A stretch of DNA of 64,000 bases. It comes from an uncultured delta proteobacterium (GTDB lineage: Bacteria > Myxococcota_A > UBA9160 > JAFDET01). The notes beneath the pieces are model-generated. The model saw only the letters and a list, made by a program, of their open reading frames with translations, was not told the origin of the DNA and did no database searches. Position numbers and translations under genes: made by a program. Within the stretch, counting starts at the first letter, position 1. Each line of letters opens with the position of its first letter. Of this stretch, positions 1 to 64,000 are shown one piece after another. The stretch lies in contig CAMYLJ010000029.1 of NCBI GenBank assembly GCA_947259215.1, positions 1 through 64,000 on the forward strand, given 5' to 3'.

Positions 1-1
1 C

Positions 2-208
2 ATGCATCGCTCGGAGACCAGAGAACTCACCGTCTGTGCCGACTGCGGTGCCGAGATCGCGGCGAGCCGCGAACGCAGCTACCCGTTCGGGGAGGACGCC
101 GTGCTCTGCTGGACGTGCGCCACCCGCCGGGGTGGAACCTATGACGAGCAACACGATCGCTGGATCGACGCCCCCGCCACGGAAGGGCTCCCCCGGAACG
201 AGGCCTGA
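2..208 (+). CDS. Small Cys4 zinc-ribbon-like protein
   Basis: A 68-residue protein with two Cys pairs, CADC near residue 12 and CWTC near residue 36, spaced as in a small zinc ribbon. The C-terminal part is acidic and polar. There is no signal peptide or membrane segment. The ATG lies at the very edge of the window, so an earlier start or an upstream ribosome-binding site cannot be checked. It ends 40 bp before the cytochrome gene on the same strand. Metal binding is inferred from the Cys spacing only; I do not recognise a named family or function. Confidence 0.5.
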   Translation: MHRSETRELTVCADCGAEIAASRERSYPFGEDAVLCWTCATRRGGTYDEQHDRWIDAPATEGLPRNEA

Positions 209-248
209 GAGGCGAGAGCCACCAAAGGGACGGGACGGAACTCGCCGC

Positions 249-635
249 ATGATCGGCAGAACGCGAATCCTCGTCATCGCCTTCTTGGCAGGGGGGTGCG
301 AGCCTGCACCGCGTGCCGAGCTGGGCAGGGCCCGCTACGAGGAGTACTGCTCTTCCTGCCACCCGATCGTTCAAAGCGCAAGAAGCGACATCTCCGAGAC
401 CTCGGGCCCCGACCTGACGCGGCTGCGCGAGCGATACGGTTGGCCCCTGCCCCGCGAGAAACTGGCTGCGTTCATCGATGGCCGGACGCAGGTCGGGGCT
501 CACGGTCCGCGCGAGATGCCTGTGTGGGGCGCCCGGCTGTACGAGGACTACCCACAGACGCCCGGCACCGAGGCCGCACGCGGAAGCACGGTGGCAATCA
601 TCCTCGACTACCTGGAAACCATCCAGATCGAGTAG
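249..635 (+). CDS. Class I c-type cytochrome, probable lipoprotein
   Basis: A 128-residue exported electron carrier. The N-terminus is a short hydrophobic signal ending LAGGC, which reads as a lipobox with acylated Cys17, so the protein is probably membrane-tethered in the periplasm. The haem-binding motif CSSCH lies at residues 34-38. A Met in the EMPVWG segment further on is a likely axial ligand, as in small cytochrome c domains. The frame is open further upstream, but this ATG is preferred because it places the signal peptide first and has a purine-rich GGGACGG stretch about 10 bp before it. The redox partner is unknown; no oxidase or dehydrogenase lies next to it. Confidence 0.8.
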   Translation: MIGRTRILVIAFLAGGCEPAPRAELGRARYEEYCSSCHPIVQSARSDISETSGPDLTRLRERYGWPLPREKLAAFIDGRTQVGAHGPREMPVWGARLYEDYPQTPGTEAARGSTVAIILDYLETIQIE

Positions 636-1191
636 CGCCGCGTCGATACGCCGAGCCGGGGAGACCGCGCCGGGCCGTGGCTCCGGCGTCCTCGCCCGCC
701 GGACGACGGATCTGCAGGGAGCGGGTCGGGCCGGCGGGATTCGAACGCGCGACCTCCTGAACCCCATTCAGGGCAGGTCGGACTTCAAGCTCCCGGAATC
801 CTTCCGATACAGGTTCCGGAGACGAAGCCGATAAGCACACTGAAAGCAGCCTGTGGCGGCTGTCCGGTCGCGGGAGCTTTGGGATCGTCTGGCCGCGGGG
901 ATCGAAGTCGAGCAGCTGCTCTCCCGGATCGTCCGGATCCGTGTCGAACGCGTTGTGCGAGGAGATCGCGTCCGCAGAGACGAAAGCGAAGATGAATCCG
1001 CTAGTTGGGATCCCAGCTGCGCTACCCGCGCACCCGTGACGTGAGGTGGGGTGGCGACGATCCTGCTATATCTGGGGTGTTCCCGGGCGCTGCCGGCTCA
1101 GCCGGCCCCGGTCCCGATCGCCAGGCCGCCAAGCGTTGCTGGAACGGGGGTTGCGCTCGACCCACCGTGCCGACGGCAAGGAGCGGGGCTG
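636..1191. other. Gene-poor stretch before the polyphosphate genes
   Basis: About 550 bp without a convincing gene. It holds the tRNA-Pro remnant. The minus strand from about 1030 to 840 has a stop-free reading of ordinary amino-acid composition (including FDTDPDDPGEQLLDFDP), but with no start signal or family I recognise, so it may be a gene scrap or chance. I saw no promoter or terminator strong enough to name. Confidence 0.4.
724..772 (-). pseudogene. tRNA-Pro(GGG) 3'-half remnant
   Basis: Read on the minus strand this is the 3' half of a tRNA. The anticodon stem CCTGA/TCAGG is perfect, and the loop ATGGGGT has T33, anticodon GGG and G37. A 5-nt variable loop and a T arm with loop TTCGAAT and 4 of 5 stem pairs follow, then CGGCCCG, discriminator A and CC. 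The loop matches that of proline tRNA(GGG). The upstream DNA has no D arm and cannot form the acceptor stem, so the 5' half is missing. It is either a decayed gene or an integration attachment-site copy. Confidence 0.6.
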
Positions 1192-2759
1192 GTGTTCGAG
1201 ACCGCCGAGCTAGGGCGCAAAGCCACGAAGCGTGAATACAAGGCACGCGTTCCGTCACTGCGCCAGGCCCTGCTCGCGGCCCAGGAGCGCGTGCGCCACA
1301 CCGACTTCCCGGTGGTCGTGCTCTTCGGGGGCGTGGATGGCGCCGGCAAGGGCGACGTCGTTCACGCCCTGAACGAGTGGATGGATCCCCGCTGGATGGT
1401 CACCCGGACCTTCGAGCGGCCCTCCCAGGACGAGGCGGAGCGGCCCGCATACTGGCGCTTCTGGCAGGCGCTTCCCCCGAAGGGACAGATCGGTCTGCTG
1501 CTGAGCGCCTGGTACTCGCGACCGCTTCTGCGACGAGCCTACGGGGGGCCCGAGGCCGAGTTCGAAGAAGCCCTCGAGGAGATCGCGGACTTCGAGAAGC
1601 AGCTCGCGGACGACGGCGCCGTCGTCGTCAAGTTCTGGCTCCACCTCGGCAAGCAGGGCCAGGAGAAGCGCTTCAAGCGACTCGCGAAGGACCCGCTACA
1701 CGCCTGGCGGGTCACGGAGCGCGACTGGGACCACTGGCGCAAGTACGAGGACTTCGTGGGGGCCGCCGAGCGCATCATCGGGCGCACCAGCACCGGTGAC
1801 TGTCCCTGGCACATCGTCGAAGGTGTCTGCCCGCGCTACGCCAGCCTCCACGTCGGCGGGCTCCTCCTCGAGACGATCGAGCGCCGCCTCGCCGAGCACG
1901 AGGAAGCCCACACGTCACTGCCTGCGCCCGCCCACGCCGCGCTCGCCGAGGCATCGTTGGATGCCGAACTCGCACACGGTCGCGCCCCCACCGTCCTCGC
2001 CAAGCTCGACATGACGCAGCGCCTCGAGAAGAACGCGTACCGCACGCTGCTGGCGACGCATCAGGGGCGACTGAATCGCCTCCAGCTCCAGGCGCGCAAC
2101 CAGAAGGTCTCGACCATCCTGGTCTTCGAGGGCTGGGACGCGGCCGGAAAGGGCGGCGCGATCCGGCGCATGAACGCAGCACTCGACTCGCGCGGCGTGC
2201 GCGTGGTCCCGACCGCGGCGCCCAGCGACGAAGAGAGCGCACAGCACTACCTGTGGCGGTTCTGGCGGCATCTCTCCCGGGCCGGCCGCGTGACGATCTT
2301 CGACCGGAGCTGGTACGGGCGTGTACTGGTCGAGCGGGTCGAGGGCTTCGCCTCGGAGAAGGAGTGGCGTCGCGCATACGCCGAGATCAACCGCTTCGAG
2401 CAGCAGGTCACCAACCACGGCATCGTTCTCGTGAAGTTCTGGATGCATCTCACCCGGGAGGAGCAGCTCGCGCGCTTCCACGAGCGCGAGCAGACACCGT
2501 GGAAGCGCTGGAAGCTCACGGAAGAAGACTGGCGCAACCGCGAGCGCTGGGACGACTACGAGGTGGCCGTGCACGACATGGTCGAACGCACGAGCACCCG
2601 GCGCGCCCCGTGGATCCTGGTCGAAGCGAACGACAAGCTCTTCGCCCGGATCAAGGTGCTCGAGAGCGTCTGCAGCGCGATTGAAGCGCGTGTCGGTCCC
2701 CCCGACGAGCCGCACGCCCCCAGCAAGGACGCGAGAAAAGAGAAGAAGCGAGGCGCCCG

Positions 2760-2763
<4 letters not shown>
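1192..2763 (+). CDS. pap: Two-domain PPK2-type polyphosphate:AMP phosphotransferase
   Basis: A cytoplasmic nucleotide kinase that uses polyphosphate as phosphate donor. There are two tandem PPK2 domains, each with a Walker-A-like loop: GGVDGAGKGD near residue 42 and EGWDAAGKGG near residue 315. This duplicated architecture belongs to the class II PPK2 proteins, which phosphorylate AMP to ADP; the substrate is inferred from architecture. The frame is open upstream, but the GTG at 1192 is chosen because AAGGAG lies 8 bp before it and the product then starts VFETAELG, as family members do. Its stop overlaps the start of ppk1 (GTGA), so the pair is translationally coupled. Confidence 0.88.
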
Positions 2764-5018
<2,255 letters not shown>

Positions 5019-5125
5019 CTGCGAGCGCGGACATCCGGGGTAGCGTGGACGCGAGCAGGCTGCTGAGGTGGTCGATCGCGCGTCCCGACCGCCTTCATCC
5101 GCTGCCTGTGCGCGGCGCATGAAGT

Positions 5126-5341
5126 CTACGAATCAGACTTCTTTCGGTTCACGGACTTGCGCTTCTTGGGGCCGGGTTCGATTCCCGCCTCCTCCATCCT
5201 CACGATGAGCCAGCCGTCGGGGTCGTCGGCCACGTCGAGAGCCACGGCCTCGCCGCACGGCAGTTCCATGAGCGCCGCGCTGACCTCGCCAGTTGGCGTC
5301 GACGCCCCGAATCGTCGAGACTCCGGGGCAGACAGCTGCAA
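5126..5341 (-). CDS. Small hypothetical protein, Lys/Arg-rich tail
   Basis: A 71-residue reading frame convergent with ppk1. The middle reads like a folded protein (ELPCGEAVALDVADDPDGWL), and the C-terminal 20 residues are rich in Lys, Arg and Ser. The longest version starts with TTG close behind an AGGGGGG purine run; an internal ATG at 5269 would give 47 residues. I recognise no family. The opposite strand also has an open frame but with a less protein-like composition. Moderate to low certainty that this is expressed. Confidence 0.35.
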   Translation of the reverse strand: MQLSAPESRRFGASTPTGEVSAALMELPCGEAVALDVADDPDGWLIVRMEEAGIEPGPKKRKSVNRKKSDS

Positions 5342-5366
5342 ACCCCCCTAGACATGGAGTTCATGC

Positions 5367-5855
5367 ATGCGTCTCCTCGAGCAAATCATTCTTGTCGTCG
5401 CCGTCGGTACTCTGCTCAGCTCCTCGGGCTGTGCGAAGAAAGCCGGGCCCAGCTACGACCCCTTCGTGGTCTTTCCCGCGACCGCACAGTGGACCTGGGA
5501 TGAGGCATGGAACCGGCTGCCCGACGACCCAGCGGTTGCGGCATTGAATATCCGCACCCTGGCGCGGGACACCATCACGGAAGGTCTGGAGACACGCGGC
5601 TATACGCTGGCCCCACAGGGCGGGAAGGTGGACTTTCGGGTCCACTACCAGGTCGGCCTCGGGAAGATCATCAAGAGGGACTCCGTCGAGGGGTATGGCA
5701 CCCTATCCTTGAATCTCGTCGACGCGTCGACGAATCGACAGGTCTGGGTGGGATTCATCAAGGCCGACATCCACCCCTCGGTCTCGGAGGCCGAACGACG
5801 CAAGCGGCTGCAGAAGGAGGTGAACAAGATGCTGAAGGATTTTCCGCCCAAGTAG
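5367..5855 (+). CDS. DUF4136-like lipoprotein
   Basis: A 162-residue probable outer-membrane or periplasmic lipoprotein. The signal peptide is followed by the lipobox SSSGC near residue 22. The rest matches the DUF4136 pattern: a TWDEAWN segment, an N-terminal helix ending in DTITEGLETRGY, an amphipathic strand VDFRVHYQVG, then GYGTLSLNLVDASTNRQVWVG and a charged C-terminal helix ending KMLKDFP. The function of DUF4136 is unknown. The ATG has GGAG 7 bp upstream. A strong hairpin follows 11 bp after the stop. It looks like a single-gene unit. Confidence 0.8.
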   Translation: MRLLEQIILVVAVGTLLSSSGCAKKAGPSYDPFVVFPATAQWTWDEAWNRLPDDPAVAALNIRTLARDTITEGLETRGYTLAPQGGKVDFRVHYQVGLGKIIKRDSVEGYGTLSLNLVDASTNRQVWVGFIKADIHPSVSEAERRKRLQKEVNKMLKDFPPK

Positions 5856-5866
5856 CACGTCGACTT

Positions 5867-5891
5867 CGCACCTGGGAATCACCCGGGTGCG
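5867..5891 (+). terminator. Strong hairpin after the DUF4136 gene
   Basis: Inverted repeat with arms CGCACCTGGG (5867-5876) and CCCGGGTGCG (5882-5891): ten base pairs including one G-T wobble, with a 5-nt loop. It starts 11 bp past the lipoprotein stop codon. There is no downstream T run, so it may act as a Rho-assisted terminator or 3'-end stabiliser rather than a classical intrinsic terminator. Confidence 0.45.
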
Positions 5892-5926
5892 GATACGACG
5901 GACCCCTGCCCCGGCGCCCAAGGGCT

Positions 5927-5986
5927 TCAAGCTGGTCTAGTAATTCCGAGCTTCGCGCTGTCCAGGTAGACCTGAAAGTCGTACAT
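5927..5986 (-). pseudogene. Possible C-terminal gene scrap
   Basis: The minus strand reads MYDFQVYLDSAKLGITRPA and then stops. The composition is that of a genuine protein C-terminus, and it touches the broken AI-2E transporter fragment on the other strand. I cannot assign a parent family. Listed because the whole 5.9-6.5 kb stretch appears to be built of joined fragments. Confidence 0.25.
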
Positions 5987-6296
5987 GTACTGGAAAGGCG
6001 CCTCCCGCAACCTCCAGGCCACGCTCCAACGCCTGCACCCGGAGCTGATGGCGGCCGGCAAGTGGGGACTCGCATCGCTGGCCGGCCTGGCGGGTAGCGC
6101 GCTCGAGTTTCTCATCTCCGTCCTGATCGCGGGCGCGCTTCTGTCCTCCGGCGAGAGTGGACATGCGTTCTCGGTCCGGTTCGCGACCCGGCTGGCCGGA
6201 CCGCGGGGCGCGGACTTCGTGGGGTTGGCCCTGGCCACCATCCGCAGCGTCTTGAAGGGGGTGCTCGGGGTCGCCGTCATCCAGTCGGCCCTCTCC
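5985..6296 (+). pseudogene. AI-2E/PerM family transporter fragment
   Basis: About 104 codons match the central part of the AI-2E family of multi-pass membrane proteins: a hydrophobic LEFLISVLIAGALL helix, then FVGLALATIRSVLKGVLGVAVIQSAL, a signature block of the family. Normal members have about 350 residues. Here the N-terminal third and all helices after VIQSAL are missing, and the frame runs into an unrelated sequence that on the other strand is SDR coding. This is a deletion remnant, not a functional transporter. Confidence 0.6.
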
Positions 6297-6500
6297 GGGC
6301 GACCGAAGCGGCGCAGCGGCGTGCGCTGCTTCTCGGGCTCCATGGCCTCGGCGTAGCGCTGCGGCGCTCGTGATCGTCGAGCACGACGACGGCCGCACCC
6401 TCTTGAGCCAGACGCCGGCGCTGGCGCTGGCGCTGCCGATCCCGGCGCCCGCGCCGCCGGTGACCAGCGCCACCCGGCCCGCCCGCTCGCCCCCGCTCAT
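6297..6500 (-). pseudogene. SDR remnant, frameshifted and internally deleted
   Basis: Starts with ATG overlapping the stop of the upstream acyl-CoA dehydrogenase (ATGA at 6497-6500). The first 25 codons are a normal SDR nucleotide-binding region (RVALVTGGAGAGIG). After GIGSASASAG the reading continues only in another frame, as LAQEGAAVVVLDDHERR, which is the next part of the same fold. It is then joined directly to YAEAMEPEKQRTPLRRFGRP, which resembles the segment near the C-terminus of SDRs. So one frameshift plus a large internal deletion, ending at the AI-2E fragment. The intact gene would have been the last of the operon. Confidence 0.6.
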
Positions 6501-7669
6501 CCGCCCCTCGGCAGCCCGAGCACGCGCCGCGCCAGGATGTTGCGCTGGACCTCGGAGGTGCCGGCGTAGATGGTTCCGGCCCGCGCCCACAGCAGCTCGT
6601 GGGCCCAGAAGCCGTCGTCGGCGGCGAGGGGATCGCCCTCGGGCACCAGACCCGCCGGCCCCAGGATCTCGAGGGCCAGGTCCTTCACGCGCTGGTTGAG
6701 CTCGCTCCAGCTGAGCTTCAAGGTCGAGCCTTCGGGCCCCGGCTGGCCGGTCTCCTGCACGCGGCTGGCGTTGCGGTAGGCGGTCACGCGCAGGATCCGC
6801 ACCTCGCTCGCGAAGGCCGCCAGGCGGTCGCGGATTCCCGGGTCGTCGAGGGCCGAGCCCCGGCCGCGCGGGGTCCGGCGGGCCAGCGCCACCAGCCGCG
6901 CCACCTCCACCTCGAGCTTCGCGTGGGGCGCCGAGCTGCCGCGCTCCACGTCGAGGGTCGTCATGACCACCGCCCAGCCGTGGTCGATCTCGCCCACCAC
7001 GTTGGCCTGCGGGATGCGCGCCTCGTCAAAGAAGACCTCGTTGAACCAGGCGTGGCCCGTCATCTCGCGCAGCGGGCGGATGCGGATGCCCGGGGTCTGC
7101 ATGTCCACCAGCAGGAAGGTCAGGCCGTGGTGCTTCGAGCCGGAGGCGTCGGTGCGCACCACCAGGATGCACCAGTCGGCGTACCTGGCGAAGCTGGTCC
7201 AGATCTTCTGGCCCGTGACGACGATCTCGTCGCCCTGGATCTCGCCACGCGTGCGGAGCGCCGCCAGGTCGGAGCCTGCGCCCGGCTCCGAGAAGCCCTG
7301 GCACCAGATCTCGTCGCCCTTCAGGATCGGCTCCAGAAAGCGCTGCTTCTGCCAGTCCGCACCGCATGCGATCAAAGTCGGCCCGGTCAGGTGCAGGCCC
7401 ACCGCGAGCTGGGTCATGTCCGGCGCCCAGGCGCGCGCGTACTCCTCGTTCCAGATCAGGCTCTCGATCACCGTGGCGCCGCGACCGCCGTACTCCCGGG
7501 GCCAGTCGAGTCCCGCCCAGCCGCCATCGTAGAGCGCTCGCTGCCAGCGGCGGCCGAGGGCCACCTGCTCCTCCGCGCTCCGCGCAGCCGGTTCGGGCCG
7601 GTGTGCGGCGAGCCACGCGCGCGCCTCGGCGCGAAAACGCGCCTCGTCGGGGCTGTCTTTCAGGTCCAT
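6497..7669 (-). CDS. Acyl-CoA dehydrogenase (long subunit)
   Basis: A 390-residue FAD enzyme that introduces an alpha,beta double bond into an acyl-CoA. It shows the family blocks QGFSEPGAGSDLAALRT, GQKIWTSFA, the MTGHAWFNEVFFD strand and the C-terminal YAGTSEVQRNILARRVLG. The Glu found as YEG in medium-chain enzymes is Ala here; a Glu in TTLDVERGS, at the isovaleryl-CoA-dehydrogenase position, is the likelier base (inference). It starts 10 bp inside the upstream MFS gene. Its stop overlaps the start of a broken SDR gene. Chain length or ring substrate cannot be told. Confidence 0.9.
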   Translation of the reverse strand: MDLKDSPDEARFRAEARAWLAAHRPEPAARSAEEQVALGRRWQRALYDGGWAGLDWPREYGGRGATVIESLIWNEEYARAWAPDMTQLAVGLHLTGPTLIACGADWQKQRFLEPILKGDEIWCQGFSEPGAGSDLAALRTRGEIQGDEIVVTGQKIWTSFARYADWCILVVRTDASGSKHHGLTFLLVDMQTPGIRIRPLREMTGHAWFNEVFFDEARIPQANVVGEIDHGWAVVMTTLDVERGSSAPHAKLEVEVARLVALARRTPRGRGSALDDPGIRDRLAAFASEVRILRVTAYRNASRVQETGQPGPEGSTLKLSWSELNQRVKDLALEILGPAGLVPEGDPLAADDGFWAHELLWARAGTIYAGTSEVQRNILARRVLGLPRGG

Positions 7670-8898
7670 TGCGCACCCATGGCTCCGGACACCTCCGCGC
7701 TGCGCTCGTCCCGCGCGCCCGCCAGCGCCACCAGGGCACCGACGTTGAGCACGGCGAAGCAGACGAACGCCAGCTCGTAGCTGCCGCGCTGGTCGAAGAC
7801 CGCGCCCGCGAAGACCTGACCCAGCACGCCGGCGAACAGCGCCAGCATGAGCGCTCCGTAGATCCGGGCCAGATGCCGCACGCCGAAGCACTCCGCCACC
7901 ATCAGCGGGAGCAGCACGTTCTCCGCCGCGGTGGCAAAGCCCTGGAGCACCAGGAAGACGGGCAGCACACCCGGCGTCCCCACGGCCAGCAGCAGGAAGG
8001 AGGCCAGGGTCAGCAACGCGAAGTTCAGCAGGGTCGCGGTGCGGGTGGCGATGCGGTCGGCCAGCATGCCGATCGCGAGCTTCCCGCCGATCCCGAGCGC
8101 CACCGAGAAGCTCAGGCTGGCCGCCGCCCGCGCGTTGGAGTAGCCGATGTCCGTCAGGTGCGGGACCAGGTGCTCGATGATCGCCACGTAGTAGAAGTAG
8201 AACGCGAAGAGCACCCCGGCCAGCAGCCAGAAGCTCCGGGTGCGCAGCGCCTGGCCCAGGTCGAGGTCCGTCCCGCCGTCGCGGTCGGCGGGTCCCGTCT
8301 CCAGCACCCGCTCTCCCGACGCCGGCCCGCGCACCGCGAAAGCCGCGAAGGGCAGGATCAGCACCACGGCGCCCACAGCGACGGACATCAGGGCGAGGCG
8401 CCAGGACTCGGACTCGAGGATGCGGGCAGCCAGAAGCGGCACGATCGTGCCGCCGATGTTGGAGCCAGTGTAGACGATGCCGAGCACGAGGCCGCGTCCC
8501 GCCGTTACCCACTGGGCGGCCACGGCGCCCACGACGATGTCGCCGAGGCCGGCCAGCGCGAAGCCGAGCATGGCGTTCAACAGCAGGAACTCGGCGTAGC
8601 CGTCCATCCGGCTCATGAGCCCGAAGGAGGCGCCCAAGAGCACGGTGCATCCCGACAGCACGAAGCGCGGCCCGTAGCGGTCCGCCAGCGCGCCGACCAC
8701 GGGAAAGGAGAGCGACATGGCCAGGATCAGGGGCGCGCGCCCCAGGGAGAAGGCCGCCCGCGACCACTCGAACTCGGCCACGATGGTCTTCAAGATGGGA
8801 CTGAAGACGTAGGCCGTGCCGAGTCCGATCTGGCAGACCAGGCAGCCGACCAGCGCCCAGCGACCGCGGGCCGGGATCCCGGCGAGGGCGCCGCTCAC
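7660..8898 (-). CDS. MFS transporter (monocarboxylate/oxalate type)
   Basis: A 412-residue inner-membrane protein with about 12 hydrophobic helices. It has the loop motif GALADRYGPR between helices 2 and 3 and a GMLADRIATR counterpart in the second half. The overall pattern is that of the MCT/oxalate-formate MFS branch, which moves small organic acids. The GTG at 8898 is chosen because it starts just after the upstream CoA-transferase stop, 19 bp away; no strong Shine-Dalgarno is visible. Placed between CoA-transferases and an acyl-CoA dehydrogenase, it probably imports the acid that they activate (inference). Confidence 0.8.
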   Translation of the reverse strand: MSGALAGIPARGRWALVGCLVCQIGLGTAYVFSPILKTIVAEFEWSRAAFSLGRAPLILAMSLSFPVVGALADRYGPRFVLSGCTVLLGASFGLMSRMDGYAEFLLLNAMLGFALAGLGDIVVGAVAAQWVTAGRGLVLGIVYTGSNIGGTIVPLLAARILESESWRLALMSVAVGAVVLILPFAAFAVRGPASGERVLETGPADRDGGTDLDLGQALRTRSFWLLAGVLFAFYFYYVAIIEHLVPHLTDIGYSNARAAASLSFSVALGIGGKLAIGMLADRIATRTATLLNFALLTLASFLLLAVGTPGVLPVFLVLQGFATAAENVLLPLMVAECFGVRHLARIYGALMLALFAGVLGQVFAGAVFDQRGSYELAFVCFAVLNVGALVALAGARDERSAEVSGAMGAQWT

Positions 8899-8917
8899 CC
8901 GCGAGCGCCCGGGCCGA

Positions 8918-10096
8918 TCACGTCGCCACCTCATCCGCCTCGAGACGCGCGATCGCCTCGGCGTCGAGTCCGAGCAGGTCCCCGAGGACGGCCGTGTTGT
9001 GCTCTCCCAGGAGAGGCGCGGGCTTCTCGAGGACGCCCGGCGCGTCGGAGAGCCGAACGCCGCAGCGCTCGAAGGCCAGGTCGCCCAGGACCGGGTGCGG
9101 AAGCCGCACCCAGTGCCCCCGGTGCGCGAGCTGGGGATCCTCCAGCAGCTCGGCGAACGACTGGACCGGGCCCGCCGGCACCCCGAGCGCCTGGAGCCGC
9201 TCCGACAACGCGAGCGCTTCGTGCTCCGCCGTCCAGGCGGCCACCCGCGCGTCGGTGTCGTCGGGATCCGCAAAGCGGTCCCACGCTTCGCAGCCCATGG
9301 CTTCGCAGAGCGCGCGCCACTGCTCGTCGGACTCGACGCCGATGGCGATCCAGCGGTCCGCCCCGCGGCACGGGTAGACGCCGTGGGGCGCGAGCCGTTC
9401 GTGGCGGTTCCCCGCCCGCTCCGGGCACTCGCCGTTGGCGCTGTAGCGCACCACCAGCTCGGACAAGCTGTAGACCCCGGCCTCGATCTGCGAGAGGTCG
9501 ATGTGGCTGCCCTCGCCCGTGCGGCGGCGGTGCAGCAACGCCGCCGCCAGCGCCAGCGCCACGTAGCGCGGCGACAGCGAGTCCGTAATGGTGCCGTAGG
9601 GGCCGTGGGGCTCGCGGTCGGGCCAGCCGGTCAGGTGGTTGAAGCCGGCGATGGCGGACCCCTGCCCCCCGAAGCCCGGGTAGCGGCGCTGCGGGCCCGT
9701 CTGCCCGAAGAGACAGCCGCTGGCCATCACCAGGTCGGGCTTCAGCCCGCGCAGGCTGTCGTATTCGAGCCCGAACTTCGCCATCACGCCGGGCGCGAAG
9801 TTCTCGCACACCACGTCGGCCCACTCGGCCACGAGGCGCTTCACCAGCTCGACGCCGCGCGGGGTCTGGAGGTTCAGGCTCACGCTCTCCTTGTTCGGGT
9901 TGAGGAGCGCGTACATCGGCGAGCCTTCCAGGCCGTGCGGGCTGTCCTTGCCGAGGAAGAGGACGCGCAGGAAGTCCGGCCGCTTCGACGACTCGACGCG
10001 GATCACCCGGGCGCCGTGCTCCGCCAGGTACTTCGTCGCCACCGGGCCGGCCGCTCCGGCTCCGAGCTCGAGGACCTTCAGGCCTCGGAAGATCAC
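8918..10096 (-). CDS. Class III (CaiB/BaiF) CoA-transferase, Asp-bearing subunit
   Basis: A 392-residue family III CoA-transferase, which moves CoA between carboxylic acids. It opens with the typical GLKVLELGAGAAGPVATKYLAEHGARVIRVE and has NPNKESVSLNLQTPRG. The region where the family carries its catalytic Asp reads GTITDSLSPRYVALAL, so an Asp is present. The GTG start overlaps the upstream paralogue by GTGA. Together the two genes resemble heteromeric enzymes such as succinyl-CoA:benzylsuccinate CoA-transferase, where only one subunit is catalytic (inference). Confidence 0.85.
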   Translation of the reverse strand: MIFRGLKVLELGAGAAGPVATKYLAEHGARVIRVESSKRPDFLRVLFLGKDSPHGLEGSPMYALLNPNKESVSLNLQTPRGVELVKRLVAEWADVVCENFAPGVMAKFGLEYDSLRGLKPDLVMASGCLFGQTGPQRRYPGFGGQGSAIAGFNHLTGWPDREPHGPYGTITDSLSPRYVALALAAALLHRRRTGEGSHIDLSQIEAGVYSLSELVVRYSANGECPERAGNRHERLAPHGVYPCRGADRWIAIGVESDEQWRALCEAMGCEAWDRFADPDDTDARVAAWTAEHEALALSERLQALGVPAGPVQSFAELLEDPQLAHRGHWVRLPHPVLGDLAFERCGVRLSDAPGVLEKPAPLLGEHNTAVLGDLLGLDAEAIARLEADEVAT

Positions 10097-11307
10097 ACCA
10101 CGCCCTCCCCGGCCAGCGCCTCGAGCGCGTCCGCGCCGATCCCGAGCTCGGCATAGACCTCGGCGTTGTGCTCCCCGATGCGCGGCGCCCGACCCCGGAC
10201 CCGCGCCGGGCGCGGCTCGATCCGCGCAAAGAAGTCCGGGTGCTCGATGGAGGCACCGAGCTCCGGGTACTCGAGGGTGACGAAGAGCTTCCGCTCCCGC
10301 AGCTGCGGATGCTCCACGATCTCGCGCGCGTCGTTGCACGGTGCCAGCAGGATGCGCCGGGCGAGGGCCTGCTCGTAGAGCTCGCGCATGCTCCGGGTCC
10401 GGAAGAAAGCGCCGAAGGCCTGCTCGAAGCGGGCGATCTCCGGGTCGGACAGCTCGTTGTGGTTGAACTGCGCCCAGTCGTAGTCCCGCAGCCAGTCGGG
10501 AGCCAGGCCGCACTCGTCCATGTAGGCCACCGTCGCGACCAGGTTCGGGATGCGGGCCGCGCCCCCGCGCAGGCCGAAGGTCACCCAGCCGTCTGCCGCG
10601 GCCCAGATCTCCCGCGTGCGCCCGAGCCGTCCGCCCGCACGCCCGGGCGCGCGCCCGCTGCGCGCGAACTGCCCCGCACCCGAGAGCAGGGTCTGGAGCT
10701 GACACTCCTGGAGCGAGACGTCCACCCCCTGGCCGCGACCGCTGTCCTCGCGGGCCAGGAGCGCCATCGCGACGCCGAGGGCCGCCTCCGGCGCCGCGTG
10801 GTAGTAGGCCGTGGGCATGCTGCAGCGGACCGGCGGCCGGTCCGGATCGCCGGTCACGCCCAGGTTGCCACCCATCGCCACCACCACGAGGTCGCCCGCC
10901 AGCCAGTCGGCCCGCGGGCCGGTGCGCCCGAAGGGGGTGATCGAACACCAGACGAGGCGCGGATGCTCCGCGCGCAGCGCGTCGGAGCCCAGGCCGATCG
11001 CCTCCAGTGCGCCCCGGCGCGCGGTCTCCAGCACCACGTCGGCGCCCGCCGCGAGGCGCCGGAAGAGCGACGCGCCCTGCGGCTGCTCCAGGTCCAGGGT
11101 GACGCCCCGCTTGCTCGTCTGGAGCGCCAGCCAGGCCAGGCTGCGCTCGGGACCGGGCTGGTCGTGGAGGTACGGCCCGCGTCGCGACGCCCGGTCGCCG
11201 CCCGGCGGCTCGATGCGGATCACGTCGGCGCCGAGTTCGGCCAGCAGCTTTCCAGCCAGGGCGCCGCTCTCGTCGCAGAGGTCCAGTACGCGGTGGCCCG
11301 ACAACAC
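10093..11307 (-). CDS. Class III (CaiB/BaiF) CoA-transferase, Asp-lacking subunit
   Basis: A 404-residue family III CoA-transferase. The N-terminus HRVLDLCDESGALAGKLLAELGADVIRIEPPGGD is canonical. At the place of the catalytic Asp it reads AYYHAAPEAALGVAMALL, with no Asp, unlike its downstream partner. That asymmetry suggests a structural or substrate-binding subunit of a heteromer. First gene of a minus-strand operon (CoA-transferase, CoA-transferase, MFS, acyl-CoA dehydrogenase, broken SDR). The GTG start lies 22 bp from the palindrome at 11329-11345, which sits between it and a divergent SDR. Confidence 0.85.
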   Translation of the reverse strand: MLSGHRVLDLCDESGALAGKLLAELGADVIRIEPPGGDRASRRGPYLHDQPGPERSLAWLALQTSKRGVTLDLEQPQGASLFRRLAAGADVVLETARRGALEAIGLGSDALRAEHPRLVWCSITPFGRTGPRADWLAGDLVVVAMGGNLGVTGDPDRPPVRCSMPTAYYHAAPEAALGVAMALLAREDSGRGQGVDVSLQECQLQTLLSGAGQFARSGRAPGRAGGRLGRTREIWAAADGWVTFGLRGGAARIPNLVATVAYMDECGLAPDWLRDYDWAQFNHNELSDPEIARFEQAFGAFFRTRSMRELYEQALARRILLAPCNDAREIVEHPQLRERKLFVTLEYPELGASIEHPDFFARIEPRPARVRGRAPRIGEHNAEVYAELGIGADALEALAGEGVV

Positions 11308-11328
11308 GAATCGCCTATCGTACCAGAT

Positions 11329-11345
11329 TCTGACGCTCCGTCAGA
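11329..11345. promoter_or_regulatory. Palindromic operator TCTGACG-CTC-CGTCAGA
   Basis: Perfect inverted repeat with 7-bp arms and a 3-bp spacer, in the 51-bp gap between the divergent CoA-transferase operon (start 11307) and the SDR gene (start 11359). The same palindrome recurs at 16506-16522 and 21921-21937, and a degenerate copy at 52824-52840, always in a promoter gap. The form and size fit a TetR-type dimer; the regulator is not identified. Confidence 0.7.
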
Positions 11346-11358
11346 TCGGGAGGCGCGC

Positions 11359-12138
11359 GTGCGGGTCCAGGAGCTCTTCGACCTCTCCGGCCGCACGGCG
11401 CTCGTGACGGGCGGCGGACGCGGCATCGGGCGCCACATCGCACTCGGGCTCGCCGAGGCCGGCGCCGACGTCTTCGTGGCCTCGCGCAAGCTCGACGCCT
11501 GCCAGGAGACGGCCGCCGCCATCGAGTCCCTCGGCCGCCGCGGCGTCGCCGTGCGCGCGGACCTGGCGCGCCCCGAGGACGTGGAGGCCCTGGCGGAGCG
11601 CGTGCTGCGGGAGGCTCCGCGCCTCGACGTGCTCGTGAACAACGCCGCGGCCACCTGGGGCGCGCCCACCCTGGAGTTTCCCCTCGAGGGCTGGGACAAG
11701 GTCTTCGACGTGAACGTGCGCGGCCTCTGGCTCCTGTCCCAGCGCGTGGCGCGCCACATGGTGGAGATCGGCGCCGGCAGCATCATCCACGTGAGCTCCA
11801 TCTCGGGCTTCCGCGGCGCGGCCGAGGAGGCCATGCCGGCCATCGCCTACAACGCCAGCAAGGGCGCGGTCATCACCCTCACCAAGGACATGGCGGTGAA
11901 GCTCGCGCGCCACGGCATCCGCGTGAACGGGATCGCGCCGGGGCCCTTCGACACGGACATGATGACCTACATCCACAGCGACGCGCGCAAGGAGCAGAAC
12001 CTGCTGCGTCAGGTCCCCCTCTCACGCTGGGGCGGCGAGGACGACGTGAAGGGCGCCGCGGTCTTCCTGGCCAGCGACGCGGCGGCGTTCGTGACCGGCC
12101 ACACCCTGGTGGTGGACGGCGGCATGAGCTCCTGGTAG
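11359..12138 (+). CDS. SDR family oxidoreductase (FabG/gluconate-5-dehydrogenase-like)
   Basis: A 259-residue classical short-chain dehydrogenase. It has the NAD(P) motif GGGRGIG, NNAA, the catalytic Ser in HVSSISG, YNASK, then IAPGPFDTDM and the C-terminal VVDGGMSSW. An Arg follows the glycine-rich strand in VASRKLDA, which hints at NADP preference. Start GTG at 11359, with CGGGAGG 5 bp upstream. It is transcribed away from the CoA-transferases across a shared operator and is convergent with the VOC gene (6-bp gap). It probably oxidises a hydroxyacyl-CoA or alcohol in the same pathway (inference). Confidence 0.88.
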   Translation: MRVQELFDLSGRTALVTGGGRGIGRHIALGLAEAGADVFVASRKLDACQETAAAIESLGRRGVAVRADLARPEDVEALAERVLREAPRLDVLVNNAAATWGAPTLEFPLEGWDKVFDVNVRGLWLLSQRVARHMVEIGAGSIIHVSSISGFRGAAEEAMPAIAYNASKGAVITLTKDMAVKLARHGIRVNGIAPGPFDTDMMTYIHSDARKEQNLLRQVPLSRWGGEDDVKGAAVFLASDAAAFVTGHTLVVDGGMSSW

Positions 12139-12144
12139 CCGGAA

Positions 12145-12603
12145 TCAGTCGGGTAGCGACTGGGCCCCCAGGCCCTCCGCCCACTCGAAGCACTGCACCT
12201 CGATCATCACCGGCAGCCGGTAGCGCACGTAGAAGCTGTGGAGCTTCACCGCCTTGAAGTCATCCAGCTTGCGCTCGAGGATCTCCACCTCGGCGTCCGC
12301 CTCGCGGAACTTCACCGCGCGCTCGTAGATCGCGTCCAGCTGATCCGGCGCCGAGACCGACATCCCGAAGTGCTCCATCGTCCCGCAGCGCATGGGCGTC
12401 TGCGAGGCGTGGATGTAGACGAACTGCTCGTTGCTGTGGCAGCGCAGCACCAGCAGCTCGCGGTCGCGGTCCATGCCCGGCATCCCGGTCCAGCCGAAGA
12501 CCTCGCCGTAGAAGCGCAGCAGGGCTTCGCGCCCCGAGGCATCCAGGGCCTCGGCGGGAACCGACAGCGCGATGTGGTTGAAGCGCGGGATCGCGTCGCT
12601 CAC
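12145..12603 (-). CDS. VOC (glyoxalase/dioxygenase) superfamily protein
   Basis: A 152-residue protein with the paired beta-alpha-beta-beta-beta modules of the vicinal-oxygen-chelate fold: FNHIALSVPA at the start, with a His metal ligand, then EHFGMSVSAPDQLDAIYERA, then RYRLPVMIEVQCFE with a Glu ligand near the end. Members include dioxygenases, epimerases such as methylmalonyl-CoA epimerase, and glyoxalases; which applies is unknown. The GTG start overlaps the stop of the upstream alcohol dehydrogenase by GTGA. Last gene of the operon that starts at 16480. Confidence 0.75.
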   Translation of the reverse strand: MSDAIPRFNHIALSVPAEALDASGREALLRFYGEVFGWTGMPGMDRDRELLVLRCHSNEQFVYIHASQTPMRCGTMEHFGMSVSAPDQLDAIYERAVKFREADAEVEILERKLDDFKAVKLHSFYVRYRLPVMIEVQCFEWAEGLGAQSLPD

Positions 12604-13625
12604 GGAGCCTCCTTGGGCACGACCATGACCTTGCCTGCCAGCTCGCCGGCGGCCAGCCCGTGCAGCGCGTCCTCGAGCCCGGCCAGCGGCACGTCGCCCG
12701 GCTCGATCAGCGCGTCGGTGGGGAGCGTCCGGGACGCCAGCAACGTCAGGGCGTCCTCGAAGCCGCCGGCGTCGTAGCAGTAGGCGCCGGTCACCACCAG
12801 CTCGTTCAACAGCACCCGGTTGTGATCGAGCTTTGGCCGCCGCATCCCGGTACCGACGATGACCAGGGTCCCCGTACGCCGGAGCTGCGCCAGGGCGGAC
12901 TCCATGGCACGCGGGTTCCCGGAGCACTCGAACGCCACGTCGTAGGGCTCGTCCACGATCGTGAAGGGCATCCGGGGCGTGACGAGCGCGTCGGGCTCGA
13001 CGAGCAGCGTCGCTCCCACCCGGCCGGCCCGCTCGCGCCTGCGCGGCGCCGGCTCGCTGGCCGTGATCGCCTCGACGCCGCGCGCGCGCAGCGCGGCGAT
13101 CAGGAGAAGACCGAGGGGCCCGGCTCCGGTGACGAGCGCGCGGGCGCCGGGCACGACCGCGGAGCGGGTGATGGCGTGGAGCGCCACGGCCAGGGGCTCC
13201 GCGAGCGCCGCCTCCCGCGGCCCGAGGCCGTCCGGCACGCGCACCAGCTCGTCGGCAGCGACCCGCACGTAGTCCGCGAAGGCGCCCTCGGACCGGCCCA
13301 TGCCGGCCTCCCCGCGGCCGCTGCAGAGCGACGGGCGCCCCGCCAGGCAGGCATGGCACTCGCCGCAGCTCGGGGAGGGACCGCCGACCACGAGCTCGCC
13401 CTCGCGCCAACCCTGGACCCGGGAGCCGACGGCGGCGATACGCCCGGACCACTCGTGACCACCGATGGAACCGGGCCGGCCCATCTCCTCCAGCACCAGG
13501 TGCAGGTCGCTGCCGCAGATGCCGCAGTGGCTCACCTCGACCAGGACCTCGTCGCCCCCCGGCTCGGGGACGGGGCGCTCCTCGAGGGAGAGCTTGCGGC
13601 TTCCCTGGTAGACGACCGCGCGCAT
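12600..13625 (-). CDS. Zinc-dependent alcohol dehydrogenase (MDR)
   Basis: A 341-residue medium-chain dehydrogenase. Catalytic zinc site CGICGSDLH and GGHEWSG; structural zinc Cys set in CGECHACLAGRPSLC; Rossmann loop TGAGPLGLLL. The pattern is that of sorbitol/threonine-type dehydrogenases that act on polyols or 2-hydroxy compounds. ATG at 13625 is preferred; a TTG at 13661 would add 12 unusual residues. It lies 54 bp downstream of the acyl-CoA ligase gene, with a 9-bp imperfect inverted repeat in the gap, and overlaps the VOC gene. Confidence 0.85.
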   Translation of the reverse strand: MRAVVYQGSRKLSLEERPVPEPGGDEVLVEVSHCGICGSDLHLVLEEMGRPGSIGGHEWSGRIAAVGSRVQGWREGELVVGGPSPSCGECHACLAGRPSLCSGRGEAGMGRSEGAFADYVRVAADELVRVPDGLGPREAALAEPLAVALHAITRSAVVPGARALVTGAGPLGLLLIAALRARGVEAITASEPAPRRRERAGRVGATLLVEPDALVTPRMPFTIVDEPYDVAFECSGNPRAMESALAQLRRTGTLVIVGTGMRRPKLDHNRVLLNELVVTGAYCYDAGGFEDALTLLASRTLPTDALIEPGDVPLAGLEDALHGLAAGELAGKVMVVPKEAP

Positions 13626-13679
13626 GCCCGGAGCATCCGGCGATTGACGCGTCCCTGTCAACCGCCCGGCCCCCGGCGC

Positions 13680-15317
13680 TCAGTAGCGATGGCCGTCGAT
13701 CTCGACGCCATCGGCGGCCAGCCGAGCCAGGGCCTGCTCCCGCAGCGGTCCCACCTGCACCTTCTGGTTGGCCGTATAGGAGAGGTCGTCCGGGAGGAAG
13801 AAGAGCACCCGCCGCGGCACCTTGTAGGCGGCGAGCTTCTCGCGCAGGAAGCCGCGCACCTCGCCCTCCGTGGGCGACGCGCCCTCCGACGCCACGGCGC
13901 AGAGCACGATGGCCTCGCCCAGGGTCGGGTGGGGCACGCCGACCGGCAGGCCGAGCCGCAGGCCGGCGAAGCGCGCCAGGGCGGTCTCGATCTCGACCGG
14001 CGAGACGTTGGCGCCCCCGGTCTTGATCAGGTTCGAGATGCGGCCGCTCCAGTGCAGGTAGCCCTCGGCGTCGAGATGGCCGCCGTCCTGGGTGCGGAAG
14101 AAGCCGTTCTCGTCGAAGGTGCGCTCCGGCGGAACCTTGTAGTAGCCGCGCATGAGCGTCACGCCCTTGACCGCGATCTCGCCCTCCTCGCCGACCGCGA
14201 GGGCTTCGCCCGTCTCCGGATCGACGATCCGGATCTGCGTGCCCGGCAGCGCGCGGCCACTCGTTCCCCGCCGGATGGCCACCGGCGCGTCGGCGGGCAG
14301 CATGCTGGCGACGGTGAAGGTCTCCGACAGCCCGTAGGCCGCGTTCGGGCTGTACTGGTCCTCGGTCACGCCCGCCCGCGCCGCGAGCGGGTTGCCCGGG
14401 TCGAGCTTCCGGAGCGACGAGAGATCCCGCGTCGCCAGGGACGCGTCTTCGCCCATGGCCTTGTGCTGGTGCGCCCAGGCGTGGGCCGCCGTGGCCCGCT
14501 CCTTCTCCATCAGCTCGAGGGCGGCGGCCGGCTCGAAGCTCTCCTGCAGGAGCAGCGTCCCGCCGGCGGCCAGGGTCGCGCCCAGGGACATGCAGATGCC
14601 GGCGGTCCAGAAGAACGGGTAGCAGGTCCAGACGCGGTCGTTCTCGTCGAAGCGCAGCAGGTCGGCGAAACGCCAGCTCTGGAGGGTCGGGGCCCGATGG
14701 GTGTGGAGCACCCCTTTCGGATGTGCGGTGGTGCCCGAGGTGTAGATGATCATGGCGTCGTCGCACGGCTCGGTCTCAGCGACGAGCGTGTCCAACAGGG
14801 ACTCGGGGACGTCTTCCCCCGCGGCCAGGAGGGCCTGCCAGCTCGAATCGCCCAGGCAGGCCCAGGCGCGGAGCTGGGGCAGCGCGGCGCAGCGGAGCCG
14901 GCCGTTCTCGCCCTCCGCCAGCTCGGGATGGTCCGCGTGCAGCTCGGCCAGGAAGCGGTGCTTCAGGAGGGACGGCTGAAGCAGCAGCAGGGTCGCGTCG
15001 CTGTGACGCAGAATGTAGTCGCGCTCCTCGGGCGCGGCGTAGGTGTTGACCGGCACCACCACGCCGCCGGCGATCCCGACTGCGAAGGCCGAGAGCACCC
15101 ACTCGGGCCGGTTCGCCATGTAGAGGGCGACGCGGGTGTCCTTGCCGACCCCGGCGCCCACCAGGCCCCGGGCCAGCTCGCGGGCGTCCCGTCGCAGCGC
15201 TGCGTACGTCCAGGAGCGCCCCTCGAAGCGGAGGGCGCAGCGCTCGGCGTGGCGCTCGGCCACGTCGTCGAGGAACCGCCCCAGGGTGAGCCGCGGGCTG
15301 TCCGGCCGGGTCGTCAC
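13680..15317 (-). CDS. Acyl-CoA synthetase (AMP-forming, FadD-like)
   Basis: A 545-residue ANL-family ligase that makes an acyl-AMP and then an acyl-CoA. AMP-binding motif YTSGTTAHPKGV, adenine-site block YGLSETFTVAS, hinge and ribose region TQDGGHLDAEGYLHWSGR, and the C-terminal Lys context AAYKVPRRV. The exact acid is unknown. The GTG start overlaps the dehydratase stop (GTGA at 15314-15317). In this operon it would activate the acid on which the dehydratase and thiolase act. Confidence 0.92.
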   Translation of the reverse strand: MTTRPDSPRLTLGRFLDDVAERHAERCALRFEGRSWTYAALRRDARELARGLVGAGVGKDTRVALYMANRPEWVLSAFAVGIAGGVVVPVNTYAAPEERDYILRHSDATLLLLQPSLLKHRFLAELHADHPELAEGENGRLRCAALPQLRAWACLGDSSWQALLAAGEDVPESLLDTLVAETEPCDDAMIIYTSGTTAHPKGVLHTHRAPTLQSWRFADLLRFDENDRVWTCYPFFWTAGICMSLGATLAAGGTLLLQESFEPAAALELMEKERATAAHAWAHQHKAMGEDASLATRDLSSLRKLDPGNPLAARAGVTEDQYSPNAAYGLSETFTVASMLPADAPVAIRRGTSGRALPGTQIRIVDPETGEALAVGEEGEIAVKGVTLMRGYYKVPPERTFDENGFFRTQDGGHLDAEGYLHWSGRISNLIKTGGANVSPVEIETALARFAGLRLGLPVGVPHPTLGEAIVLCAVASEGASPTEGEVRGFLREKLAAYKVPRRVLFFLPDDLSYTANQKVQVGPLREQALARLAADGVEIDGHRY

Positions 15318-16480
15318 TCGACGGCGAGCCTCACCTCCGCCTGACCCTTGGCCATGACGTCGCCCTTGTGGTTGGTCATGCTGACCGTCACCACGGCGAC
15401 GGGCCGGCCCGACGGGTCGTCCCAGACCATGCGTTCCACTTCGCCGTCCAGGTAGCTCACGTCTCCGGTGAAGGCGGGGAAGCGGTACTGCATGTTGCTG
15501 TGCACGACCTCGCCCCACTCGCCGCACCAGTTGCCGAGGTAGTCGAGGATCCAGGCGCCCATGGAGGCGCCGTAGCCGTAGCCCCGGGGCAGCCCGATCA
15601 GGTTGGCGTAGCGCTGCTGCACGTGGCCGCGGGACGGACCCTTGTAGAGGCCGTCCGCCTCGGCGGGATCGATCTTGGCACCCTCCTGGTCGCGGCTCAT
15701 CTCCGGCAGCCAGCCGGCCTCGTGCAGCGACGAGGGACCGTCGTCGGGCTGAAAGGCGCCCCAGACCGTCATCATGTAGGCACGCCACTCGGTCGTGAAG
15801 CTGGCGATCGTGTGCGGCCCGATCGGCCGGCGCGGAAGCCGATCGCCGGTCTTCACGCCCAGGCGCTTCTCGTGACCCAGGTCCAGGAAGCTGGCGTAGT
15901 AGTCGAACTTCTCCTTGTCGATGACCTCGAGCTGCTCGTCGCTCCACTGGGGATCGTCGCGTTCGGCGAAGAAGTTCTTGTCCCGCGCCAGGTCGGCCCG
16001 GTAGCGCACCGAGGTGGAGCGCTGCTTGCACAGGATCTCGCCCTTCTGGTTCACGTAGGTCGTGTCCCCACGCGAGAACATGGTGGGGCCGGCGAACTTC
16101 GTGTCCGCGACCTTGTAGTCGAAGAGCATCCGCTCCAGGGTGAGCCGATCATCCGGGTAGATGCGGGGGCCGAAGAACCACCACTCGTCGCCCCCGAAGA
16201 TCATGTGCTGGCCTTCGATGTGGCCCTGGATGGCGGGCCCGGCGCCGTGGCTGTCGCTGCAGCAGACGGCGAACGACTGGGGCGCCACGATGCGGCCGAA
16301 GCGGCTCTCGGCCGCGTATTCCTCGTCGTAGAAGAGCGGGTTGGGGTTCTGCATCCCCTGGGCCCAGCGCCGGATGTCGTTCACGTGCACCGGCTCCTTC
16401 ATCACGGAGCCGCCCAGTGGCACGCCGATCCAGCGGTCGACGTCGCTGGTGTCGAAGCCCTCGAACTGCTTGTCGCTCAC
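15314..16480 (-). CDS. FAS1-like/MaoC-type dehydratase (double hot-dog)
   Basis: A 388-residue protein with two hot-dog halves. The first resembles the N-terminal FAS1-like dehydratase domain (VNDIRRWAQGMQNPNPLFYDEEY, then FGRIVAPQSF). The second ends with the usual hot-dog strands (MVWDDPSGRPVAVVTVSMTNHKGDVMAKGQAEV). Such proteins hydrate or dehydrate enoyl-CoAs. GTG start with GGAGG 9 bp upstream; 19 bp further up is the perfect 31-bp palindrome. It heads the ligase-alcohol dehydrogenase-VOC operon. Proteins of this kind with DUF35 partners act in steroid side-chain cleavage (known for ChsH1-ChsH2), which supports that comparison. Confidence 0.8.
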   Translation of the reverse strand: MSDKQFEGFDTSDVDRWIGVPLGGSVMKEPVHVNDIRRWAQGMQNPNPLFYDEEYAAESRFGRIVAPQSFAVCCSDSHGAGPAIQGHIEGQHMIFGGDEWWFFGPRIYPDDRLTLERMLFDYKVADTKFAGPTMFSRGDTTYVNQKGEILCKQRSTSVRYRADLARDKNFFAERDDPQWSDEQLEVIDKEKFDYYASFLDLGHEKRLGVKTGDRLPRRPIGPHTIASFTTEWRAYMMTVWGAFQPDDGPSSLHEAGWLPEMSRDQEGAKIDPAEADGLYKGPSRGHVQQRYANLIGLPRGYGYGASMGAWILDYLGNWCGEWGEVVHSNMQYRFPAFTGDVSYLDGEVERMVWDDPSGRPVAVVTVSMTNHKGDVMAKGQAEVRLAVE

Positions 16481-16498
16481 GGCACTGGACCTCCAGCC

Positions 16499-16529
16499 GG
16501 TAGGATCTGACGGAGCGTCAGATCCTACC
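16499..16529. promoter_or_regulatory. Extended perfect palindromic operator
   Basis: GGTAGGATCTGACG, spacer GAG, CGTCAGATCCTACC: 14-bp arms with no mismatch, centred at 16514. The core TCTGACGNNNCGTCAGA is shared with sites at 11329, 21921 and 52824. It overlaps the last codon of the DUF35 gene and lies 19 bp before the dehydratase start, so it could control an internal promoter for the downstream half of this long minus-strand gene series. Confidence 0.75.
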
Positions 16530-16941
16530 CCACCCGCTCCACGGGACGCCACTGGGGCAGCGTCACGCCGTCGACCAGCTCCTCGAACCCCACCTCCACC
16601 GCCAGCCCGATGCGCACGTCGCCGGGCTCGCAGTCGAGCAGGTTGCCCAGCAGACGCAGCCCGGGGTCCTCGGCGAGCGCCACCAGTACGACCGCGAAGG
16701 GCACGCGCTCCTGGAAGGCCGGCAGCACCGGGGGATGCGCGACCACCCAGCTGTACACCTCGCCGCGACCGGACAGCCGCTCCCACTCGACGCGCGCCGA
16801 CTGGCAGTGCGGACACAGAGGCCGCGGCGGGTGGCGACGCGCGCCGCAATCGCCGCAGCGCTGCACCCGAAGCTCGTGCCGGCCGCACGCCTCCCAGAAC
16901 GGCGCGGAGTCGGCGTCGGGCTCGGGCAGCGGACGCTGCAC
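16525..16941 (-). CDS. DUF35 OB-fold / zinc-ribbon protein
   Basis: A 138-residue protein with the DUF35 layout. An N-terminal helix FWEACGRHELRVQRC leads into a four-Cys zinc ribbon (CGDC and CPHC around residues 29-46). A C-terminal OB-fold follows (GRGEVYSWVVAHPP, then FAVVLVALAEDPGLRLLGNLLD). In known systems such proteins pair with SCP-x/Ltp2-type thiolases or aldolases and bind acyl-CoA. Here the thiolase is immediately upstream with a 3-bp gap, which fits. The start codon is GTG at 16941. Its stop lies inside the palindromic operator. Confidence 0.88.
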   Translation of the reverse strand: MQRPLPEPDADSAPFWEACGRHELRVQRCGDCGARRHPPRPLCPHCQSARVEWERLSGRGEVYSWVVAHPPVLPAFQERVPFAVVLVALAEDPGLRLLGNLLDCEPGDVRIGLAVEVGFEELVDGVTLPQWRPVERVG

Positions 16942-16944
16942 GAC

Positions 16945-18087
16945 TCAGGCCCGCGCCAGCAACAGGGCGCTGGTGGGCACCCCGGCGCCGCTCGTCACCA
17001 GCGAGATCTCGGCGCCCTCCACCTGGGACGTCGAGCTTCCGCGCACCTGGCGCACCCCTTCGAGAATCAGGTTGAAGCCGTGCACGTAGGCCTCGGACAG
17101 GCCGCCGCCGCTGGTGTTCACGGGCAGCTCGCCGTCCGGCCACTCGAGCCGCCCGCCCTCCGCGAAGGGACCGCCCTCCCCCGGCTTGCAGAACCCGTAC
17201 TCCTCCAGCGACAGGGTCACGAGCGGCGTGAAGGCGTCGTAGAACTGGCCGACGTCGACGTCGCCCGGGCCGATGCCCGCCTGGGCGAAGAGGTCGCGGG
17301 CCGCGGTCGTGGACGGCGTCTCCAGGAAGCGCGGTGCGTAGTAGTTGGTCATCACGCTCTGCTCGCGCCCGAGGCCCTGGGAGGCCGCCAGCACCCAGGC
17401 CGGGCGCGTCTTCACGTCGCGCGCGCGCTCCGCGGACACCACCACGCACGCCAGGGCGCCGTCGGTCTCCAGGCAGCAGTCGAGCTTGCGCAGCGGCTCG
17501 CTCACGAGGCGCGAGGCCTGGTGGTCCTCCAACGTCATGGGGTCGCGCATGAGCGCGTGGGGATTGCGCGCGGCGTGCTTCCGGCAGGCCACCGCCACGG
17601 CGCCGAAGTGCTCGCTCTTCGTCCCGTACTCGTGCATGTGGCGCCGCGCCACCATGGCCACCTGGTCCACCGGTCGCACCAGGCCGTAGGGCGCGCTGAA
17701 CTGGAACTCGCCCCCGACCCGCATCCCCGTGCGGGCCCAGGGGCGGCCGCCGGAGCTGCGGTTGCGGGCCCGCCAGCAGACCACCACCGAGGCGCGCCCG
17801 GCCGCGATCGCCATGGCGGCGTGCCCCACCGTGGCGCAGCCCGCGCCGCCGCCGTAGCCGATCTCGCCGAAGAAGCGCAGCGCCTCCAGGCCCAGGCTCT
17901 GGGCGATCTCGACCTCGCTGGTGTTCTCCATGTCGAAGCGGACCAGACCGTCCACCTCGGCGGGGGCGATGCCCGCCTCGTCGAGCGCGGCGCAGATCGC
18001 TTCCAGCGCCGCCGTCCGCTCCGGGCGCCCCAGATCCTTCGAGAACTCCGTGTGACCGATCCCGACGATCGCGGCGGCGCGCTTCAT
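16945..18087 (-). CDS. SCP-x / Ltp2-like thiolase or CoA aldolase
   Basis: A 380-residue thiolase-fold protein. Cys84 lies in the active-site loop GGGAGCATVGHAAMAI. The C-terminal block reads NTSGGGLSEAYVHG where classical thiolases have GHPxGATG. A Tyr-containing version of that block is typical of Ltp2-like steroid side-chain aldolases, so the enzyme may do retro-aldol rather than thiolytic cleavage (inference). Directly followed by its probable DUF35 partner. The ATG overlaps the HyuA stop (ATGA). Confidence 0.82.
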   Translation of the reverse strand: MKRAAAIVGIGHTEFSKDLGRPERTAALEAICAALDEAGIAPAEVDGLVRFDMENTSEVEIAQSLGLEALRFFGEIGYGGGAGCATVGHAAMAIAAGRASVVVCWRARNRSSGGRPWARTGMRVGGEFQFSAPYGLVRPVDQVAMVARRHMHEYGTKSEHFGAVAVACRKHAARNPHALMRDPMTLEDHQASRLVSEPLRKLDCCLETDGALACVVVSAERARDVKTRPAWVLAASQGLGREQSVMTNYYAPRFLETPSTTAARDLFAQAGIGPGDVDVGQFYDAFTPLVTLSLEEYGFCKPGEGGPFAEGGRLEWPDGELPVNTSGGGLSEAYVHGFNLILEGVRQVRGSSTSQVEGAEISLVTSGAGVPTSALLLARA

Positions 18088-20153
18088 GCCTCGACGGTCA
18101 CGTGGTAGTTCCCGCGCGCGTCGATCTGCGCCCGGTGGCCCGGGTAGAGCACGATCGTCGTAAAGCGCTCCTCGACGATGGCGGGGCCTTCGATGCGCTG
18201 TCCGGCGGAGACGCGGTCGCCGTCGTAGACGGGCGTGTCGACGTAGCCGCCGTCGAACCAGGCCGGGCGCCGCGCCCGGAGCGCATCCTCGAGGGAGCCG
18301 CTGGCACCGTCCGCGAGCTCCAGCGGCGGCTTCGGCGTGCGCCCGACCGCCTGCACCCGCACCGCGCGCAGGATGGGCTCCTCGTCGCGGGCGGCGTAGG
18401 TGTGGGTCTCCTCGTGCAGGTCGTGGAAGGCTTCCACCGTGGCGCGCAGCTCGGCCTCGCCCAGGCGCCCGTCGGACGTGACCCGCGCCGGCACCGCCAG
18501 GTCGAAGGTCTGGCCCGGATAACAGATCGCCAGGTAGCGCCGGAAGTCGATGTCGCCGGCGCCGAGCCCGGCCACGCGCAGATCGTCCAGCGCCTGGGTC
18601 TCCATCTCGCCGAGCAGCGTGTTGACCCGATCCGCCTCGGCGCGGCCCGAGGGCGTGATGTAGGAGCGCTGGATGTCCACCACGTAGTCGGCGATCACCA
18701 GCCCCAAGGCGGAGAAGGCCGGCGAGGTCTTGGGCACCAGGTAGCGCCCGATCCCGAGCTCCTCGGCCTGCTTGCCGGCATGGACCGGACCGTTGCCGCC
18801 GTACACCACCATGTTGAAATCGCGCGGGTCGTAGCCCGACTCGCAGGACACCCGGCGGATGGCGTTGGCCATGTTGGCGTTCACGATCCGGAAGATCCCG
18901 TGGGCCGCCTCCACCAGGTCGAGGCCGAGCGGCTCACCCACGCGCCGCGTGATGGCCTCCCGGACCCCGTCTCCGCTGAGCTTGAACTCTCCGCCGCACA
19001 GGGATTCGGGGTTGATGTACCCGAGCACCCAGTTCGCGTCGGTCACCGTGGGCTCGCTGCCGCCGCGCCCGTAGCAGATGGGGCCCGGATCGGCCTTGGC
19101 GCTCTGGGGTCCGACCTTCAGCGCACCGGCCTCCACGCTGGCGATCGAGCCGCCGCCGGCGCCGATCGAGTGCATCTCCACCATGGGCAGGCCGACCAGG
19201 TAGCGGTGCTGCCAGTTCCAGAAGCTGCGGATCGTGGGGCGCCCGCCCTTCACGAGGCAGGCCTCGTAGCTGGTCCCGCCCATGTCGATCGAGATGAAGT
19301 CCTCGAAGCCGGCGTCGCGCGACACGGCGCAGGCGCCCATCACGCCGCCCGTCGGGCCGGAGCCCAGCGCCGCCACCGCCTTCCTGGCCATGAAGCCGGC
19401 GGTCATGATCCCGCCGTTCGACTGCATGATCAGCAGGTCGCGGCCGTAGCCCGCGCCGCGCAGCGCCGACTCCAGGTTCGCCAGGTAGGTTTCGAGCCGT
19501 GGCCCCACGTAGGCGTCCACCAGGGTGGTCGAGGTGCGCTCGAACTCGGGCGCCGTCGGCATGATCTCGTGGGAGACGGACAGGCGCGCCTCGGGATACT
19601 CCTCGCGGCAGATCTCGGCCACCCGGCGCTCGTGGGCCGGGTTCACGAAGGAGAAGAGCAGGCAGACGGCGATCGACTCGACGCCCTGGCGCTTCAGGCG
19701 ACCCACCGCGGCCCGCACCGCGTCCTCGTCCAGGGGCCGCACGACCTGGCCGCGGAAGTCCAGGCGCTCGGGGACGCCGAAGCGTCGTCGCCGGGGTGCG
19801 ATCGGCGTCGGCGGCGGATAGGCCGGGTCCCAGATGTTCTCCTTGAAGCCGCGGCGGATGTCGATCTCGTCGCGGTGCCCCTCGCTGGTCAGCAGACCGG
19901 TCACGGCGCCGTTCATCTCGATCATGGTGTTGTCGGCGGTGGTGGTGCCGTGCACCACGATCTCCGTGTCGGCCAGCAGCCCGCCCAGGTCGCGCCCCTC
20001 GGCGCGGGCCATCTCTTCGAGGCCGCGCATCACGCCGAGGGACTGGTCCTCCAGGGTCGTCGGCGTCTTGCCCAGGCCGAGCGTCCCGTCGCGACGGATC
20101 AGGATGAAGTCCGTGAAGGTGCCGCCGACGTCGATCCCGATCCGGTACGGCAC
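18084..20153 (-). CDS. hyuA: Hydantoinase/oxoprolinase A-type subunit
   Basis: A 689-residue protein of the HyuA/AcxA ATPase-fold family. The N-terminal RIGIDVGGTFTDFILIRRDG is the phosphate-binding loop of the actin-like ATPase, repeated as ISIDMGGTSYEACLV in the second domain. HGTTTADNTMIE and GAGGGSIASVEAGALKVGPQSAKADPGP are family signatures. With HyuB this forms ATP-dependent N-methylhydantoinases, oxoprolinases or acetone/acetophenone-carboxylase-like enzymes; no third carboxylase subunit is visible. HyuB ends 3 bp before its start. Next to thiolase, DUF35 and dehydratase genes, a ketone carboxylation or ring-opening role is possible but unproven. Confidence 0.85.
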   Translation of the reverse strand: MPYRIGIDVGGTFTDFILIRRDGTLGLGKTPTTLEDQSLGVMRGLEEMARAEGRDLGGLLADTEIVVHGTTTADNTMIEMNGAVTGLLTSEGHRDEIDIRRGFKENIWDPAYPPPTPIAPRRRRFGVPERLDFRGQVVRPLDEDAVRAAVGRLKRQGVESIAVCLLFSFVNPAHERRVAEICREEYPEARLSVSHEIMPTAPEFERTSTTLVDAYVGPRLETYLANLESALRGAGYGRDLLIMQSNGGIMTAGFMARKAVAALGSGPTGGVMGACAVSRDAGFEDFISIDMGGTSYEACLVKGGRPTIRSFWNWQHRYLVGLPMVEMHSIGAGGGSIASVEAGALKVGPQSAKADPGPICYGRGGSEPTVTDANWVLGYINPESLCGGEFKLSGDGVREAITRRVGEPLGLDLVEAAHGIFRIVNANMANAIRRVSCESGYDPRDFNMVVYGGNGPVHAGKQAEELGIGRYLVPKTSPAFSALGLVIADYVVDIQRSYITPSGRAEADRVNTLLGEMETQALDDLRVAGLGAGDIDFRRYLAICYPGQTFDLAVPARVTSDGRLGEAELRATVEAFHDLHEETHTYAARDEEPILRAVRVQAVGRTPKPPLELADGASGSLEDALRARRPAWFDGGYVDTPVYDGDRVSAGQRIEGPAIVEERFTTIVLYPGHRAQIDARGNYHVTVEA

Positions 20154-20156
20154 GGC

Positions 20157-21893
20157 CTAGGCGCGCTCCTCGCGCAGCCGCTTGGTGGCTTCCCAGTCCA
20201 CCTGCAGACCGTCCCCCTGGCCCGTCAGCACCACGCCGTACTCCCGCTCGGCCGCGCCCAGCGACACCAGCTCGTCCAGCACGTCCTCCAGCACCCGCTC
20301 CGGATCGCGCTCGAGCGGATCGCCCCAGCCCGCTCCGCCGCCGTACACGTACTCGAAGGCCTCGCCCGCCGCGTGGGGCACGCCGTTGGCCATCACCTCG
20401 ATGCGCTGCGCACGCTCGGTGCCGACGCAGGTGGTGAGCTGGTTGGGCGACCCGTTGCGCCCTCCCGCGATCCCGAGCATCGGGTACTTCATCCCGACCA
20501 TGTAGGTGGTCACGCTGGCGGGCACGAGCACCCGCTTCACCACCCGTGAGCCCGGGCAGCCCCGCCATTGCCCGGCGCCGCCGGTGTCCGTGGCGTAGTC
20601 GCAGCCCTCGTGGCGCACCGGGAAGATCGATTCGTTGACCTCCGCGGTCGCCCGGATCAGGTTGCCGAAGGACGACGGCATCGAACCCCAGCCGTCCTCC
20701 CCCGCCACGGCGCTGCAGTAGGCCGCCAGCACGTCCACCGAGTGGTCCACGAAGACCTCGCCCGTCTCCGGCTGCTGGCCGAAGATCACCGTCGGCATGC
20801 CGAGCTTGTAGATCTGTGGCGACGAGCGCTCGGGCAGGACCTTCGCCAGCGCCATGCAGAGCGCCTCACCCACCTCGACACCCGGGTGGTGGGTTCCCGC
20901 CGCCACGGTCTTGCCCACCTGCGGGTTGAGGACGCAGCCCTCGGGCACGACCAGGTCCACGGAGTCGAAGAAACCCTCGTTCTTCGGGATGGCCGGATCC
21001 ATCATCGAGGCCAGCTGGGCGATCACGTAGCCCCGGGTGTTGCCGAACGAGGAGTAGGCCTTGAGGTCCTGGCGGTCGTCGGAGCCCGTGTAGTCCACCT
21101 CGAGCCGGTCGCCGTCCACGGTCACCTTCACGTGCACCCGGATGTCCTGGTTCCCGACCGGGTCGTGGTCCACGAAGGTGGTGGCCTCGTAGGCGCCGTC
21201 GGGCCAGGCCGCCACCTCCTCCCGGAAGCGCCGAGCCGCGTAGTCGATGGCGTGGTCCACGGCGTTGCGGATCCCGTCCACGCGATACTGCTTCACGAGC
21301 TCGCCGAGCCGGCGGGCTCCGAGCTGGGCGGCGCCGATCTGGGCGCGAATGTCCCCGATGAAGCTCGGCGTGCGGTTGTTCGTCTGCATCATGTAGAGGA
21401 CGTCGCGCCGCTCGACCCCGCGGTCGTAGATCTTCACGGCGGGGAAGCGCACGCCCTCGGCCCAGATGTCGATCGCCTCGGCGTTGTAGCCTCCGGGCAT
21501 CCCGCCGCCGGTGTCCGCGTGGTGGCACTGGATCGACGCGATCAGCACCAGCTCCCCGTCCACCACCACGGGCGCAAACACGTTGTAGTCCGGCAGGTGA
21601 CCGCCCCCGTGGTACGGGTCGTTCGCCACCAGCACGTCCCCGGCGTTCAGCCCCTCCTCGGCGAAGAACTCCAGCGCGAAGCGCACCGGCAAGGTGGACG
21701 ACAGCATGAACTGCGGGATCCCCACCGACAGCGCCGCCAGCCGTCCGCGCCCGTCGAGAATCGTGGCATTGCGCTCGTTCGACTGGTTCAGGATCGGCGT
21801 CGTCGCCGTCAGTGACACGTGGGTGGCCATCTCGTACGCCACCGTCTCCATGGCGCCGCGGATCACCTCGGCGGTCACGGGGTCCAGGCTCAT
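20157..21893 (-). CDS. hyuB: Hydantoinase/oxoprolinase B-type subunit
   Basis: A 578-residue HyuB/AcxB-type subunit. Signatures are DPVTAEVIRGAMETVAYEM at the start, GDVLVANDPYHGGGHLPD and HHADTGGGMPGG (metal-site region), RHEGCDYATDTGGAGQWRG and YGGGAGWGDP near the end. First gene of the minus-strand series reaching to 12145. ATG with AAGGAG 5 bp upstream. The start lies 27 bp from the operator at 21920-21938, shared with the divergent VOC gene. It acts with HyuA on a substrate that cannot be read from sequence. Confidence 0.85.
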   Translation of the reverse strand: MSLDPVTAEVIRGAMETVAYEMATHVSLTATTPILNQSNERNATILDGRGRLAALSVGIPQFMLSSTLPVRFALEFFAEEGLNAGDVLVANDPYHGGGHLPDYNVFAPVVVDGELVLIASIQCHHADTGGGMPGGYNAEAIDIWAEGVRFPAVKIYDRGVERRDVLYMMQTNNRTPSFIGDIRAQIGAAQLGARRLGELVKQYRVDGIRNAVDHAIDYAARRFREEVAAWPDGAYEATTFVDHDPVGNQDIRVHVKVTVDGDRLEVDYTGSDDRQDLKAYSSFGNTRGYVIAQLASMMDPAIPKNEGFFDSVDLVVPEGCVLNPQVGKTVAAGTHHPGVEVGEALCMALAKVLPERSSPQIYKLGMPTVIFGQQPETGEVFVDHSVDVLAAYCSAVAGEDGWGSMPSSFGNLIRATAEVNESIFPVRHEGCDYATDTGGAGQWRGCPGSRVVKRVLVPASVTTYMVGMKYPMLGIAGGRNGSPNQLTTCVGTERAQRIEVMANGVPHAAGEAFEYVYGGGAGWGDPLERDPERVLEDVLDELVSLGAAEREYGVVLTGQGDGLQVDWEATKRLREERA

Positions 21894-21919
21894 CCCGTCT
21901 CCTTCGGAATCGTGCGAGT

Positions 21920-21938
21920 ATCTGACGGCCCGTCAGAT
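21920..21938. promoter_or_regulatory. Palindromic operator TCTGACG-GCC-CGTCAGA
   Basis: Perfect inverted repeat with 8-bp arms (ATCTGACG / CGTCAGAT) and a 3-bp spacer, in the 71-bp gap between the divergent hyuB (start 21893) and VOC (start 21965) genes. Third perfect copy of the motif in the window. A single dimer could control both directions. Confidence 0.72.
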
Positions 21939-21964
21939 GCGTCAAGCTGGGGTACGTTCGCGCC

Positions 21965-22396
21965 ATGACGACCCTCCGGCTCAGCCATCTCGGCCTGTGC
22001 GTCGCCGACCTCGAGCGCTCGTTGCACTTCTATACCGATCTCTTCGGTTTCAAAGAGGATTCCACACGTCCTCGCCTCTCGCTCCAAGGGGGCATGGCGG
22101 CACAGCTGCTGGAGATCCCCGAGGTCTCGTTGACGGCGATCTACCTGCTGCGGGACGGGCTCTGCCTCGAGCTGCTGCACTACCCCACGCCCGGCGCCGA
22201 GGGGGACGCCACGCCCCGCCCGATGAACGCGCTGGGCTTCACGCACCTGTCGTTCCACGTGGACTCCATCGACGGGATCCTGCCCCGGGTGGTGGCGGCC
22301 GGCGGGCGGGTGATCGACGCCTCGCGGATCCCGGTGGCGGTCTTCGTGACCGACCCGGACGGCACGCGGATCGAGCTGGTCCAGACTTCGGTCTAG
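21965..22396 (+). CDS. VOC (glyoxalase family) protein
   Basis: A 143-residue vicinal-oxygen-chelate protein with two modules. The first opens LRLSHLGLCVADLERSLHFYTDLFGF; the second has FTHLSFHVDSIDGILPRVVAAGG and ends FVTDPDGTRIELVQ, giving the usual His and Glu metal ligands. The family covers lyases, epimerases and extradiol dioxygenases; the small size and lack of a dioxygenase signature favour lyase or epimerase. It is transcribed divergently from hyuB across the operator and is convergent with the GH5 gene, their stop codons sharing the CTAG at 22393-22396. Confidence 0.8.
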   Translation: MTTLRLSHLGLCVADLERSLHFYTDLFGFKEDSTRPRLSLQGGMAAQLLEIPEVSLTAIYLLRDGLCLELLHYPTPGAEGDATPRPMNALGFTHLSFHVDSIDGILPRVVAAGGRVIDASRIPVAVFVTDPDGTRIELVQTSV

Positions 22397-23838
22397 GGCC
22401 CAGGCGCGACGTAGCCCTTGGGCTGAATCCGCACCAGATGGCGAGGGCTCGCGGGGTCGGTCTCGATGCTCAGGATCTCCCGCGTGGCGTCCCAGCTGCT
22501 GGACCAGGTGCCGGCAGGATCGGAGCAGAAGACGTCGAAGCCGCCGGGGTAGTGGCGCGAGGCCGGAACCGAGATCTCGGTCGGTCCGCTCGTGCCGGCG
22601 CGCTCCTTGAAGAGGAGCAGGAAGAGCCGTTCGCCGGGGTAGTAGCGGTAGCTGATCGGCTCCCCGGACACGGCGCGCGGATACACGCGTACCAGGACGT
22701 CGGCCTTGGCGGTCTTCTCGTTCTTCTGGCTGTCGATGAAGCTGTAGCCGCCGCTGCTCGGCTCGTAGTCCCAGACCGTCCAGCCGCTGGTCATCCGGTC
22801 CGCCATGTCGAGGACCTCCCCCAGGAAGATCAGGCCGTCGCCCACGCCGTCGGTCACGCCGAACTCGCCGATCAACATCGGTGTCTCGTGGCGCTGGAGG
22901 TCCTCGCGTCGCCGCACCTCCCAGTCGGCCACCGTCTTGTCGATTGCCGGTTGGTAGCCGCCACCCCCCTCGAGAGTGATCGAGTAGAGGTGCGGAAAGT
23001 AGGCCAGGCGCGGCTCGCCCGGACGCGGGTCGGCGAGGCGCGGCAGGAACGAGGCCCGGCCCGCGGCCGGCATGCCGTAGGTCGGTTCGAAGAAGATCCA
23101 GCCGTCGACGTCCTGGGCGCGGATGGCGGCGATCACACGCTGGTAGAACGGGGCGTACAGGTCGCGTTCGAAGGCCGGCATCGGGCCGCTCGGCAGGTTC
23201 AGGATGTCGAAGGGCGTGCCCGGGTAGGGCTCGTTCAGGACGTCGTAGCCGAGCACGGCCGGGTGGCTGCCCAGGCGCGCCGCCACGGCCGCCCAAGCGG
23301 CGGCGAAGTGCTGCTGGAGATCGGCGTGCGGTCCGGCGGCGGCCCAGAAGTTGTCCCAGGAACGGATCACGGCCGGCTGGAAGTAGTTCGCGAACCAGAC
23401 GGGCTGCTGCTGGAAGGGCTGCCCGTCGTCCCGCACCGCCCAGGGCGGGGCGCCGTCGCAGCAGAAGACCCGGGAGTAGACGTCTTGGTGCATGTCGAGC
23501 ACCACCCGCACGCCCGCCTCGTGGAGCCAGTCGAGGTAGCCCTCCACCGCGTCCAGGTAGGCCGCGTCGATCTGGCCGGGCTGCGGCTCGAGGGCGTCCC
23601 ACAGGATCAGGAAGCGCACGAAGTTGAAGTTCCAGTCCCGGGACAGGCGCAGCGCGTCGTCGCGCGTGAGCCAGCTCGGCAGCCGGTTCGGGTCGCTCTT
23701 GGAGAAGCTGCTGAGATTGCTGCCGTGGAGGATCAGCGCCCGGCCCTGGTCATCGGTGATGAAGCGGAGGTGGGGATCGTCGCAGGCCGGCAGCGCGGCG
23801 AGCCAGGTGACGGCAAGGGCGAGGAGGGTTCGGCGCAT
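22393..23838 (-). CDS. GH5 family hydrolase, endoglycoceramidase-like, exported
   Basis: A 481-residue glycoside hydrolase with a hydrophobic signal ending LAALPACDD, probably a lipoprotein at Cys20. TIM-barrel landmarks are LHGSNLSSFSKSD at the first strand, LDMHQDVYSR, acid/base Glu203 in DVLNEPY and nucleophile Glu325 in LIGEFGV. The SRVFCCDGAPPW loop, the later EPSSGGYSF stretch and a C-terminal beta-sandwich starting near RVYPRAVSGEP match endoglycoceramidases, which release the glycan from glycosphingolipids. ATG 23838 is chosen over one at 23862 because it gives a cleaner signal. Target could be a sphingolipid or sterol glycoside. Confidence 0.78.
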   Translation of the reverse strand: MRRTLLALAVTWLAALPACDDPHLRFITDDQGRALILHGSNLSSFSKSDPNRLPSWLTRDDALRLSRDWNFNFVRFLILWDALEPQPGQIDAAYLDAVEGYLDWLHEAGVRVVLDMHQDVYSRVFCCDGAPPWAVRDDGQPFQQQPVWFANYFQPAVIRSWDNFWAAAGPHADLQQHFAAAWAAVAARLGSHPAVLGYDVLNEPYPGTPFDILNLPSGPMPAFERDLYAPFYQRVIAAIRAQDVDGWIFFEPTYGMPAAGRASFLPRLADPRPGEPRLAYFPHLYSITLEGGGGYQPAIDKTVADWEVRRREDLQRHETPMLIGEFGVTDGVGDGLIFLGEVLDMADRMTSGWTVWDYEPSSGGYSFIDSQKNEKTAKADVLVRVYPRAVSGEPISYRYYPGERLFLLLFKERAGTSGPTEISVPASRHYPGGFDVFCSDPAGTWSSSWDATREILSIETDPASPRHLVRIQPKGYVAPGP

Positions 23839-23952
23839 GGTCGGAGAGTGAAGGTAGCCCATGGGTCCCGCAGGGCTGCGGCTCGCCGTGGAGGCGCCAG
23901 TGGGCGCAGCCAGTCCCCGTGCTCGGGGAGCGGCACTGGGGTCAGCGGCAGG

Positions 23953-24339
23953 GTGATTCCCAGGCGCGAGCGCTTCCCCGACCTGCGCGTCGCCTTCCTC
24001 GAGAGCGGCTCGGGCTGGGCACCCTACTGGCTCGACCGCATGGACGAGCACTGCGAGGTCCAAGGCGACAAGCTGCCCGCGCTGAAGCAGAAGCCGTCGG
24101 AGAGCTTCCAGCGCCAGTGCTTCGTCGCCATGGACCCCGACGACCACGTGGCAGCGAGCACGCTCCGGGGGCTCGGCGACGCGTGCGTCGTCTGGTCGTC
24201 CGACTACCCGCATCCCGATGCGCCCTTCCCCGGAGCCGTGCGAGAGTCCCTGGCGACCCTGGCCGGGCTGCCGGAGGAGTCGATCCGCAAGGTCATGGGC
24301 GGCGACGCCCGGCGCCTGTCCGGACTCGAGGCGCGCTAG
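23953..24339 (+). pseudogene. C-terminal fragment of amidohydrolase-2 (ACMSD-like)
   Basis: About 128 codons match only the last third of amidohydrolase family 2: FPDLRVAFLESGSGWAPYWLDRMDEH, then VVWSSDYPHPDAPFPGAV with the metal-site Asp, and a helical end. The metal-binding HxH and central His of the barrel are missing. Upstream of 23953 the frame degenerates into low-complexity sequence. A GTG at 23953 could start the stub, but it could not be an active enzyme. It lies 9 bp before the next gene, so it was probably the first gene of that unit before truncation. Confidence 0.7.
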
Positions 24340-24348
24340 CCTCTGCGC

Positions 24349-25581
24349 GTGCGCGCGCTCGTGTTCGAGAACAGCCTGCCGCGCCTGGCCGCCACGCGGA
24401 TCCTGGCCACGGCCTCCCCGCGCGCCTTCGTCGGACCGCTGGCGCCCCTCCAGCTGCGGGAGATCCCGGAGCCCGAGCTGCCGGCCGACGACTGGGTGGT
24501 GCTGCGCACGCGGCTGTGCGGCGTGTGCGGCAGCGACACGAAGCAGGTCTTCCTGAACGGCTCCCTCGACAACCCGATGACCGCGCTGATCTCCTTCCCC
24601 CAGGTGCTGGGACACGAGGTCGTAGCCACGATCGAACGCGTGGGCCCCGGGGTCACGCGCCGGCGCGTCGGCGAGCGCGTGGTCCTGAACCCGTGGCTCT
24701 CCTGCGCACCCCGCGGCCTCGCTCTCTGCCGCTGGTGCCGCTCCGGCGACCTGGCCCAGTGCGAGAACTTCACCCGGGGAACCATCGACGCCGGCATCCA
24801 CCACGGCAACAGCCGGCACGCCACGGGCGGCTTCGCGCCCCTGCTGCCGGCCCACGAGTCGCAGTGCATCCCGATCCCGGACGACGTGAGCGACGAGCAG
24901 GCGGTGCTGGCCGATCCCTTCTGCGTGTCCTTCCACTCGATCATCCACTCGCCGCCCCCCGCCGACGGGACGGCCCTGGTGTACGGGTGCGGCACCCTCG
25001 GGCAGGCGGCCATCGCCAGCCTGCGCGCGCTGCATCCGGAGGTCCGGGTGCTGGCGGTGACGCGCTTCGAGCACCAGGCGCGCCTGGCCCGCAAGCTCGG
25101 CGCCGAGCGCTGCTTCGAACACCGGCCCGCCGGCATGCTGATCGAGTCCCTGGGCGACGCCGTCGGGGCGGAGCGGGCCCGGCCCTGGCGCGGCCTGCCG
25201 ATGCTGAACGGCGGCGTCGACGTCGTCTACGACACGGTGGGCTCTCCGGAGACTCTCGAGGTCGGCGTGCGCGTCACGCGCAGCCGCGGGCGCATCTCGG
25301 TCACGGGCGTCGAGGCCCCCAAGCGCTTCGAGTGGACGCCGCTCTACTTCAAGGAGCTGTCTCTGGTGGGCTCCAACGCGTTCGGCGTCGAATCCTGGCA
25401 GGGTCGGCGCCAGCACGCCATGGAGTGGTACTTCGAGCTGGTGCGCGCGGGCCGGGTCGACGTCACGCCGCTGCTCACCCATCGCTTCGCGCTGGACGAC
25501 TATCGGAACGCATTCCTGACCTGCTGGGATCAGGGCACCAGCGGCGCCGTGAAGGTGCTGTTCGACCGGCTCGGCCCCTAG
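24349..25581 (+). CDS. Zinc-binding alcohol dehydrogenase (MDR)
   Basis: A 410-residue MDR oxidoreductase. Catalytic-zinc Cys in CGVCGSDTKQ, Glu/His in LGHEVVA, a divergent structural-zinc loop with Cys residues around CAPRGLALCRWCRSGDLAQC, and Rossmann loop YGCGTLGQAA. It is longer than the usual 350 residues, with an insertion around 120-150. GTG start at 24349. Convergent with the next SDR, sharing a CTAG stop. Substrate unknown; placement beside SDR and Rieske genes suggests an alcohol intermediate of the same catabolism. Confidence 0.8.
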   Translation: MRALVFENSLPRLAATRILATASPRAFVGPLAPLQLREIPEPELPADDWVVLRTRLCGVCGSDTKQVFLNGSLDNPMTALISFPQVLGHEVVATIERVGPGVTRRRVGERVVLNPWLSCAPRGLALCRWCRSGDLAQCENFTRGTIDAGIHHGNSRHATGGFAPLLPAHESQCIPIPDDVSDEQAVLADPFCVSFHSIIHSPPPADGTALVYGCGTLGQAAIASLRALHPEVRVLAVTRFEHQARLARKLGAERCFEHRPAGMLIESLGDAVGAERARPWRGLPMLNGGVDVVYDTVGSPETLEVGVRVTRSRGRISVTGVEAPKRFEWTPLYFKELSLVGSNAFGVESWQGRRQHAMEWYFELVRAGRVDVTPLLTHRFALDDYRNAFLTCWDQGTSGAVKVLFDRLGP

Positions 25582-26438
25582 GACGGATCCCGATCCACCT
25601 CTTCGCCGAGGCGAAGCCCCTTCTGCGCCCGCTCCCGGGCCGCTGACACGAGCGCGGGCGGCACCGGATCCATCCGGCGCAGGCTCGCCCGCAAGAGCCC
25701 CGGGAAGAGCCGCCGGATCCAGCGCGCCGCCACCAGGGAGGGACTCGCGCGCGGCACGGTCAGCTCGTAGCGCCGCTTCTCCACCATTTCGAGGATCGCG
25801 CGGGCGACGACCTCCGGGGGATGCCTGCGACCGCGGTACGGGGAGGGCTCCTCCAGCGTGTCCCAGATCTCGGTGTCGATGGGCCCGACCGTGACCAGCC
25901 CGGCGTGGATGCCCGAGCCCTCGAGATCGCTCCAGAGGCCGTGGGTGAAGGCGTCGAGCGCGGCCTTGCTGGCCGCGTAGAGCGACTCGCGCGGCGGCAC
26001 CACCTGGGCGGCGATGGACGACACGTTCACGATCGTCCCGCCGCCACCCCGCAGCATGACTGGCACCGCCGCGAAGGTCGCCCAGACGCAGGCCAGGAAG
26101 TTCACGCGCAGGACCTGCTCCGCCTCCTCGACCCGGGTGCGGTAGAGGTGCTTGTGCTTCGAGATGGCGGCGTTGTTCACCAGCACGTCGAGCCGCCCGA
26201 AGCGCGCCACGGTCTCCGCCACCACCCGCTCCGCGGCTCCGGGCTCGCCCAGGTCCGCGGCCAGCGCCAGCGCCTCCCCCCCGTGGCCGCGGCAGGCCTC
26301 CGCCAGGGCCTCCAGGCGTTCGCGCCGCCGCGCGACGCCCACCAGCGTGGCGCCTCGCTGCGCGAAGGCCAGCGCGGTGGCGTGCCCGATGCCCGAGGAG
26401 GCCCCGGTCACCAGCACGACGCGGCCCGCGAGGCTCAC
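25578..26438 (-). CDS. SDR family oxidoreductase (DltE/SadH-like)
   Basis: A 286-residue short-chain dehydrogenase. LVTGASSGIGHATALAFA, ARR after the second strand (NADP type), NNAAISK, NVSSIAAQ, YAASK and VGPIDTEIW. The C-terminal 60 residues are an extra basic helical region (RWIRRLFPGLLRASLRRM), typical of the membrane-associated SDR branch with long tails; a similar tail occurs in the SDR at 29407. GTG start overlaps the upstream SDR stop (GTGA). Confidence 0.87.
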   Translation of the reverse strand: MSLAGRVVLVTGASSGIGHATALAFAQRGATLVGVARRRERLEALAEACRGHGGEALALAADLGEPGAAERVVAETVARFGRLDVLVNNAAISKHKHLYRTRVEEAEQVLRVNFLACVWATFAAVPVMLRGGGGTIVNVSSIAAQVVPPRESLYAASKAALDAFTHGLWSDLEGSGIHAGLVTVGPIDTEIWDTLEEPSPYRGRRHPPEVVARAILEMVEKRRYELTVPRASPSLVAARWIRRLFPGLLRASLRRMDPVPPALVSAARERAQKGLRLGEEVDRDPS

Positions 26439-27226
26439 GGCTGCCAGCTTCCTTCGGGATCCCGGCGCCAGCCCCCCGCCGCGCGGTTTCCGCCATCCAC
26501 GTGGAGCGTCGTGCCCGTGACGAAGCCCGACAGGTCCGAGGCCAGGAAGACCGCGGCGCCCGCCACGTCGTCCACGTGGCCCGCCCGCGGCAGCGGCGTG
26601 CGGACGGGCGGTGTCCCGATCCCCGGCGTGGGGATCACGTCGGGGGCGATGCAGTTCACGCAGATCCGCCGGTCGGCCAGCTCCAGGGCCAGGCTCCGGG
26701 TCAGGCTCTCCACGGCCGCCTTCATGGCCGCGTAGATGGCGTAGCCCGGCGCGGCCCGCCAGGCCTCGATAGAGCTGACGTTCACGATCGACCCGCCCGC
26801 TGCGGGCACGAAGGGCAGCACCGCGCGCACGCAGCTCGTGACGCTGGAGAAGTTCTCGCGCACGAGCGCGTCCTCGCCCTTCGCGCTCACCTCCTCGAAG
26901 CGGGCCTGGAAACCGCCCCCCGCGTTGTTCACCAGCACGTCGATGCGCCCCGCGGCCTCGCCGACGCGCGACACGAAGTCTCGCACGGCCGCGCCCTCCC
27001 GCACGTCGAACACGCCCGACCACGCGCGGCGTCCCGTCGCTTCGACGTGGGACACCGTGTCGCGCAGCGCGTCGGCGTCGCGATCGCAGGCCGCCACGTC
27101 CGCGCCGAAGCGCGCGAAGGCCAGCGCGACGGCGCGCCCGATGCCCATGGCCGCGCCGGTCACCAGCGCGACGCGCCCGTCGAGGCGAACGGCATCGGGT
27201 TCGAGGACCACAACAGACGCTATCAT
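26435..27226 (-). CDS. SDR family oxidoreductase
   Basis: A 263-residue classical SDR. VALVTGAAMGIGRAVALAFA, Asp in ACDRDADAL (NAD type), NNAGGGF, NVSSIEAWRA, YAAMK instead of YxxxK with Ser/Ala in between, CIAPDVIPTPG and VDGGNRAAGG. Start ATG at 27226, with GGAAGG just upstream; later GTG codons would also fit. Transcribed divergently from the Rieske oxygenase with only 30 bp between start codons, so their promoters must overlap. Coupled to the following SDR. Confidence 0.86.
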   Translation of the reverse strand: MIASVVVLEPDAVRLDGRVALVTGAAMGIGRAVALAFARFGADVAACDRDADALRDTVSHVEATGRRAWSGVFDVREGAAVRDFVSRVGEAAGRIDVLVNNAGGGFQARFEEVSAKGEDALVRENFSSVTSCVRAVLPFVPAAGGSIVNVSSIEAWRAAPGYAIYAAMKAAVESLTRSLALELADRRICVNCIAPDVIPTPGIGTPPVRTPLPRAGHVDDVAGAAVFLASDLSGFVTGTTLHVDGGNRAAGGWRRDPEGSWQP

Positions 27227-27256
27227 ACGGCCTTCCCGCCCCTCCGGAGAAATCGC

Positions 27257-28195
27257 GTGTCGCGTCGCATCCCGCTCCCGACCCCCTACGGCTGGTTCGG
27301 TGTGTCCGACAGCGACGAGCTCGCCAGCGGCGAAGTGCGTGCGATCCGGTACTTCGACCGTGAGCTCGTGATCCTGCGCGGAGAGAATGGCGTGGCGCGC
27401 GTCTTCGACGCCTACTGCCCGCATCTCGGCGCCCACCTGGGCCACGGCGGCGTGCTGGAAGGCGACCGCCTCCGCTGTCCCTTCCACGGCTGGCGCTTCG
27501 ACGGCGACGGACGCTGCGTCGAGGTCCCCTACGCCAAGACGCTTCCGCGCCGGGCCGCCCTGCGTGCGTGGCCCACGTGCGAGCGCAACGGCGCGATCTT
27601 CGTCTGGTACCACCCCGAGGACGCGTCGCCGCGCTGGGAGATCCCCGAGATCCCGGAGTGGGGCTCGCCGGAGTGGACCGATCCGATTCGCTGCCGCTAC
27701 CGGGTCCGCACCCACGCCCAGGAGATGGCCGAGAACATCGTCGATCCCGCGCACTTCCGGTTCGTCCACGGCACCCCGAAGCTGCCCCCCACCGAAGCCT
27801 GGATCGACGATCACATCTTCCGGGTGCGCTCCGGCCTGACCTTCACCACGCCCCGCGGCGAGATCCAGGGCCAGGTGGAGATCGCCTCTCACGGCTTCGG
27901 CTTCGGCACCTCGCGCTTCACGGGCGTGATCGAGACCCTGGTCTTCATCACCGGAGCGCCGGTGGACGACGAGCACACCGAGACCACCCTGCGCTTCGCG
28001 GTGAAGCGCCTCGGCGACGCCGAGGCGGAGGCCAACGTGGCCCGCGGCTTCGTGGCCGAGATCGAGCGTCAGTACGCGCAGGACATCCCGATCTGGGAGA
28101 ACAAGGTCCACCTGGAGCAGCCGCTGCTGTGCGACGGGGACGGACCCATCGGGCTGCTGCGCCGCTGGGGCCGCCAGTTCTACGCCGCCGCCTAG
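27257..28195 (+). CDS. Rieske non-haem iron oxygenase, alpha subunit
   Basis: A 312-residue oxygenase. Rieske [2Fe-2S] ligands in CPHLGAHLGHGG and CPFHGW. Mononuclear iron site in ENIVDPAHFRFVHG (Asp, His, His). The short length and this iron motif resemble KshA / cholesterol-7-desaturase-type enzymes that work on steroids or other hydrophobic skeletons more than the larger benzoate dioxygenases (inference). A reductase is not encoded nearby. GTG start with GGAG 7 bp upstream. Convergent with the P450 13 bp later. Confidence 0.86.
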   Translation: MSRRIPLPTPYGWFGVSDSDELASGEVRAIRYFDRELVILRGENGVARVFDAYCPHLGAHLGHGGVLEGDRLRCPFHGWRFDGDGRCVEVPYAKTLPRRAALRAWPTCERNGAIFVWYHPEDASPRWEIPEIPEWGSPEWTDPIRCRYRVRTHAQEMAENIVDPAHFRFVHGTPKLPPTEAWIDDHIFRVRSGLTFTTPRGEIQGQVEIASHGFGFGTSRFTGVIETLVFITGAPVDDEHTETTLRFAVKRLGDAEAEANVARGFVAEIERQYAQDIPIWENKVHLEQPLLCDGDGPIGLLRRWGRQFYAAA

Positions 28196-28208
28196 CCAGA
28201 GCCGCGCT

Positions 28209-29402
28209 TCAGCTCCGGTCCCAGGCCACCGGCAGTCGCGGCGGGCCGCGCATCACCGTGCCCCAGGGACGCGCGGCCTCCGGGTCGAGCAGGCGCAGGC
28301 CGGGCAGCCGCGCGATCAGCGCCTGGAGCGCCACGGCGCTCTGCGCCCGGGCCAGGTGCGAGCCCGGGCAGTAGTGGCTGCCGAAGCCGAAGGTCAGCAG
28401 GCGCTGGCGCGGCCGCTCGAAGTCGAAACGGTCGGGGTTGGAGTACGCGCGGGGATCGCGGTTGGCCGAGGCGATCCCGAACAGCAGCAGGCTCCCGGCA
28501 GGCACCCGTTCCCCCGCGACCTCGGCGTCGCGGGGTACGAGCCGGGGCAGCAGGCCCAGCGGCGGCTCCCAGCGCAGCATCTCGTCCACCGCGGCCGGGA
28601 TCCGCTCGGGCCGCTCTCGCAGGCGCTCGAGGGCGCCCTCCTGGCTCAACACCGCGTAGAGGGTGTTGCCGATGCCGTGGAAGCTGGTGGTCGCACCCGC
28701 CGAGAAGAGCGCGCGCACGTGGGCCAGCACCTCCTCGTCCCGGAGGCTGCGGCCCGCCTTCTGCGCCGTCGTCATGGACGAGAGCAGGTCGTCCAGCGGG
28801 CAGGCGCGGCGTTCGGCGAGCACGGGCTCCGTGTACGCGGTCACCGCGGCCGCCGCGCGCAGCCCGGCCGCGTTGTCGAGCGGATAGCTCAAGATGTCGA
28901 AGGCCCAGTCCTTGAAGCGTTCCGCCTCGTCCAGGGGCAGGCCCAGCCGCTGCGCGAAGACGAGGAAGGGGTAGACGGCGCTGAACTGAGCCACGAGATC
29001 GGCCTCGCCGTCCGCGGCGAAGCGGTCGATCACCGCGTTCGCGATGGAAGGAAGCTGCCTCTCGGAGAAGCGCGCGATCGGCCGCTTGCGCAGCGCGCGG
29101 GTGGAGAGGTCGCGCAGGGTGTGGTGCTCGGGGCCGTCGACGCTCTCGAACGTCACGCCCTGGCAGGGCTCGATCGTCATCTTGTAGGTAGGGCCCGCCG
29201 GGAGCTGCTCGTCATCCTTGAAGGCGGCGTCCAGGTCGTCGAAGCGGGTGATGAGCCGCATCACGGCGCCGGCGAACAGGACCGGGGCCAGACGCTGCGC
29301 TTCGCGGATGCGAGCCAGCTCGCGGTGGAAGGCCTCGCCCGGAAGCAGCGGGGCGTCCGGGCGCAGGTTCAGACCGAAGTCGATCTCGGAGACGGGTTCC
29401 AT
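28209..29402 (-). CDS. Cytochrome P450
   Basis: A 397-residue soluble bacterial P450. I-helix FSAGATTSFHGIGNT, ExxR in DEMLRW, and haem-binding loop FGFGSHYCPGSHLAR with Cys345. Class I type, so it needs a ferredoxin; the nearest ferredoxin gene is at 54606. It is the last gene of the minus-strand series that begins with mlaF, 4 bp after the SDR, so it may share their transcript. Substrate unknown. Confidence 0.92.
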   Translation of the reverse strand: MEPVSEIDFGLNLRPDAPLLPGEAFHRELARIREAQRLAPVLFAGAVMRLITRFDDLDAAFKDDEQLPAGPTYKMTIEPCQGVTFESVDGPEHHTLRDLSTRALRKRPIARFSERQLPSIANAVIDRFAADGEADLVAQFSAVYPFLVFAQRLGLPLDEAERFKDWAFDILSYPLDNAAGLRAAAAVTAYTEPVLAERRACPLDDLLSSMTTAQKAGRSLRDEEVLAHVRALFSAGATTSFHGIGNTLYAVLSQEGALERLRERPERIPAAVDEMLRWEPPLGLLPRLVPRDAEVAGERVPAGSLLLFGIASANRDPRAYSNPDRFDFERPRQRLLTFGFGSHYCPGSHLARAQSAVALQALIARLPGLRLLDPEAARPWGTVMRGPPRLPVAWDRS

Positions 29403-29406
29403 ACGG

Positions 29407-30231
29407 TCAGGTACGGTCTGCCGGTGACCCCGCGCCGGCGTCTTTGGGAAGCGCCGCCTTCTTCGTGCCCCAGCGGAAGAAGCGCGGCAGCAGCTGGCGG
29501 ATCGCGTAGGCGGCCGCCAGCGGCGCGGGATAGGTCACCCGGTGGCGGCCGCGCGCCAGGGCCCGGAGCACGGCGTCGGCCAGGCCCTCCGGCTCGCGCA
29601 TCTGGCGCCGGGCCGCCGCCGGCATGCGCGCCAGCGCCTCCGCGTCGAAGAAGGGGGTGCGGATCACGCCGGGGCAGACCTGGAGCACGTGCACCCCGCT
29701 CCCCTCGAGCTCCATGGAGAGCACCTCCGACAGCCCCACCATCGCGAACTTGCTGGCCACGTAGGCGGACTCGTCGGGGGACGGGAGGTGTCCCGCGACC
29801 GAGGCCACGAACACGAGCCAGCCCTCGCCGCGCGCCACCATCCCGGGCAGCACCGCCTTGGTCCAGTAGACGGCGCCCAGGTAGTTCACCCGCATCACCG
29901 CCTCGACGTCCGCCACGTCCCAGCGCAGGAAGGGACGGTGGCCGCCTACGCCGGCGTTGTTCACCAGCAGCTCGACGGGGCCGAGCTTGGCCTCGACCCG
30001 GGCCACCGCGGCCTCCACCGCAGCCCGGTCGCCGACGTCGCACACCACGCTGCAGGCCACGCCGCCGCGCGCCTCGATGGCCGCCGCCACCTCGGCCAGC
30101 GCCTCGGCACGCCGCGCCACCAGGGCCACCCGCGCCCCGCCCTCGGCCAGTCTCAGAGCCAGCACCCGCCCGATCCCGCTGGAGGCGCCCGTCACCACGG
30201 CCACACGCCCGGCGAGCGAGTCCAGGCGCAC
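29407..30231 (-). CDS. SDR family oxidoreductase with basic C-terminal tail
   Basis: A 274-residue SDR. VAVVTGASSGIGRVLALRLA, ARRAEAL (NADP type), NNAGVGG, FVASVAGHLPS with the catalytic Ser, YVASK and CPGVIRTPFF. The tail RQLLPRFFRWGTKKAALPK is basic and aromatic, as in membrane-associated SDRs. GTG start, 11 bp after mlaC on the same strand. Its presence behind lipid-transport genes hints at modification of a lipid or sterol (inference). Confidence 0.87.
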   Translation of the reverse strand: MRLDSLAGRVAVVTGASSGIGRVLALRLAEGGARVALVARRAEALAEVAAAIEARGGVACSVVCDVGDRAAVEAAVARVEAKLGPVELLVNNAGVGGHRPFLRWDVADVEAVMRVNYLGAVYWTKAVLPGMVARGEGWLVFVASVAGHLPSPDESAYVASKFAMVGLSEVLSMELEGSGVHVLQVCPGVIRTPFFDAEALARMPAAARRQMREPEGLADAVLRALARGRHRVTYPAPLAAAYAIRQLLPRFFRWGTKKAALPKDAGAGSPADRT

Positions 30232-30242
30232 CGCGTCGCGCC

Positions 30243-30881
30243 CTAGGAGGCCGCGGCGGTTTCGGCTTCGCGCTCTTCGTTCTTCTCGCGAAGCTTCCGG
30301 ATCAGCGCGTCCGCGCCTTCCTGGCTGATGACCTCCTGGGTCTGGCTGCGGAAGTTCGACAGCAGGCTCACACCCTCGATGATCACGTCGATCACGTACC
30401 AGCCGCCGTTGCGGTCGCGCAGGCGGTAGTCCACCTCGATCGGGTCGCCCTCGCCCATGATGCGGCTGCGCACGGTGACGTCGCCGTTGCTCTCGCCGCG
30501 GGCGGAGGTCACCTCCACGTCCTGGTCGTCGTAGCGGTCCAGGTTCTTGCCGTAGGTCACCGACAGGTGGCGCTTGAACTCCTGCTCGAAGGCCTCGCGC
30601 TGGGCAGGGGACATCTTGCGCCAGTTCCGGGCCAGCACGAGCTTGGAGATGGTCTGGAAGTCGAAGCGCTCGTAGGCGATCGACTCGATCCGGTCGATCC
30701 TGTCGTCGCGCGACAGACCTTCGGTGCGCAGGACCGCCAGCACGTCGGCCACGGTGGCATCCACCGCCGCGCGGGCAGCCGCCTGGTCCGCTTCACTGGC
30801 GGGCGCGGCTGCCGCCGGCAGCGCAAGGGTGGCAAGGACGAGGCCGGCGGCGACGCGCCGCAGGCGAAGAGCGCTCGACAT
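30243..30881 (-). CDS. mlaC: MlaC-type periplasmic phospholipid-binding protein
   Basis: A 212-residue exported protein with a signal peptide ending LPAAAAPA. It has the MlaC/Ttg2D pattern: RIDRIESIAYERFDFQTISKLVLARNWRKMSPAQREAFEQEF, then the strands VEVDYRLRDRNGGWYVIDVIIEGVSLLSNFR. It shuttles phospholipids between the MlaA platform in the outer membrane and MlaFED in the inner membrane. It follows mlaA by 14 bp and ends with a charged helix. Confidence 0.93.
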   Translation of the reverse strand: MSSALRLRRVAAGLVLATLALPAAAAPASEADQAAARAAVDATVADVLAVLRTEGLSRDDRIDRIESIAYERFDFQTISKLVLARNWRKMSPAQREAFEQEFKRHLSVTYGKNLDRYDDQDVEVTSARGESNGDVTVRSRIMGEGDPIEVDYRLRDRNGGWYVIDVIIEGVSLLSNFRSQTQEVISQEGADALIRKLREKNEEREAETAAAS

Positions 30882-30895
30882 GGGGGGCGGATCTC

Positions 30896-31660
30896 CTACT
30901 CGTCGGGGAAGTCGTAGAGGCTGTCGCCGTCTTCCTCGGGGAGATCGGCCCCGAAGTCGCGGTTGGCGATGGCCGCGTCGCGCCGCTGCCCGTAGGCGTC
31001 GCGGCTGAACACGTAGAGGTCGAGCGCCGCGTCCCGGGCGAGGTCGATGTCCTCGTCCACCAGGGCGCGGCGGTTCACGTTCTGGATGGCGCCCGTCCAG
31101 GCCAGGGTGCCGATCGGCGTGGCGCTGGCGATGGTGCGGAGGTCGAAGGCCAGGTCGAACACCAGGCCCACCGCGTCACGCGGGTTCGAGGGACCGAAGA
31201 ACGGCAGCACCCAGAAGGGCCCGGTGCCGATCCCCCAGGCCCCGAACATCTGGCCGAAGTCCTCGTTGTGGAGCGGGATGCCCACGTGGGTGGCCGGGTC
31301 GAAGAGGCCCCCGATCCCCACCGTCGTGTTCAGCAGGAAGCGCCCGAGCTCGTCCATGGCGGCCCGCCCTTCCGCCTGGCCCAGGTTGGCGAAGAAGCGA
31401 CGCGGGAAGGCCAGGTTGATGAAGAACTTCTGGACCGACTCGCGCAGACCCTCGAAGGTGATGAACTCCCAGCCACTGGCCACCGGGTCCAGCACGTACG
31501 TGTCCAGATCCTCGTTGAACTCGAACACGGCGCGGTTCTGGTTCTCGAACGGGTCGTTCCCCTGCGTCTCGCGATCCCAGTGGTTGGGGTACTTCACGCA
31601 CCCCACCGCCAGGGGAAGCAGGAGGGCCAGGGAAAGCGCTGCGAGACGGGTGCGGCTCAT
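30896..31660 (-). CDS. mlaA: MlaA/VacJ outer-membrane lipoprotein
   Basis: A 254-residue lipoprotein: signal ending LPLAVGC, then DPFENQNRAVFEFNEDLDTYVLDPVA, the classic VacJ start. FINLAFPRRFFANLGQAEG, LGRFLLNTTVGIGGLFDPA and FGPSNPRDAVG are family signatures. The acidic C-terminal tail (DLPEEDGDSLYDFPDE) is usual in the family. It is embedded in the operon between mlaD and mlaC, whereas in E. coli mlaA is unlinked. The ATG overlaps the mlaD stop (ATGA). Confidence 0.95.
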   Translation of the reverse strand: MSRTRLAALSLALLLPLAVGCVKYPNHWDRETQGNDPFENQNRAVFEFNEDLDTYVLDPVASGWEFITFEGLRESVQKFFINLAFPRRFFANLGQAEGRAAMDELGRFLLNTTVGIGGLFDPATHVGIPLHNEDFGQMFGAWGIGTGPFWVLPFFGPSNPRDAVGLVFDLAFDLRTIASATPIGTLAWTGAIQNVNRRALVDEDIDLARDAALDLYVFSRDAYGQRRDAAIANRDFGADLPEEDGDSLYDFPDE

Positions 31661-32115
31661 TCGGAATCAGCTCCCAGGTTCTGCACGACCTTGCCGATGA
31701 GCCGCTCCAGGATCACCGCGCTCTGAGTATACTGGATCTCGTCCCCACCCTTCAGCACGTCTTCCTCGGCCCCCAGCTCGATTCCGATGTACTGGTCCCC
31801 CAGCACGCCGGAAGTCAGGATGGAAGCGGAGCTGTCGACCGGGATGCCCACGGCGGGGTCGACGTCCAGGACCGCGCGGGGGCGCAGGTCCCCGTCCAGC
31901 TGGATGGACTTGATCTGGCCCACCTTGACCCCCCCGATCACCACCGGGGCGCGCGGCTTCAGCCCCCCGACCTCGTCGAAGGTGGCGTGGATCTGGAGAC
32001 CGCCCGGACCGCGGTAGGAGAGGCCGCCCAGGGTGACGGACAGGTAGGCCAGCGACAGCAGCCCGGCGAGGACGAAGCACCCCACCAGCAGGTCGCGCAG
32101 CGGAGACACGTTCAT
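31657..32115 (-). CDS. mlaD: MlaD-type MCE-domain lipid transporter subunit
   Basis: A 152-residue MCE protein. One N-terminal membrane helix (LLVGCFVLAGLLSLAYLSV), then the MCE domain: TFDEVGGLKPRAPVVIGGVKVGQI, SILTSGVLGDQYIGIELG. The C-terminal helix is short. MlaD forms a hexameric ring on MlaFE in the periplasm. Start ATG 4 bp after the mlaE stop. Confidence 0.94.
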   Translation of the reverse strand: MNVSPLRDLLVGCFVLAGLLSLAYLSVTLGGLSYRGPGGLQIHATFDEVGGLKPRAPVVIGGVKVGQIKSIQLDGDLRPRAVLDVDPAVGIPVDSSASILTSGVLGDQYIGIELGAEEDVLKGGDEIQYTQSAVILERLIGKVVQNLGADSE

Positions 32116-32119
32116 CGGG

Positions 32120-32899
32120 TCAGACCCTCCACAGGGCGGTGATGAAGAAGTCGAAGATCAGCACGCTGACCGAGCTGGCCACGACCGTCGAGGTGGTGGC
32201 CGCGCTCACGCCCGCGGCGTTGGGCTCCGCCGTGTAGCCGCGCCAGGTGGCGATCAAGGCGACCAGCACCCCGAAGACCAGGGCCTTGACCAGGCTTCCC
32301 AGCACATCCTCGCGAAACTCCACCGACGACTCCAGGCTGGTGAGGTAGATGCCGGCGTCTCCCCCTACGATGCCGACCGCCACCACCATGCCGCCGAAGA
32401 GGCCCAGGGTGATGAAGAGCGCCGAGAGCAGGGGCATGCTGATCACCATCGCCATGGCCTTCGGCGCCACCACGAAATCCTCGGGATCCACGGACATCAT
32501 GCGCAGCCCGTCGAGCTGCTCGGTCACCACCATCGAGCCGATCTCGGCCGCGATGGCGGAGCCCGCGCGCCCGGCCACCAGCAAGGCGGTCAGCACGGGC
32601 CCGAGCTCCCGGATCAAGGTCAGGCCCACGACGGCGCCGAGGCTGTTCTCGGCCCCGAAGCGGACCAGGGTATTGTAGCCCTGGAGCCCGAGCACGAGGC
32701 CCACGACCAGCCCCGACAGGCCGATGATCGAGATCGACAGCACGCCGATGCCGAAGACCTCGTCCAGCAGCCGGCGCAGGCGCCACGGGCGCCCGCTGCC
32801 GGCCACCACCACGCGGCCCGCGAAGCGCGCGAGCCCACCGAGGTCGACCACCAGGTCGGTGGTGCCGCGGCCGAGGCGTTCGACCGGATTCCCGCTCAC
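32120..32899 (-). CDS. mlaE: MlaE-type ABC permease
   Basis: A 259-residue inner-membrane permease. VLSISIIGLSGLVVGLVLGLQGYN begins the permease domain; LTLIRELGPVLTALLVAGRAGSAIAAEIGSM is the conserved MlaE block; MVVTEQLDGLRMMSVDPEDFVVAPK is the EQ-loop contacting the ATPase. GTG start overlaps mlaF (GTGA). Confidence 0.95.
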   Translation of the reverse strand: MSGNPVERLGRGTTDLVVDLGGLARFAGRVVVAGSGRPWRLRRLLDEVFGIGVLSISIIGLSGLVVGLVLGLQGYNTLVRFGAENSLGAVVGLTLIRELGPVLTALLVAGRAGSAIAAEIGSMVVTEQLDGLRMMSVDPEDFVVAPKAMAMVISMPLLSALFITLGLFGGMVVAVGIVGGDAGIYLTSLESSVEFREDVLGSLVKALVFGVLVALIATWRGYTAEPNAAGVSAATTSTVVASSVSVLIFDFFITALWRV

Positions 32900-33681
32900 G
32901 GACGCGACCCCGCGAAGAAGGCCTCGACGCGCGGATCCCGGCTGGCCCGGAAGACCTCGGGCCCGCCCGAGATCGCCTCCCCGTCCACCATCAGCACCAT
33001 GTGGTGCGCCATGCGGAATGTCGACGGGACGTCGTGGGATGCGATCACCATGGTCACCCCGCGCGTGCGGCTCACGTCCACCAGCATCGCCTCCACCACC
33101 CGCAGGGTCGCCGGGTCGAGCCCCGAGAAGGGCTCGTCGCACAGCAGCAGATCCGGCGCCAGGATGAGCGCGCGCGCCAGCGCGGCTCGCTTGCGCATGC
33201 CTCCGGAGAGCTCCGCCGGCAGCAACCCGTCCACGTCCTTCAGCTCCACCGAACGGAAGACCTCGTGCACCTCGCGCCGGATCTCCGCCTCGGAGAGCTT
33301 CGAGTGCTCCCGCAGCGGCAGCGCGACGTTGTCGTAGACCGTCATCGAGTCGAGCAGCGCCCCGCCCTGGAACATCATGCCCACGCGCCGGCGGTACGCG
33401 CGGACCTCGGCCAGTCGCAGCCCGGTCAGCTCGAGGGCGCCATCCAGGCAAATGGAGCCTTCCGCGGGGCGCAGCAGGCAGCCCAGCATGCGCAGCAGGG
33501 TGGTCTTGCCGGAGCCGCTGCCGCCGAGGATGACGTTGATGCGGTCTCGAAGGAAGTCGCAGGAAACATCCCGAAAAATCAGGCGGTTCCCGCGAGAGAA
33601 TCGAACACCGCGTATCGCCACGTGCACCGGATCGCGAGCGATATCCAGCGCCGCGTGACCCTCCGCCCGGGTCGGCTCCAT
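32896..33681 (-). CDS. mlaF: MlaF-type ABC ATPase
   Basis: A 261-residue ATPase. Walker A GGSGSGKTT, Q-loop MMFQGGALLDS, signature ELSGGMRKRAALARAL, Walker B LLLCDEPFSGLD and H-loop ASHD. First gene of mlaFEDAC. An ATG at 33741 is also in frame; 33681 is chosen because AGGGAG lies 8 bp upstream and the extra 20 residues look non-structural. The STAS subunit mlaB is absent from the operon, as in many non-enteric bacteria. The operon powers phospholipid trafficking between membranes. Confidence 0.94.
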   Translation of the reverse strand: MEPTRAEGHAALDIARDPVHVAIRGVRFSRGNRLIFRDVSCDFLRDRINVILGGSGSGKTTLLRMLGCLLRPAEGSICLDGALELTGLRLAEVRAYRRRVGMMFQGGALLDSMTVYDNVALPLREHSKLSEAEIRREVHEVFRSVELKDVDGLLPAELSGGMRKRAALARALILAPDLLLCDEPFSGLDPATLRVVEAMLVDVSRTRGVTMVIASHDVPSTFRMAHHMVLMVDGEAISGGPEVFRASRDPRVEAFFAGSRP

Positions 33682-33759
33682 CCCCCGGTCTCCCTCTTGC
33701 TCCTGGGACGGCGCCCCCCGGACCACCGCGGGGCCGAGCATAGCCGGATCCCGCGGGGA

Positions 33760-35085
33760 TTACGACGCTCGTTCGCCGGCTTCCCGGGACTTCTGCGTGG
33801 GCCGTCGTCGTTCGACGGGGCCGAAGGCGCTGCCGATCGCCTGGAGGAGCACGGCGAAGCGCGCCACGTCGAGGCTGAGGAAGGGCTTGCCGCTGGTCAG
33901 CAGTGCCACCGCCAGGTCGCGGTCGGGATCGGCCCACGACACGATGTTGGTGAAGCCCAGATGCCCGAAGGCGCGGGGCGTGTTCCAGCCGCCGAGCAGG
34001 CTGACCGGCCCGCCGAGCATCAGCCCCAGCCCGTAGCGCAGCGGGATGCCGAGCGTGAGGTCGAGCTCGAGGAAGCTGTCCTCTCCCGTCGCGTGGCGGA
34101 CCGTGCGCGGGTCGAAGACGCGCGCGCCCTGGTACTCGCCGCCGTCGAGCAGGCACTGGTAGAAGGCGCTCAGCTCGTCGGCCGTGGACACCGCGTTGGC
34201 TGCCGGGATCACGCCCGTCAGGAAGCGGGGATCGCGGGCCAGCTCGACCACCTCTTCGAACCCGACGCCGAGGGCGCGGCGGAAGATCCACGAGAACGGC
34301 GCGCCGACCGGAAGCCCGGTCACCGCGTCCTCCGCCACGCGCGATACGTCCTCCGGACGCACGCCGAACCCCAACCAGTGCAGGCCCAAAGGCTCCGCGA
34401 TCTCCTTGCGCAGGACCTCGCGCACGTCGGAGCCCGTCGCGCGACGCACCACCTCGCCCAGCACGAAGCCGCCGGACACCGCGTGGTACGCGAGGTTGCG
34501 GCCGGGGCGATAGCTCCGCCGGAGGCCACACAGCACCTCCACCAGGCGGTCGGGGTCCTCGAGCAGGTCCAGGTCCAGGGCCTCGGGGGGCAGGTTCGGG
34601 ATCCCGGAGCGATGCCCGAGCACGTGGCGGATCGTGATCCACTGCTTCCCGTCCGCGCCGAACTCCGGGATGTAGTCGCAGACCCGGTCCTCGATGTCGA
34701 GCACGCCTCGCTCGTCCAGCTTGTGCACCACCATCGCGGTGAGCGCCTTGGAGGCGGAGTAGAGCAGGAACGGCGTGTCCAGGCTGACCCGCTCGCGGGG
34801 CGCCTTCTCGGGAGCGCCGGGAGCGTTGCCCCGCGCGTGGCCGAGGGCGCGGTGCAGGGCGATCCGCCCGTGGCGACGGATGCAGAGCTGGATCGCGGGA
34901 TGGATCCCCGTGCGGTAGAGGGACTCCGTCGCGGCCCACACCCGCTCCACGTCCTCGGGGCTGGCGCTCACCTCGGCCGGCTGCGCCTCGTCCCCCACCA
35001 CGGTGACACCCGCCAGATCCCGCGGGACCCGACACAAGGCCTTGAAGGGTCGCCCGGGAAGCATCAGCAGGTCGAGGAGGTCCAT
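33760..35085 (-). CDS. Serine hydrolase of the beta-lactamase (class C) fold
   Basis: A 441-residue esterase or peptidase-like protein. SxxK motif in LLYSASKAL. The Tyr motif reads YHAVSGG instead of YxN. The third motif region is HLGFTN where KTG is usual, as in EstB-type esterases and LACTB-like proteins. There is no signal peptide, so it is probably cytoplasmic. ATG 35085 is preferred to a GTG at 35109. Esterase activity is likelier than beta-lactam hydrolysis (inference). It ends 78 bp before mlaF on the same strand. Confidence 0.85.
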   Translation of the reverse strand: MDLLDLLMLPGRPFKALCRVPRDLAGVTVVGDEAQPAEVSASPEDVERVWAATESLYRTGIHPAIQLCIRRHGRIALHRALGHARGNAPGAPEKAPRERVSLDTPFLLYSASKALTAMVVHKLDERGVLDIEDRVCDYIPEFGADGKQWITIRHVLGHRSGIPNLPPEALDLDLLEDPDRLVEVLCGLRRSYRPGRNLAYHAVSGGFVLGEVVRRATGSDVREVLRKEIAEPLGLHWLGFGVRPEDVSRVAEDAVTGLPVGAPFSWIFRRALGVGFEEVVELARDPRFLTGVIPAANAVSTADELSAFYQCLLDGGEYQGARVFDPRTVRHATGEDSFLELDLTLGIPLRYGLGLMLGGPVSLLGGWNTPRAFGHLGFTNIVSWADPDRDLAVALLTSGKPFLSLDVARFAVLLQAIGSAFGPVERRRPTQKSREAGERAS

Positions 35086-35123
35086 GGCGCGAAGAGTAGT
35101 CAACCCCACGCATCGGTCGACCG

Positions 35124-35939
35124 ATGGCGTCGGGGGGGGTTCCCGTGGGATCCGAGCGAGCAGCCGTCCTGGTGATCGACGCGGCAGGTGACGAGCGTCA
35201 CGTGCTGGCGGGCCGTGCCCGGCGGCTGGGCTTCCGCGTGGTGCGCGCGAAGACCCCGGAGGAGGCGGTCCGCGCCCTCCAGGACCCGCGCCGCCCCGTG
35301 GCTGCCTGCGTGTTGCCGCCGGACCTGCCGGTGGTGGACCTGCGAGCGGCCCTGGCCGACTACCGCGCCCGGGCGCAAGGCCCCCTGGGCTGGGTCGTGG
35401 CGGGGGCTCGGCCGGGCCCCGAAGGGCTGCGGCGGCTGGGAGAGGCGGACATCGAGCTGGCCCTCTGGGACCCCTTTCCGGACGCCGCCCTGCGCTACCA
35501 GCTGAACCTCGCCCTGGACGACGAGCCCCACGTCCAGGAGCGGGAGCGGATCCGCGTGCCCCTGGCGCGCAAGGCCCGAATCCTCGGCCGGACCCACGTG
35601 CGGACGGCGCCGCTCTACACCCTCTCCACCGGCGGGGCCTTCATCGAGACGGCCCGGCCGGCGCCGCGCCGGGCCGAGATCAGCCTGGAGCTGGTGCTCC
35701 CCGACCGGGACGTCGGCCTGCGCGCCCGCGTGCTCTACACCAACGTGCCGGGGAACCTGCGGAACGAGCGGCTGCCCCTGGGCATGGGGATCGGCTTCGA
35801 GGACGTCTCCGCGGACGTGGAGCGCACCATCGAGCAGTGCGTGAGCACCACCGCCCTCGGCCTGTGCGTGGGCGACCCGCGCCAGGCGCGCCAGCGCCAG
35901 AACCGGGGCTGGCTGCGACGCTTCGTGGGCGGAGCCTAG
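35124..35939 (+). CDS. Pseudo-receiver plus PilZ-domain protein
   Basis: A 271-residue cytoplasmic protein in two parts. Residues 12-135 look like a response-regulator receiver fold (AAVLVIDAAGDERHVLAGRARRLGF), but where the phosphorylated Asp should be the strand reads VAACVLPPDL, so phosphorylation is doubtful. Residues 140-245 are PilZ-like: RERIR matches RxxxR, and TLSTGGAFIET stands where D/NxSxxG is expected, with Thr in first place. Cyclic-di-GMP binding is therefore uncertain. Divergent from the serine hydrolase; 13 bp before the CDF gene. Confidence 0.75.
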   Translation: MASGGVPVGSERAAVLVIDAAGDERHVLAGRARRLGFRVVRAKTPEEAVRALQDPRRPVAACVLPPDLPVVDLRAALADYRARAQGPLGWVVAGARPGPEGLRRLGEADIELALWDPFPDAALRYQLNLALDDEPHVQERERIRVPLARKARILGRTHVRTAPLYTLSTGGAFIETARPAPRRAEISLELVLPDRDVGLRARVLYTNVPGNLRNERLPLGMGIGFEDVSADVERTIEQCVSTTALGLCVGDPRQARQRQNRGWLRRFVGGA

Positions 35940-35952
35940 AACCCCCCGGTCG

Positions 35953-36864
35953 GTGTACGATCCGGCCGTGCACGACCACGGCCACGATCACGCCGGCGGC
36001 CGCGCGGGCGACCGCCGCGCCCTCACCATCGCCCTCTGCCTGGCGCTGGGATACATGGGCGCCGAAGTGGTCGGTGGCCTGTGGACCGGCTCGCTGGCGC
36101 TGCTGGCCGACGCCGGCCACATGTTCTCCGACGCCGCAGCCCTGACGCTCTCGCTCTTCGCGCTCTGGGTCGCCCAGCGGCCGGCCTCCGCGCGCCGCAC
36201 CTACGGCTACTACCGCGCGGAGATCCTGGCTGCGCTGGTGCACGGCGCCGGGCTGGTGCTGGTGGCGCTGCTGGTGGCGCGCGAGGCGCTGGAGCGCCTG
36301 GGCGAGCCGCAGCCGGTGATGGGCCTCCCGATGCTGCTCATCGCCACGGGGGGCCTGGCCGTGAACGCCGCCGCCCTGGTGATCCTGAACCGCGGGCGCG
36401 GTGCCAGCCTGAACGTGCGCGGCGCCTGGCTCCATGTCCTCTCCGACGCCCTCGGGAGCGGCGCCGCCATCATCGCTGGCGCCCTGGTCTGGGGCTTCGG
36501 CTGGCACGCCGCCGACCCGCTGGCCTCGCTGGCGATCTCGGTGCTGATCGTGATCTCCGCCTGGAAGCTCCTGGCCGAGGCCACCGACGTGCTGCTCGAG
36601 GGCGCGCCGCGACACATCGACGTCGACCGCGTGCGCGACGCCATCGTCGAGGTCCCGGGCGTGTTGGCGGTCCACGACCTGCACGTGTGGACGATCACGA
36701 GCGGCATGGTCGCCCTCTCCTGCCACGTGGTGGCGAAGGATCCGAGCCACGCCGGGGCCCTGCTGACGAGCGTGGGCGCGACCCTCGAGGAGCGCTTCGG
36801 GATCGGGCACACCACGATCCAGGTGGAGCCCGAGGGCTTCGAGGAGAGCGAGACCTGCGACTAG
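35953..36864 (+). CDS. Cation diffusion facilitator (CzcD/ZitB type)
   Basis: A 303-residue inner-membrane divalent-cation/proton antiporter, probably for zinc. The N-terminus is His-rich (HDHGHDHAGG). There are six hydrophobic helices; the metal site residues lie in DAGHMFSDAAALTLSLFA (helix 2) and HVLSDALGSGAAI (helix 5), giving the HD-HD set typical of zinc transporters. A soluble C-terminal domain follows (VPGVLAVHDLHVWTITSGMVALSCHV). GTG at 35953; a second GTG at 35968 just before the His-rich run is an equal candidate. Confidence 0.92.
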   Translation: MYDPAVHDHGHDHAGGRAGDRRALTIALCLALGYMGAEVVGGLWTGSLALLADAGHMFSDAAALTLSLFALWVAQRPASARRTYGYYRAEILAALVHGAGLVLVALLVAREALERLGEPQPVMGLPMLLIATGGLAVNAAALVILNRGRGASLNVRGAWLHVLSDALGSGAAIIAGALVWGFGWHAADPLASLAISVLIVISAWKLLAEATDVLLEGAPRHIDVDRVRDAIVEVPGVLAVHDLHVWTITSGMVALSCHVVAKDPSHAGALLTSVGATLEERFGIGHTTIQVEPEGFEESETCD

Positions 36865-36889
36865 CTGCTGCACGGTCCGGTCCACGACC

Positions 36890-38017
36890 GTGCTCCCCCT
36901 CGCCTGCGCCAGCTTCGGCATCTTCGGTGTGCTGCTCGTCCTGGTCGGCACCTACCAGGCGCCGCTCGCGGCAGCCCTCGATCTCGACCTGGCGCAGACG
37001 GGTCTGCTGGCGGCGGCGCTCGCCGCGGGAAGCGCCGTCGGAACCCTCGGGACCGGCCCCGTCGCGGACCGCGCATCGCGCCGGGTGCTGTGGCTGGCAG
37101 GCTGCACCCTCGGCGCCGGGGCCGGGGCGCTGGCGGCGACGCTGGCCAGCCTGGCCTGGACCGCCCTGGGCCTGGTCGGGCTTGGAGCGGCAGCCGGCGC
37201 GCTCCAGACCGCGAGCAACGCGTCGCTGGCCGATCGCTACGGCGCGCGCGCGGCGCGGCCGATCGCGGCCGCGCATCTCGGTGTCACGCTCGGCGCCTTC
37301 ACGGGACCGGGTCTGCTGCTGCTGCTGGCGCGGCCGGGGGGCGTGGCCGGCGGCTTTCACGCAGTGGCGGGGGCCTACGCGCTGCTCGCCTTCGGCGCCG
37401 CCCTGGTGCCGGAGTCCCACCGGCAGGGGCTGCAGGGGAGCGACGCCGTGCGGCCTCCCTGGAGCACCATCGCGCCCTTCGCCGCCATGGCGGTCTGCTA
37501 CGTGGGCTTTGAGACATCGCTCACCACCTTCGCCACTCCGTGGGCCACCAGCGTCGGGCTGGCCGAGGCCCGCGGCCCGCGTGCGATAACGGCCTTCTGG
37601 CTCGGCCTCTTCGTGGGTCGGGCTGCTCTGCTGGCGCGCGGCACGCCCCCCGGCCCTGCCCTGCTGGCCGCCCTCAGCCTCGGCGCCACGGCGATCCTGG
37701 CCTTCGCGCTGGCGCTCGACACCTCCCGCCTCGAGTGGGCGCTGGCCGGCATCGGGCTCTGCTGCGGCGCGGTCTTCCCGCTGCTCATCGCGTTGGCGAC
37801 GCGCGCCGCACCGGGCGCCAGCGGGACCGCGGCCGGCGCCGTGGCGGCGGCCGGGGGCGTCGGCGGCATGACGGGACCCTGGCTCACCGGGCTCCTCGGC
37901 GACGAGATCGGCCCCCGCGGCGCGCTGAACCACCTGCTCGCCTGGAGCGCCGCCGTCGGGCTGCTGGCCGTGTGGATCGCACGCCGTCCGCGCGGGACCC
38001 GACCGGACCTCTGCTAG
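36890..38017 (+). CDS. MFS transporter
   Basis: A 375-residue multi-pass protein with about 12 hydrophobic segments and the first-half loop GPVADRASRRVLW. Between the halves is a polar stretch ESHRQGLQGSDAVRP. It resembles the YfcJ/Bcr-like MFS group without a clear substrate. GTG start 25 bp after the CDF gene and 33 bp before a P450, so it may export or import the P450 substrate or simply share the transcript. Confidence 0.75.
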   Translation: MLPLACASFGIFGVLLVLVGTYQAPLAAALDLDLAQTGLLAAALAAGSAVGTLGTGPVADRASRRVLWLAGCTLGAGAGALAATLASLAWTALGLVGLGAAAGALQTASNASLADRYGARAARPIAAAHLGVTLGAFTGPGLLLLLARPGGVAGGFHAVAGAYALLAFGAALVPESHRQGLQGSDAVRPPWSTIAPFAAMAVCYVGFETSLTTFATPWATSVGLAEARGPRAITAFWLGLFVGRAALLARGTPPGPALLAALSLGATAILAFALALDTSRLEWALAGIGLCCGAVFPLLIALATRAAPGASGTAAGAVAAAGGVGGMTGPWLTGLLGDEIGPRGALNHLLAWSAAVGLLAVWIARRPRGTRPDLC

Positions 38018-38050
38018 CGTCTGCCCGGGGAACGCGTCGCGGAGGCCAGC

Positions 38051-39421
38051 GTGAGCACGCACGCCATCGCCGAGACGCAAGCGATCGCTCCCCCCACCCG
38101 TCGCTTTCGAAGTCCCTTTCAGATCCTGGCGCGCATGCGCAGGGATCCCCTGGACTTCTTCTTCGAGCTGCAGCGCGACCACGGCGACCTCGTCCGCCTC
38201 GTCGGGCCCGGCATGCGCGGCTACCTGGTGCTGCGCCCCGAGCACGTGCGCCACATCCTCCAGGACAACCCCCGCGGCTACTGGAAGGGCCGCGTCTTCC
38301 AGCGCCTCACCCGCTTCGCCGGCAACGGGATCCTCTTCAGCGAGGGCGACTTCTGGCTGCGCCAGCGCCGCATGGCCGCGCCCGCCTTCCACCGCGCGGC
38401 GGTGGAGCGCCTCGGGGACGACATGGCGGCCCGCGCGGACGCCCTGGCCGACCGCTGGCTGGCCGAGCGGCGCGACGAGCCGTTCGACGTGGCGCCGGAG
38501 ATGGCGGGGCTCGCGCTCGAGATCGTGTCCCGGGCCCTCTTCGGGGCCGATGTGGACGACTGGAAGGAGACCTTCACCACCAACATCAACTACGGCATGG
38601 AGTACGCCAACTACCTGGTCAACTCCCTCACGCCGCTCCCGATGTGGGTGCCGACGCGCCGCAACCGGGGCATGCGCCAGCGCATGGCGGAGCTCGACGG
38701 CTTCCTCCGGGACATGGTCGAGCGGCGTCAGCGGGAGCCGAGCGCGAACGGCGACCTGCTGTCCATGCTGCTCGAGGCCCGGGACGAGGATACCCAGGAG
38801 GGCATGACCGAGCGCCAGCTCCTCGACGAGTGCATCACCTTCATCTCGGCCGGACACGAGACGACGGGCATGGCCCTGTCCTGGTGCTGGGCCGTGCTGG
38901 CGCAGCACCCGGAGGTAGAGGCCCGGCTGCACGCAGAGCTGGACCCGGTGCTCGGCGACCGCCTCCCCGGCGTCGCCGACCTGCCGCAGCTCGGCTACAC
39001 GCGTCGCGTGGTCGAGGAGACCCTGCGCCTCTACCCGCCGGCCTGGGTCACCGGCCGCGAGAGCCTCGGCCCCGACGAGATCGACGGCTTCCGCATCGAG
39101 CCGAAGTCCTTCCTCTTCCTCAGCCCCTACGTCACCCACCGCCACCCGGAGTTCTGGGACGACCCGGAGACCTTCGACCCGGACCGCTTCCTGCCCGAGC
39201 GGAGCGAGGGCCGGCCGCGCTACGCCTACTACCCCTTCGGCGGCGGCAGACGCCTGTGCATCGGACGCGAGTTCGCGCTCGTGGAGCTGCAGCTGGTGCT
39301 GGCGACGCTGGCGCGGCGGCTTCGCCTCGAGCTGGCGCCCGGGCACGAGCCCAGTCCCGACCCGATCTTCACCCTGCGCCCGAAGGGCGGGATGTGGATG
39401 CGTCGGGCGCCGCGCTCATAG
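38051..39421 (+). CDS. Cytochrome P450 (eukaryote-like, CYP4/102 type)
   Basis: A 456-residue P450 longer than the other two in the window. I-helix FISAGHETTG, ExxR in VEETLRLYPPAW, PERF-like FDPDRFLPER, and haem loop YYPFGGGRRLCIGREFA with Cys403. This resembles fatty-acid or terpene hydroxylases of the CYP4/CYP102 clan more than CYP101-type enzymes. No membrane anchor or fused reductase. The start codon is GTG. The following amidohydrolase begins 53 bp later. Confidence 0.93.
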   Translation: MSTHAIAETQAIAPPTRRFRSPFQILARMRRDPLDFFFELQRDHGDLVRLVGPGMRGYLVLRPEHVRHILQDNPRGYWKGRVFQRLTRFAGNGILFSEGDFWLRQRRMAAPAFHRAAVERLGDDMAARADALADRWLAERRDEPFDVAPEMAGLALEIVSRALFGADVDDWKETFTTNINYGMEYANYLVNSLTPLPMWVPTRRNRGMRQRMAELDGFLRDMVERRQREPSANGDLLSMLLEARDEDTQEGMTERQLLDECITFISAGHETTGMALSWCWAVLAQHPEVEARLHAELDPVLGDRLPGVADLPQLGYTRRVVEETLRLYPPAWVTGRESLGPDEIDGFRIEPKSFLFLSPYVTHRHPEFWDDPETFDPDRFLPERSEGRPRYAYYPFGGGRRLCIGREFALVELQLVLATLARRLRLELAPGHEPSPDPIFTLRPKGGMWMRRAPRS

Positions 39422-39474
39422 AACCTGCGGGTCGGCTAGCCTCACACGGCGCATGGCAGCGCGCGGAGACTCCG

Positions 39475-41229
39475 CTGAAGCCCCGTCTTCTCTTCCTGGC
39501 CTTGGTGGTTCTGGTGCTCGCCTGCGACCAGGAGCAGCGTCCTGCGCAGACCGATGCGCTTCCCAATGCGGGATCGTCGGGCTCCCAGGCAGACCTGGTC
39601 CTCACCAACGGCACCATCTTCACGGCGAACGACGACGCCCCATGGGCGGAGGCCGTCGTCGTTCGGGACGGTGTCCTCGTGTATGTCGGGGACAACGCCG
39701 GTGCGCTCGCGGCCGCAGGCCAGACCTCCTCCCGACACGATCTCGCCGGCGGCTTCGTGATGCCTGGCATCATCGACAGCCACACGCATCCGGGGCTGGT
39801 CTCGCTCCTCGGTCCCGGTGTCGAGGAACCGCTCATCCCGAAGACCAGTCACCAGGACATCCTGGCATGGCTCAAGAGGTACTCGAGGGCCCGGTGGTAC
39901 TCGCCTGTCATCGTTGCCGATTCCTGGCCCGTATCCCTCTACGGCACAGAAGGGCCCAAGAAAGAGGACCTCGACGAGATCGTCTCGATTCGTCCCGTCA
40001 TCCTCTTCGACGACTCGGGTCACAGCCTCTGGGTCAACTCCTCGATGCTCTGGGTCATGGGCGTAGACAAGGACACGCCTGATCCCGCACCGGGCCTCTC
40101 CACCTTCGCGCGAGACGAGGAAGGCGAGCCGACGGGATGGATCAAGGAGTTCGCGGCCATCCCATTCATTGGGGAGTGGCTCCTGGCGGGGGCGAGCGAG
40201 CGCGAAGAAGCGCTCACGAGCTACCTCGACTTCCTCGCAAGCCGCGGCGTCACGACGCTCTACGACGCCGGCAACCTGCTCTTCCACGACTCCGTCTACG
40301 AGCTGGTCGCGAAGCTCGAGCGCGAAGGACGTCTGCCAGTTCGCTACGAAGGCACCTACCACATCATGTTTCCCGACCAGCTCCCGAAGGCGATCCGCGA
40401 GATGAAGCGTCTTCGAGCCGAGTACGGCGGCAAGCTCCTGAGGTTCAACACCGTCAAGATCCACTTCGACGGCGTCGGCGAGATCCGCACGGCAGCCTAC
40501 CTCGAGCCCTATCACGATGACCCCGGAAACAGCGGCGCGACGCTGCTCACCACCGAAGTCCTCACGGCGTTCATGCTGGAGCTCGAGACCGCGAGCCTCG
40601 ACCTACACCTGCATGTCGTCGGTGACCGCGCGACGCGCGTGGCACTCGACGCCTTCGAGGCGGCCAAGGCGGCGGCCGGAGGCGAGCTGCGGCTGCGGTT
40701 GACGCTCGCGCACCTGGAGGTCGTCGACGAATCGGACCTGCCCCGGTTCAAGGAGCTCGGGGTGGTGGCCAACTTCACGCCCCACTGGCTCGGGACGTAC
40801 TTTCAGGGTGCCGCGCCCGGGCTCGGGGAGCGTCGCTGGAACAACCGGGAGCGCGCCCGCACCCTGCTCGCCCACGGGGCTCTCCTCACCTTCTCGAGCG
40901 ATGTCACGGGATATCCCGAGATGCATCGCGCGGACCCGTTCTACGGCATGCAGACCGGCCACAACCGCCAGGACGTCGGACACGAGGATGGGCCGATTCG
41001 ACCGCCGGCGGACGAGCGGCTTTCGCTGGAGGCGCTGCTGCGTGGCTATACGCTGAACGGCGCCTACCAGCTTCGAAGCGACGACGTCACGGGCTCGATC
41101 GAGACCGGAAAGCACGCGGATCTGGTCGTCCTCGACCGGAGCCCGTTCGAGACCCACCGCGCGGCGATTCACGAGATCCGGCCGCGGGTCGTCCTGCGGA
41201 GCGGCGAGGTCACCTCCGGCCGCCTCTAG
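39475..41229 (+). CDS. Amidohydrolase-3 family lipoprotein (YtcJ-like), probable CTG start
   Basis: A 584-residue metal-dependent hydrolase. It begins with a signal peptide and lipobox (VVLVLACDQ). The fold opens with DLVLTNGTIFTANDD, then metal site GIIDSHTHPG, HLHVVGDRA, LTLAHLE, the Asp in TFSSDVTGYP, and ends GSIETGKHADLVVLD. No ATG, GTG or TTG precedes the signal in frame except a GTG at 39394 inside the P450 gene; a CTG at 39475 with GGAG 7 bp upstream fits best. Its codon use looks less GC-extreme than its neighbours, a possible sign of transfer. Reaction unknown. Confidence 0.82.
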   Translation: MKPRLLFLALVVLVLACDQEQRPAQTDALPNAGSSGSQADLVLTNGTIFTANDDAPWAEAVVVRDGVLVYVGDNAGALAAAGQTSSRHDLAGGFVMPGIIDSHTHPGLVSLLGPGVEEPLIPKTSHQDILAWLKRYSRARWYSPVIVADSWPVSLYGTEGPKKEDLDEIVSIRPVILFDDSGHSLWVNSSMLWVMGVDKDTPDPAPGLSTFARDEEGEPTGWIKEFAAIPFIGEWLLAGASEREEALTSYLDFLASRGVTTLYDAGNLLFHDSVYELVAKLEREGRLPVRYEGTYHIMFPDQLPKAIREMKRLRAEYGGKLLRFNTVKIHFDGVGEIRTAAYLEPYHDDPGNSGATLLTTEVLTAFMLELETASLDLHLHVVGDRATRVALDAFEAAKAAAGGELRLRLTLAHLEVVDESDLPRFKELGVVANFTPHWLGTYFQGAAPGLGERRWNNRERARTLLAHGALLTFSSDVTGYPEMHRADPFYGMQTGHNRQDVGHEDGPIRPPADERLSLEALLRGYTLNGAYQLRSDDVTGSIETGKHADLVVLDRSPFETHRAAIHEIRPRVVLRSGEVTSGRL

Positions 41230-41254
41230 GCACGCCTGCCTCCCGCCGCAGCGA

Positions 41255-42046
41255 TCAGTCTCCGTGGAAGCGCGGCGGTCGCTTCTCCAGGAAGGCCTGG
41301 ATGCCCTCCTTCCAGTCCGGGGTGCCGATGGTGGCCTGCACGGCGCGCCGCTCCTCCGCGATCGCTTCGTTCAGTGATTTCTCGCCGGCTCCGACGACGC
41401 ACGCGAGGACGCCCGCTACCGCGCTGCTCGGCATGGCGGCGAGCTCCCGGGCGAGATCCTGGGCGCGTTGCTGGAGCTCGGCGTTGGGCCACACCTCCTG
41501 GACCAGTCCGATCCGCAGGGCCTCCGGGCCCGAGATCTTCTTGGCGCGGAGGATCATGTCGAGGGCGGCGTCGCGACCGACGCAGCGGGTGAGCCGGGCG
41601 GTGCCGCCCCAGGCGGGGACGGTGCCCAGGTCCATCTCCGGCAGGCCGATCTTCGCGCCTTCCGCGGCGGCGAGCCGGAAGTGGCAGCCCAGGGGCAGCT
41701 CCAGCCCGCCGCCGAGGCAATAGCCGTAGAGCGTCGCGATCACGGGCTTCGGCAGGTTCTCGATGGCCGCGACCACGCGCAGCCGCTGGTCGAGCATGGC
41801 CTCGAAGCTGCCCATGCGCTTCACGGCCTCCGGGCCCTGCTTGAGGTTCATGCCGACGGAGAAGTGCTCTTCGCCGGCACCGCGGATCACGATGGCGCCC
41901 GCGGACTCGTCGCGTGCGAGGTCGGCGACCGCGACCTCCAGCTGGTCCATGAAGTCGAGGGTCATGCGGTTGTAGGGCGGGTCGTTGTTGATGAGGGTCA
42001 CGACCCGGCCCTGGCGCTCGACGATCAGTGCATCACCCGGGCTCAT
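41255..42046 (-). CDS. Enoyl-CoA hydratase/isomerase (crotonase) family
   Basis: A 263-residue crotonase. Oxyanion-hole strands in HFSVGMNLK and YGYCLGGGLELPLGC. At the two catalytic Glu positions of hydratases it reads GLPEMDLGTVPAWGGTARL, with one Glu; the first site (in CLGGGLELPL) also has a Glu. It could be a hydratase or an isomerase. Ends KEGIQAFLEKRPPRF, the standard C-terminus. Convergent with the amidohydrolase; downstream of the MaoC-like hydratase by 32 bp. Confidence 0.9.
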   Translation of the reverse strand: MSPGDALIVERQGRVVTLINNDPPYNRMTLDFMDQLEVAVADLARDESAGAIVIRGAGEEHFSVGMNLKQGPEAVKRMGSFEAMLDQRLRVVAAIENLPKPVIATLYGYCLGGGLELPLGCHFRLAAAEGAKIGLPEMDLGTVPAWGGTARLTRCVGRDAALDMILRAKKISGPEALRIGLVQEVWPNAELQQRAQDLARELAAMPSSAVAGVLACVVGAGEKSLNEAIAEERRAVQATIGTPDWKEGIQAFLEKRPPRFHGD

Positions 42047-42078
42047 GGGTGGAGGACGTTCATCTCGCCCGTGGGCGC

Positions 42079-42561
42079 CTAGCCGTACACCAGCCGCGTC
42101 AGGGTCTCGGCGACGCAGGCGGGCTTGTCCTGGCCGTCCACCTCGACGGTCATCTGCTGCTTGAGCTGGATGGTGGTCGGGTTCTTCAGCTCCGCGGCCA
42201 TGAGCGTCCGCCGCCCGCGGATCTTCGAGTCCACCGGGACCGGCGAGGGGAAGCGCACCTTGTCGAGGCCGTAGTTCACGCCCATCACGACGCCCTCATA
42301 GGCCTTCGTGTCACAGACGGGGATGGTCTTGCCCAGGTGCACCACCATGGAGAGGGTCAGGAAGCCGTGGGCGATGGTCACCTTGTAGGGCGAGAGCTGG
42401 GCCGACTTCTCGGGGTCGATGTGGATGAACTGGTGGTCGAGGGTCGCGTCGGCGAAGGCGTTGATGCGCTCCTGGTCGATCGCGAACCACTCGCCCACGC
42501 CTTCCTCGGAGCCGATGTGCTTCTGGAAGATCTCGAGCGCTGCTTCGGCCTTGGTCGCCAT
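42079..42561 (-). CDS. MaoC-like (R)-specific enoyl-CoA hydratase
   Basis: A 160-residue hot-dog protein. Catalytic Asp and His in DATLDHQFIHIDPEKSAQ, followed by SPYKVTIAHGFLTLSM: the hydratase-2 motif. It hydrates trans-2-enoyl-CoA to (R)-3-hydroxyacyl-CoA. Start ATG with GGAG upstream. Between the LLM monooxygenase (21-bp gap) and the crotonase. Confidence 0.92.
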   Translation of the reverse strand: MATKAEAALEIFQKHIGSEEGVGEWFAIDQERINAFADATLDHQFIHIDPEKSAQLSPYKVTIAHGFLTLSMVVHLGKTIPVCDTKAYEGVVMGVNYGLDKVRFPSPVPVDSKIRGRRTLMAAELKNPTTIQLKQQMTVEVDGQDKPACVAETLTRLVYG

Positions 42562-42582
42562 GCGGGGGTCTCCTTTGGGGGT

Positions 42583-43866
42583 CTACTCGTTCGGGTCGCT
42601 CAGGGGCACGGTGACGCCGCTTCCGCCGGGTACGGCGGCGGTCCCGTCGCGCTCGTCTTCGGGCATCTGCTGCACGATCTGTCGGCCGAGGGCCACGATC
42701 TCCGGGATCTCGTCGTCGGCCAGGGGCGGCAGCCACTGCTTGCGGCCGAGAGCGTCCTCGATGTACGGCGCCAGCTCGTCCGCCTTGCGCTTCTCGCGCT
42801 GCGCCGCGCGCTCCTGGAAGGCGGGCATCACGTCGGAGGCGAAGAGCTCGAGGCTCTGGCAGATGTGGTCGTGGCGGTTGCGGCCGCCCTGCTGGATGAA
42901 GATCACCTGGTCGACGCCGGCCTCCTCGAAGTCCGCCAGGTGCTGACCGAGCTGCGCCGGGGTCCCGATGCCGCGGTTCCCGTCCGCCCGCGGCAGCATG
43001 TCGCGTGCCGCCTCGAAGCGCTGCCAGATGTCGGTGCGGCCGGGCTTGTGGCTGCCGAAGATGTAGTGGTGGCCGAGGCCGTAGCCGAAGAAGCGGAAGC
43101 CGTCCTCGCCGCGGCGCCGGGCCTCCTCCTCGTCCGGGTGGCACGAGAAGCCCGTCACCATGGCGATGTTGGCGTTCACGGCGTGGCCGATGGGGACGCA
43201 CTCGGTCCTCAGGATCTCGTAGTACTCGCTCACCCACTTGCGCGCCTCGGCCGGGTCGACGAAGGCGAAGGTGAGCGCGCCCATGCCGAGGCGGGCCGCC
43301 AGCTGGATGGTGTCGCGGTTGGAGCACGCCACCCAGAGCGGCGGGTGCGGCTTCTGCACGGGCTTCGGCACCACGTTGCGGCACGGCATGGAGAAGTACT
43401 TGCCGTCGTAGCCCGGGTAGGGGTCCATCACGAGCATGTTGGCGACCTGCTCGACGGACTCGCGCCACATGGCGCGCTTGTCTTCCGCCGAGACCCCGAA
43501 GCCGCCGAGCTCCGCCAGCGACGACGACTCGCCGGTGCCGAAGTCCACGCGTCCGTGGGACACCAGGTCGAGGCTCGCGATGCGCTCCGCCACCCGCGCC
43601 GGGTGGTTGTAGCCCGGGGGCATCAGCACGATCCCGTGCCCGAGCCGGATGCGCTCGGTGCGCTGGGAGCAGGCCGCCAGGAAGACTTCGGGAGCCGAGG
43701 AGTGCGAGTACTCCTCCAGGAAGTGGTGCTCCACCTCCCAGGCGTAGTCGAGGCCCAGGCGGTCGGCCAGGCTCACCTGCTCCAGGGCCTCGTCGAAGAG
43801 CTGCTGCTCGGAGCCCTCCGCCCACGGCCGCGGGAGCTGGTGCTCGTAGAAGATGCCGAACTTCAC
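42583..43866 (-). CDS. LLM-class flavin-dependent monooxygenase (luciferase-like)
   Basis: A 427-residue TIM-barrel flavin enzyme. KFGIFYEHQLPRPW start, WEVEHHFLEEYSHSSAPEVFLAACSQRTERIRLG, then NHPARVAERIASLDLVSHGRVDFGTGES, all hallmarks of bacterial-luciferase-like oxygenases that use reduced FMN. The C-terminal 90 residues are an extra acidic extension (PLADDEIPEIVALGRQIVQQM). It probably oxygenates a ketone, thioester or aldehyde; a flavin reductase is not nearby. First gene of the LLM-MaoC-crotonase unit. Confidence 0.88.
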   Translation of the reverse strand: MKFGIFYEHQLPRPWAEGSEQQLFDEALEQVSLADRLGLDYAWEVEHHFLEEYSHSSAPEVFLAACSQRTERIRLGHGIVLMPPGYNHPARVAERIASLDLVSHGRVDFGTGESSSLAELGGFGVSAEDKRAMWRESVEQVANMLVMDPYPGYDGKYFSMPCRNVVPKPVQKPHPPLWVACSNRDTIQLAARLGMGALTFAFVDPAEARKWVSEYYEILRTECVPIGHAVNANIAMVTGFSCHPDEEEARRRGEDGFRFFGYGLGHHYIFGSHKPGRTDIWQRFEAARDMLPRADGNRGIGTPAQLGQHLADFEEAGVDQVIFIQQGGRNRHDHICQSLELFASDVMPAFQERAAQREKRKADELAPYIEDALGRKQWLPPLADDEIPEIVALGRQIVQQMPEDERDGTAAVPGGSGVTVPLSDPNE

Positions 43867-44000
43867 AGGGTTGCCTCGCCCGTCCCGCCGCCGCGCAGTC
43901 TAGCCCACTCCCCCCGGGAGAGGCCCGCGTAACCCGCCCCCGGGCCCCGGCATTCCAGTAGCGACACCAGGGAGCTTCGGGGGAAGCGCACGGAGAAGCC

Positions 44001-44819
44001 ATGTCCCACGTGATGTCGATCGATCCCAGCCCGGATGCGACCCGCCTGCGCCGGCAGCGCGCGGCCCTGGGCGGCCCCCGGCGCGACCTCTCCCTGCTGG
44101 ACGCCGACTGGCTGAACCGCGAGCTGGCCGACGCCAGCCCCGAAGCGCTCGTCGCCTGGGCGGCGGACAGGTTCGGCGACGGTCTGGTGGTGAGCACCAG
44201 CTTCGGGATCCAGTCCGCCGCCACGCTGCACCTGGTGACCCGGGCCCGGCCCGACGTCCCGGTGGTGTGGGTGGACACGGGCTACCTGCCGGCGGAGACG
44301 TATCGCTTCGCCGAGGAGCTCACGCGGCGCCTCGACTTGAACCTGCACGTCGCCCAGGCGGAGCTCTCGCCGGCGCGCATGGAGGCGCTGCACGGCCGCC
44401 TGTGGGAGAGCGACGACGTGGCGGATCTCGACCGCTACGACCGCCTGCGGAAAGTGGAGCCCATGCAGCGAGCGCTGCGCGAGCTGGGTGCCAGCGCCTG
44501 GATCTCGGGCATCCGCGCGGAGCAGACCGCGCAGCGCGAGAAGCTGCCGCGCATCGACCGCCAGCGCGAGCGCTGGAAGATCTCGCCGATCCTGCACTGG
44601 ACCACCAGGCAGGTGCACGAGTACCTGAAGGCCCACGGCCTGCCGCTCCACCCGCTCTTCGAGCAGGGCTACGCCACCGTGGGCGACGCGCATTCGAGCC
44701 GCGCCATGAGCGCGGACGACAGCCACGAGCGCGACACCCGCTTCGGCGGCCGCAAGCAGGAGTGCGGCCTCCACCTGAACGACGCCGAGGCCACGAGCCT
44801 GGAGTCGAGCGGCCTCTAG
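44001..44819 (+). CDS. cysH: Phosphoadenylyl-sulfate reductase
   Basis: A 272-residue PAPS/APS reductase that makes sulfite in assimilatory sulfate reduction. The PP-loop region is [12 protein letters not shown], then [43 protein letters not shown] and C-terminal ECGLH with Cys255. The paired CC...CxxC ligands of [4Fe-4S] APS reductases are absent, so the PAPS-specific, thioredoxin-dependent type is likelier. Start ATG with GGAGAAG upstream. It stands alone among lipid genes; convergent with a crotonase by 3 bp. Confidence 0.93.
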
Positions 44820-44822
44820 CCG

Positions 44823-45623
44823 CTAGCGAAACCGCGGCGGGCGCTTCTCGATGAAGGCCTGCACCGCCTCCTTGTGCTCGGGCGTGCGCCAGCACTCGCG
44901 CAGCAGCTCGGTCTCGCGCTGCTGGACGGCGGTCAGGTCCGCGTCCGCGCCGTTGCGCGTGAGCAGGTCCTTCGTCATTCGCAGCATCGGATCGGGGTTG
45001 GCCGCGATCTCGCCGGCCAGCTCCAGTGCGGATTCGACCAGCCTGTCGTGGGGCACCAGCCGGTCGACGAGCCCCGCATCGAGCGATTCCTCCGCCGCGT
45101 AGAGCCGGCCCGACAGGCACATCTCGCTGGCGCGCCCGAAGCCCATGCGCTGCACCAGGAAGTGGGTGCTGGCCAGCTCGGGCACCAGCCCCACCTTGAT
45201 GAAGAGCATCCCGAAGCGCGCGCGCTCGGACGCGAGAATCACGTCGAACGGCAACACCATGGTCATGCCGATCCCCACCGCGGCGCCGTTCACCGCGGCC
45301 ACCAGCGGCTTCGAGCGGCGGCAGAGCGCGACCCAGTCGAGCCCGGCCGGCATGCCGCCCTCCCCTTCCGCGGTGTTGGCACCCGGGTCGCCGCCGTCGA
45401 TCCGGGTCTGGAAGGTGTCCTCCATGTCGGCTCCGGCGCAGAATCCGCGCCCCGCGCCCGTCAGCACGATGGCGCCCACCTCGCGCGCGGCGTTGGCCGC
45501 CTCGATGGCATGGGCCAGCTCCTCCGCCATGCGGGGCGTCCAGGCATTCAGGCGGTCCGGGCGCTCGAGGGTCAGGAGCACCACCTCCCCCTGGCGTTCG
45601 GCGCGGATCTGCTGGTAGTCCAT
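44823..45623 (-). CDS. Enoyl-CoA hydratase/isomerase (crotonase) family
   Basis: A 266-residue crotonase. GRGFCAGADMEDT and NGAAVGIGMTMVLPFDVILAS form the oxyanion hole; at the second Glu position the sequence is VGLVPELASTHFL, with one Glu. Ends KEAVQAFIEKRPPRF. ATG 45623 is chosen because GGAGG lies 6 bp upstream; the frame is open further. Divergent from the acyl-CoA dehydrogenase pair, with a 15-bp palindrome in the 64-bp gap. Confidence 0.9.
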   Translation of the reverse strand: MDYQQIRAERQGEVVLLTLERPDRLNAWTPRMAEELAHAIEAANAAREVGAIVLTGAGRGFCAGADMEDTFQTRIDGGDPGANTAEGEGGMPAGLDWVALCRRSKPLVAAVNGAAVGIGMTMVLPFDVILASERARFGMLFIKVGLVPELASTHFLVQRMGFGRASEMCLSGRLYAAEESLDAGLVDRLVPHDRLVESALELAGEIAANPDPMLRMTKDLLTRNGADADLTAVQQRETELLRECWRTPEHKEAVQAFIEKRPPRFR

Positions 45624-45665
45624 GGCGGTCCTCCGGCGGGCGAAGCCCGCTGGATCCATACTACC

Positions 45666-45680
45666 CTCCCGCGACGGGAG
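45666..45680. promoter_or_regulatory. Small palindrome CTCCCG-CGA-CGGGAG
   Basis: Perfect 6-bp arms around a 3-bp spacer in the gap between the divergent crotonase (start 45623) and acyl-CoA dehydrogenase (start 45688). The right arm also supplies the GGGAG Shine-Dalgarno of the dehydrogenase. It could be an operator or a translation-control hairpin; in GC-rich DNA it may also be chance. Confidence 0.3.
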
Positions 45681-45687
45681 ACGAGCC

Positions 45688-46863
45688 ATGGACCTCCGCT
45701 ACGACGAGAGCCAGCAGGCCTTCCGCGCGGAGCTGCGCGCCTGGCTGGCCGACCACGTGACGCGCCCCTGGACCCAGGAGCTGCGCGACCCGGCCAACGA
45801 CGCCGACGCCCTGGTCGAGCTGCGGCGCGACTTCCAGCGGGAGCTGAACGACGCCGGCTTCCTGGGCCTCGACTGGCCGGTCGAGTGGGGCGGGCGCGGG
45901 CTCGGCCCCGTCGAGAAGAACATCTTCCAGGAGGAGACGGCCTGGGCGGATGCACCGCCCGTCCCGAACTTCCTCGGGATCGGCCTGCTCGGTCCCGCCC
46001 TGATCCACCACGGGAGCGAGGAGCAGCGCCGGCGCTTCATCCCCAAGATGCTCTCGGCGGAAGAGATCTGGTGCCAGGGCTTCAGCGAGCCCGGGGCAGG
46101 CAGCGACCTGGCCGGCATCCGCTGTCGCGCCGAGCCCGACGGCGACGACTTCCGCATCCACGGCCAGAAGGTCTGGACCACCTTCGGACCGTGGGCGGAC
46201 TGGATCTTCGTGCTGGCCCGGACCGATCCCGAGGACCGCTACGGCGGGATCACGTTCTTCCTGGTGCCGCTCCACCAGGACGGCGTCGACATGCGGCCCC
46301 TGCGCCAGATCACGGGGGAAGCCGAGTTCGGCGAGGTCTTCTTCGACGGCGCCCTCGCCCGGCGCGCGCACGTGGTGGGGAAGCTCGGCGAGGGCTGGCA
46401 GATCGCCATGACGGTGCTGGCCTACGAGCGCGGCGCCACTGCGCTGCTCGAGCCCGCCAAGAACGACCGCTACCTGAAGGACCTGGTGACGGGCTGCCGC
46501 GAGAACGGGACGCTCGGGCGCCCCGACGTGCGCGAGCGCATCGCACGGCTCCTCGCTGACAACGAGGTCATCCGCGCCAACGCGTACCGCACGCTGGCCA
46601 CACTGGCGGCGGGTCGCGCGCCGGGACCCGAAGCCTCGCTCGAGAAGCTCTTGTGGACCGAGCACGCCCGACGCCAGTCCGAGGCCGCCTTCGACCTGCT
46701 GGGGCCCCAGGCCCAGCTCGCGACCCGCGCGCACCACGCGCGGCCCGAGATGGACTGGGCCTACGAGCACCTGTGGTCACGCGCGGGGACCATCTACTCG
46801 GGCTCGTCGGAGATCCAGCGCAACATCATCGCCAAGCGCGTGCTCGCGCTGCCGACCCGCTAG
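45688..46863 (+). CDS. Acyl-CoA dehydrogenase, long (alpha-type) subunit
   Basis: A 391-residue acyl-CoA dehydrogenase. WCQGFSEPGAGSDLAGIR, HGQKVWTTFG, EFGEVFFDGALA and YSGSSEIQRNIIAKRVLALP. A Glu in VLAYERGAT occupies the isovaleryl-CoA-dehydrogenase base position. GGGAG lies 7 bp before the ATG. It is followed 10 bp later by a shorter paralogue; such long/short pairs form alpha2-beta2 enzymes in steroid side-chain oxidation (known for ChsE-type proteins), so a heterotetramer is likely. Confidence 0.92.
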   Translation: MDLRYDESQQAFRAELRAWLADHVTRPWTQELRDPANDADALVELRRDFQRELNDAGFLGLDWPVEWGGRGLGPVEKNIFQEETAWADAPPVPNFLGIGLLGPALIHHGSEEQRRRFIPKMLSAEEIWCQGFSEPGAGSDLAGIRCRAEPDGDDFRIHGQKVWTTFGPWADWIFVLARTDPEDRYGGITFFLVPLHQDGVDMRPLRQITGEAEFGEVFFDGALARRAHVVGKLGEGWQIAMTVLAYERGATALLEPAKNDRYLKDLVTGCRENGTLGRPDVRERIARLLADNEVIRANAYRTLATLAAGRAPGPEASLEKLLWTEHARRQSEAAFDLLGPQAQLATRAHHARPEMDWAYEHLWSRAGTIYSGSSEIQRNIIAKRVLALPTR

Positions 46864-46873
46864 GGAGCCTCGC

Positions 46874-47956
46874 ATGCAGTTCGACCTGGACGACGAGCGC
46901 GCACAGCTGAAGCAGGCGACGCGCGAGCTCTTGGAGGGCGAGTCACCCCTGGCCGAGTCCCGGGCGCTGATGGAGCAGAGCGCCGAGGGCTTCTCCAAGG
47001 CACTCTACGCGCAGCTGGCGGAGCTCGGCTACCTGGGATTGCTGCTGCCCGAAGACGCGGGCGGCGCCGGTGTGGGCCACGTCGGGCTCGCGGCAGTGCT
47101 GGAGGAGATGGGCCGCGTGGCGTTTCCCGGTCCGTTCCTCGACCAGATCCTGGCCATCGAGACCCTGCGCCGCTGTCCCGGCGACGAGGCGCGGCGCTGG
47201 CTCGAGCGCGCGCTGGGCGGCGACGTACTCGTCGTCCTGGCCCGGGCGGAGACCCTGTCGCTCGACGAGCCCGCGCAGCCCGAGACGCGGCTCGCGGACG
47301 CGCGGATCGTCGGACGCAAGCGTTGGGTACCCTTCGGCGCCCAGGCGGACGCGCTGCTCGTGACCACCGACCAGGGCCTCGCGCTCGTGCCGCGCCCCGA
47401 CAGTGGCTGGAATGCGACGCCGCTGGAGACCATCGACCTGGCCCAGCGCTTCGCCGAGATCCCGCTCGCTGCACCCGGGAGCGCGCTGCTCGGCCCGGCG
47501 GCGACCGACGCGGCGCTCGCCGAGGTGGACCGCACCGGCGCGCTCGCCGCGGCGGCGCTCCTGCTGGGCGTGATGGAGCGCTCCCTCGAGCTGACCCGCG
47601 ACTACACCGTCGAGCGCCAGGCCTTCGGCGCACCCATCGCGAGCTTCCAGGCCCTGCAGCACCGCATGGCCGACATGCTGATCCAGACCGAGGGAACCCG
47701 CGCCGCGGTCTACCGCGCGGCCTGGGCGACGGATGCGGAGGACGCCGACGCGGCACGGCTGGTGGCGGTCGCCAAAGCGCAGGCGGGCGACGCATCGCGC
47801 TTCGTCTGCGGCGAGACGATCCAGCTCCACGGGGGGGTCGGCTACACCTGGGAGTACGACCCCCACATCTACTACAAGCGCGCCAAGACCCTGGAGCAGT
47901 TCTACGGCTCGACCCGCGACGCGCTCGAGCAGCTGCTCGAAGCCTCGGGGATCTGA
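46874..47956 (+). CDS. Acyl-CoA dehydrogenase, short (beta-type) subunit
   Basis: A 360-residue partner-type acyl-CoA dehydrogenase. The N-terminus LGYLGLLLPEDAGGAGVGHVGLAAVLEEMGR is canonical, while the middle beta domain is shortened and the SEPGAGSD substrate motif is missing. The C-terminal ERQAFGAPIASFQALQHRMADM, IQLHGGVGYTWEYDPHIYYKRA is normal FAD-contact sequence. Expected to form a dimer of dimers with the product of 45688. Convergent with the next dehydrogenase. Confidence 0.9.
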   Translation: MQFDLDDERAQLKQATRELLEGESPLAESRALMEQSAEGFSKALYAQLAELGYLGLLLPEDAGGAGVGHVGLAAVLEEMGRVAFPGPFLDQILAIETLRRCPGDEARRWLERALGGDVLVVLARAETLSLDEPAQPETRLADARIVGRKRWVPFGAQADALLVTTDQGLALVPRPDSGWNATPLETIDLAQRFAEIPLAAPGSALLGPAATDAALAEVDRTGALAAAALLLGVMERSLELTRDYTVERQAFGAPIASFQALQHRMADMLIQTEGTRAAVYRAAWATDAEDADAARLVAVAKAQAGDASRFVCGETIQLHGGVGYTWEYDPHIYYKRAKTLEQFYGSTRDALEQLLEASGI

Positions 47957-47971
47957 CGCGCGCCGACGCGT

Positions 47972-49093
47972 TCAGCGGCGTCCGCCGAGGCCGAGCCCCT
48001 GGCGGGCCACGATGCTGCGCATGATCTCGGTGGTGCCGCCGCCGATGGTCTCCCACAGGCTCTGCCGCCAGAGCGTGTTCATGCGATTGCCGTCAACCAG
48101 GGTCTCCGGGCCGCCAAACGCCATGGCGGCGCGCGCGATCTCCTGACACGCCAGGGTGTGCACGACCTTGTTGGCGGCCGCCTCCACCGCGGCGTCGCGG
48201 CCCTTCTGCATGGCGTCGAGGACCCGCAGGCCCCAGATCTCCGCCTCCTCCACCCGCACCGCCAGGTCCGCCAGGCTGCGACGCACGTGGGGGTGCCCGA
48301 CGAGCTGGTGCTCCCGCGCGAACGCCACCACTTCCTCCAGGTCGCGGCGCACGCGCTTGGGCGCGAACTGGATGTGTCGCTCGTCGGCCAGCGCCTCGCC
48401 CACGATCTTCCAGGCGCCGTTCTCCGGTCCCACCCGGCTCGCGACGGGCACCTCGACGGCGTCCAGGTGGATCTCGTTCAGCTGGTCGCCGTCGAGGGTC
48501 GGAAGCGGCCCCACCCGCACGCCCGGCGCGTCGCGCGGCACGACGAAGAGCGAGAGTCCCGCCCCGCGGCTCTCCTGGGAGCCCGTGCGCGCCAGGAGCC
48601 ACAAGCAGTCCATGTCCTGGGCGTAGGACTGCCAGCATTTCTGGCCCGTCACGACGTAGGTGTCGCCGCGCCGCTCTGCGCGGCAGCGCACGGCGGCCAG
48701 GTCCGAGCCGGCTTCGGGCTCGGAGTAGCCGAGGGAGAAGTGGAGCTCGCCGGCCCGGATGGGCGGCAGCCACTCGCGCTTCTGCGCCTCGCTGCCGTGG
48801 CGGATGATCGTCTTCGCGACGATGCCGGAGGCCAGCGGGTTTCGCGCCGCGCGCGCGTACGCCACCTCGTCCCACAGCAGGTACTCCCAGGAGAGCGGCA
48901 TCGCGAGGCCACCCGCCTCCTCGGGCCAGACGAGCGCCAGCCAGCCGCGCTCGCCCATGGCCCGGAAGAGCGCGCGCACGCGCTCCCAGTGGTGGCCCTG
49001 GCAGTAGAAGGCGTCGAGATCGCGCCAGTCGTCCAGGAACGCGACGACCTCGGCGCGGAACGCCTCCTCCTCCCGAGAGAAGCCGAGGTTCAC
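47972..49093 (-). CDS. Acyl-CoA dehydrogenase, long type
   Basis: A 373-residue acyl-CoA dehydrogenase. LGYSEPEAGSDLAAVRCR, TGQKCWQSYAQDMD, and C-terminal GGGTTEIMRSIVARQGLG. The possible base Glu lies in EALADERHIQF. GTG start overlaps the upstream crotonase stop (GTGA). Last gene of a five-gene minus-strand operon (three dehydrogenases, crotonase, dehydrogenase) that starts under the degenerate operator at 52823. Confidence 0.91.
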   Translation of the reverse strand: MNLGFSREEEAFRAEVVAFLDDWRDLDAFYCQGHHWERVRALFRAMGERGWLALVWPEEAGGLAMPLSWEYLLWDEVAYARAARNPLASGIVAKTIIRHGSEAQKREWLPPIRAGELHFSLGYSEPEAGSDLAAVRCRAERRGDTYVVTGQKCWQSYAQDMDCLWLLARTGSQESRGAGLSLFVVPRDAPGVRVGPLPTLDGDQLNEIHLDAVEVPVASRVGPENGAWKIVGEALADERHIQFAPKRVRRDLEEVVAFAREHQLVGHPHVRRSLADLAVRVEEAEIWGLRVLDAMQKGRDAAVEAAANKVVHTLACQEIARAAMAFGGPETLVDGNRMNTLWRQSLWETIGGGTTEIMRSIVARQGLGLGGRR

Positions 49094-49914
49094 GACTCCT
49101 CGTCCTCGACCCGCGCGTTCGGGTCCGGGTTCCAGCGCGGCTCGCGCTTCTCGGCGAAGGCGCGCGGGCCCTCGCGGAAGTCCGGGTGGCCCCAGTGCAG
49201 GCGCAGCAGGCCCCAGGCGTGCTCGAGCGCCTCGCCGTAGCCGCGTTCGAGCGCGCCCCACACCGCCTGCTTGGAGAGCGCCATGGCCTGGGGCGAGTTG
49301 CGCTTCATGACGTCGGCCATCTCGCGGGCCAGGGGCAGCAGGTCCGCCGGCGCGGCCACCAGCTCCTCCACCAGCCCCAGCTCGTACGCGCGGCGTGCAG
49401 GCATCCGGTAGTGGCGACCCATCAAGGTCATGCGCAGGGCCGAGCCCAGGGGCAGCCGCCGCGCCAGCCCGACGTTCTCCAGCGCGCCCACCATCCCCAC
49501 GTTCACGTGGGCATCCATGAAGGCCGCGTTCTCGGAGGCCAGCACGATGTCCGAGTCCACCACGAAGTGCAGCCCGCCCCCGACGCAGAGACCGTTCACC
49601 GCGCAGATCACCGGCTTCCAGACCCGGTTCTGGCGCGGCGACCAGTGCACGGCGTCAGCCAGCGGGCGGTTGTTGAAGACGGACTCCGCCTCGCCGCCCT
49701 CGGCCTCGGCGACGTCGAAGCCGGTGCAGAAGTGGCGCTCGCCCGCCGCGCTGACGATCGCCACGCGGATCTCCGGATCTTCGCGCACCTCGCCCCAGAT
49801 CTCCCGCATGCGTCCCTGCATGGACGGCGTCAGCGCGTTGCCGCGCTCCGGCCGATCGAGAGTGATGGTGGCGACCCCGCCCTGCGTCTCGTAGCGGATG
49901 TCGGTCTGCGTCAT
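49090..49914 (-). CDS. Enoyl-CoA hydratase/isomerase (crotonase) family
   Basis: A 274-residue crotonase. ATITLDRPERGNALTPSMQ, RHFCTGFDVAE and NGLCVGGGLHFVVDSDIVLAS; the second catalytic position reads VGMVGALENVGLARRLPLG. The His in GGGLHFV in place of the usual Glu and the low Glu content of the active site suggest it may not be a classical hydratase. Overlaps genes on both sides by 4 bp, so it is strictly co-translated with the dehydrogenases. Confidence 0.9.
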   Translation of the reverse strand: MTQTDIRYETQGGVATITLDRPERGNALTPSMQGRMREIWGEVREDPEIRVAIVSAAGERHFCTGFDVAEAEGGEAESVFNNRPLADAVHWSPRQNRVWKPVICAVNGLCVGGGLHFVVDSDIVLASENAAFMDAHVNVGMVGALENVGLARRLPLGSALRMTLMGRHYRMPARRAYELGLVEELVAAPADLLPLAREMADVMKRNSPQAMALSKQAVWGALERGYGEALEHAWGLLRLHWGHPDFREGPRAFAEKREPRWNPDPNARVEDEES

Positions 49915-50729
49915 CGCGCCTCCTCCCCCAGATTCCAGTCCAACAGCACGCGCTCCCGCGCCTCGCTCAGCGTGGGAGGTTGGCTCGCCAGCTGGAGGAT
50001 GCGGCGGGACACGTGGAAGACCGGCCCCTCCAGGGTGATCCCCACGGCCCCGAAGAGCTGGTGGCAGGCGTGCGCCGCGTCGACGGCGGCCCGCGTCGCC
50101 GCGAACTCGCCGATCGCCCGGCCGAACTGCTTCCGGGACCGCACGTGCTCGGCGGTTGCGTCCACCAGCTTCCGCGCTGCCGCCGCCAGGTAGCACGCCG
50201 ACGCCAGGTCGTGGAGCGCCAGGGCACGCGACGCGTCTCCCAGGTCTTCCGTCACGTCGCAGTCGGCGCGACCCCAGGGCTCGCCGCCCAGGGTTCCCAC
50301 GGGCTCGGGCGTTCCGCGCGGAGCGAGCCGCACGGCCCGGCCCTCGCGCACCGCAAGGATCACGTCCGCCTCGCAGCCGAAGGGCAGCAGCGGCGGCTCC
50401 GCCAGTGACACCAGCGCCTCGCCGCGCGCCACGGCGGCGCGCTCCTCGTCGGGGAGCACCTGGGTCGCGAAGAAGCTCGCCGCCAGCGGTCCCGGAAAGA
50501 GCGCCGCCCCGAGCGACTCCATGGCCGCTGCGAGCTCGAGCGCCCCGCCGTCTCCTTCCGGTGTCGCCAGCGCCAGGATCCCGAGCTCCGCCAGCGCCTG
50601 CCACGGCTCGCGCGCGAAGCTTCCCGCTCCGGCGCGAATCGCCTGCTCGGGACAGCGATCCCGCGCAAAGGCCGCGACCGCGTCGGCGATGGCGCGCCCA
50701 GCGTCGTCGAGCTCGAGGTCGAGGCTCAT
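49911..50729 (-). CDS. Short acyl-CoA dehydrogenase subunit
   Basis: A 272-residue acyl-CoA dehydrogenase-like protein, clearly shorter than the usual 380. The N-terminal helical domain and the C-terminal RSRKQFGRAIGEFAATRAAVDAAHACHQLFGAVGITLEG are present; the middle beta domain is mostly gone and no catalytic Glu can be placed. Such proteins act as beta subunits. Start and stop both overlap neighbours by ATGA. Confidence 0.87.
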   Translation of the reverse strand: MSLDLELDDAGRAIADAVAAFARDRCPEQAIRAGAGSFAREPWQALAELGILALATPEGDGGALELAAAMESLGAALFPGPLAASFFATQVLPDEERAAVARGEALVSLAEPPLLPFGCEADVILAVREGRAVRLAPRGTPEPVGTLGGEPWGRADCDVTEDLGDASRALALHDLASACYLAAAARKLVDATAEHVRSRKQFGRAIGEFAATRAAVDAAHACHQLFGAVGITLEGPVFHVSRRILQLASQPPTLSEARERVLLDWNLGEEAR

Positions 50730-51655
50730 GCGTCCCCCGCCCAGCGCGCCGACGCCACCGCGCGGCCGTGCGCCGGCGCTCCGCCCAGCTCGAGACGCAG
50801 CGCCTGGAGGCGCATGCTCCACACGTGCAGATCGTGCTCGCGCGTGAAGCCCATGGCGCCGCTGAACTGGTGCGTCTCGTCGAAGACCCGCCGCGCCGCC
50901 TGGGCGGCGTGGGCCGCGGCGACCGCCGCGCCCTCGACGGGCGCGCCGGCATGGGCCGCCTCCAGGGCCAGCCAGCGGCTGCCCTCCACCGCCACGTGCA
51001 GCTGGGCCAGGCGATGCTGCACGCCCTGGAAGGAGCCGATGGCGCGCCCGAACTGGCGACGCTTCTTCACGTAGTCGAGGGTCGTGTCCAGGGCGGCGCG
51101 CATGCAGCCCGCGAGTTCCGCCGCCAGCGCGACCTGCCACCACGCCCGGAGTCGCTCCGCCGCTTCCGGTCCCAGACGGGTTCGCTCGCGACCGCCCTGC
51201 ACCCGGCCCATGGGAAAGCCGAAGTTCGAGGCCACCGCCTCCGTGTCTCCTGGCTCGAGGGAGAGCACCGCGACGCCGTCGGCTTCGAGGCGCAGCGCGC
51301 TCCGGGCATGGGCGGCGTAGCGCACCGGGAGCTCGCGCTGCGTGGGAAGCAACGCGACCGGTCGCGGCAGCTCCTCGTCGACGAGCAGCGGCGCCACCAG
51401 CGCCGCGGCCCCGACGCCGATCACGCCCCCGGCACGCGCCACCGCCTCCACCAGCAGCGCCGCCTCGAGGGGACCCGTCTCGTCGCCCCGCGCCAGGTCC
51501 AGGAATCCGGCCTCGGCCAGGGCGTCCTCCAGCGGCGAGTCGTACTCCGCCTTGGCGGACAGCGCGATCGCCCGCTCGGGACCGGCGTGACGCGTGAGCA
51601 GCTGCTCGACGGCCTCGAGGATGGCCTGCTGGTCGGCGGCGAGCTCGAAATCCAC
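50726..51655 (-). CDS. Short acyl-CoA dehydrogenase subunit
   Basis: A 309-residue acyl-CoA dehydrogenase-like protein. KKRRQFGRAIGSFQGVQHRLAQLHVAVEGSRWL and DETHQFSGAMGFTREHDLHVWSMRLQALRLELGG mark the C-terminal FAD domain; the central beta domain is reduced. GTG start, 6 bp after the long subunit at 51662. Together with the gene at 49911 there are two short subunits and two long ones in this operon, perhaps two heteromeric enzymes (inference). Confidence 0.87.
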   Translation of the reverse strand: MDFELAADQQAILEAVEQLLTRHAGPERAIALSAKAEYDSPLEDALAEAGFLDLARGDETGPLEAALLVEAVARAGGVIGVGAAALVAPLLVDEELPRPVALLPTQRELPVRYAAHARSALRLEADGVAVLSLEPGDTEAVASNFGFPMGRVQGGRERTRLGPEAAERLRAWWQVALAAELAGCMRAALDTTLDYVKKRRQFGRAIGSFQGVQHRLAQLHVAVEGSRWLALEAAHAGAPVEGAAVAAAHAAQAARRVFDETHQFSGAMGFTREHDLHVWSMRLQALRLELGGAPAHGRAVASARWAGDA

Positions 51656-51661
51656 CTCGCG

Positions 51662-52807
51662 CTACTCCCGCGGCAGGCCGAGCACGCGGCTCGCGACGAG
51701 GTTCAGCTGCACCTCGGTAGCGCCCACCGCCACGCCCGCCGTCATGGCCCAACGGAAGCGCGTGTCTGCGTAGCTCCCGTAGACCAGCGCCTCGCTGCCG
51801 AAGAGCTCGACGGCCAGGTCCGCCACCGCCTGCTCGGCGGTCGTCGCCGCCACCCGCGCCACGTTGGCGTCGGCGCTGGGCGGAAGGCCGTGAGCGCGCT
51901 GGTCGATCACGCGGTAGCTGAGCAGTCGCGCCGCCTCGCAGAGTGCACGGGCCTCGCCCAGCTGCTCGCGCACCCGCGGCTCGCCCAGCTGGCCGCGCGC
52001 GCGCGCCTGCTCCGCCAGGTCGTCCAGGATCCGCGCGGCGCGGTGATAGCGCGCCGCGCCCACGCGCTCGTGCTGGAGCGCGTAGGTGACGACGGACCAG
52101 CCTTCGTTCTCCGGGCCGAGCCGACAGGAGACGGGGACCCGCACATCGCTGAAGAAGACCTCGTGGAAGTAGCGATCGCCCACCACCGACGGGATCTCGC
52201 GCACGTCGATCCCGGGCAGATCCATCGGCACGAGCAGCACCGAGATGCCCCGGTGCCGCTTCGACTCGGGATCGCTGCGCACCAGCAGGAAGCAGTAGTC
52301 CGCGTGGTTGGCGTAGGAGGTCCAGATCTTGGAGCCGTTCACGGTGTAGTCGTCGCCGTCGCGCGCCGCGGCGGTGCGCAGGGCCACCAGGTCGGAGCCC
52401 GCCTCGGGCTCGGAGAAGCCCTGGCACCAGAGCACCTGGCCGGCGGAGATCTTCGGCAGGTGGAGCGCCTTCTGCTCCTCGCTGCCGTGCTGCATGATCG
52501 CCGGGCCGATCCAGTTGACGTTCATGTACTGCGGGCCGCGGGGCTCGCCGATGCCCCACATCTCCTCGCCGAAGATCGCGTGGCGCCAGGGCGAGGCGTC
52601 CGCGCCCCCGTGCGCGCGAGGCCAGCTCTGGGTGAGCCAGCCGCGCTCGGCCAGCCGGGCGCAGAACGCCCGCGAGAAGGACGCCTGGGCATCGCTGCCG
52701 GGCCCGCCGCGGGAGAGCTCCTCCCAGTCGTCCGGCAGTGCCTCCGCCAGGAACTCCTGGACCTCGCGGCGGTAGGCGACCTCTTCGGGCGACCAGTCGA
52801 ACTCCAC
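51662..52807 (-). CDS. Acyl-CoA dehydrogenase, long type
   Basis: A 381-residue acyl-CoA dehydrogenase. WCQGFSEPEAGSDLVALRT, NGSKIWTSYANHADYC, RYFHEVFFSDVRVPVSCRLG and the C-terminal VAVGATEVQLNLVASRVLGLPRE. A Glu in ALQHERVGAARYH is the likely base. GTG start with GGGAGG upstream. First gene of the operon, 16 bp downstream of the degenerate palindrome and divergent from the acyl-CoA ligase at 52909. Confidence 0.92.
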   Translation of the reverse strand: MEFDWSPEEVAYRREVQEFLAEALPDDWEELSRGGPGSDAQASFSRAFCARLAERGWLTQSWPRAHGGADASPWRHAIFGEEMWGIGEPRGPQYMNVNWIGPAIMQHGSEEQKALHLPKISAGQVLWCQGFSEPEAGSDLVALRTAAARDGDDYTVNGSKIWTSYANHADYCFLLVRSDPESKRHRGISVLLVPMDLPGIDVREIPSVVGDRYFHEVFFSDVRVPVSCRLGPENEGWSVVTYALQHERVGAARYHRAARILDDLAEQARARGQLGEPRVREQLGEARALCEAARLLSYRVIDQRAHGLPPSADANVARVAATTAEQAVADLAVELFGSEALVYGSYADTRFRWAMTAGVAVGATEVQLNLVASRVLGLPRE

Positions 52808-52822
52808 GGGGCCTCCCGGAAA

Positions 52823-52841
52823 ATCTGACGGGATATCAGAT
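52823..52841. promoter_or_regulatory. Degenerate copy of the TCTGACG palindrome
   Basis: ATCTGACG GGA TATCAGAT: the left arm is identical to the three perfect sites, and the right arm has TA in place of CG. An extra half-like ATCAGAT follows at 52844. It lies in the 101-bp gap between the divergent dehydrogenase operon (start 52807) and ligase gene (start 52909). Probably a weaker operator of the same regulator. Confidence 0.55.
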
Positions 52842-52908
52842 AGATCAGATGCCCGGGCCGGGCAAGCGCGGACGCCGGCGCCGCGCGCGTGTCGAGTAGA
52901 ATCGCGGC

Positions 52909-54570
52909 ATGGCCTTCCCGGACTACGCGCCGTCGATCCCGGTCTTCCTGCGCCGGCTGGCGCAGCGCTTCGGCGAGAAGGAGCTGGTGGTGCTGGGCGA
53001 CCAGCGCCTCAGCTACGCGGGCGCGGAGCGCGAGTCGGCCGTGCTGGCCCGCGGCCTGCTGGCGGCCGGCGTCGGCAAGGGCACGCGCGTCGGCCTCTTG
53101 CATCCGAACGGTCCCGACTGGGTGACGGGCTGGCTGGCGGCCGCGCGCATCGGCGCCCTGGTGGTGCCGATCAACACCTTCTACCAGGCGCGCGAGCTGG
53201 GCCGGATCCTGCGCCACGCGGACGTGCACACGCTGCTCTCCCGCGCGCGCTTCCTGCGCCACGACTACCTGACGCAGCTCGAGGTGGCCGCGCCGGAGCT
53301 GGCGGCGCAGAAGGGCGAGCCGCTGCATCTGCCGAGCCTGCCGTACCTGCGCGCCGTGCGCGTCTGGGGCGGGAGCGATCGCGCCTGGGCCGGCGACGGC
53401 CCGCACGGCCTGCGCGCACTCGCAGCTGCGACGCCAGCCATCGACGACGCCTACCTCGCGGCGGTGGAGGAGCAGGTCGCGCCCGCGGACCCGATGATCC
53501 TGATCTACAGCTCGGGCAGCACCGCCGAGCCCAAGGGCGCGATCCACAGCCACGGCGCCGTCCTGCGCCACTCCCACAACCTGAACCAGTTTCGCGACAT
53601 CCAGGAGAGCGACCGCATCTACACCCCGATGCCCTTCTTCTGGGTCGGGGGCTTCTCCTTCGGCCTGGTGTCGGCGATGCACATGGGTGCCAGCATGATC
53701 TGCGAGGAGCTCTTCGAGCCGGGCGCCACCCTCGACCTGATCGAGCGCGAGCGCGCCACGGTGGTGGCGGGCTGGCCCCACTACGCCAAGGCGCTGGCGG
53801 AGCATCCGAGCCTGCGCGAGCGCGACCTGTCTTCGATCCGCACGGGCAACCTCTACGAGGTGCTGCCGCCGGAGCTGCGCCCGCGCGACCCGGAGCTGCG
53901 CTCCAACTCCCTCGGCATGACGGAGACCGGCGGACCCCACACCATCGACCGCATGGACGTGGACCTGCCCGAGACGCTGCGCGGCTCCTTCGGGCGCTCG
54001 GTGCCCGGCCTCGAGCACAAGCTGGTGGACTCCGAGACGGGCGAGCGCCTCGAAGCCGGTGACTTCGGCGAGATCTGCGTGCGCGGCTACAGCGTGATGC
54101 AGGGGCTCTACAAGGTGGAGCGCGAGGACGCGTTCGATGCCGACGGCTACTACCACACGGGGGACGGCGGCCGCTTCGACGCCGAGGGCTACCTCTTCTT
54201 CGAAGCGCGGCTCGGCGACCTGATCAAGACCGGTGGCGCCAACGTGGCGCCGCGGGAGGTGGAGGTGGCGCTGATGGCCCTGCCGGAGGTGAAGCAGGCC
54301 TACGTCGTCGGCGTACCGCACCCCGAGCGGGGGCAGACGGTGGAGGCCGCCGTGGTCCTCCAGGCGGGCCGCAGCGCCGAGGCCGACGACCTGCGCGCGC
54401 GCCTCAAGGCGGAGCTCTCGGCGTACAAGGTGCCGCGCCACCTGTTCCTGTACACGAGCGCCGAGCTCCCCTTCACCGACAGCGGCAAGATCGACAAGCG
54501 CGCGCTCGCCACCCTGCTCGCCGCGCGCCTGGCCCGAAGAGCGAGCCTGAGAAACGGGGACGGTCCTTAG
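52909..54570 (+). CDS. Acyl-CoA synthetase (AMP-forming, FadD-like)
   Basis: A 553-residue ANL ligase. IYSSGSTAEPKGAIHSHGAV is the P-loop-like motif; NSLGMTETGGPHTID is the adenine block; YHTGDGGRFDAEGYLFFEARLGDLIKTGG and AYKVPRHLF complete the hinge and C-terminal domain; DSGKIDKRAL carries the catalytic Lys. The last residues SLRNGDGP are encoded by the 67-bp palindrome that has inserted over the gene end, replacing the native C-terminus. Activates the acid for the divergent dehydrogenase operon. Confidence 0.93.
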   Translation: MAFPDYAPSIPVFLRRLAQRFGEKELVVLGDQRLSYAGAERESAVLARGLLAAGVGKGTRVGLLHPNGPDWVTGWLAAARIGALVVPINTFYQARELGRILRHADVHTLLSRARFLRHDYLTQLEVAAPELAAQKGEPLHLPSLPYLRAVRVWGGSDRAWAGDGPHGLRALAAATPAIDDAYLAAVEEQVAPADPMILIYSSGSTAEPKGAIHSHGAVLRHSHNLNQFRDIQESDRIYTPMPFFWVGGFSFGLVSAMHMGASMICEELFEPGATLDLIERERATVVAGWPHYAKALAEHPSLRERDLSSIRTGNLYEVLPPELRPRDPELRSNSLGMTETGGPHTIDRMDVDLPETLRGSFGRSVPGLEHKLVDSETGERLEAGDFGEICVRGYSVMQGLYKVEREDAFDADGYYHTGDGGRFDAEGYLFFEARLGDLIKTGGANVAPREVEVALMALPEVKQAYVVGVPHPERGQTVEAAVVLQAGRSAEADDLRARLKAELSAYKVPRHLFLYTSAELPFTDSGKIDKRALATLLAARLARRASLRNGDGP

Positions 54571-54611
54571 AAACTGCAGCAGTTTCTAAGGACCGTCCCC
54601 GTTTCTCAGGC
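54545..54611. repeat. 67-bp perfect palindrome (REP/MITE-like)
   Basis: Two 33-bp arms (54545-54577 and 54579-54611) are exact reverse complements around a single central A. Key parts are CCTGAGAAACGGGGACGG and TTAGAAACTGC. It sits between the convergent ligase and ferredoxin genes and supplies both stop codons: TAG at 54568-54570 for the ligase, and the TGA in the outer arm for the ferredoxin. It can form a very long hairpin, so it would terminate transcription in both directions. The symmetry and precise length suggest a mobile palindromic repeat. Confidence 0.85.
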
Positions 54612-54812
54612 GTAGGGATCGACCTCGGAGCCGGCGTCGTCGACGAGGACGATGGCCATGGCCGGGCAGTCGCGGGCGATGGCGACGAGCCGCGCCTCGG
54701 GCCACTCCCGCGCCTGCGGCAGGGCGTGGGCCAGCCGGTCGGCGTCCCAGGCGAAGACCTCGGGCGCCGCCTGGAGGCAGCGGCCCGAGCTCTGGCAGCT
54801 CTGCTTGTCCAC
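54606..54812 (-). CDS. [3Fe-4S]-type ferredoxin
   Basis: A 68-residue ferredoxin. Cys6, Cys12 (CQSSGRC) and Cys49 followed by Pro (DCPAM) match the three-Cys [3Fe-4S] ferredoxins that feed bacterial P450s; the usual second Cys of a CxxC is absent. The start codon is GTG; the N-terminal strand normally found before the first Cys is only five residues, so the start could be earlier. Its last codons and stop fall in the large palindrome. It lies 98 bp from the divergent TetR gene, whose operon includes a P450, its likely partner. Confidence 0.85.
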   Translation of the reverse strand: MDKQSCQSSGRCLQAAPEVFAWDADRLAHALPQAREWPEARLVAIARDCPAMAIVLVDDAGSEVDPYA

Positions 54813-54878
54813 CCGTGCTCACAGTCCCAGGGCGTGCGCCTCCCCGCGAGAGCCCACGATACCGCGCCGAGTGTTGAC

Positions 54879-54902
54879 TTTCTACCTGCGTGCAGGTAGA
54901 AA
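54879..54902. promoter_or_regulatory. TetR-gene operator, TTTCTACCTGC-GT-GCAGGTAGAAA
   Basis: Perfect inverted repeat with 11-bp arms and a 2-bp spacer, 8 bp before the TetR-gene ATG. A TTGACT at 54874-54879 runs into its left arm and looks like a -35 box, so a bound dimer would block transcription. The gap also serves the divergent ferredoxin gene. Sequence differs from the TCTGACG operator, so it belongs to another regulator, most simply the adjacent TetR protein. Confidence 0.75.
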
Positions 54903-54909
54903 AAATCGC

Positions 54910-55563
54910 ATGGCCCAGGCCTCCCCCGCCCTCTCCTCGCGCGCCGAGCGCACCCGCTCCGCCATCCTGGACGCGGCCGAGGCCCTCTTCGCCGAGAAGG
55001 GCTTCGACGCCACCCGCCTGGAGGACGTGGCCGCGGCGGTCGGCATCCGGCGCGCCTCCATCGTCTACTACTTCCGCGACAAGCGGGAGCTCTACGAAGC
55101 GGTGCTGGAGGACGTCTTCGGGGGCTTCCGCGCCCGGCTCGAGCGGGCCCTCGGTGAGTCGGGTCCGCTGCTGGCGCGGATCGAGGCCGCCGTCAGCGCC
55201 TGGGTGGACTACGTGGCCGCCCGCCCCGCCCTCGCCCGCATCGTGTTGCGCGAGGTCGCCGACGGCGCGGAGGCGGGACCGCTGCCGATCCTCGCCCAGG
55301 TGGGTCCCTTCCTCGCGCTCGTCGACCGCTTCCGCGACTCCGTGCGCAACGACCCCGCGTACCGCGCGACGCCGATCGACGCCGTCCACGTGGCCAGCGC
55401 CATCGTGGGCGCGACCGTCTTCTTCATCGCGGCGATGCCGAGCCTGATGCCGGAGCCGGGCATGGAGGCGCTCGCGCCCCCCACGCTCGACGCGCATCGC
55501 CGCGAGGTGCTGCGCATCACCCGGCGCCTGCTCGGCGCCGACGATCCCGCCCCCCCCTGCTGA
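54910..55563 (+). CDS. TetR/AcrR family regulator
   Basis: A 217-residue repressor. The HTH domain spans residues 10-58: RSAILDAAEALFAEKGFDATRLEDVAAAVGIRRASIVYYFRDKRELYEAVLEDVF. The rest is a helical ligand-binding and dimer domain with hydrophobic stretches around AIVGATVFFIAAMPSL. No good Shine-Dalgarno precedes the ATG. The palindrome just upstream argues for autoregulation. It is followed 8 bp later by the P450, and the operon continues through the fusion protein and ligase, so it should govern all of them. Confidence 0.93.
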   Translation: MAQASPALSSRAERTRSAILDAAEALFAEKGFDATRLEDVAAAVGIRRASIVYYFRDKRELYEAVLEDVFGGFRARLERALGESGPLLARIEAAVSAWVDYVAARPALARIVLREVADGAEAGPLPILAQVGPFLALVDRFRDSVRNDPAYRATPIDAVHVASAIVGATVFFIAAMPSLMPEPGMEALAPPTLDAHRREVLRITRRLLGADDPAPPC

Positions 55564-55571
55564 GGAGCCCC

Positions 55572-56816
55572 GTGGCCGACGACACCCGCGACCCGTTCGA
55601 GCAGTTCAACCGCATGCAGGGTCAGGGCCAGGGGGGAATGCGCGACCTCTACCCGATGATCGACGCCATGCGCGGCCAGTGTCCGGTGCACAAGATCGAC
55701 GTGGAGGCATTCTCGGGCCATCGCCCCCAGCTCCCGAACGCCCCAAAGGAGATCTACCTGGCGGTCAGCCACGAGGCGGTGCACGACGTGCTGCTCGACG
55801 CGAAGCGCTTCTCCTCGAAGGGGTACGAGGAGAGCATCGGCAAGGTGCTGGGGCACACGATTTTGGAGATGGACGAGCCCGAGCACACCACCTATCGCAA
55901 GCTCCTGCAGCAGGCCTTCTCGCGCAAGGCGCTCGAGCACTGGCGCGACGACCTGGTGCACCCGGTGGTGCACGAGCTGGTGGACCACTTCGCCGGGCGC
56001 GGACGCGCGGACCTGGTGCGCGAGCTGACCTTTCCCTTTCCGGTGACGGTGATCCAGCGTCTGCTCGGCATCCCGGACACGGACCAGGCGGACTTCCACC
56101 GCTGGGCGATCGAGCTGATCAGCATCACCTTCGACATGGCGCGGGCGGAGGCCGCCTCGCAGAATCTCGGCGCCCTCTTCCAGCGCCTCCTCGACGAGCG
56201 CCGAGCCGCGCCGCGGGACGACCTGATCAGCGTGCTGGCCCACGCGGAGCTGGACGGCGAGCGCCTCGACGACGAGCTCATCGTGTCCTTCTGCCGGCTG
56301 CTGTCACCGGCCGGCGCCGAGACCACCTACCGCTCCACGAGCAACCTGCTCTTCGGGCTCCTGACCCACCCGGAGCAGCTCGACGCGGTGCGCCGGGACC
56401 GCGGGCTCCTGCCCCAGGCCATCGAGGAAGGCCTGCGCTGGGAGTGCCCGCTGCCGGCGATCATGCGCCGCGCCACCGCCGATACGGAGCTGGCCGGAGT
56501 CCCGATCCCCGCCGGCGCGTCGGTGGCGGTGCACCTGGCCGGGGCCAACCATGACGACTCGCGCCACGCCGCGCCGGGGGATTTCGACATCCACCGCGAC
56601 GCCAAGCAGCACATGGCCTTCGCGTTCGGCGCGCACCGCTGCCTGGGCATGCACCTGGCGCGCATGGAGACCCAGGTGGCCATCGAGGCCGTGCTGGATC
56701 GCCTGCCCGGCCTGCGCCTCGATCCCGAGGCCGGTGAGGTCTTCATCAGCGGGCTGACCTTCCGCTCGCCCCTGCAGCTTCCCGTGGTGTTCGATGCTGC
56801 CGAGCGATTCCGATGA
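55572..56816 (+). CDS. Cytochrome P450 (class I)
   Basis: A 414-residue P450. MDEPEHTTYRKLLQQAFSRKAL, I-helix LLSPAGAETTYRS, ExxR in EEGLRWECP, and haem loop FAFGAHRCLGMHLAR with Cys357. It resembles actinobacterial and myxobacterial CYPs acting on fatty acids, terpenes or steroids. GTG start, 8 bp after the TetR gene. Its stop overlaps the ATG of the fusion gene (ATGA at 56813). Likely redox partner is the ferredoxin divergent from TetR. Confidence 0.94.
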   Translation: MADDTRDPFEQFNRMQGQGQGGMRDLYPMIDAMRGQCPVHKIDVEAFSGHRPQLPNAPKEIYLAVSHEAVHDVLLDAKRFSSKGYEESIGKVLGHTILEMDEPEHTTYRKLLQQAFSRKALEHWRDDLVHPVVHELVDHFAGRGRADLVRELTFPFPVTVIQRLLGIPDTDQADFHRWAIELISITFDMARAEAASQNLGALFQRLLDERRAAPRDDLISVLAHAELDGERLDDELIVSFCRLLSPAGAETTYRSTSNLLFGLLTHPEQLDAVRRDRGLLPQAIEEGLRWECPLPAIMRRATADTELAGVPIPAGASVAVHLAGANHDDSRHAAPGDFDIHRDAKQHMAFAFGAHRCLGMHLARMETQVAIEAVLDRLPGLRLDPEAGEVFISGLTFRSPLQLPVVFDAAERFR

Positions 56817-59800
56817 GCCGGCAGCTGCTGATGGGACTCGACGTGGGCGGCGGCAGCGGCCGCTGCCTGCTCTTCGACGCCGACGCCGGCACCTCCGTCT
56901 CCGCCTGCCGCGCCTGGTCGCATCCGCCCGCTCCCGACACCGGCGGGCTCGGCTACGACCTCGACTACGCCGGCATCTGGCAGTGCCTGGGCGACGCCGC
57001 GCGGGAGACCCTGGCGCGCGCCGACGCCCGCCCCCAGGACGTGGCCGGCATCGCGACCACCGCCATGCGCTTCGGCATGGTGGTGGTGGACGCCGACGGC
57101 CGACCGGTCTACGGCGGGCCCAATCGTGACGCCCGCGCCGTGGTCGAGGGGCTCACCCTGGCGGCCGAGCACGGCGCCGAGCTGGCGGCCCGAGGCGGGC
57201 ACTGGCCGATCCCGATCGCAGGCGCACCTCGCCTCCAGTGGCTGCGCTCCCACGGCGGCTCCGCCTGGGAGAAGGCACGCTGGGTGCTCTCCCTCTCGGA
57301 CTGGCTGGCCCTCGCCCTGTGCGGCGAAGTAGCGAGCGAGCGCTCCCAGGCAGGAGCGAGCCTGCTCTTCGACCTGCACAGCGACGACTGGGACTGGGAC
57401 TGGATCGACCGCTTCGAGCTGCCGCGCGAACTCTTCCCCGCGCTCGCGGCGCCGGGCACCCGGCTGGGCGGTCTCACCGCCGAGGCCGCGGAGCACTTCG
57501 GCCTGCAGGCAGGAACGCCCGTCGCCGTGGGCGGCGCGGACACCCAGTGCGGTCTCCTCGGCAGCGGGGTGGCGGCGCCGGGCACGGCAGGCATCGTGGC
57601 CGGCACCTCGGCGCCCGTCCAGCTGGTGACCGATGCCGTCTGCCTCCACCCGGAGGCGCGCTTGTGGAGCGGCGCCCACGTGGTGCCCGGGCAGTGGGTG
57701 TTGGAGAGCAACGGCGGCTCCCTCGGCGAGGCGCTCGCCTGGCTGGCTCACGTGCTCTTCCCCGATGCGCCCGCTCCGGCGGCGCGCGCGTTGGCGGAGG
57801 CCGCCCGGGCCGAGCCTGGCGCCCGGGGCATGCTCTCCTCGGTGGGCGTTCAGGTCTTCGACGCCCGCGAGATGGGAATCCCGGTCGGAACCCTGGCCTT
57901 CTCGCACCTGGCGGCGCCTGCCGGTGCGGAGGGCCGCGCCGCGCTACTGCGGTCCGTCGTGGAGGGCGCGGCCTTCTCGCTGCGGGCCAACCTCGAACAG
58001 ATTTTCGCCACGGCAGGGCGCGACAGCGACTCGATCCACCTGACGGGCGGTCTCTCGCGCAGCGGCTTCTACGCCGGCCTGCTCGCGGACGTGCTGGGCC
58101 GGGCGCTGCGCGTGGCGTCGTCGCCAGAGGGCACGGCCCTCGGCGCCGCGCTCTGCGCGGGCACGGGCGCGGGCGTCTACGCCGACCTCCCGGAGGCCGC
58201 CCGCGCCGCGGCGGCAAGGACGACCCACATCGAGCCCGACGCTGCGCGCAGCGCGAGCTACGACGACAGCTACGCGCTCTGGCAGGACGTGCGCGCAGCC
58301 CGCGAGCCCGCCGACGTGGCCGTACGCAACCACGTCACCGGCATCGTGATCGCCGCCACCGACGCCGCCTCGGGGGCCGCCGGCCCCCGACCGCGCCCGC
58401 GCATCCTGGTGACCGCCGATCTCGACCCCGCGGCGCGGGAGGCCCTCGCGGAGCTCGGCGACGTGGAGTACGCGCCCTTCCGCGAGAAGCTGCGGCTGCT
58501 CACCGGCGACACCCTGGTGAAGGCCCTCGACGGAGTGGGCGTCTTCATCACGGAGGTGGACGTAGTGGACGCCGCGTCCGTGGCCCGGCTGCCCGACCTG
58601 CGCGTGGTGGCCAGCTGCCGCGGCGACGCCGTGAACGTGGACGTCGAAGGCTGCACGGCACTGGGCGTCCCGGTCCTGAACGCGCCGGGCCGCAACGCCG
58701 ACGCGGTGGCGGACCTGACCGTGGCCTTCCTGCTCATGCTGGCGCGCAAGCTGGTGACCGCCAATGCCTTCCTGCGCGAGCCCGGCGGCGACGCCGGCGA
58801 CATGGGCCGCATGGGCCGCGCTTTCGGCACGCTCCGCGGGCGCGAGCTTTGGCGCAAGACCGTGGGCCTCGTGGGTCTGGGCGCCGTCGGCCGCGGAGTG
58901 GCGAGGCGCCTGCGGGGCTTCGGGGTCCGCCTGCTGGTGCACGATCCGTTCCTCAGCGACGACGAGGTGCGCCTGGCGGACGCCGAGCCCGCCTCCTTCG
59001 AGCAGCTGCTGGCGGAAAGCGACTTCGTGAGCCTGCACGCGCCGGTCAGCGACGCCACGCAGGGCCTGATCGGAGCCGCCGAGCTGGCGCGCATGAAGCC
59101 CGGGGCGGGACTCGTGAACACTGCCCGCGCGGCCCTGGTGGACGAGGACGCCCTGCTCGGGGCGGTGGAGAGCGGACACCTGGGCGGCGCAGCCCTCGAC
59201 GTCTTCTGGGTCGAGCCCCCCGCCTCCGATCACCCCCTGCTCGCCCACGAGCGGGTCCTGGCCACGCCCCACGTGGGCGGCAACACCGAGGACGTGGCCG
59301 CCCACCAGGGCGCCATCATCGCCGCCGACCTGACCCGGCTGCTCGACCGGGAGCGCCCCCACCACCTGCTCAACCCGGCGGTGTGGGACGCCTTCGACTG
59401 GTCGTCGCCGCGCCCGGAGCCGGACCCGGAGACCCTCGCCGCGCTGGGGCGCAAGCCGGGTCCCGCCGTGTCGGACCTGCAGAAGGAGAAGAAGCCGATG
59501 GCTCCTCGAACCGCCTCGCCGCCGCCCTCTCAGCCGGCGACTCCCGCCTCCGGACCCGCCCCCTCGGAGACCGTGGCGACGCTGCGCGCCATCCTCGAGC
59601 GCTTCGTGTCCTCGATCGTCGCGAGCGGGGCGCTCGAGCCCTACGCGGCGGGCAAGGACGTGACCCTCCACTTCCGCGCCACGGACGCCGACCTGGCCTT
59701 CTGGCTCCGGCTCCGGGGCGGCCGAGTGAGTGCCGGTCCGGGCGCGCCCGACGAGGAGCCCGAGGTGCAGCTGAAGCTCGCGGCCGACGTGCTGGACGGA

Positions 59801-60637
59801 ATGTTCACCGGGCGCGTGAACGCCATGCAGGCCGCCATGGACGGTCGCCTCTCCTTCGCCGGCGATACGGCCAAGGCCATGAGCCTCCAGGAGTTCCAGG
59901 GGGATCTCTCGCGGCTCTACCGGGAGGCCCGGGACGCCGTCGGTGACCCCGGGGACCTGACCGCCCTCGCGACCCCCGGCCAGAGCTCCGTCGCCGCGGT
60001 CGCCCACGACGACCCGCGCCACGAGCTGATCCAGGTGATGGACGAGCTCTACGCCCAGCAGCTCATCACCGCCACCGGCGGCAACGTCAGTGTGCGCGTC
60101 CCGGGCGAGGACGCCCTCTGGATCACGCCGAGCCAGCTCTTCAAGGGCGACCTCTCGCCGGAGGCGCTGGTGCGGATCGATCTCGACGGCAAGGCCCTCG
60201 ACGAAGGAGTGCGCTCCGCCTCCAGCGAGCGCCTGATGCACTGCGCCGTCTACCGCACCCGCAAGGACGCAGGCGCGGTGATCCACGCCCACGCGCCCCA
60301 CGCCACCATCCTGGCCAACACCGACCTGCCCTTCCTGCCGATCTCCACCGAGGCCGCGTTCTTCGACAACCTCCCGCGCATCCCCTTCGTGATGCCGGGC
60401 ACCCAGGAGCTGGCGGACGCCGTCGCTGAGGGCATGCGCGAGAGCTGGGCCGTGCTGATGAAGAACCACGGGCTGCTGGTCGGCGGACGCAGCCTGCGGC
60501 GAGCTGCCGACATGGTGGAGATCATCGAGCGCTCTTCGGAGGTGATCCTGGGCTGCTACGCCGTCGGCCGGGAGCCGCCGGTCCTGCCCGACGACGTGGT
60601 GGCGACCCTGCGCAAGATGGGCGATCTCGTCGCCTGA
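56813..60637 (+). CDS. Four-domain fusion: FGGY kinase - 2-hydroxyacid dehydrogenase - SCP2 - class II aldolase
   Basis: 1274 residues, no internal stop. (1) Residues 1-500, FGGY carbohydrate kinase: LMGLDVGGGSGRCLLFD, base Asp243 in GGADTQCG, ATP site TGGLSRSGFYAGLLADVLG; LsrK-like. (2) About 528-870, NAD-dependent D-2-hydroxyacid dehydrogenase: Arg603, GLGAVG at 688-693, Glu801, His820. (3) About 925-1043, SCP2 sterol/lipid-binding domain (VTLHFRATDADLAFWLRL). (4) About 1065-1274, class II aldolase: Glu1139, His1158, His1160, His1219, spaced like the catalytic Glu and zinc ligands of fuculose-phosphate aldolase. A Pro/Ser-rich linker (896-920) separates 2 and 3. Coupled to the P450 by ATGA. 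The domains suggest phosphorylation, oxidation and aldol cleavage of a polyol linked to or derived from a lipid; unproven. Confidence 0.85.
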   Translation: MSRQLLMGLDVGGGSGRCLLFDADAGTSVSACRAWSHPPAPDTGGLGYDLDYAGIWQCLGDAARETLARADARPQDVAGIATTAMRFGMVVVDADGRPVYGGPNRDARAVVEGLTLAAEHGAELAARGGHWPIPIAGAPRLQWLRSHGGSAWEKARWVLSLSDWLALALCGEVASERSQAGASLLFDLHSDDWDWDWIDRFELPRELFPALAAPGTRLGGLTAEAAEHFGLQAGTPVAVGGADTQCGLLGSGVAAPGTAGIVAGTSAPVQLVTDAVCLHPEARLWSGAHVVPGQWVLESNGGSLGEALAWLAHVLFPDAPAPAARALAEAARAEPGARGMLSSVGVQVFDAREMGIPVGTLAFSHLAAPAGAEGRAALLRSVVEGAAFSLRANLEQIFATAGRDSDSIHLTGGLSRSGFYAGLLADVLGRALRVASSPEGTALGAALCAGTGAGVYADLPEAARAAAARTTHIEPDAARSASYDDSYALWQDVRAAREPADVAVRNHVTGIVIAATDAASGAAGPRPRPRILVTADLDPAAREALAELGDVEYAPFREKLRLLTGDTLVKALDGVGVFITEVDVVDAASVARLPDLRVVASCRGDAVNVDVEGCTALGVPVLNAPGRNADAVADLTVAFLLMLARKLVTANAFLREPGGDAGDMGRMGRAFGTLRGRELWRKTVGLVGLGAVGRGVARRLRGFGVRLLVHDPFLSDDEVRLADAEPASFEQLLAESDFVSLHAPVSDATQGLIGAAELARMKPGAGLVNTARAALVDEDALLGAVESGHLGGAALDVFWVEPPASDHPLLAHERVLATPHVGGNTEDVAAHQGAIIAADLTRLLDRERPHHLLNPAVWDAFDWSSPRPEPDPETLAALGRKPGPAVSDLQKEKKPMAPRTASPPPSQPATPASGPAPSETVATLRAILERFVSSIVASGALEPYAAGKDVTLHFRATDADLAFWLRLRGGRVSAGPGAPDEEPEVQLKLAADVLDGMFTGRVNAMQAAMDGRLSFAGDTAKAMSLQEFQGDLSRLYREARDAVGDPGDLTALATPGQSSVAAVAHDDPRHELIQVMDELYAQQLITATGGNVSVRVPGEDALWITPSQLFKGDLSPEALVRIDLDGKALDEGVRSASSERLMHCAVYRTRKDAGAVIHAHAPHATILANTDLPFLPISTEAAFFDNLPRIPFVMPGTQELADAVAEGMRESWAVLMKNHGLLVGGRSLRRAADMVEIIERSSEVILGCYAVGREPPVLPDDVVATLRKMGDLVA
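59483..59500 (+). promoter_or_regulatory. Internal Shine-Dalgarno and ATG within the fusion gene
   Basis: AAGGAG at 59483-59488 and an in-frame ATG at 59498-59500, nine bases apart, fall exactly in the linker between dehydrogenase and SCP2 domains. Initiation here would yield a separate 379-residue SCP2-aldolase protein beside the full-length fusion. It may also be the relic of the gene boundary before fusion. Confidence 0.6.
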
Positions 60638-60644
60638 GGAAGCG

Positions 60645-62336
60645 GTGATTCCGAAGAGCGACATCGCCCTGCACAACACCGTCGAGACCGAGCTGTTGGC
60701 CGAGGACGGCCCGTTTGCCGTCGAGGAGGTCCCGGTCCTGGGCGCGCCCTGCCCGGTCTTCCGCGATCGGCTGCCCCATCTGCGTCAGCTGCTCGAGAAC
60801 TCGCGCGGCTTCGGAGACGCCGAGTACATCGTCTACGCCGGCCGCCGCGTGAGCTTCGCCGAGCACCACGCACGGGTGGCCTCCGTGGCCCGCGCGCTGG
60901 CCGAGCGCTTCGGCGTCCGCAAGGGCGACCGGGTCGCCATCCTGGCGGCGAACCGCCCCGAGTGGGTGATGACCTGGTGGGCCGCCGTCAGCCTCGGCGC
61001 CATCCCGGTGGGCATGAACGGCTGGTGGGTGGCCGACGAGATCCGTTTCGCGCTGGAGGACAGCGAGCCGAAGGTCCTGGTCGGCGACCGCAAGCGCCTG
61101 GAGCGGATCGGCGCGGCGCCCGTGAACGTGCCCATCGTCGAGATGGAGTCGGAGTTCCGCGCGCTGGAGGAGCACGCCCCGGGCGTGACGCTGCCGCAGG
61201 TCGCCATCGACGAGGACGACCCGGCGAGCATCCTCTACACCAGCGGCACGACCGGCCGCCCGAAGGGCGCCATCAACACCCACCGCAACATCATCGCGCT
61301 GAACCGGGTGCAGACGTGGCACGGGCTGCGACTGCTCAAGATCGCCCTGGCCCAGGGTGGCGGCGGGGCCGGCGCTCCCCTCGGCAACTGCACCCTGATC
61401 ACCTCGCCCCTCTTCCACCTCTCCGGCCTCTACACGGGCGCGGTGACGCTCCTCGCCGCTGGCGTGAAGACCGTCTACCTGGAGGGACGCTTCGATCCCG
61501 AGCGAACGCTGGCCGTGATCCAGGACGAGAAGGTCACGAGCTGGGGGCCCATGGGCACCGTGGCGCTCCGCATCATGAATCACCCGGAGGTGGGCCGCTA
61601 CGACCTCTCCAGCATCCGCCAGCTCGGATCCGGAGGCGCCCCGGTGTCGCGCGAGGTGCAGGCCCAGATGCGCGAGGTCTTCCCGGGCGCGCGCGCCTCC
61701 CTCGGGCTCGGCTACGGGATGACCGAGGCCACCGGCATGGCCACGATCAATTTCGGTGCGGAGCTCGAGGCGCACCCGGAATCCGTGGGGCGCGGCCTCC
61801 CGACCATCGACGTGGCGATCCGCGACGCCGACGGACGGCCCGTGCCCGAAGGAGCCGAGGGCGAGATCGGCATCCACGGGCCATTGGTGATGCGCGAGTA
61901 CTGGCGGCGTGCCGAAGCCACCCGGGAGGTGCTGGCGCCCGGACGCTGGCTCCGCACCGGCGACGTCGGCCGGCTCGAGAACGGCTACCTCTACGTCAAT
62001 TCCCGCGCCCGCGACCTCATTCTGCGCGGCAGCGAGAACGTGCACCCGGCGGAGATCGAGATGCGGCTCGAGGCGCACCCCGACGTGGTGGAGGCGGCGG
62101 TCCTCGGCGTGGACCACCCGGAGCTCGGCCAGGAGGTGAAGGCGGTGGTGGTGCCGCGGCCCGGCGCAACGCCGTCGTCGGGCGACCTTTCGCACTGGGT
62201 CGCCGAGGCGTTGGCCTACTACAAGGTGCCCGCACACTGGGAGCTGCGCCGCGAATCCCTGCCCCGCAACGCCACCGGGAAGGTGCTGAAGGGAATCCTG
62301 CGCGAAGGCGGCGAAAGCCCCTTCGTCGAGGACTGA
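60645..62336 (+). CDS. Acyl-CoA synthetase (AMP-forming)
   Basis: A 563-residue ANL ligase. ILYTSGTTGRPKGAINTHRNI, LGYGMTEATGMATIN, LRTGDVGRLENGYLYVNSRARDLILRGSENVHPAEIE, and YYKVPAHWELRRESLPRNATGKVLKGIL with the catalytic Lys. The N-terminal 60 residues (LLAEDGPFAVEEVPVLG) are an extension typical of long-chain or terpenoid acid ligases. GTG start 7 bp after the fusion gene, with GAGGAAG upstream. Last gene of the TetR operon; it would activate an acid product of the P450 or aldolase steps (inference). Confidence 0.92.
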   Translation: MIPKSDIALHNTVETELLAEDGPFAVEEVPVLGAPCPVFRDRLPHLRQLLENSRGFGDAEYIVYAGRRVSFAEHHARVASVARALAERFGVRKGDRVAILAANRPEWVMTWWAAVSLGAIPVGMNGWWVADEIRFALEDSEPKVLVGDRKRLERIGAAPVNVPIVEMESEFRALEEHAPGVTLPQVAIDEDDPASILYTSGTTGRPKGAINTHRNIIALNRVQTWHGLRLLKIALAQGGGGAGAPLGNCTLITSPLFHLSGLYTGAVTLLAAGVKTVYLEGRFDPERTLAVIQDEKVTSWGPMGTVALRIMNHPEVGRYDLSSIRQLGSGGAPVSREVQAQMREVFPGARASLGLGYGMTEATGMATINFGAELEAHPESVGRGLPTIDVAIRDADGRPVPEGAEGEIGIHGPLVMREYWRRAEATREVLAPGRWLRTGDVGRLENGYLYVNSRARDLILRGSENVHPAEIEMRLEAHPDVVEAAVLGVDHPELGQEVKAVVVPRPGATPSSGDLSHWVAEALAYYKVPAHWELRRESLPRNATGKVLKGILREGGESPFVED

Positions 62337-62351
62337 TCGGCGCGGCGGCGC

Positions 62352-62504
62352 TCAGCCGAAGAAGCGCTGCCAGAGACTGTGCAGGCCGACGAAGAGCCCC
62401 ACCTGGAGCAAAGCGGCCAGACCCAGTCCGATCGCGATCCCGAAGGCCGCCGAGAGATCCCGCGATCCCCCTTCCGGCCGGTTGTCTCGGAAGCTGCGTT
62501 CCAC
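62352..62504 (-). CDS. Small single-pass membrane protein (50 aa)
   Basis: A 50-residue frame starting GTG at 62504, with a purine-rich AGGGGGG stretch 7 bp upstream. The first 17 residues are polar and charged (ERSFRDNRPEGG); then one long hydrophobic helix FGIAIGLGLAALLQVGLFVGLH and an aromatic end LWQRFFG. No family recognised. It lies convergent with the ligase (15-bp gap) and downstream of the NrtS-like gene on the same strand, which supports expression. Confidence 0.5.
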   Translation of the reverse strand: MERSFRDNRPEGGSRDLSAAFGIAIGLGLAALLQVGLFVGLHSLWQRFFG

Positions 62505-62584
62505 GAGGTGCCCCCCTACCTCGATGGGAATCGACTTGTTGGATCACCGACGGCGGAAGCGGTGTCAGTGCGGTACTGGCTCCG

Positions 62585-62839
62585 TCACGGCTCGTCGGAT
62601 CTCGGCCCACCCCCTGGCGCATGATCGCGCATGGCTGCCACGCTTGACAAGGTAGAAACCATGTAGGGCACACATAGAGTTAGACCTATCTTGATGAAGT
62701 CGTGCATCGCCAGGGTTTCGCCCCGCAAGATCCGATCGCCGTAGTTGATGGTGACGAGGATCACACCTACCACGACCGCAAAGCCGAGCGCTCGCCGGAC
62801 GACCGGCCAGCGGCTGGCGAGATGTAGGAACTCACCCAC
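62585..62839 (-). CDS. nrtS: NrtS-like small nitrate/nitrite transporter
   Basis: An 84-residue membrane protein with two hydrophobic helices. The pattern RALGFAVVVGVILVTINYGDRILRG, then IKIGLTLCVPYMVSTLSSVAAMRD matches NrtS, a short protein known from nitrate-utilising bacteria and thought to work as an oligomeric nitrate/nitrite channel. GTG start at 62839; AAGGAG lies 13 bp upstream, a long spacing. Divergent from the DUF3179 gene with 40 bp between starts. Nitrate-related function here is inferred from family only; no nitrate reductase is nearby. Confidence 0.75.
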   Translation of the reverse strand: MGEFLHLASRWPVVRRALGFAVVVGVILVTINYGDRILRGETLAMHDFIKIGLTLCVPYMVSTLSSVAAMRDHAPGGGPRSDEP

Positions 62840-62879
62840 GTAACCGTCCGTTCTCCTTGCGCGTAGTCTAGAAGATCCG

Positions 62880-63824
62880 GTGAACCGCCAACGCACTTGC
62901 ATCGTCGCCACACTCCTGGCCCTCGTCGCCCGCGGGGTCGCTGCAGAGCCGCGCACGCTCAACGGCTTCGTGCTGGAGTCCCGGACGATCCCGGCGGAGA
63001 AGATCCTCCCCGGGGGCCCGCCGCGCGACGGCGTTCCCGCATTGGACACGCCGCACAGCGTCAAAGGCGCGCAGGCGTCCTGGCCCGACGACGAGATGGT
63101 GGTGGGGGTGCACCTCGGCGGCGAGAGCCGCGCCTATCCGCTCGCGTTGCTCGTGTGGCACGAGCTGGCCAACGACGTGGTCGGCGGCCAACCGATCCTG
63201 GTCTCCTACTGCCCGCTGTGCGCCACGGCCCTGGTCTTCGACCGCCGGGTGGACGGCGCTGCGCGCCGCTTCGGAGTCTCGGGCCTGCTCTACAACTCGG
63301 ACCTGCTCATGTTCGATCGCGAGAGCGAGAGCCTGTGGTCGCAGATCGGCGCGCAGGCGGTGACCGGCCCCGCCGAGGGCACCCGCCTGCTCCTGCTGCG
63401 CTCGCGGCTGGAGACCTGGGGCGCCTGGCGTCGGCGCCATCCCGACACCCGGATCCTCTCCACCCGCACCGGGCACTCGCGTCACTACGGCGACTCGCCC
63501 TACGGAGACTACGCCCACAGCGCGGAGCTGCTCTTCCCCGTGGAGTACGCGCGCCGCTACCACCCCAAGATGCCCACGCTGGGGCTGCGGCTCGCCGACG
63601 GCCGCGCCCGCGCGTACCCGGCGGCGGAGCTGGTGCGCGCCGGCGGGACGGCGCGCGAGACGTTCGGCGGCGTGGCGGTGCGGGTGGCCTACGACCCGGA
63701 AGCGCAGGTCTTCGACGTGGAGGCCCCGGACGCGGTCGAGGTCGTCGAGGGCTTCTGGTTCGCCTGGATCGCCTTCCATCCGGCGAGCAGCGTCTTCGCC
63801 CCCGAGCCCGCCGACGCCCCCTAG
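62880..63824 (+). CDS. DUF3179 domain-containing exported protein
   Basis: A 314-residue protein with a signal peptide ending ARGVAAEP. DUF3179 signatures: ESRAYPLALLVWHELANDVVGG, VSYCPLCATALVFDRRVDG, FGVSGLLYNSDLLMFDRESESLWSQ, HPDTRILSTRTGHSRHYGDSPYGDY. The Cys pair in YCPLCATA is invariant in the family. Function unknown; probably periplasmic. The start codon is GTG. Its stop codon shares CTAG with the partial gene on the other strand. Confidence 0.9.
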   Translation: MNRQRTCIVATLLALVARGVAAEPRTLNGFVLESRTIPAEKILPGGPPRDGVPALDTPHSVKGAQASWPDDEMVVGVHLGGESRAYPLALLVWHELANDVVGGQPILVSYCPLCATALVFDRRVDGAARRFGVSGLLYNSDLLMFDRESESLWSQIGAQAVTGPAEGTRLLLLRSRLETWGAWRRRHPDTRILSTRTGHSRHYGDSPYGDYAHSAELLFPVEYARRYHPKMPTLGLRLADGRARAYPAAELVRAGGTARETFGGVAVRVAYDPEAQVFDVEAPDAVEVVEGFWFAWIAFHPASSVFAPEPADAP

Positions 63825-64000
63825 GCCTCGGCCGCCGCCACCTCCTCGCCGGCCGGGAGCCAGCCCGCACGCGCCAGCGCGCCGCGGGCCGCAGGCGCCT
63901 CCGGGCCGTAGATCGCCACCCGCGCCAGATCGCCCGCGCGCGGCTCGAGCTCGGCGTGCATCGGCTGCCGCGCGCCGCCGCGTTCCAGCAGCAGGATCAC
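63821..64000 (-). CDS. C-terminal end of a gene leaving the window
   Basis: The last 59 codons of a minus-strand gene that continues beyond the right edge. The sequence (LLLERGGARQPMHAELEPRAGD, then VAIYGPEAPAARGALARAGWLP) is well-formed coding but too short to name. It ends at TAG at 63821-63823, overlapping the DUF3179 stop. Confidence 0.55.
   Translation of the reverse strand: MILLLERGGARQPMHAELEPRAGDLARVAIYGPEAPAARGALARAGWLPAGEEVAAAEA

Follow-up and report, generated by a model that had tools for sequence, protein, structure and literature searches.

Among the closest described counterparts of the chemistry predicted for this locus is the DHAP shunt for 5-deoxyribose disposal (DrdK-DrdI-DrdA), in which a kinase acts, a ketose-1-phosphate follows, and the FucA-type class II aldolase DrdA splits 5-deoxyribulose-1-phosphate into DHAP and acetaldehyde (PMC6079011). 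Systems for steroid side chains are also described. CasG, one of the CasG/StdA1 bile-acid side-chain CoA ligases, discriminates by C5 side-chain length more than by the nucleus (PMC8399759), and hydratase-aldolases of the Shy/Sal and Ltp2-ChsH2 type act in steroid side-chain degradation (PMC11321319, PMC12329534). Regarding hopanoids, the aminotransferase HpnO produces aminotriol, and HpnA is hopanoid-associated but has no assigned function (PMC12583986). Oxidative cleavage of bacteriohopanoid diols has been put forward as the origin of hopanoic acids (PMC4339782), of which C32 is the most frequent in at least one set of rocks (PMC11884234). In the open-access literature, we found no description of genes for the breakdown of the hopanoid side chain.

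Hopanoids, which in bacteria correspond to cholesterol, are produced abundantly in nature and serve as key rock biomarkers. Here we describe a gene cluster that we read, with a probability of about 0.45, as a TetR-repressed catabolic operon acting on bacteriohopanetetrol (BHT) or other bacteriohopanepolyols (BHPs). If this is true, it would provide an enzymatic source for sedimentary C32 hopanoic acids, an enzyme forming the C32 aldehyde would make the assumed cleavage a testable reaction in bacteria and archaea, and the reading of hopane biomarkers would be affected. A widespread fusion protein that lacks annotation would likewise gain a function, and a pointer to the role of HpnA would be at hand.

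The cluster, its operator and its relatives

The window, by which we mean the whole stretch of 64,000 nucleotides analysed, was described in an earlier note as carrying a ferredoxin gene beside TetR, P450, fusion-enzyme and acyl-CoA ligase genes, with a shared divergent operator. These genes do lie together, and recomputing the gaps between TetR, P450, fusion and ligase from the coordinates again gave 8, -4 and 7 bp. The features of the region are the following.

50726 to 51655, minus strand: acyl-CoA dehydrogenase subunit, co-conserved in L047, L071, L072 and L105
51662 to 52807, minus strand: acyl-CoA dehydrogenase subunit, adjoining the preceding one
52909 to 54570, plus strand: second acyl-CoA ligase, sharing an operon with TetR in L039
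54606 to 54812, minus strand: ferredoxin, 68 aa, 3Fe-4S/4Fe-4S type (Pfam Fer4_13, 28.6 bits)
54879 to 54902, no strand: predicted TetR operator TTTCTACCTGC-GT-GCAGGTAGAAA, an inverted repeat conserved upstream of TetR
54910 to 55563, plus strand: TetR-family repressor, 217 aa (Pfam TetR_N, 59.6 bits)
55572 to 56816, plus strand: cytochrome P450 (Pfam p450, 99.2 bits), heme motif FGAHRCLG at residue 352, AGAETT at residue 247
56813 to 60637, plus strand: four-domain fusion, 1274 aa, with FGGY_N/C, 2-Hacid_dh/2-Hacid_dh_C, SCP2 and Aldolase_II each above the Pfam cut-off
56813 to 58300, plus strand: fusion domain 1, FGGY kinase (LsrK-like), near-invariant Asp243
58394 to 59392, plus strand: fusion domain 2, D-2-hydroxyacid dehydrogenase, nearest to 3-phosphoglycerate dehydrogenase (PGDH), R772/E801/H820 invariant
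59585 to 59932, plus strand: fusion domain 3, SCP2 lipid-carrier domain (Pfam SCP2, 48 bits against a cut-off of 21.3)
59996 to 60634, plus strand: fusion domain 4, class II (FucA/DrdA-type) aldolase with E1139, H1158, H1160 and H1219
60645 to 62336, plus strand: acyl-CoA ligase closely related to CasG, steroid-24-oyl-CoA synthetase (AMP-binding, 277.8 bits; NF052580, 664 bits)

The operator is a 100% inverted repeat with 11-bp arms, and its pattern occurs nowhere else in the genome (5.7 Mb), also when three mismatches are allowed; the reversed pattern, used as a control, gave 0 matches in the same genome. It is kept as CTACCTGCGYGCAGGTAG immediately upstream of TetR in all 10 relatives examined (with one mismatch in L039), and TetR orthologues head the equivalent operon in relatives. 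Conservation of the gene order, on which the earlier note had staked its proposal, was likewise borne out. The order TetR-(P450)-fusion-(Rieske)-ligase also occurs in other Myxococcota/'Deltaproteobacteria', and Halioglobus retains the Rieske, fusion and ligase genes. Because this order repeats in other genera, families and phyla, the cluster is not there by chance. A TetR-controlled catabolic module, as the note had proposed, would be the reading that best fits the cluster, with order and operator conserved but the P450 and the ferredoxin as variable parts. The P450 is absent between TetR and fusion in two genomes of the same family (L021 and L022), and a ferredoxin homologue was found in one relative only (L047, 50% identical, directly behind the ligase). 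The ferredoxin is the probable electron donor for the P450 or an oxygenase. A full upper pathway was also suggested, but the cluster has neither a dedicated aldehyde dehydrogenase (ALDH) nor a ferredoxin reductase.

The fusion is the core of the module and is much more widespread than the remaining genes. Its relatives in genome contigs were found with an alignment query, where a single-sequence scan gave no matches. The four-domain fusion is also present in Mycobacterium, Chloroflexota and Clostridiales, whereas in Thermoplasmatota (archaea) and in the Chloroflexota locus L182 SCP2, dehydrogenase, kinase and aldolase are separate genes within one operon. Bellilinea caldifistulae and Halioglobus japonicus are carriers available in culture. 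In several relatives, a further gene, for a Rieske oxygenase, is placed between those of the fusion and the ligase, and an ALDH or an aldehyde:ferredoxin oxidoreductase (AFOR) adjoins the core in relatives. The Rieske protein of relatives is KshA-like (KshA_C 134.5 bits, Rieske 79.9 bits, 172.8 bits to the solved KshA 4qdf); the window's cluster holds no such gene. Beside TetR, relatives carry thiolase_C_1 and ChsH2-type OB-fold genes similar to the Ltp2-ChsH2 system, and the best solved relative of this thiolase is the lipid-transfer protein 6ok1, which we take to be Ltp2. In the window this pair is not adjacent to the cluster, and a pair resembling it is located about 37 kb off. The subunits at 50726 to 52807 are paired like the heteromeric acyl-CoA dehydrogenase of steroid side-chain oxidation.

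The fusion enzyme and the proposed tail cleavage

By sequence comparison, the catalytic residues of all enzyme domains of the fusion are intact. The closest kinases to the first domain are sugar kinases, and LsrK (autoinducer-2 kinase) is its closest solved structure over the full length (214.6 bits), yet the domain reaches 254.6 bits on the LsrK model NF008187, far below the cut-off of 528. We rejected autoinducer-2 catabolism on this score and because no Lsr transporter and no LsrF or LsrG neighbours were seen. The AlphaFold2 model of the SCP2 domain has a pLDDT of 93.4, and Foldseek matched it to SCP2 structures (E about 1e-6) and also to alkylsulfatase C-terminal domains. Among solved structures, DrdA comes closest to the aldolase domain: E1139 aligns with its Glu76, and the HxH pair (1158/1160) and H1219 are present, giving the catalytic Glu and three metal His of the FucA type. 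Tetronate catabolism was also discarded, the aldolase scoring 94 bits on the 3-oxo-tetronate-4-phosphate decarboxylase model (cut-off 250).

Fused in several phyla and gathered in one operon where unfused, the four domains appear to be one functional unit. This equivalence points to a single pathway in which a lipid-borne polyol would be phosphorylated, oxidised and aldol-cleaved, and the presence of SCP2, even duplicated in L100, makes a hydrophobic substrate probable. Such lipid-polyol chemistry of the core is, in our estimate, quite likely. The resemblance to the DHAP shunt lies in the succession of kinase, ketose-1-phosphate and FucA-type class II aldolase, which here, too, would yield DHAP and an aldehyde. 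The differences are that the kinase here is of the FGGY and not the methylthioribose-kinase type, that a dehydrogenase replaces the sugar-phosphate isomerase, as an alditol would need, and that all steps are fused, together with a lipid-carrier domain.

From these domains, their intact active sites, the conserved order, the operator, the unfused operons with the same parts and the HpnA association presented below, we infer the reactions, their order, the substrate and the inducer. The SCP2 domain would hold the amphipathic lipid while the FGGY kinase phosphorylates the terminal hydroxyl of the polyol tail (C35 in BHT). The PGDH-like dehydrogenase would convert the adjacent carbinol (C34) to a ketone, and the DrdA/FucA-type aldolase would split the resulting ketose-1-phosphate at the C33-C32 bond into DHAP and a hydrophobic (C32) aldehyde. 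The proposed intermediate, 34-oxo-BHT-35-phosphate, is 5-deoxyribulose-1-phosphate bearing hopane at C5. Oxidation of the aldehyde to the acid could be carried out by ALDH or AFOR in relatives, where their position beside the core fits an aldehyde as product, and by the P450 or another enzyme in the window. The CasG-like ligase would then activate C32 bishomohopanoic acid with CoA, and beta-oxidation-type enzymes would shorten it. Two points count against this scheme: 2-hydroxyacid dehydrogenases usually require a carboxylate, and Gly46 of DrdA, in a stretch lining the phosphate site in the aldolase family, is Gln in the fusion.

CasG is the nearest family to the ligase by a wide margin (664 bits, the next family reaching 354), although both this ligase and those beside the core in five relatives (Myxococcota and Halioglobus, 606-699 bits) stay below the equivalog cut-off of 750. 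Bile acids and C32 bishomohopanoic acid have an identical CH(CH3)-CH2-CH2-COOH tail, and the relatedness to CasG would fit a C5 side chain such as that of the C32 hopanoic acid. The KshA-like Rieske and Ltp2-like thiolase/OB-fold neighbours fit the breakdown of a polycyclic terpenoid; among the substrates guessed in the earlier note (steroid, terpenoid, bile acid or glycolipid), terpenoid agrees best. We tentatively suggest, at somewhat less than even odds, that this may be the first genetic system degrading the polyol tail of BHPs: through a single four-domain enzyme, whose counterpart in archaea and Chloroflexota is an operon, C33-C35 would leave as DHAP, the C32 aldehyde or acid would remain, and aerobes would continue by bile-acid-like side-chain oxidation.

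HpnA in module operons

BHP had been noted as a candidate substrate prior to the HpnA match. HpnA (TIGR03466, cut-off 367.65 bits) scores 403-446 bits in six Chloroflexota module operons (L056, L094, L108, L182, L185 and L190), which also hold a class III aminotransferase, the family to which HpnO belongs, and an M28 peptidase; the latter two would fit amino-BHPs and their amides. One Chloroflexota class was examined in 249 genomes, and HpnA is restricted there to three HpnH-positive hopanoid makers and seven module carriers, all seven HpnH-negative. With kinship ignored, the association between HpnA and module has p = 4.8e-8 over the 249 genomes, and p = 2.4e-6 after leaving out genomes seeded by earlier matches. 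G030 (HpnA without HpnH or module) and G414 (HpnA at 378 bits, with neither HpnH nor module nearby) are exceptions. HpnA and class III aminotransferases are shared with hopanoid biosynthesis, but the module operons sit in HpnH-negative genomes next to cleaving enzymes, which implies breakdown and not synthesis. The window's cluster lacks HpnA, and its genome gave no match at E<=1e-60; the hopanoid link reaches the window only via homology of the fusion. A hopanoid biosynthetic role for the module was rejected for want of correlation with HpnH; in the window's own class, this lack of correlation is neutral for a catabolic role.

Alternative readings

The same enzymology could serve another lipid, namely a steroid or terpenoid with a polyol or sugar-derived side chain (bile alcohols, a C-linked glycolipid) that is degraded with its rings. 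The KshA-like Rieske (172 bits to solved KshA), the CasG-like ligase, the P450, whose PDB relatives include PikC and the steroid C26-monooxygenase CYP142, and the Ltp2-like thiolase are all steroid-type. We consider this unlikely, since archaea and hot-spring Chloroflexota, where sterols can be presumed scarce, are among the carriers, since HpnA accompanies the module in Chloroflexota, and since steroids rarely bear a C-C linked sugar tail requiring kinase and aldolase. The KshA-like and CasG-like genes are, nonetheless, also compatible with steroids, which counts against the hopanoid reading. Alternatively, the substrate of the core could be a small, soluble compound (a polyol or a sugar acid), with SCP2 as a structural or regulatory add-on and with P450 and ligase encoded in the operon but serving an unrelated pathway. 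This would agree with the sugar kinases as nearest relatives and with kinase/dehydrogenase/aldolase sets without SCP2. Such sets are found in L111 (with an ECF transporter), L194 (with a SorC regulator and an ADH), L186 and L195, so the core chemistry is not limited to hopanoids. What makes this reading improbable is that SCP2 persists as its own gene in unfused operons, besides its duplication in L100, and that P450/KSH/ligase and the TetR operator have been retained alongside the fusion in different families. The neighbours in L186 and L195 were also considered as a sugar ABC transporter, which we dropped: Pfam gives YbbR, a C1 peptidase and seryl-tRNA synthetase, which are uninformative.

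The genome of the window also has an HpnH gene (522.6 bits, on another contig) and therefore probably makes BHPs, so the operon might remodel or recycle the cell's own hopanoids instead of supporting growth on external ones, with tight TetR control preventing a futile cycle. This seems more improbable still, because module and HpnH are independent in the own class (8/34 versus 16/55, p = 0.63) and 19 of the 20 module carriers tested elsewhere lack HpnH. That every gene family is common, and that P450 and ferredoxin come and go, would suit an ordinary operon in which unrelated oxidoreductases share no pathway; conservation of operator and order over families, and the equivalence of fused and unfused forms across domains of life, render this very improbable. 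Within the reading as a BHP-degrading operon, the aldonate route (C35 acid, 2-oxoacid, hydroxypyruvate) is a minor variant that suits a 2-hydroxyacid dehydrogenase and leaves the kinase and DrdA-type aldolase unexplained. Dihydroorotate-dehydrogenase and OTCase genes also neighbour the module in relatives and look like housekeeping synteny.

Gene order and operator

The five genes of the module (54606-62336) were all found where the earlier note had placed them, and its gaps of 8, -4 and 7 bp among the plus-strand genes were reproduced exactly. The shared divergent operator is likewise real (TTTCTACCTGC-GT-GCAGGTAGAAA, 54879-54902), and a genome search allowing as many as three mismatches found no further copy. 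Each of the ten TetR-bearing relatives carries CTACCTGCGYGCAGGTAG directly before TetR, one of them with a mismatch; this is a phylogenetic footprint of a single regulator with a single putative operator. A perfect 33-nt inverted repeat with a 1-nt spacer (54545-54611) extends across the 3' ends of both the ferredoxin gene and the upstream ligase gene; the window contains a single copy of its core, and the repeat is predicted to be a REP-like element or a bidirectional terminator.

Conservation of the neighbourhood across genomes, on which the proposal of a catabolic module had been made to depend, was borne out by a recurring order in relatives, in which KSH denotes a KshA-like Rieske oxygenase.

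Gene order at loci in relatives
L053: TetR-P450-fusion-KSH-ligase
L047: P450-fusion-KSH-ligase; TetR not detected
L068: arrangement as in the window
L050, L071, L072, L093: order of the TetR-P450-fusion-(KSH)-ligase type
L105: order of the same type, with no ligase of this kind detected after the fusion
L058, L065, L067, L090, L091: Halioglobus type; divergent KSH, ligase after the fusion

The P450 is missing in two genomes of the same family. Many same-order genomes carry the fusion at 49-68% identity, full length or cut only at contig ends, and its profile matches 34 of 90 genomes of the class, a count that takes in fragments and single-domain matches. A profile-type scan also detected the fusion among named Myxococcota/'Deltaproteobacteria', Mycobacterium (M. 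ostraviense, M. simiae, M. innocens, M. attenuatum and M. persicum), Halioglobus/Halieaceae, Chloroflexota (Bellilinea, Thermoflexus, Roseilinea) and Clostridiales, and found its parts as separate genes in Thermoplasmatota.

Predicted chemistry of the fusion

The 1274-aa protein joins an FGGY kinase, a D-2-hydroxyacid dehydrogenase, an SCP2 domain and a class II aldolase. The four very probably act jointly, because the same parts recur in unfused operons and in a Clostridiales fusion whose SCP2 domain is duplicated in tandem, as read by eye (L100:4103-8545). In Thermoplasmatota (L112, L113, L115) adjacent SCP2, dehydrogenase, kinase and aldolase genes are followed by an aldehyde dehydrogenase gene on the opposite strand, and in Chloroflexota (L182) a single run reads GntR-SCP2-DH-kinase-aldolase-AFOR-aminotransferase-M28-HpnA, AFOR being an aldehyde:ferredoxin oxidoreductase. 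The L100 fusion adjoins a MarR-like regulator and an SDR. An AlphaFold2 model of the SCP2 domain (pLDDT 93.4) has PDB matches among SCP2 domains and the C-terminal domains of alkylsulfatases. Relatives with the kinase/dehydrogenase/aldolase trio but without SCP2 indicate that the trio also serves another purpose. In one of them, a Bacillota operon (L111:3682-11536), the three genes surround an ECF-type transporter, as would fit a related pathway acting on a small molecule taken up by the cell.

In the fusion alignment, dehydrogenase residues R772, E801 and H820 do not vary and kinase Asp243 is near-invariant. Among known enzymes the dehydrogenase most resembles 3-phosphoglycerate dehydrogenase, whose substrate shares a CH2OP-CHOH unit with a terminally phosphorylated polyol; a polyol phosphate would be an unusual substrate for a 2-hydroxyacid dehydrogenase. 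The best solved relative of the aldolase is DrdA (6btd/6btg), with E1139 aligned to DrdA Glu76 and the HxH motif (1158/1160) and H1219 present; DrdA converts 5-deoxyribulose-1-phosphate to DHAP and acetaldehyde (PMC6079011). We infer that phosphorylation by the kinase would be followed by oxidation by the dehydrogenase and aldol cleavage to DHAP and R-CHO, and that the aldehyde could then be oxidised by a neighbouring aldehyde dehydrogenase (beside the core in L070, L080, L081, L191-L193 and archaea) or AFOR (12 loci).

HpnA and the substrate

An aldolase would be needed if the polyol is joined to its lipid by a C-C bond, which points to bacteriohopanepolyols, whose tail derives from ribose by the HpnH/HpnG route (PMC12583986). 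These lipids were named as a candidate before the scan that yielded the hopanoid-associated protein HpnA. HpnA exceeds its curated cut-off in six of six operons, drawn from two widely separated clades of the fusion tree as well as from unfused operons. In one Chloroflexota class it occurs in 10 of 249 genomes, namely three HpnH-bearing makers and seven module carriers that all lack HpnH (Fisher p = 4.8e-8, or 2.4e-6 without genomes brought in by earlier matches; kinship between genomes is uncorrected in both). In G217, a producer of this class, HpnA and HpnH are 3 kb apart, and this HpnA shares 70% identity with that of the module locus L056. Three more genomes with HpnA came from widening the sample to 396: G483 has HpnH and HpnA in one cluster; G428, with HpnA on a short contig, is probably a hopanoid maker because its gene order resembles that of G483; and G414, a 7.7 Mb Chloroflexota genome, is an exception, its HpnA-like protein (378 bits, L222:9814-10788) having no HpnH and no copy of the module within 10 kb. 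G030, in the window's own class, is a second exception. HpnA may act as a side-chain reductase in both the making and the breaking of hopanoid tails. A class III aminotransferase, an M28 peptidase and HpnA co-occur at L182:7176-11204 and L056:6299-9974, in carriers without HpnH.

HpnA is absent from the window's own cluster, to which cleavage of a hopanoid tail would extend through homology of the fusion. Steroid polyols are a serious rival as substrate. Relatives also carry a KshA-like Rieske oxygenase, and an Ltp2-like thiolase paired with an OB-fold protein of the ChsH2 type, the same type of side-chain and ring attack as in bile-acid and cholesterol degradation. For bacteriohopanepolyols, the predicted product would be C32 bishomohopanoic acid, which bears the C5 side chain favoured by CasG and StdA1. 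The window's ligase is CasG-related (664 bits against a cut-off of 750; 606-699 in five relatives), and CasG and StdA1 discriminate by how long the C5 side chain is more than by the nucleus (PMC8399759). Among open-access papers, none dealing with this fusion or with genes for hopanoid breakdown was found. HpnH is encoded in the window's own genome, and tight repression of the module would therefore make sense.

Other lipid-related genes on the contig

Upstream of the module lie a second ligase and two subunits of a heteromeric acyl-CoA dehydrogenase, which several relatives conserve alongside it. Further genes lie at:
16525-18087, minus strand: ChsH2-type OB-fold protein and Thiolase_C_1 protein
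38051-52807: dense cluster with a P450, luciferase-type monooxygenase, MaoC hydratase, enoyl-CoA hydratases and acyl-CoA dehydrogenase pairs
30243-32115, minus strand: MlaA and adjoining Mla-like lipid transport genes

The first pair resembles the Ltp2-ChsH2/Sal-Shy pair found beside the module in relatives, and could serve the module's pathway here. The dense cluster has the predicted make-up of a larger lipid or terpenoid catabolic region, and transport of a hydrophobic substrate is a possible role for the MlaA and Mla-like genes.

Follow-up and report, generated by a model that had tools for sequence, protein, structure and literature searches.

A kinase–dehydrogenase–SCP2–aldolase fusion protein with a possible role in removing polyol side chains from bacterial lipids

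Few molecular fossils are used as widely as hopanoids, which serve geologists as bacterial biomarkers. The side chain of the bacteriohopanepolyols derives from 5'-deoxyadenosine. It arises by way of adenosylhopane and then ribosylhopane (PMC12583986), and this origin makes it, by chemical reasoning, a 5-substituted 5-deoxyribose. The aldolase DrdA cleaves 5-deoxyribulose-1-phosphate into DHAP and acetaldehyde (PMC6079011). Within hopanoid clusters, hpnA is a gene of unknown function that is absent from Alphaproteobacteria without hpnH (PMC12583986). The C30-C34 hopanoic acids of sinters have been explained as products of the oxidative cleavage of vicinal diols (PMC4339782), and chemical cleavage of the side chain of tetrafunctional hopanoids yields C32 products (PMC6460317). 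The literature searched named no enzymes for microbial trimming of the hopanoid side chain, and searches on the architecture reported here and on hopanoid catabolism returned no description.

The window analysed is a stretch of 64,000 nucleotides from an uncultured delta proteobacterium (contig CAMYLJ010000029.1). One of its genes encodes a protein joining FGGY kinase, 2-hydroxyacid dehydrogenase, SCP2 and class II aldolase domains (Table 1). We propose that this protein acts in catabolism, its single chain removing the polyhydroxylated end of a lipid, most likely the side chain of a bacteriohopanepolyol, and put the probability of this reading at about 0.45.

Domains and conservation of the fusion protein

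The preliminary description of this DNA reported a single open frame bearing four domains. The frame is unbroken, and every domain exceeds its Pfam gathering score: FGGY_N (residues 6-250), FGGY_C (261-451), 2-Hacid_dh (531-854), 2-Hacid_dh_C (638-822), SCP2 (950-1027) and Aldolase_II (1071-1245). The key residues named for the kinase and the aldolase also hold. The kinase domain belongs to the FGGY family by its FGGY_N and FGGY_C matches and its catalytic Asp243, kept in 81 of 82 homologues; one fusion (L042) no longer has this Asp. The aldolase domain retains every metal, phosphate-site and acid/base residue of the FucA/DrdA-type class II enzymes (a Glu acid/base, three His metal ligands and the phosphate-site residues), with E1139/H1158/H1160/H1219 kept in 41 of 41 homologues. 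Its best match by both sequence and fold is DrdA (6btg; 34% identity, TM 0.90), and by residues, sequence and fold it is a ketose-1-phosphate aldolase of the FucA/DrdA type. AraD (L-ribulose-5-phosphate 4-epimerase) carries an Asp where FucA has Glu73; this identity was rejected on the Glu present in all 41 homologues and on an AraD fold match well below those of FucA and DrdA.

The dehydrogenase domain is a D-isomer specific 2-hydroxyacid dehydrogenase with a GxGxxG loop and an Arg/Glu/His set. Of the residues first named for it, the GLGAVG loop, Glu801 and His820 stand, whereas Arg603 does not stand as the catalytic arginine. In the motif VNTARAALVDE, R772 aligns with the Arg of vncaRggivde in phosphoglycerate dehydrogenase and is the catalytic residue; R772/E801/H820 are kept in 77 of 77 homologues. 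R603, invariant in 79 of 79, belongs instead to the substrate loop, where N608, R627 and N628 are also invariant among homologues, and the two extra arginines of this loop would suit a phosphorylated substrate. Enzymes of this family normally use carboxylates, not polyol phosphates, and we know of no member acting on a polyol phosphate. The SCP2 domain is assigned by profile (48 bits against a gathering score of 21.3) and by fold, which in Foldseek is nearest to alkylsulfatase and SCP2 lipid-binding domains; it is predicted to carry lipid. A second start at an internal ATG accompanied by an AAGGAG motif (position 59498, in the linker between the dehydrogenase and SCP2 domains) was rejected, its Met not being kept in relatives.

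Table 1. Features of the window around the fusion gene
Feature	Coordinates	Strand	Remarks
Paired acyl-CoA dehydrogenase genes	45622..47956	+	45622-46863, 46874-47956
Paired acyl-CoA dehydrogenases and enoyl-CoA hydratase-like frame	49090..52807	-	50726-51655, 51662-52807; hydratase-like 49090-49914
Second AMP-forming acyl-CoA ligase	52909..54570	+	adjoins the fusion in relatives too
TetR-type regulator	54904..55563	+	ends 8 bp before the P450
Cytochrome P450	55572..56816	+	4 bp overlap (ATGA) with the fusion start
Four-domain fusion (P0001)	56813..60637	+	open frame, ATG to stop, 1274 aa
FGGY kinase domain	56819..58312	+	residues 3-500; catalytic D243; nearest characterised relative AI-2 kinase LsrK
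2-Hydroxyacid dehydrogenase domain	58394..59392	+	residues 528-860; GLGAVG loop 688-693; D711 (NAD type); R772/E801/H820
SCP2 lipid-carrier domain	59585..59947	+	residues 925-1045; SCP2 fold in AlphaFold model, pLDDT 92.9
Class II aldolase domain	59999..60622	+	residues 1063-1270; E1139/H1158/H1160/H1219; nearest structure DrdA
AMP-forming acyl-CoA ligase	60645..62336	+	begins 7 bp past the fusion; nearest NCBIfam steroid-24-oyl-CoA synthetase CasG, 664 bits

The fusion is not peculiar to the window and is conserved over at least three phyla. About 18 of 98 related genomes carry it in full without a stop at 48-68% identity, including one assembled as a single 3.67 Mb contig, a chromosome (G004). 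Copies spanning 45-68% identity occur in many Myxococcota, in Anaerolineae (Bellilinea, Roseilinea, Thermoflexus) and in some Mycobacterium genomes, among them M. ostraviense, M. innocens, M. attenuatum, M. persicum and M. simiae. The copies in named genomes were found by an alignment-based scan of contigs, a single-protein query having given no match. Only 4 of 98 sampled Mycobacterium genomes have the fusion, and it is single copy in the window's own genome. Purifying selection acts on each of the four domains (dN/dS of about 0.2-0.5), while the linkers evolve faster. This selection, together with the open copies in related genomes and in Mycobacterium, Bellilinea and Roseilinea, excludes the stop, frameshift or assembly artefact that the preliminary description had named as a risk.

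Fused and split versions and their gene partners

Domain models built in this analysis were used to trace the parts through a series of forms. They occur as separate genes (L129/L167; L158; L159), as a kinase–dehydrogenase fusion with a separate aldolase gene in Smithella and relatives, as a kinase–dehydrogenase–aldolase protein (L120, L133), as the four-domain form (about 40 non-redundant loci), and as five-domain proteins with two SCP2 domains in four loci (L092, L096, L100, L137). Three forms have no aldolase (L046, L048, L050), and a further one (L051) is cut off by the end of its contig. The Smithella-type and Sphingomonadaceae forms lack SCP2. The proteins of the split operons L158 and L159 share 36-55% identity with the domains of the window's protein. 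The occurrence of one operon in both split and fused versions shows that the four parts act jointly and that SCP2 has a function among them.

FGGY, 2-Hacid_dh and Aldolase_II are families of sugar metabolism, and the substrate of the three enzymes might be a soluble sugar, polyol or sugar acid, broken down in a route resembling the fucose pathway or DHAP shunt, the dehydrogenase replacing an isomerase and SCP2 being a structural or regulatory add-on. The lack of SCP2 in the Smithella forms and in L120/L133 would agree with this. So would genes found near some copies, which would equally suit a sugar conjugate: a beta-glucuronidase scoring over its cut-off (L088/L094/L128), a sulfatase (L121/L122) and an LsrR/DeoR-like regulator (L087). 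No sugar-phosphate isomerase was found among the annotated neighbours of the fusion, the dehydrogenase being present instead. However, SCP2 is under strong selection, is doubled in four loci and has its own gene in an unfused operon, and HpnA, the CasG-like ligase and the P450 are partners of a lipid type, which makes a soluble substrate rather unlikely.

The evidence that carries most weight for function, and which we regard as decisive, is the HpnA and operon context in Anaerolineae. HpnA, a hopanoid-associated epimerase family, is encoded directly upstream of the fusion in four loci (L079, L100, L111, L162), and the order GntR–AOR–class III aminotransferase–M28–HpnA–fusion, in which AOR is an aldehyde ferredoxin oxidoreductase, is common to L079, L111 and L162. 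The HpnA calls, made at related loci in 10 Anaerolineae rather than in the window, score 415-469 bits against a TIGR03466 cut-off of 367.65. One split operon (L158) reads DH-KIN-ALD-AOR-AT-M28-HpnA; in the other (L159), SCP2-DH-KIN-ALD-AOR-AT is divergent from M28-HpnA and SCP2 is a stand-alone gene. On the kinase–dehydrogenase tree the HpnA-linked fusions fall on separate branches, and the split form occupies a third one. Of 298 Anaerolineae genomes sampled from the class, 10 contained HpnA, 15 the fusion and three both, with the two adjacent in 3 of 3; the chance of at least three shared genomes is about 0.01, a figure that ignores relatedness.

HpnA lies beside the aminotransferase or module in 8 of 8 HpnH-negative HpnA genomes and in 0 of 3 HpnH-positive ones (Fisher 0.006, ignoring relatedness). 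It lies beside or near HpnH in L156 and L157, and the L157 copy shares up to 79% identity with the copies in the module. HpnH, the gene that marks biosynthesis of the hopanoid side chain, is absent from 23 of 24 fusion or relative genomes and from the module-bearing HpnA genomes; the presence of HpnA without HpnH stands out because hpnA is missing from Alphaproteobacteria that lack hpnH (PMC12583986). The HpnA linkage is limited to Anaerolineae and does not extend to Myxococcota or Mycobacterium; near the Mycobacterium copies an SDR is only distantly similar and gives no HpnA match. No clear correlation of HpnH with the fusion was seen among the relatives of the window, so the idea that the fusion depends on hopanoid biosynthesis in its host genome was rejected; the window's own genome has HpnH on another contig. 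Finally, in 13 cases an AOR or aldehyde dehydrogenase gene lay no more than three co-oriented genes away from the fusion, against none among 379 distant genes, which fits an aldehyde product; each related locus enters this count on its own, and the enrichment p-values ignore relatedness.

The class III aminotransferase, the M28 peptidase (a possible amidase) and AOR of these operons could also indicate another lipid (amino-)polyol, such as a phytosphingosine-type base, from which the aminotransferase would make a ketone and the aldolase would free DHAP and a fatty aldehyde. This chemistry is equally good on paper, and alkyl chains are ligands of SCP2 and of the alkylsulfatase domain, but a dehydrogenase would be unneeded after the aminotransferase, and HpnA and the CasG-like ligase would be left without a role. 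Such a substrate is unlikely.

In the window itself, the gene spacings in Table 1 bear out the operon with a P450 and an acyl-CoA ligase reported earlier. The acyl-CoA dehydrogenase pair on the forward strand is putatively associated with the fusion and probably catalyses later steps of beta-oxidation; the reverse-strand group may be associated as well. The downstream ligase scores 664 bits against the curated CasG cut-off of 750 and is therefore not filed as CasG. This CasG-like ligase, the P450 and the paired acyl-CoA dehydrogenases, with the sulfatase and beta-glucuronidase close to some copies, would be compatible with steroid polyols or bile-alcohol conjugates as substrates. Such substrates are nevertheless improbable given the HpnA linkage, the sub-threshold CasG score and hosts that are mostly Anaerolineae, environmental Myxococcota and Smithella.

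Proposed function

It is probable that the protein phosphorylates, oxidises and cleaves a lipid polyol. The reaction order and direction, the role of the dehydrogenase and the substrate given here are those we infer. The FGGY domain would phosphorylate the terminal hydroxyl of the lipid polyol, followed by the dehydrogenase using NAD to convert the neighbouring secondary alcohol into a ketone, giving a lipid-linked analogue of a ketose-1-phosphate. The class II aldolase would then catalyse a retro-aldol reaction to release DHAP (three carbons) and a lipid aldehyde, whilst the SCP2 domain would grip the hydrophobic body for passage between the active sites. An AOR or aldehyde dehydrogenase elsewhere, or possibly the P450 in the window, could convert the aldehyde into an acid, from which the CasG-like ligase would form the CoA ester for beta-oxidation. 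In a hopanoid, C35 would be phosphorylated, C34 oxidised and the bond between C33 and C32 broken by retro-aldol cleavage, with DHAP and the C32 (bishomohopanoic) aldehyde, then the acid, as products.

A pathway of polyol phosphorylation and cleavage on a lipid or terpenoid skeleton had been suggested in the preliminary description. That suggestion is supported, although the label of sugar-acid enzymes is unproven, the aldolase being of the FucA/DrdA type. Of the glycoside and polyhydroxylated side chain offered there as examples, the side chain is favoured by the HpnA linkage, the stand-alone SCP2, the aldehyde-oxidising partners and the CasG-like ligase. Because HpnA is limited to Anaerolineae, some neighbours are of a sugar or conjugate type and the dehydrogenase would have an unusual substrate, we consider the lipid polyol chemistry probable and no more, and the bacteriohopanepolyol side chain is put forward tentatively, at somewhat less than even odds. 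With a little more reserve still, we suggest a dedicated pathway for side-chain removal in which one enzyme holds the lipid on SCP2 while its kinase, its dehydrogenase and its aldolase work one after another. The opposite, biosynthetic direction, in which a polyol head group would be built by aldolase-catalysed addition of DHAP to a lipid aldehyde, would agree with aldol equilibria favouring condensation (PMC6079011) but is very improbable, since the kinase would be pointless, the acyl-CoA ligase and aldehyde-oxidising partners indicate catabolism, and the HpnA-bearing fusion hosts are without HpnH.

The protein is a concrete, expressible candidate for hopanoid side-chain trimming, and the fusion gives a lead on HpnA, which, if the proposal is true, has a catabolic setting besides its biosynthetic one. 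Even with a different substrate, the kinase–dehydrogenase–carrier–aldolase chain and its natural split versions would make a strong model for channelling a lipid between soluble active sites.

Comparison with described systems

The DHAP shunt for 5-deoxyribose disposal (DrdK, DrdI and DrdA; MtnK, MtnA and an aldolase) resembles the fusion in combining a kinase with a class II aldolase that takes a 5-deoxypentose-type chain to DHAP and an aldehyde. The fusion has an FGGY kinase in place of DrdK/MtnK and an NAD dehydrogenase in place of the isomerase, and is one chain that includes a lipid carrier and has lipid-type neighbours. Membership of the shunt, defined by kinase, isomerase and aldolase, was rejected on the isomerase. 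The L-fucose and L-rhamnose pathways (FGGY kinase, isomerase, FucA/RhaD) share the FGGY kinase and FucA-type aldolase, whereas the fusion is without an isomerase, has dehydrogenase and SCP2 domains fused in and carries an LsrK-like kinase. The autoinducer-2 kinase LsrK is the best match of the kinase domain (PDB 5ya0), yet at 254.6 bits the domain falls far under the equivalog cut-off of 528 (NF008187) and was not assigned as LsrK; no LsrF or LsrG genes were recognised adjoining the fusion.

With the hopanoid cluster (hpnA, hpnO, hpnH, hpnG), the related operon shares an HpnA family member and an aminotransferase; it is without HpnH, and none of its kinase, dehydrogenase, aldolase and SCP2 genes is a known hpn gene. 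CasG provides the nearest curated model of the downstream ligase. While its catalytic domains and reactions are unrelated to those of multifunctional enzyme type 2 and the alkylsulfatase SdsA1, the fusion resembles both in having an SCP2 domain, presumably for a lipid substrate.

Domain make-up and broken copies of the fusion

Several fusion homologues depart from the four-domain arrangement. The homologue at L042 has lost the kinase catalytic Asp (GGNAIQ vs GGADTQ), its other domains being intact. Four loci (L092, L096, L100, and L137) carry two SCP2 domains in tandem, flanked by the dehydrogenase on one side and the aldolase on the other. At L046, L048, and L050 the aldolase domain is missing, and a dihydroorotate-dehydrogenase-like gene (PF01180) comes directly after the fusion; this same arrangement also adjoins the full-length fusion of L036. 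In L047/L086 (a UBA9160 MAG) and L165 (G256), the fusion is split into two overlapping frames with the break inside a domain, probably through assembly frameshifts.

Within the window fusion, the tabulated ATG following AAGGAG is a possible internal start. Its Met is not conserved among relatives.

Features in the window and at related loci
Feature	Location	Remark
AAGGAG + ATG	window 59483-59500	dehydrogenase-SCP2 linker of the fusion
DUF3179 protein	window 62880-63824	downstream of P450-fusion-ligase operon
PAPS reductase (CysH)	window 44001-44819	score exceeds curated cut-off
Variant fusion, L042	3798-7595 (G085)
HpnA locus, L158	G130:C90	Anaerolineae, without HpnH
HpnA locus, L159	G263:C43	Anaerolineae, without HpnH
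HpnA locus, L160	G138:C46	Anaerolineae, without HpnH

Gene neighbourhoods

The DUF3179 gene is similarly placed in the two nearest relatives, L063 and L064, and cysH adjoins acyl-CoA dehydrogenase genes. At L088, L094, L128, L163, and L165, the fusion has an aldehyde dehydrogenase gene on one side and, on the other, genes encoding a small membrane protein and a beta-glucuronidase, the latter scoring above the PRK10150 cut-off in L088. In L121 and L122, the kinase-dehydrogenase and aldolase genes precede a sulfatase gene and genes for one radical SAM/SPASM protein and one membrane protein of the VTT family. At L158, L159, and L160, the neighbours of the hopanoid-associated HpnA genes are either unfused SCP2, dehydrogenase, kinase, and aldolase genes, or an aldehyde ferredoxin oxidoreductase, an aminotransferase, and an M28 peptidase alone.
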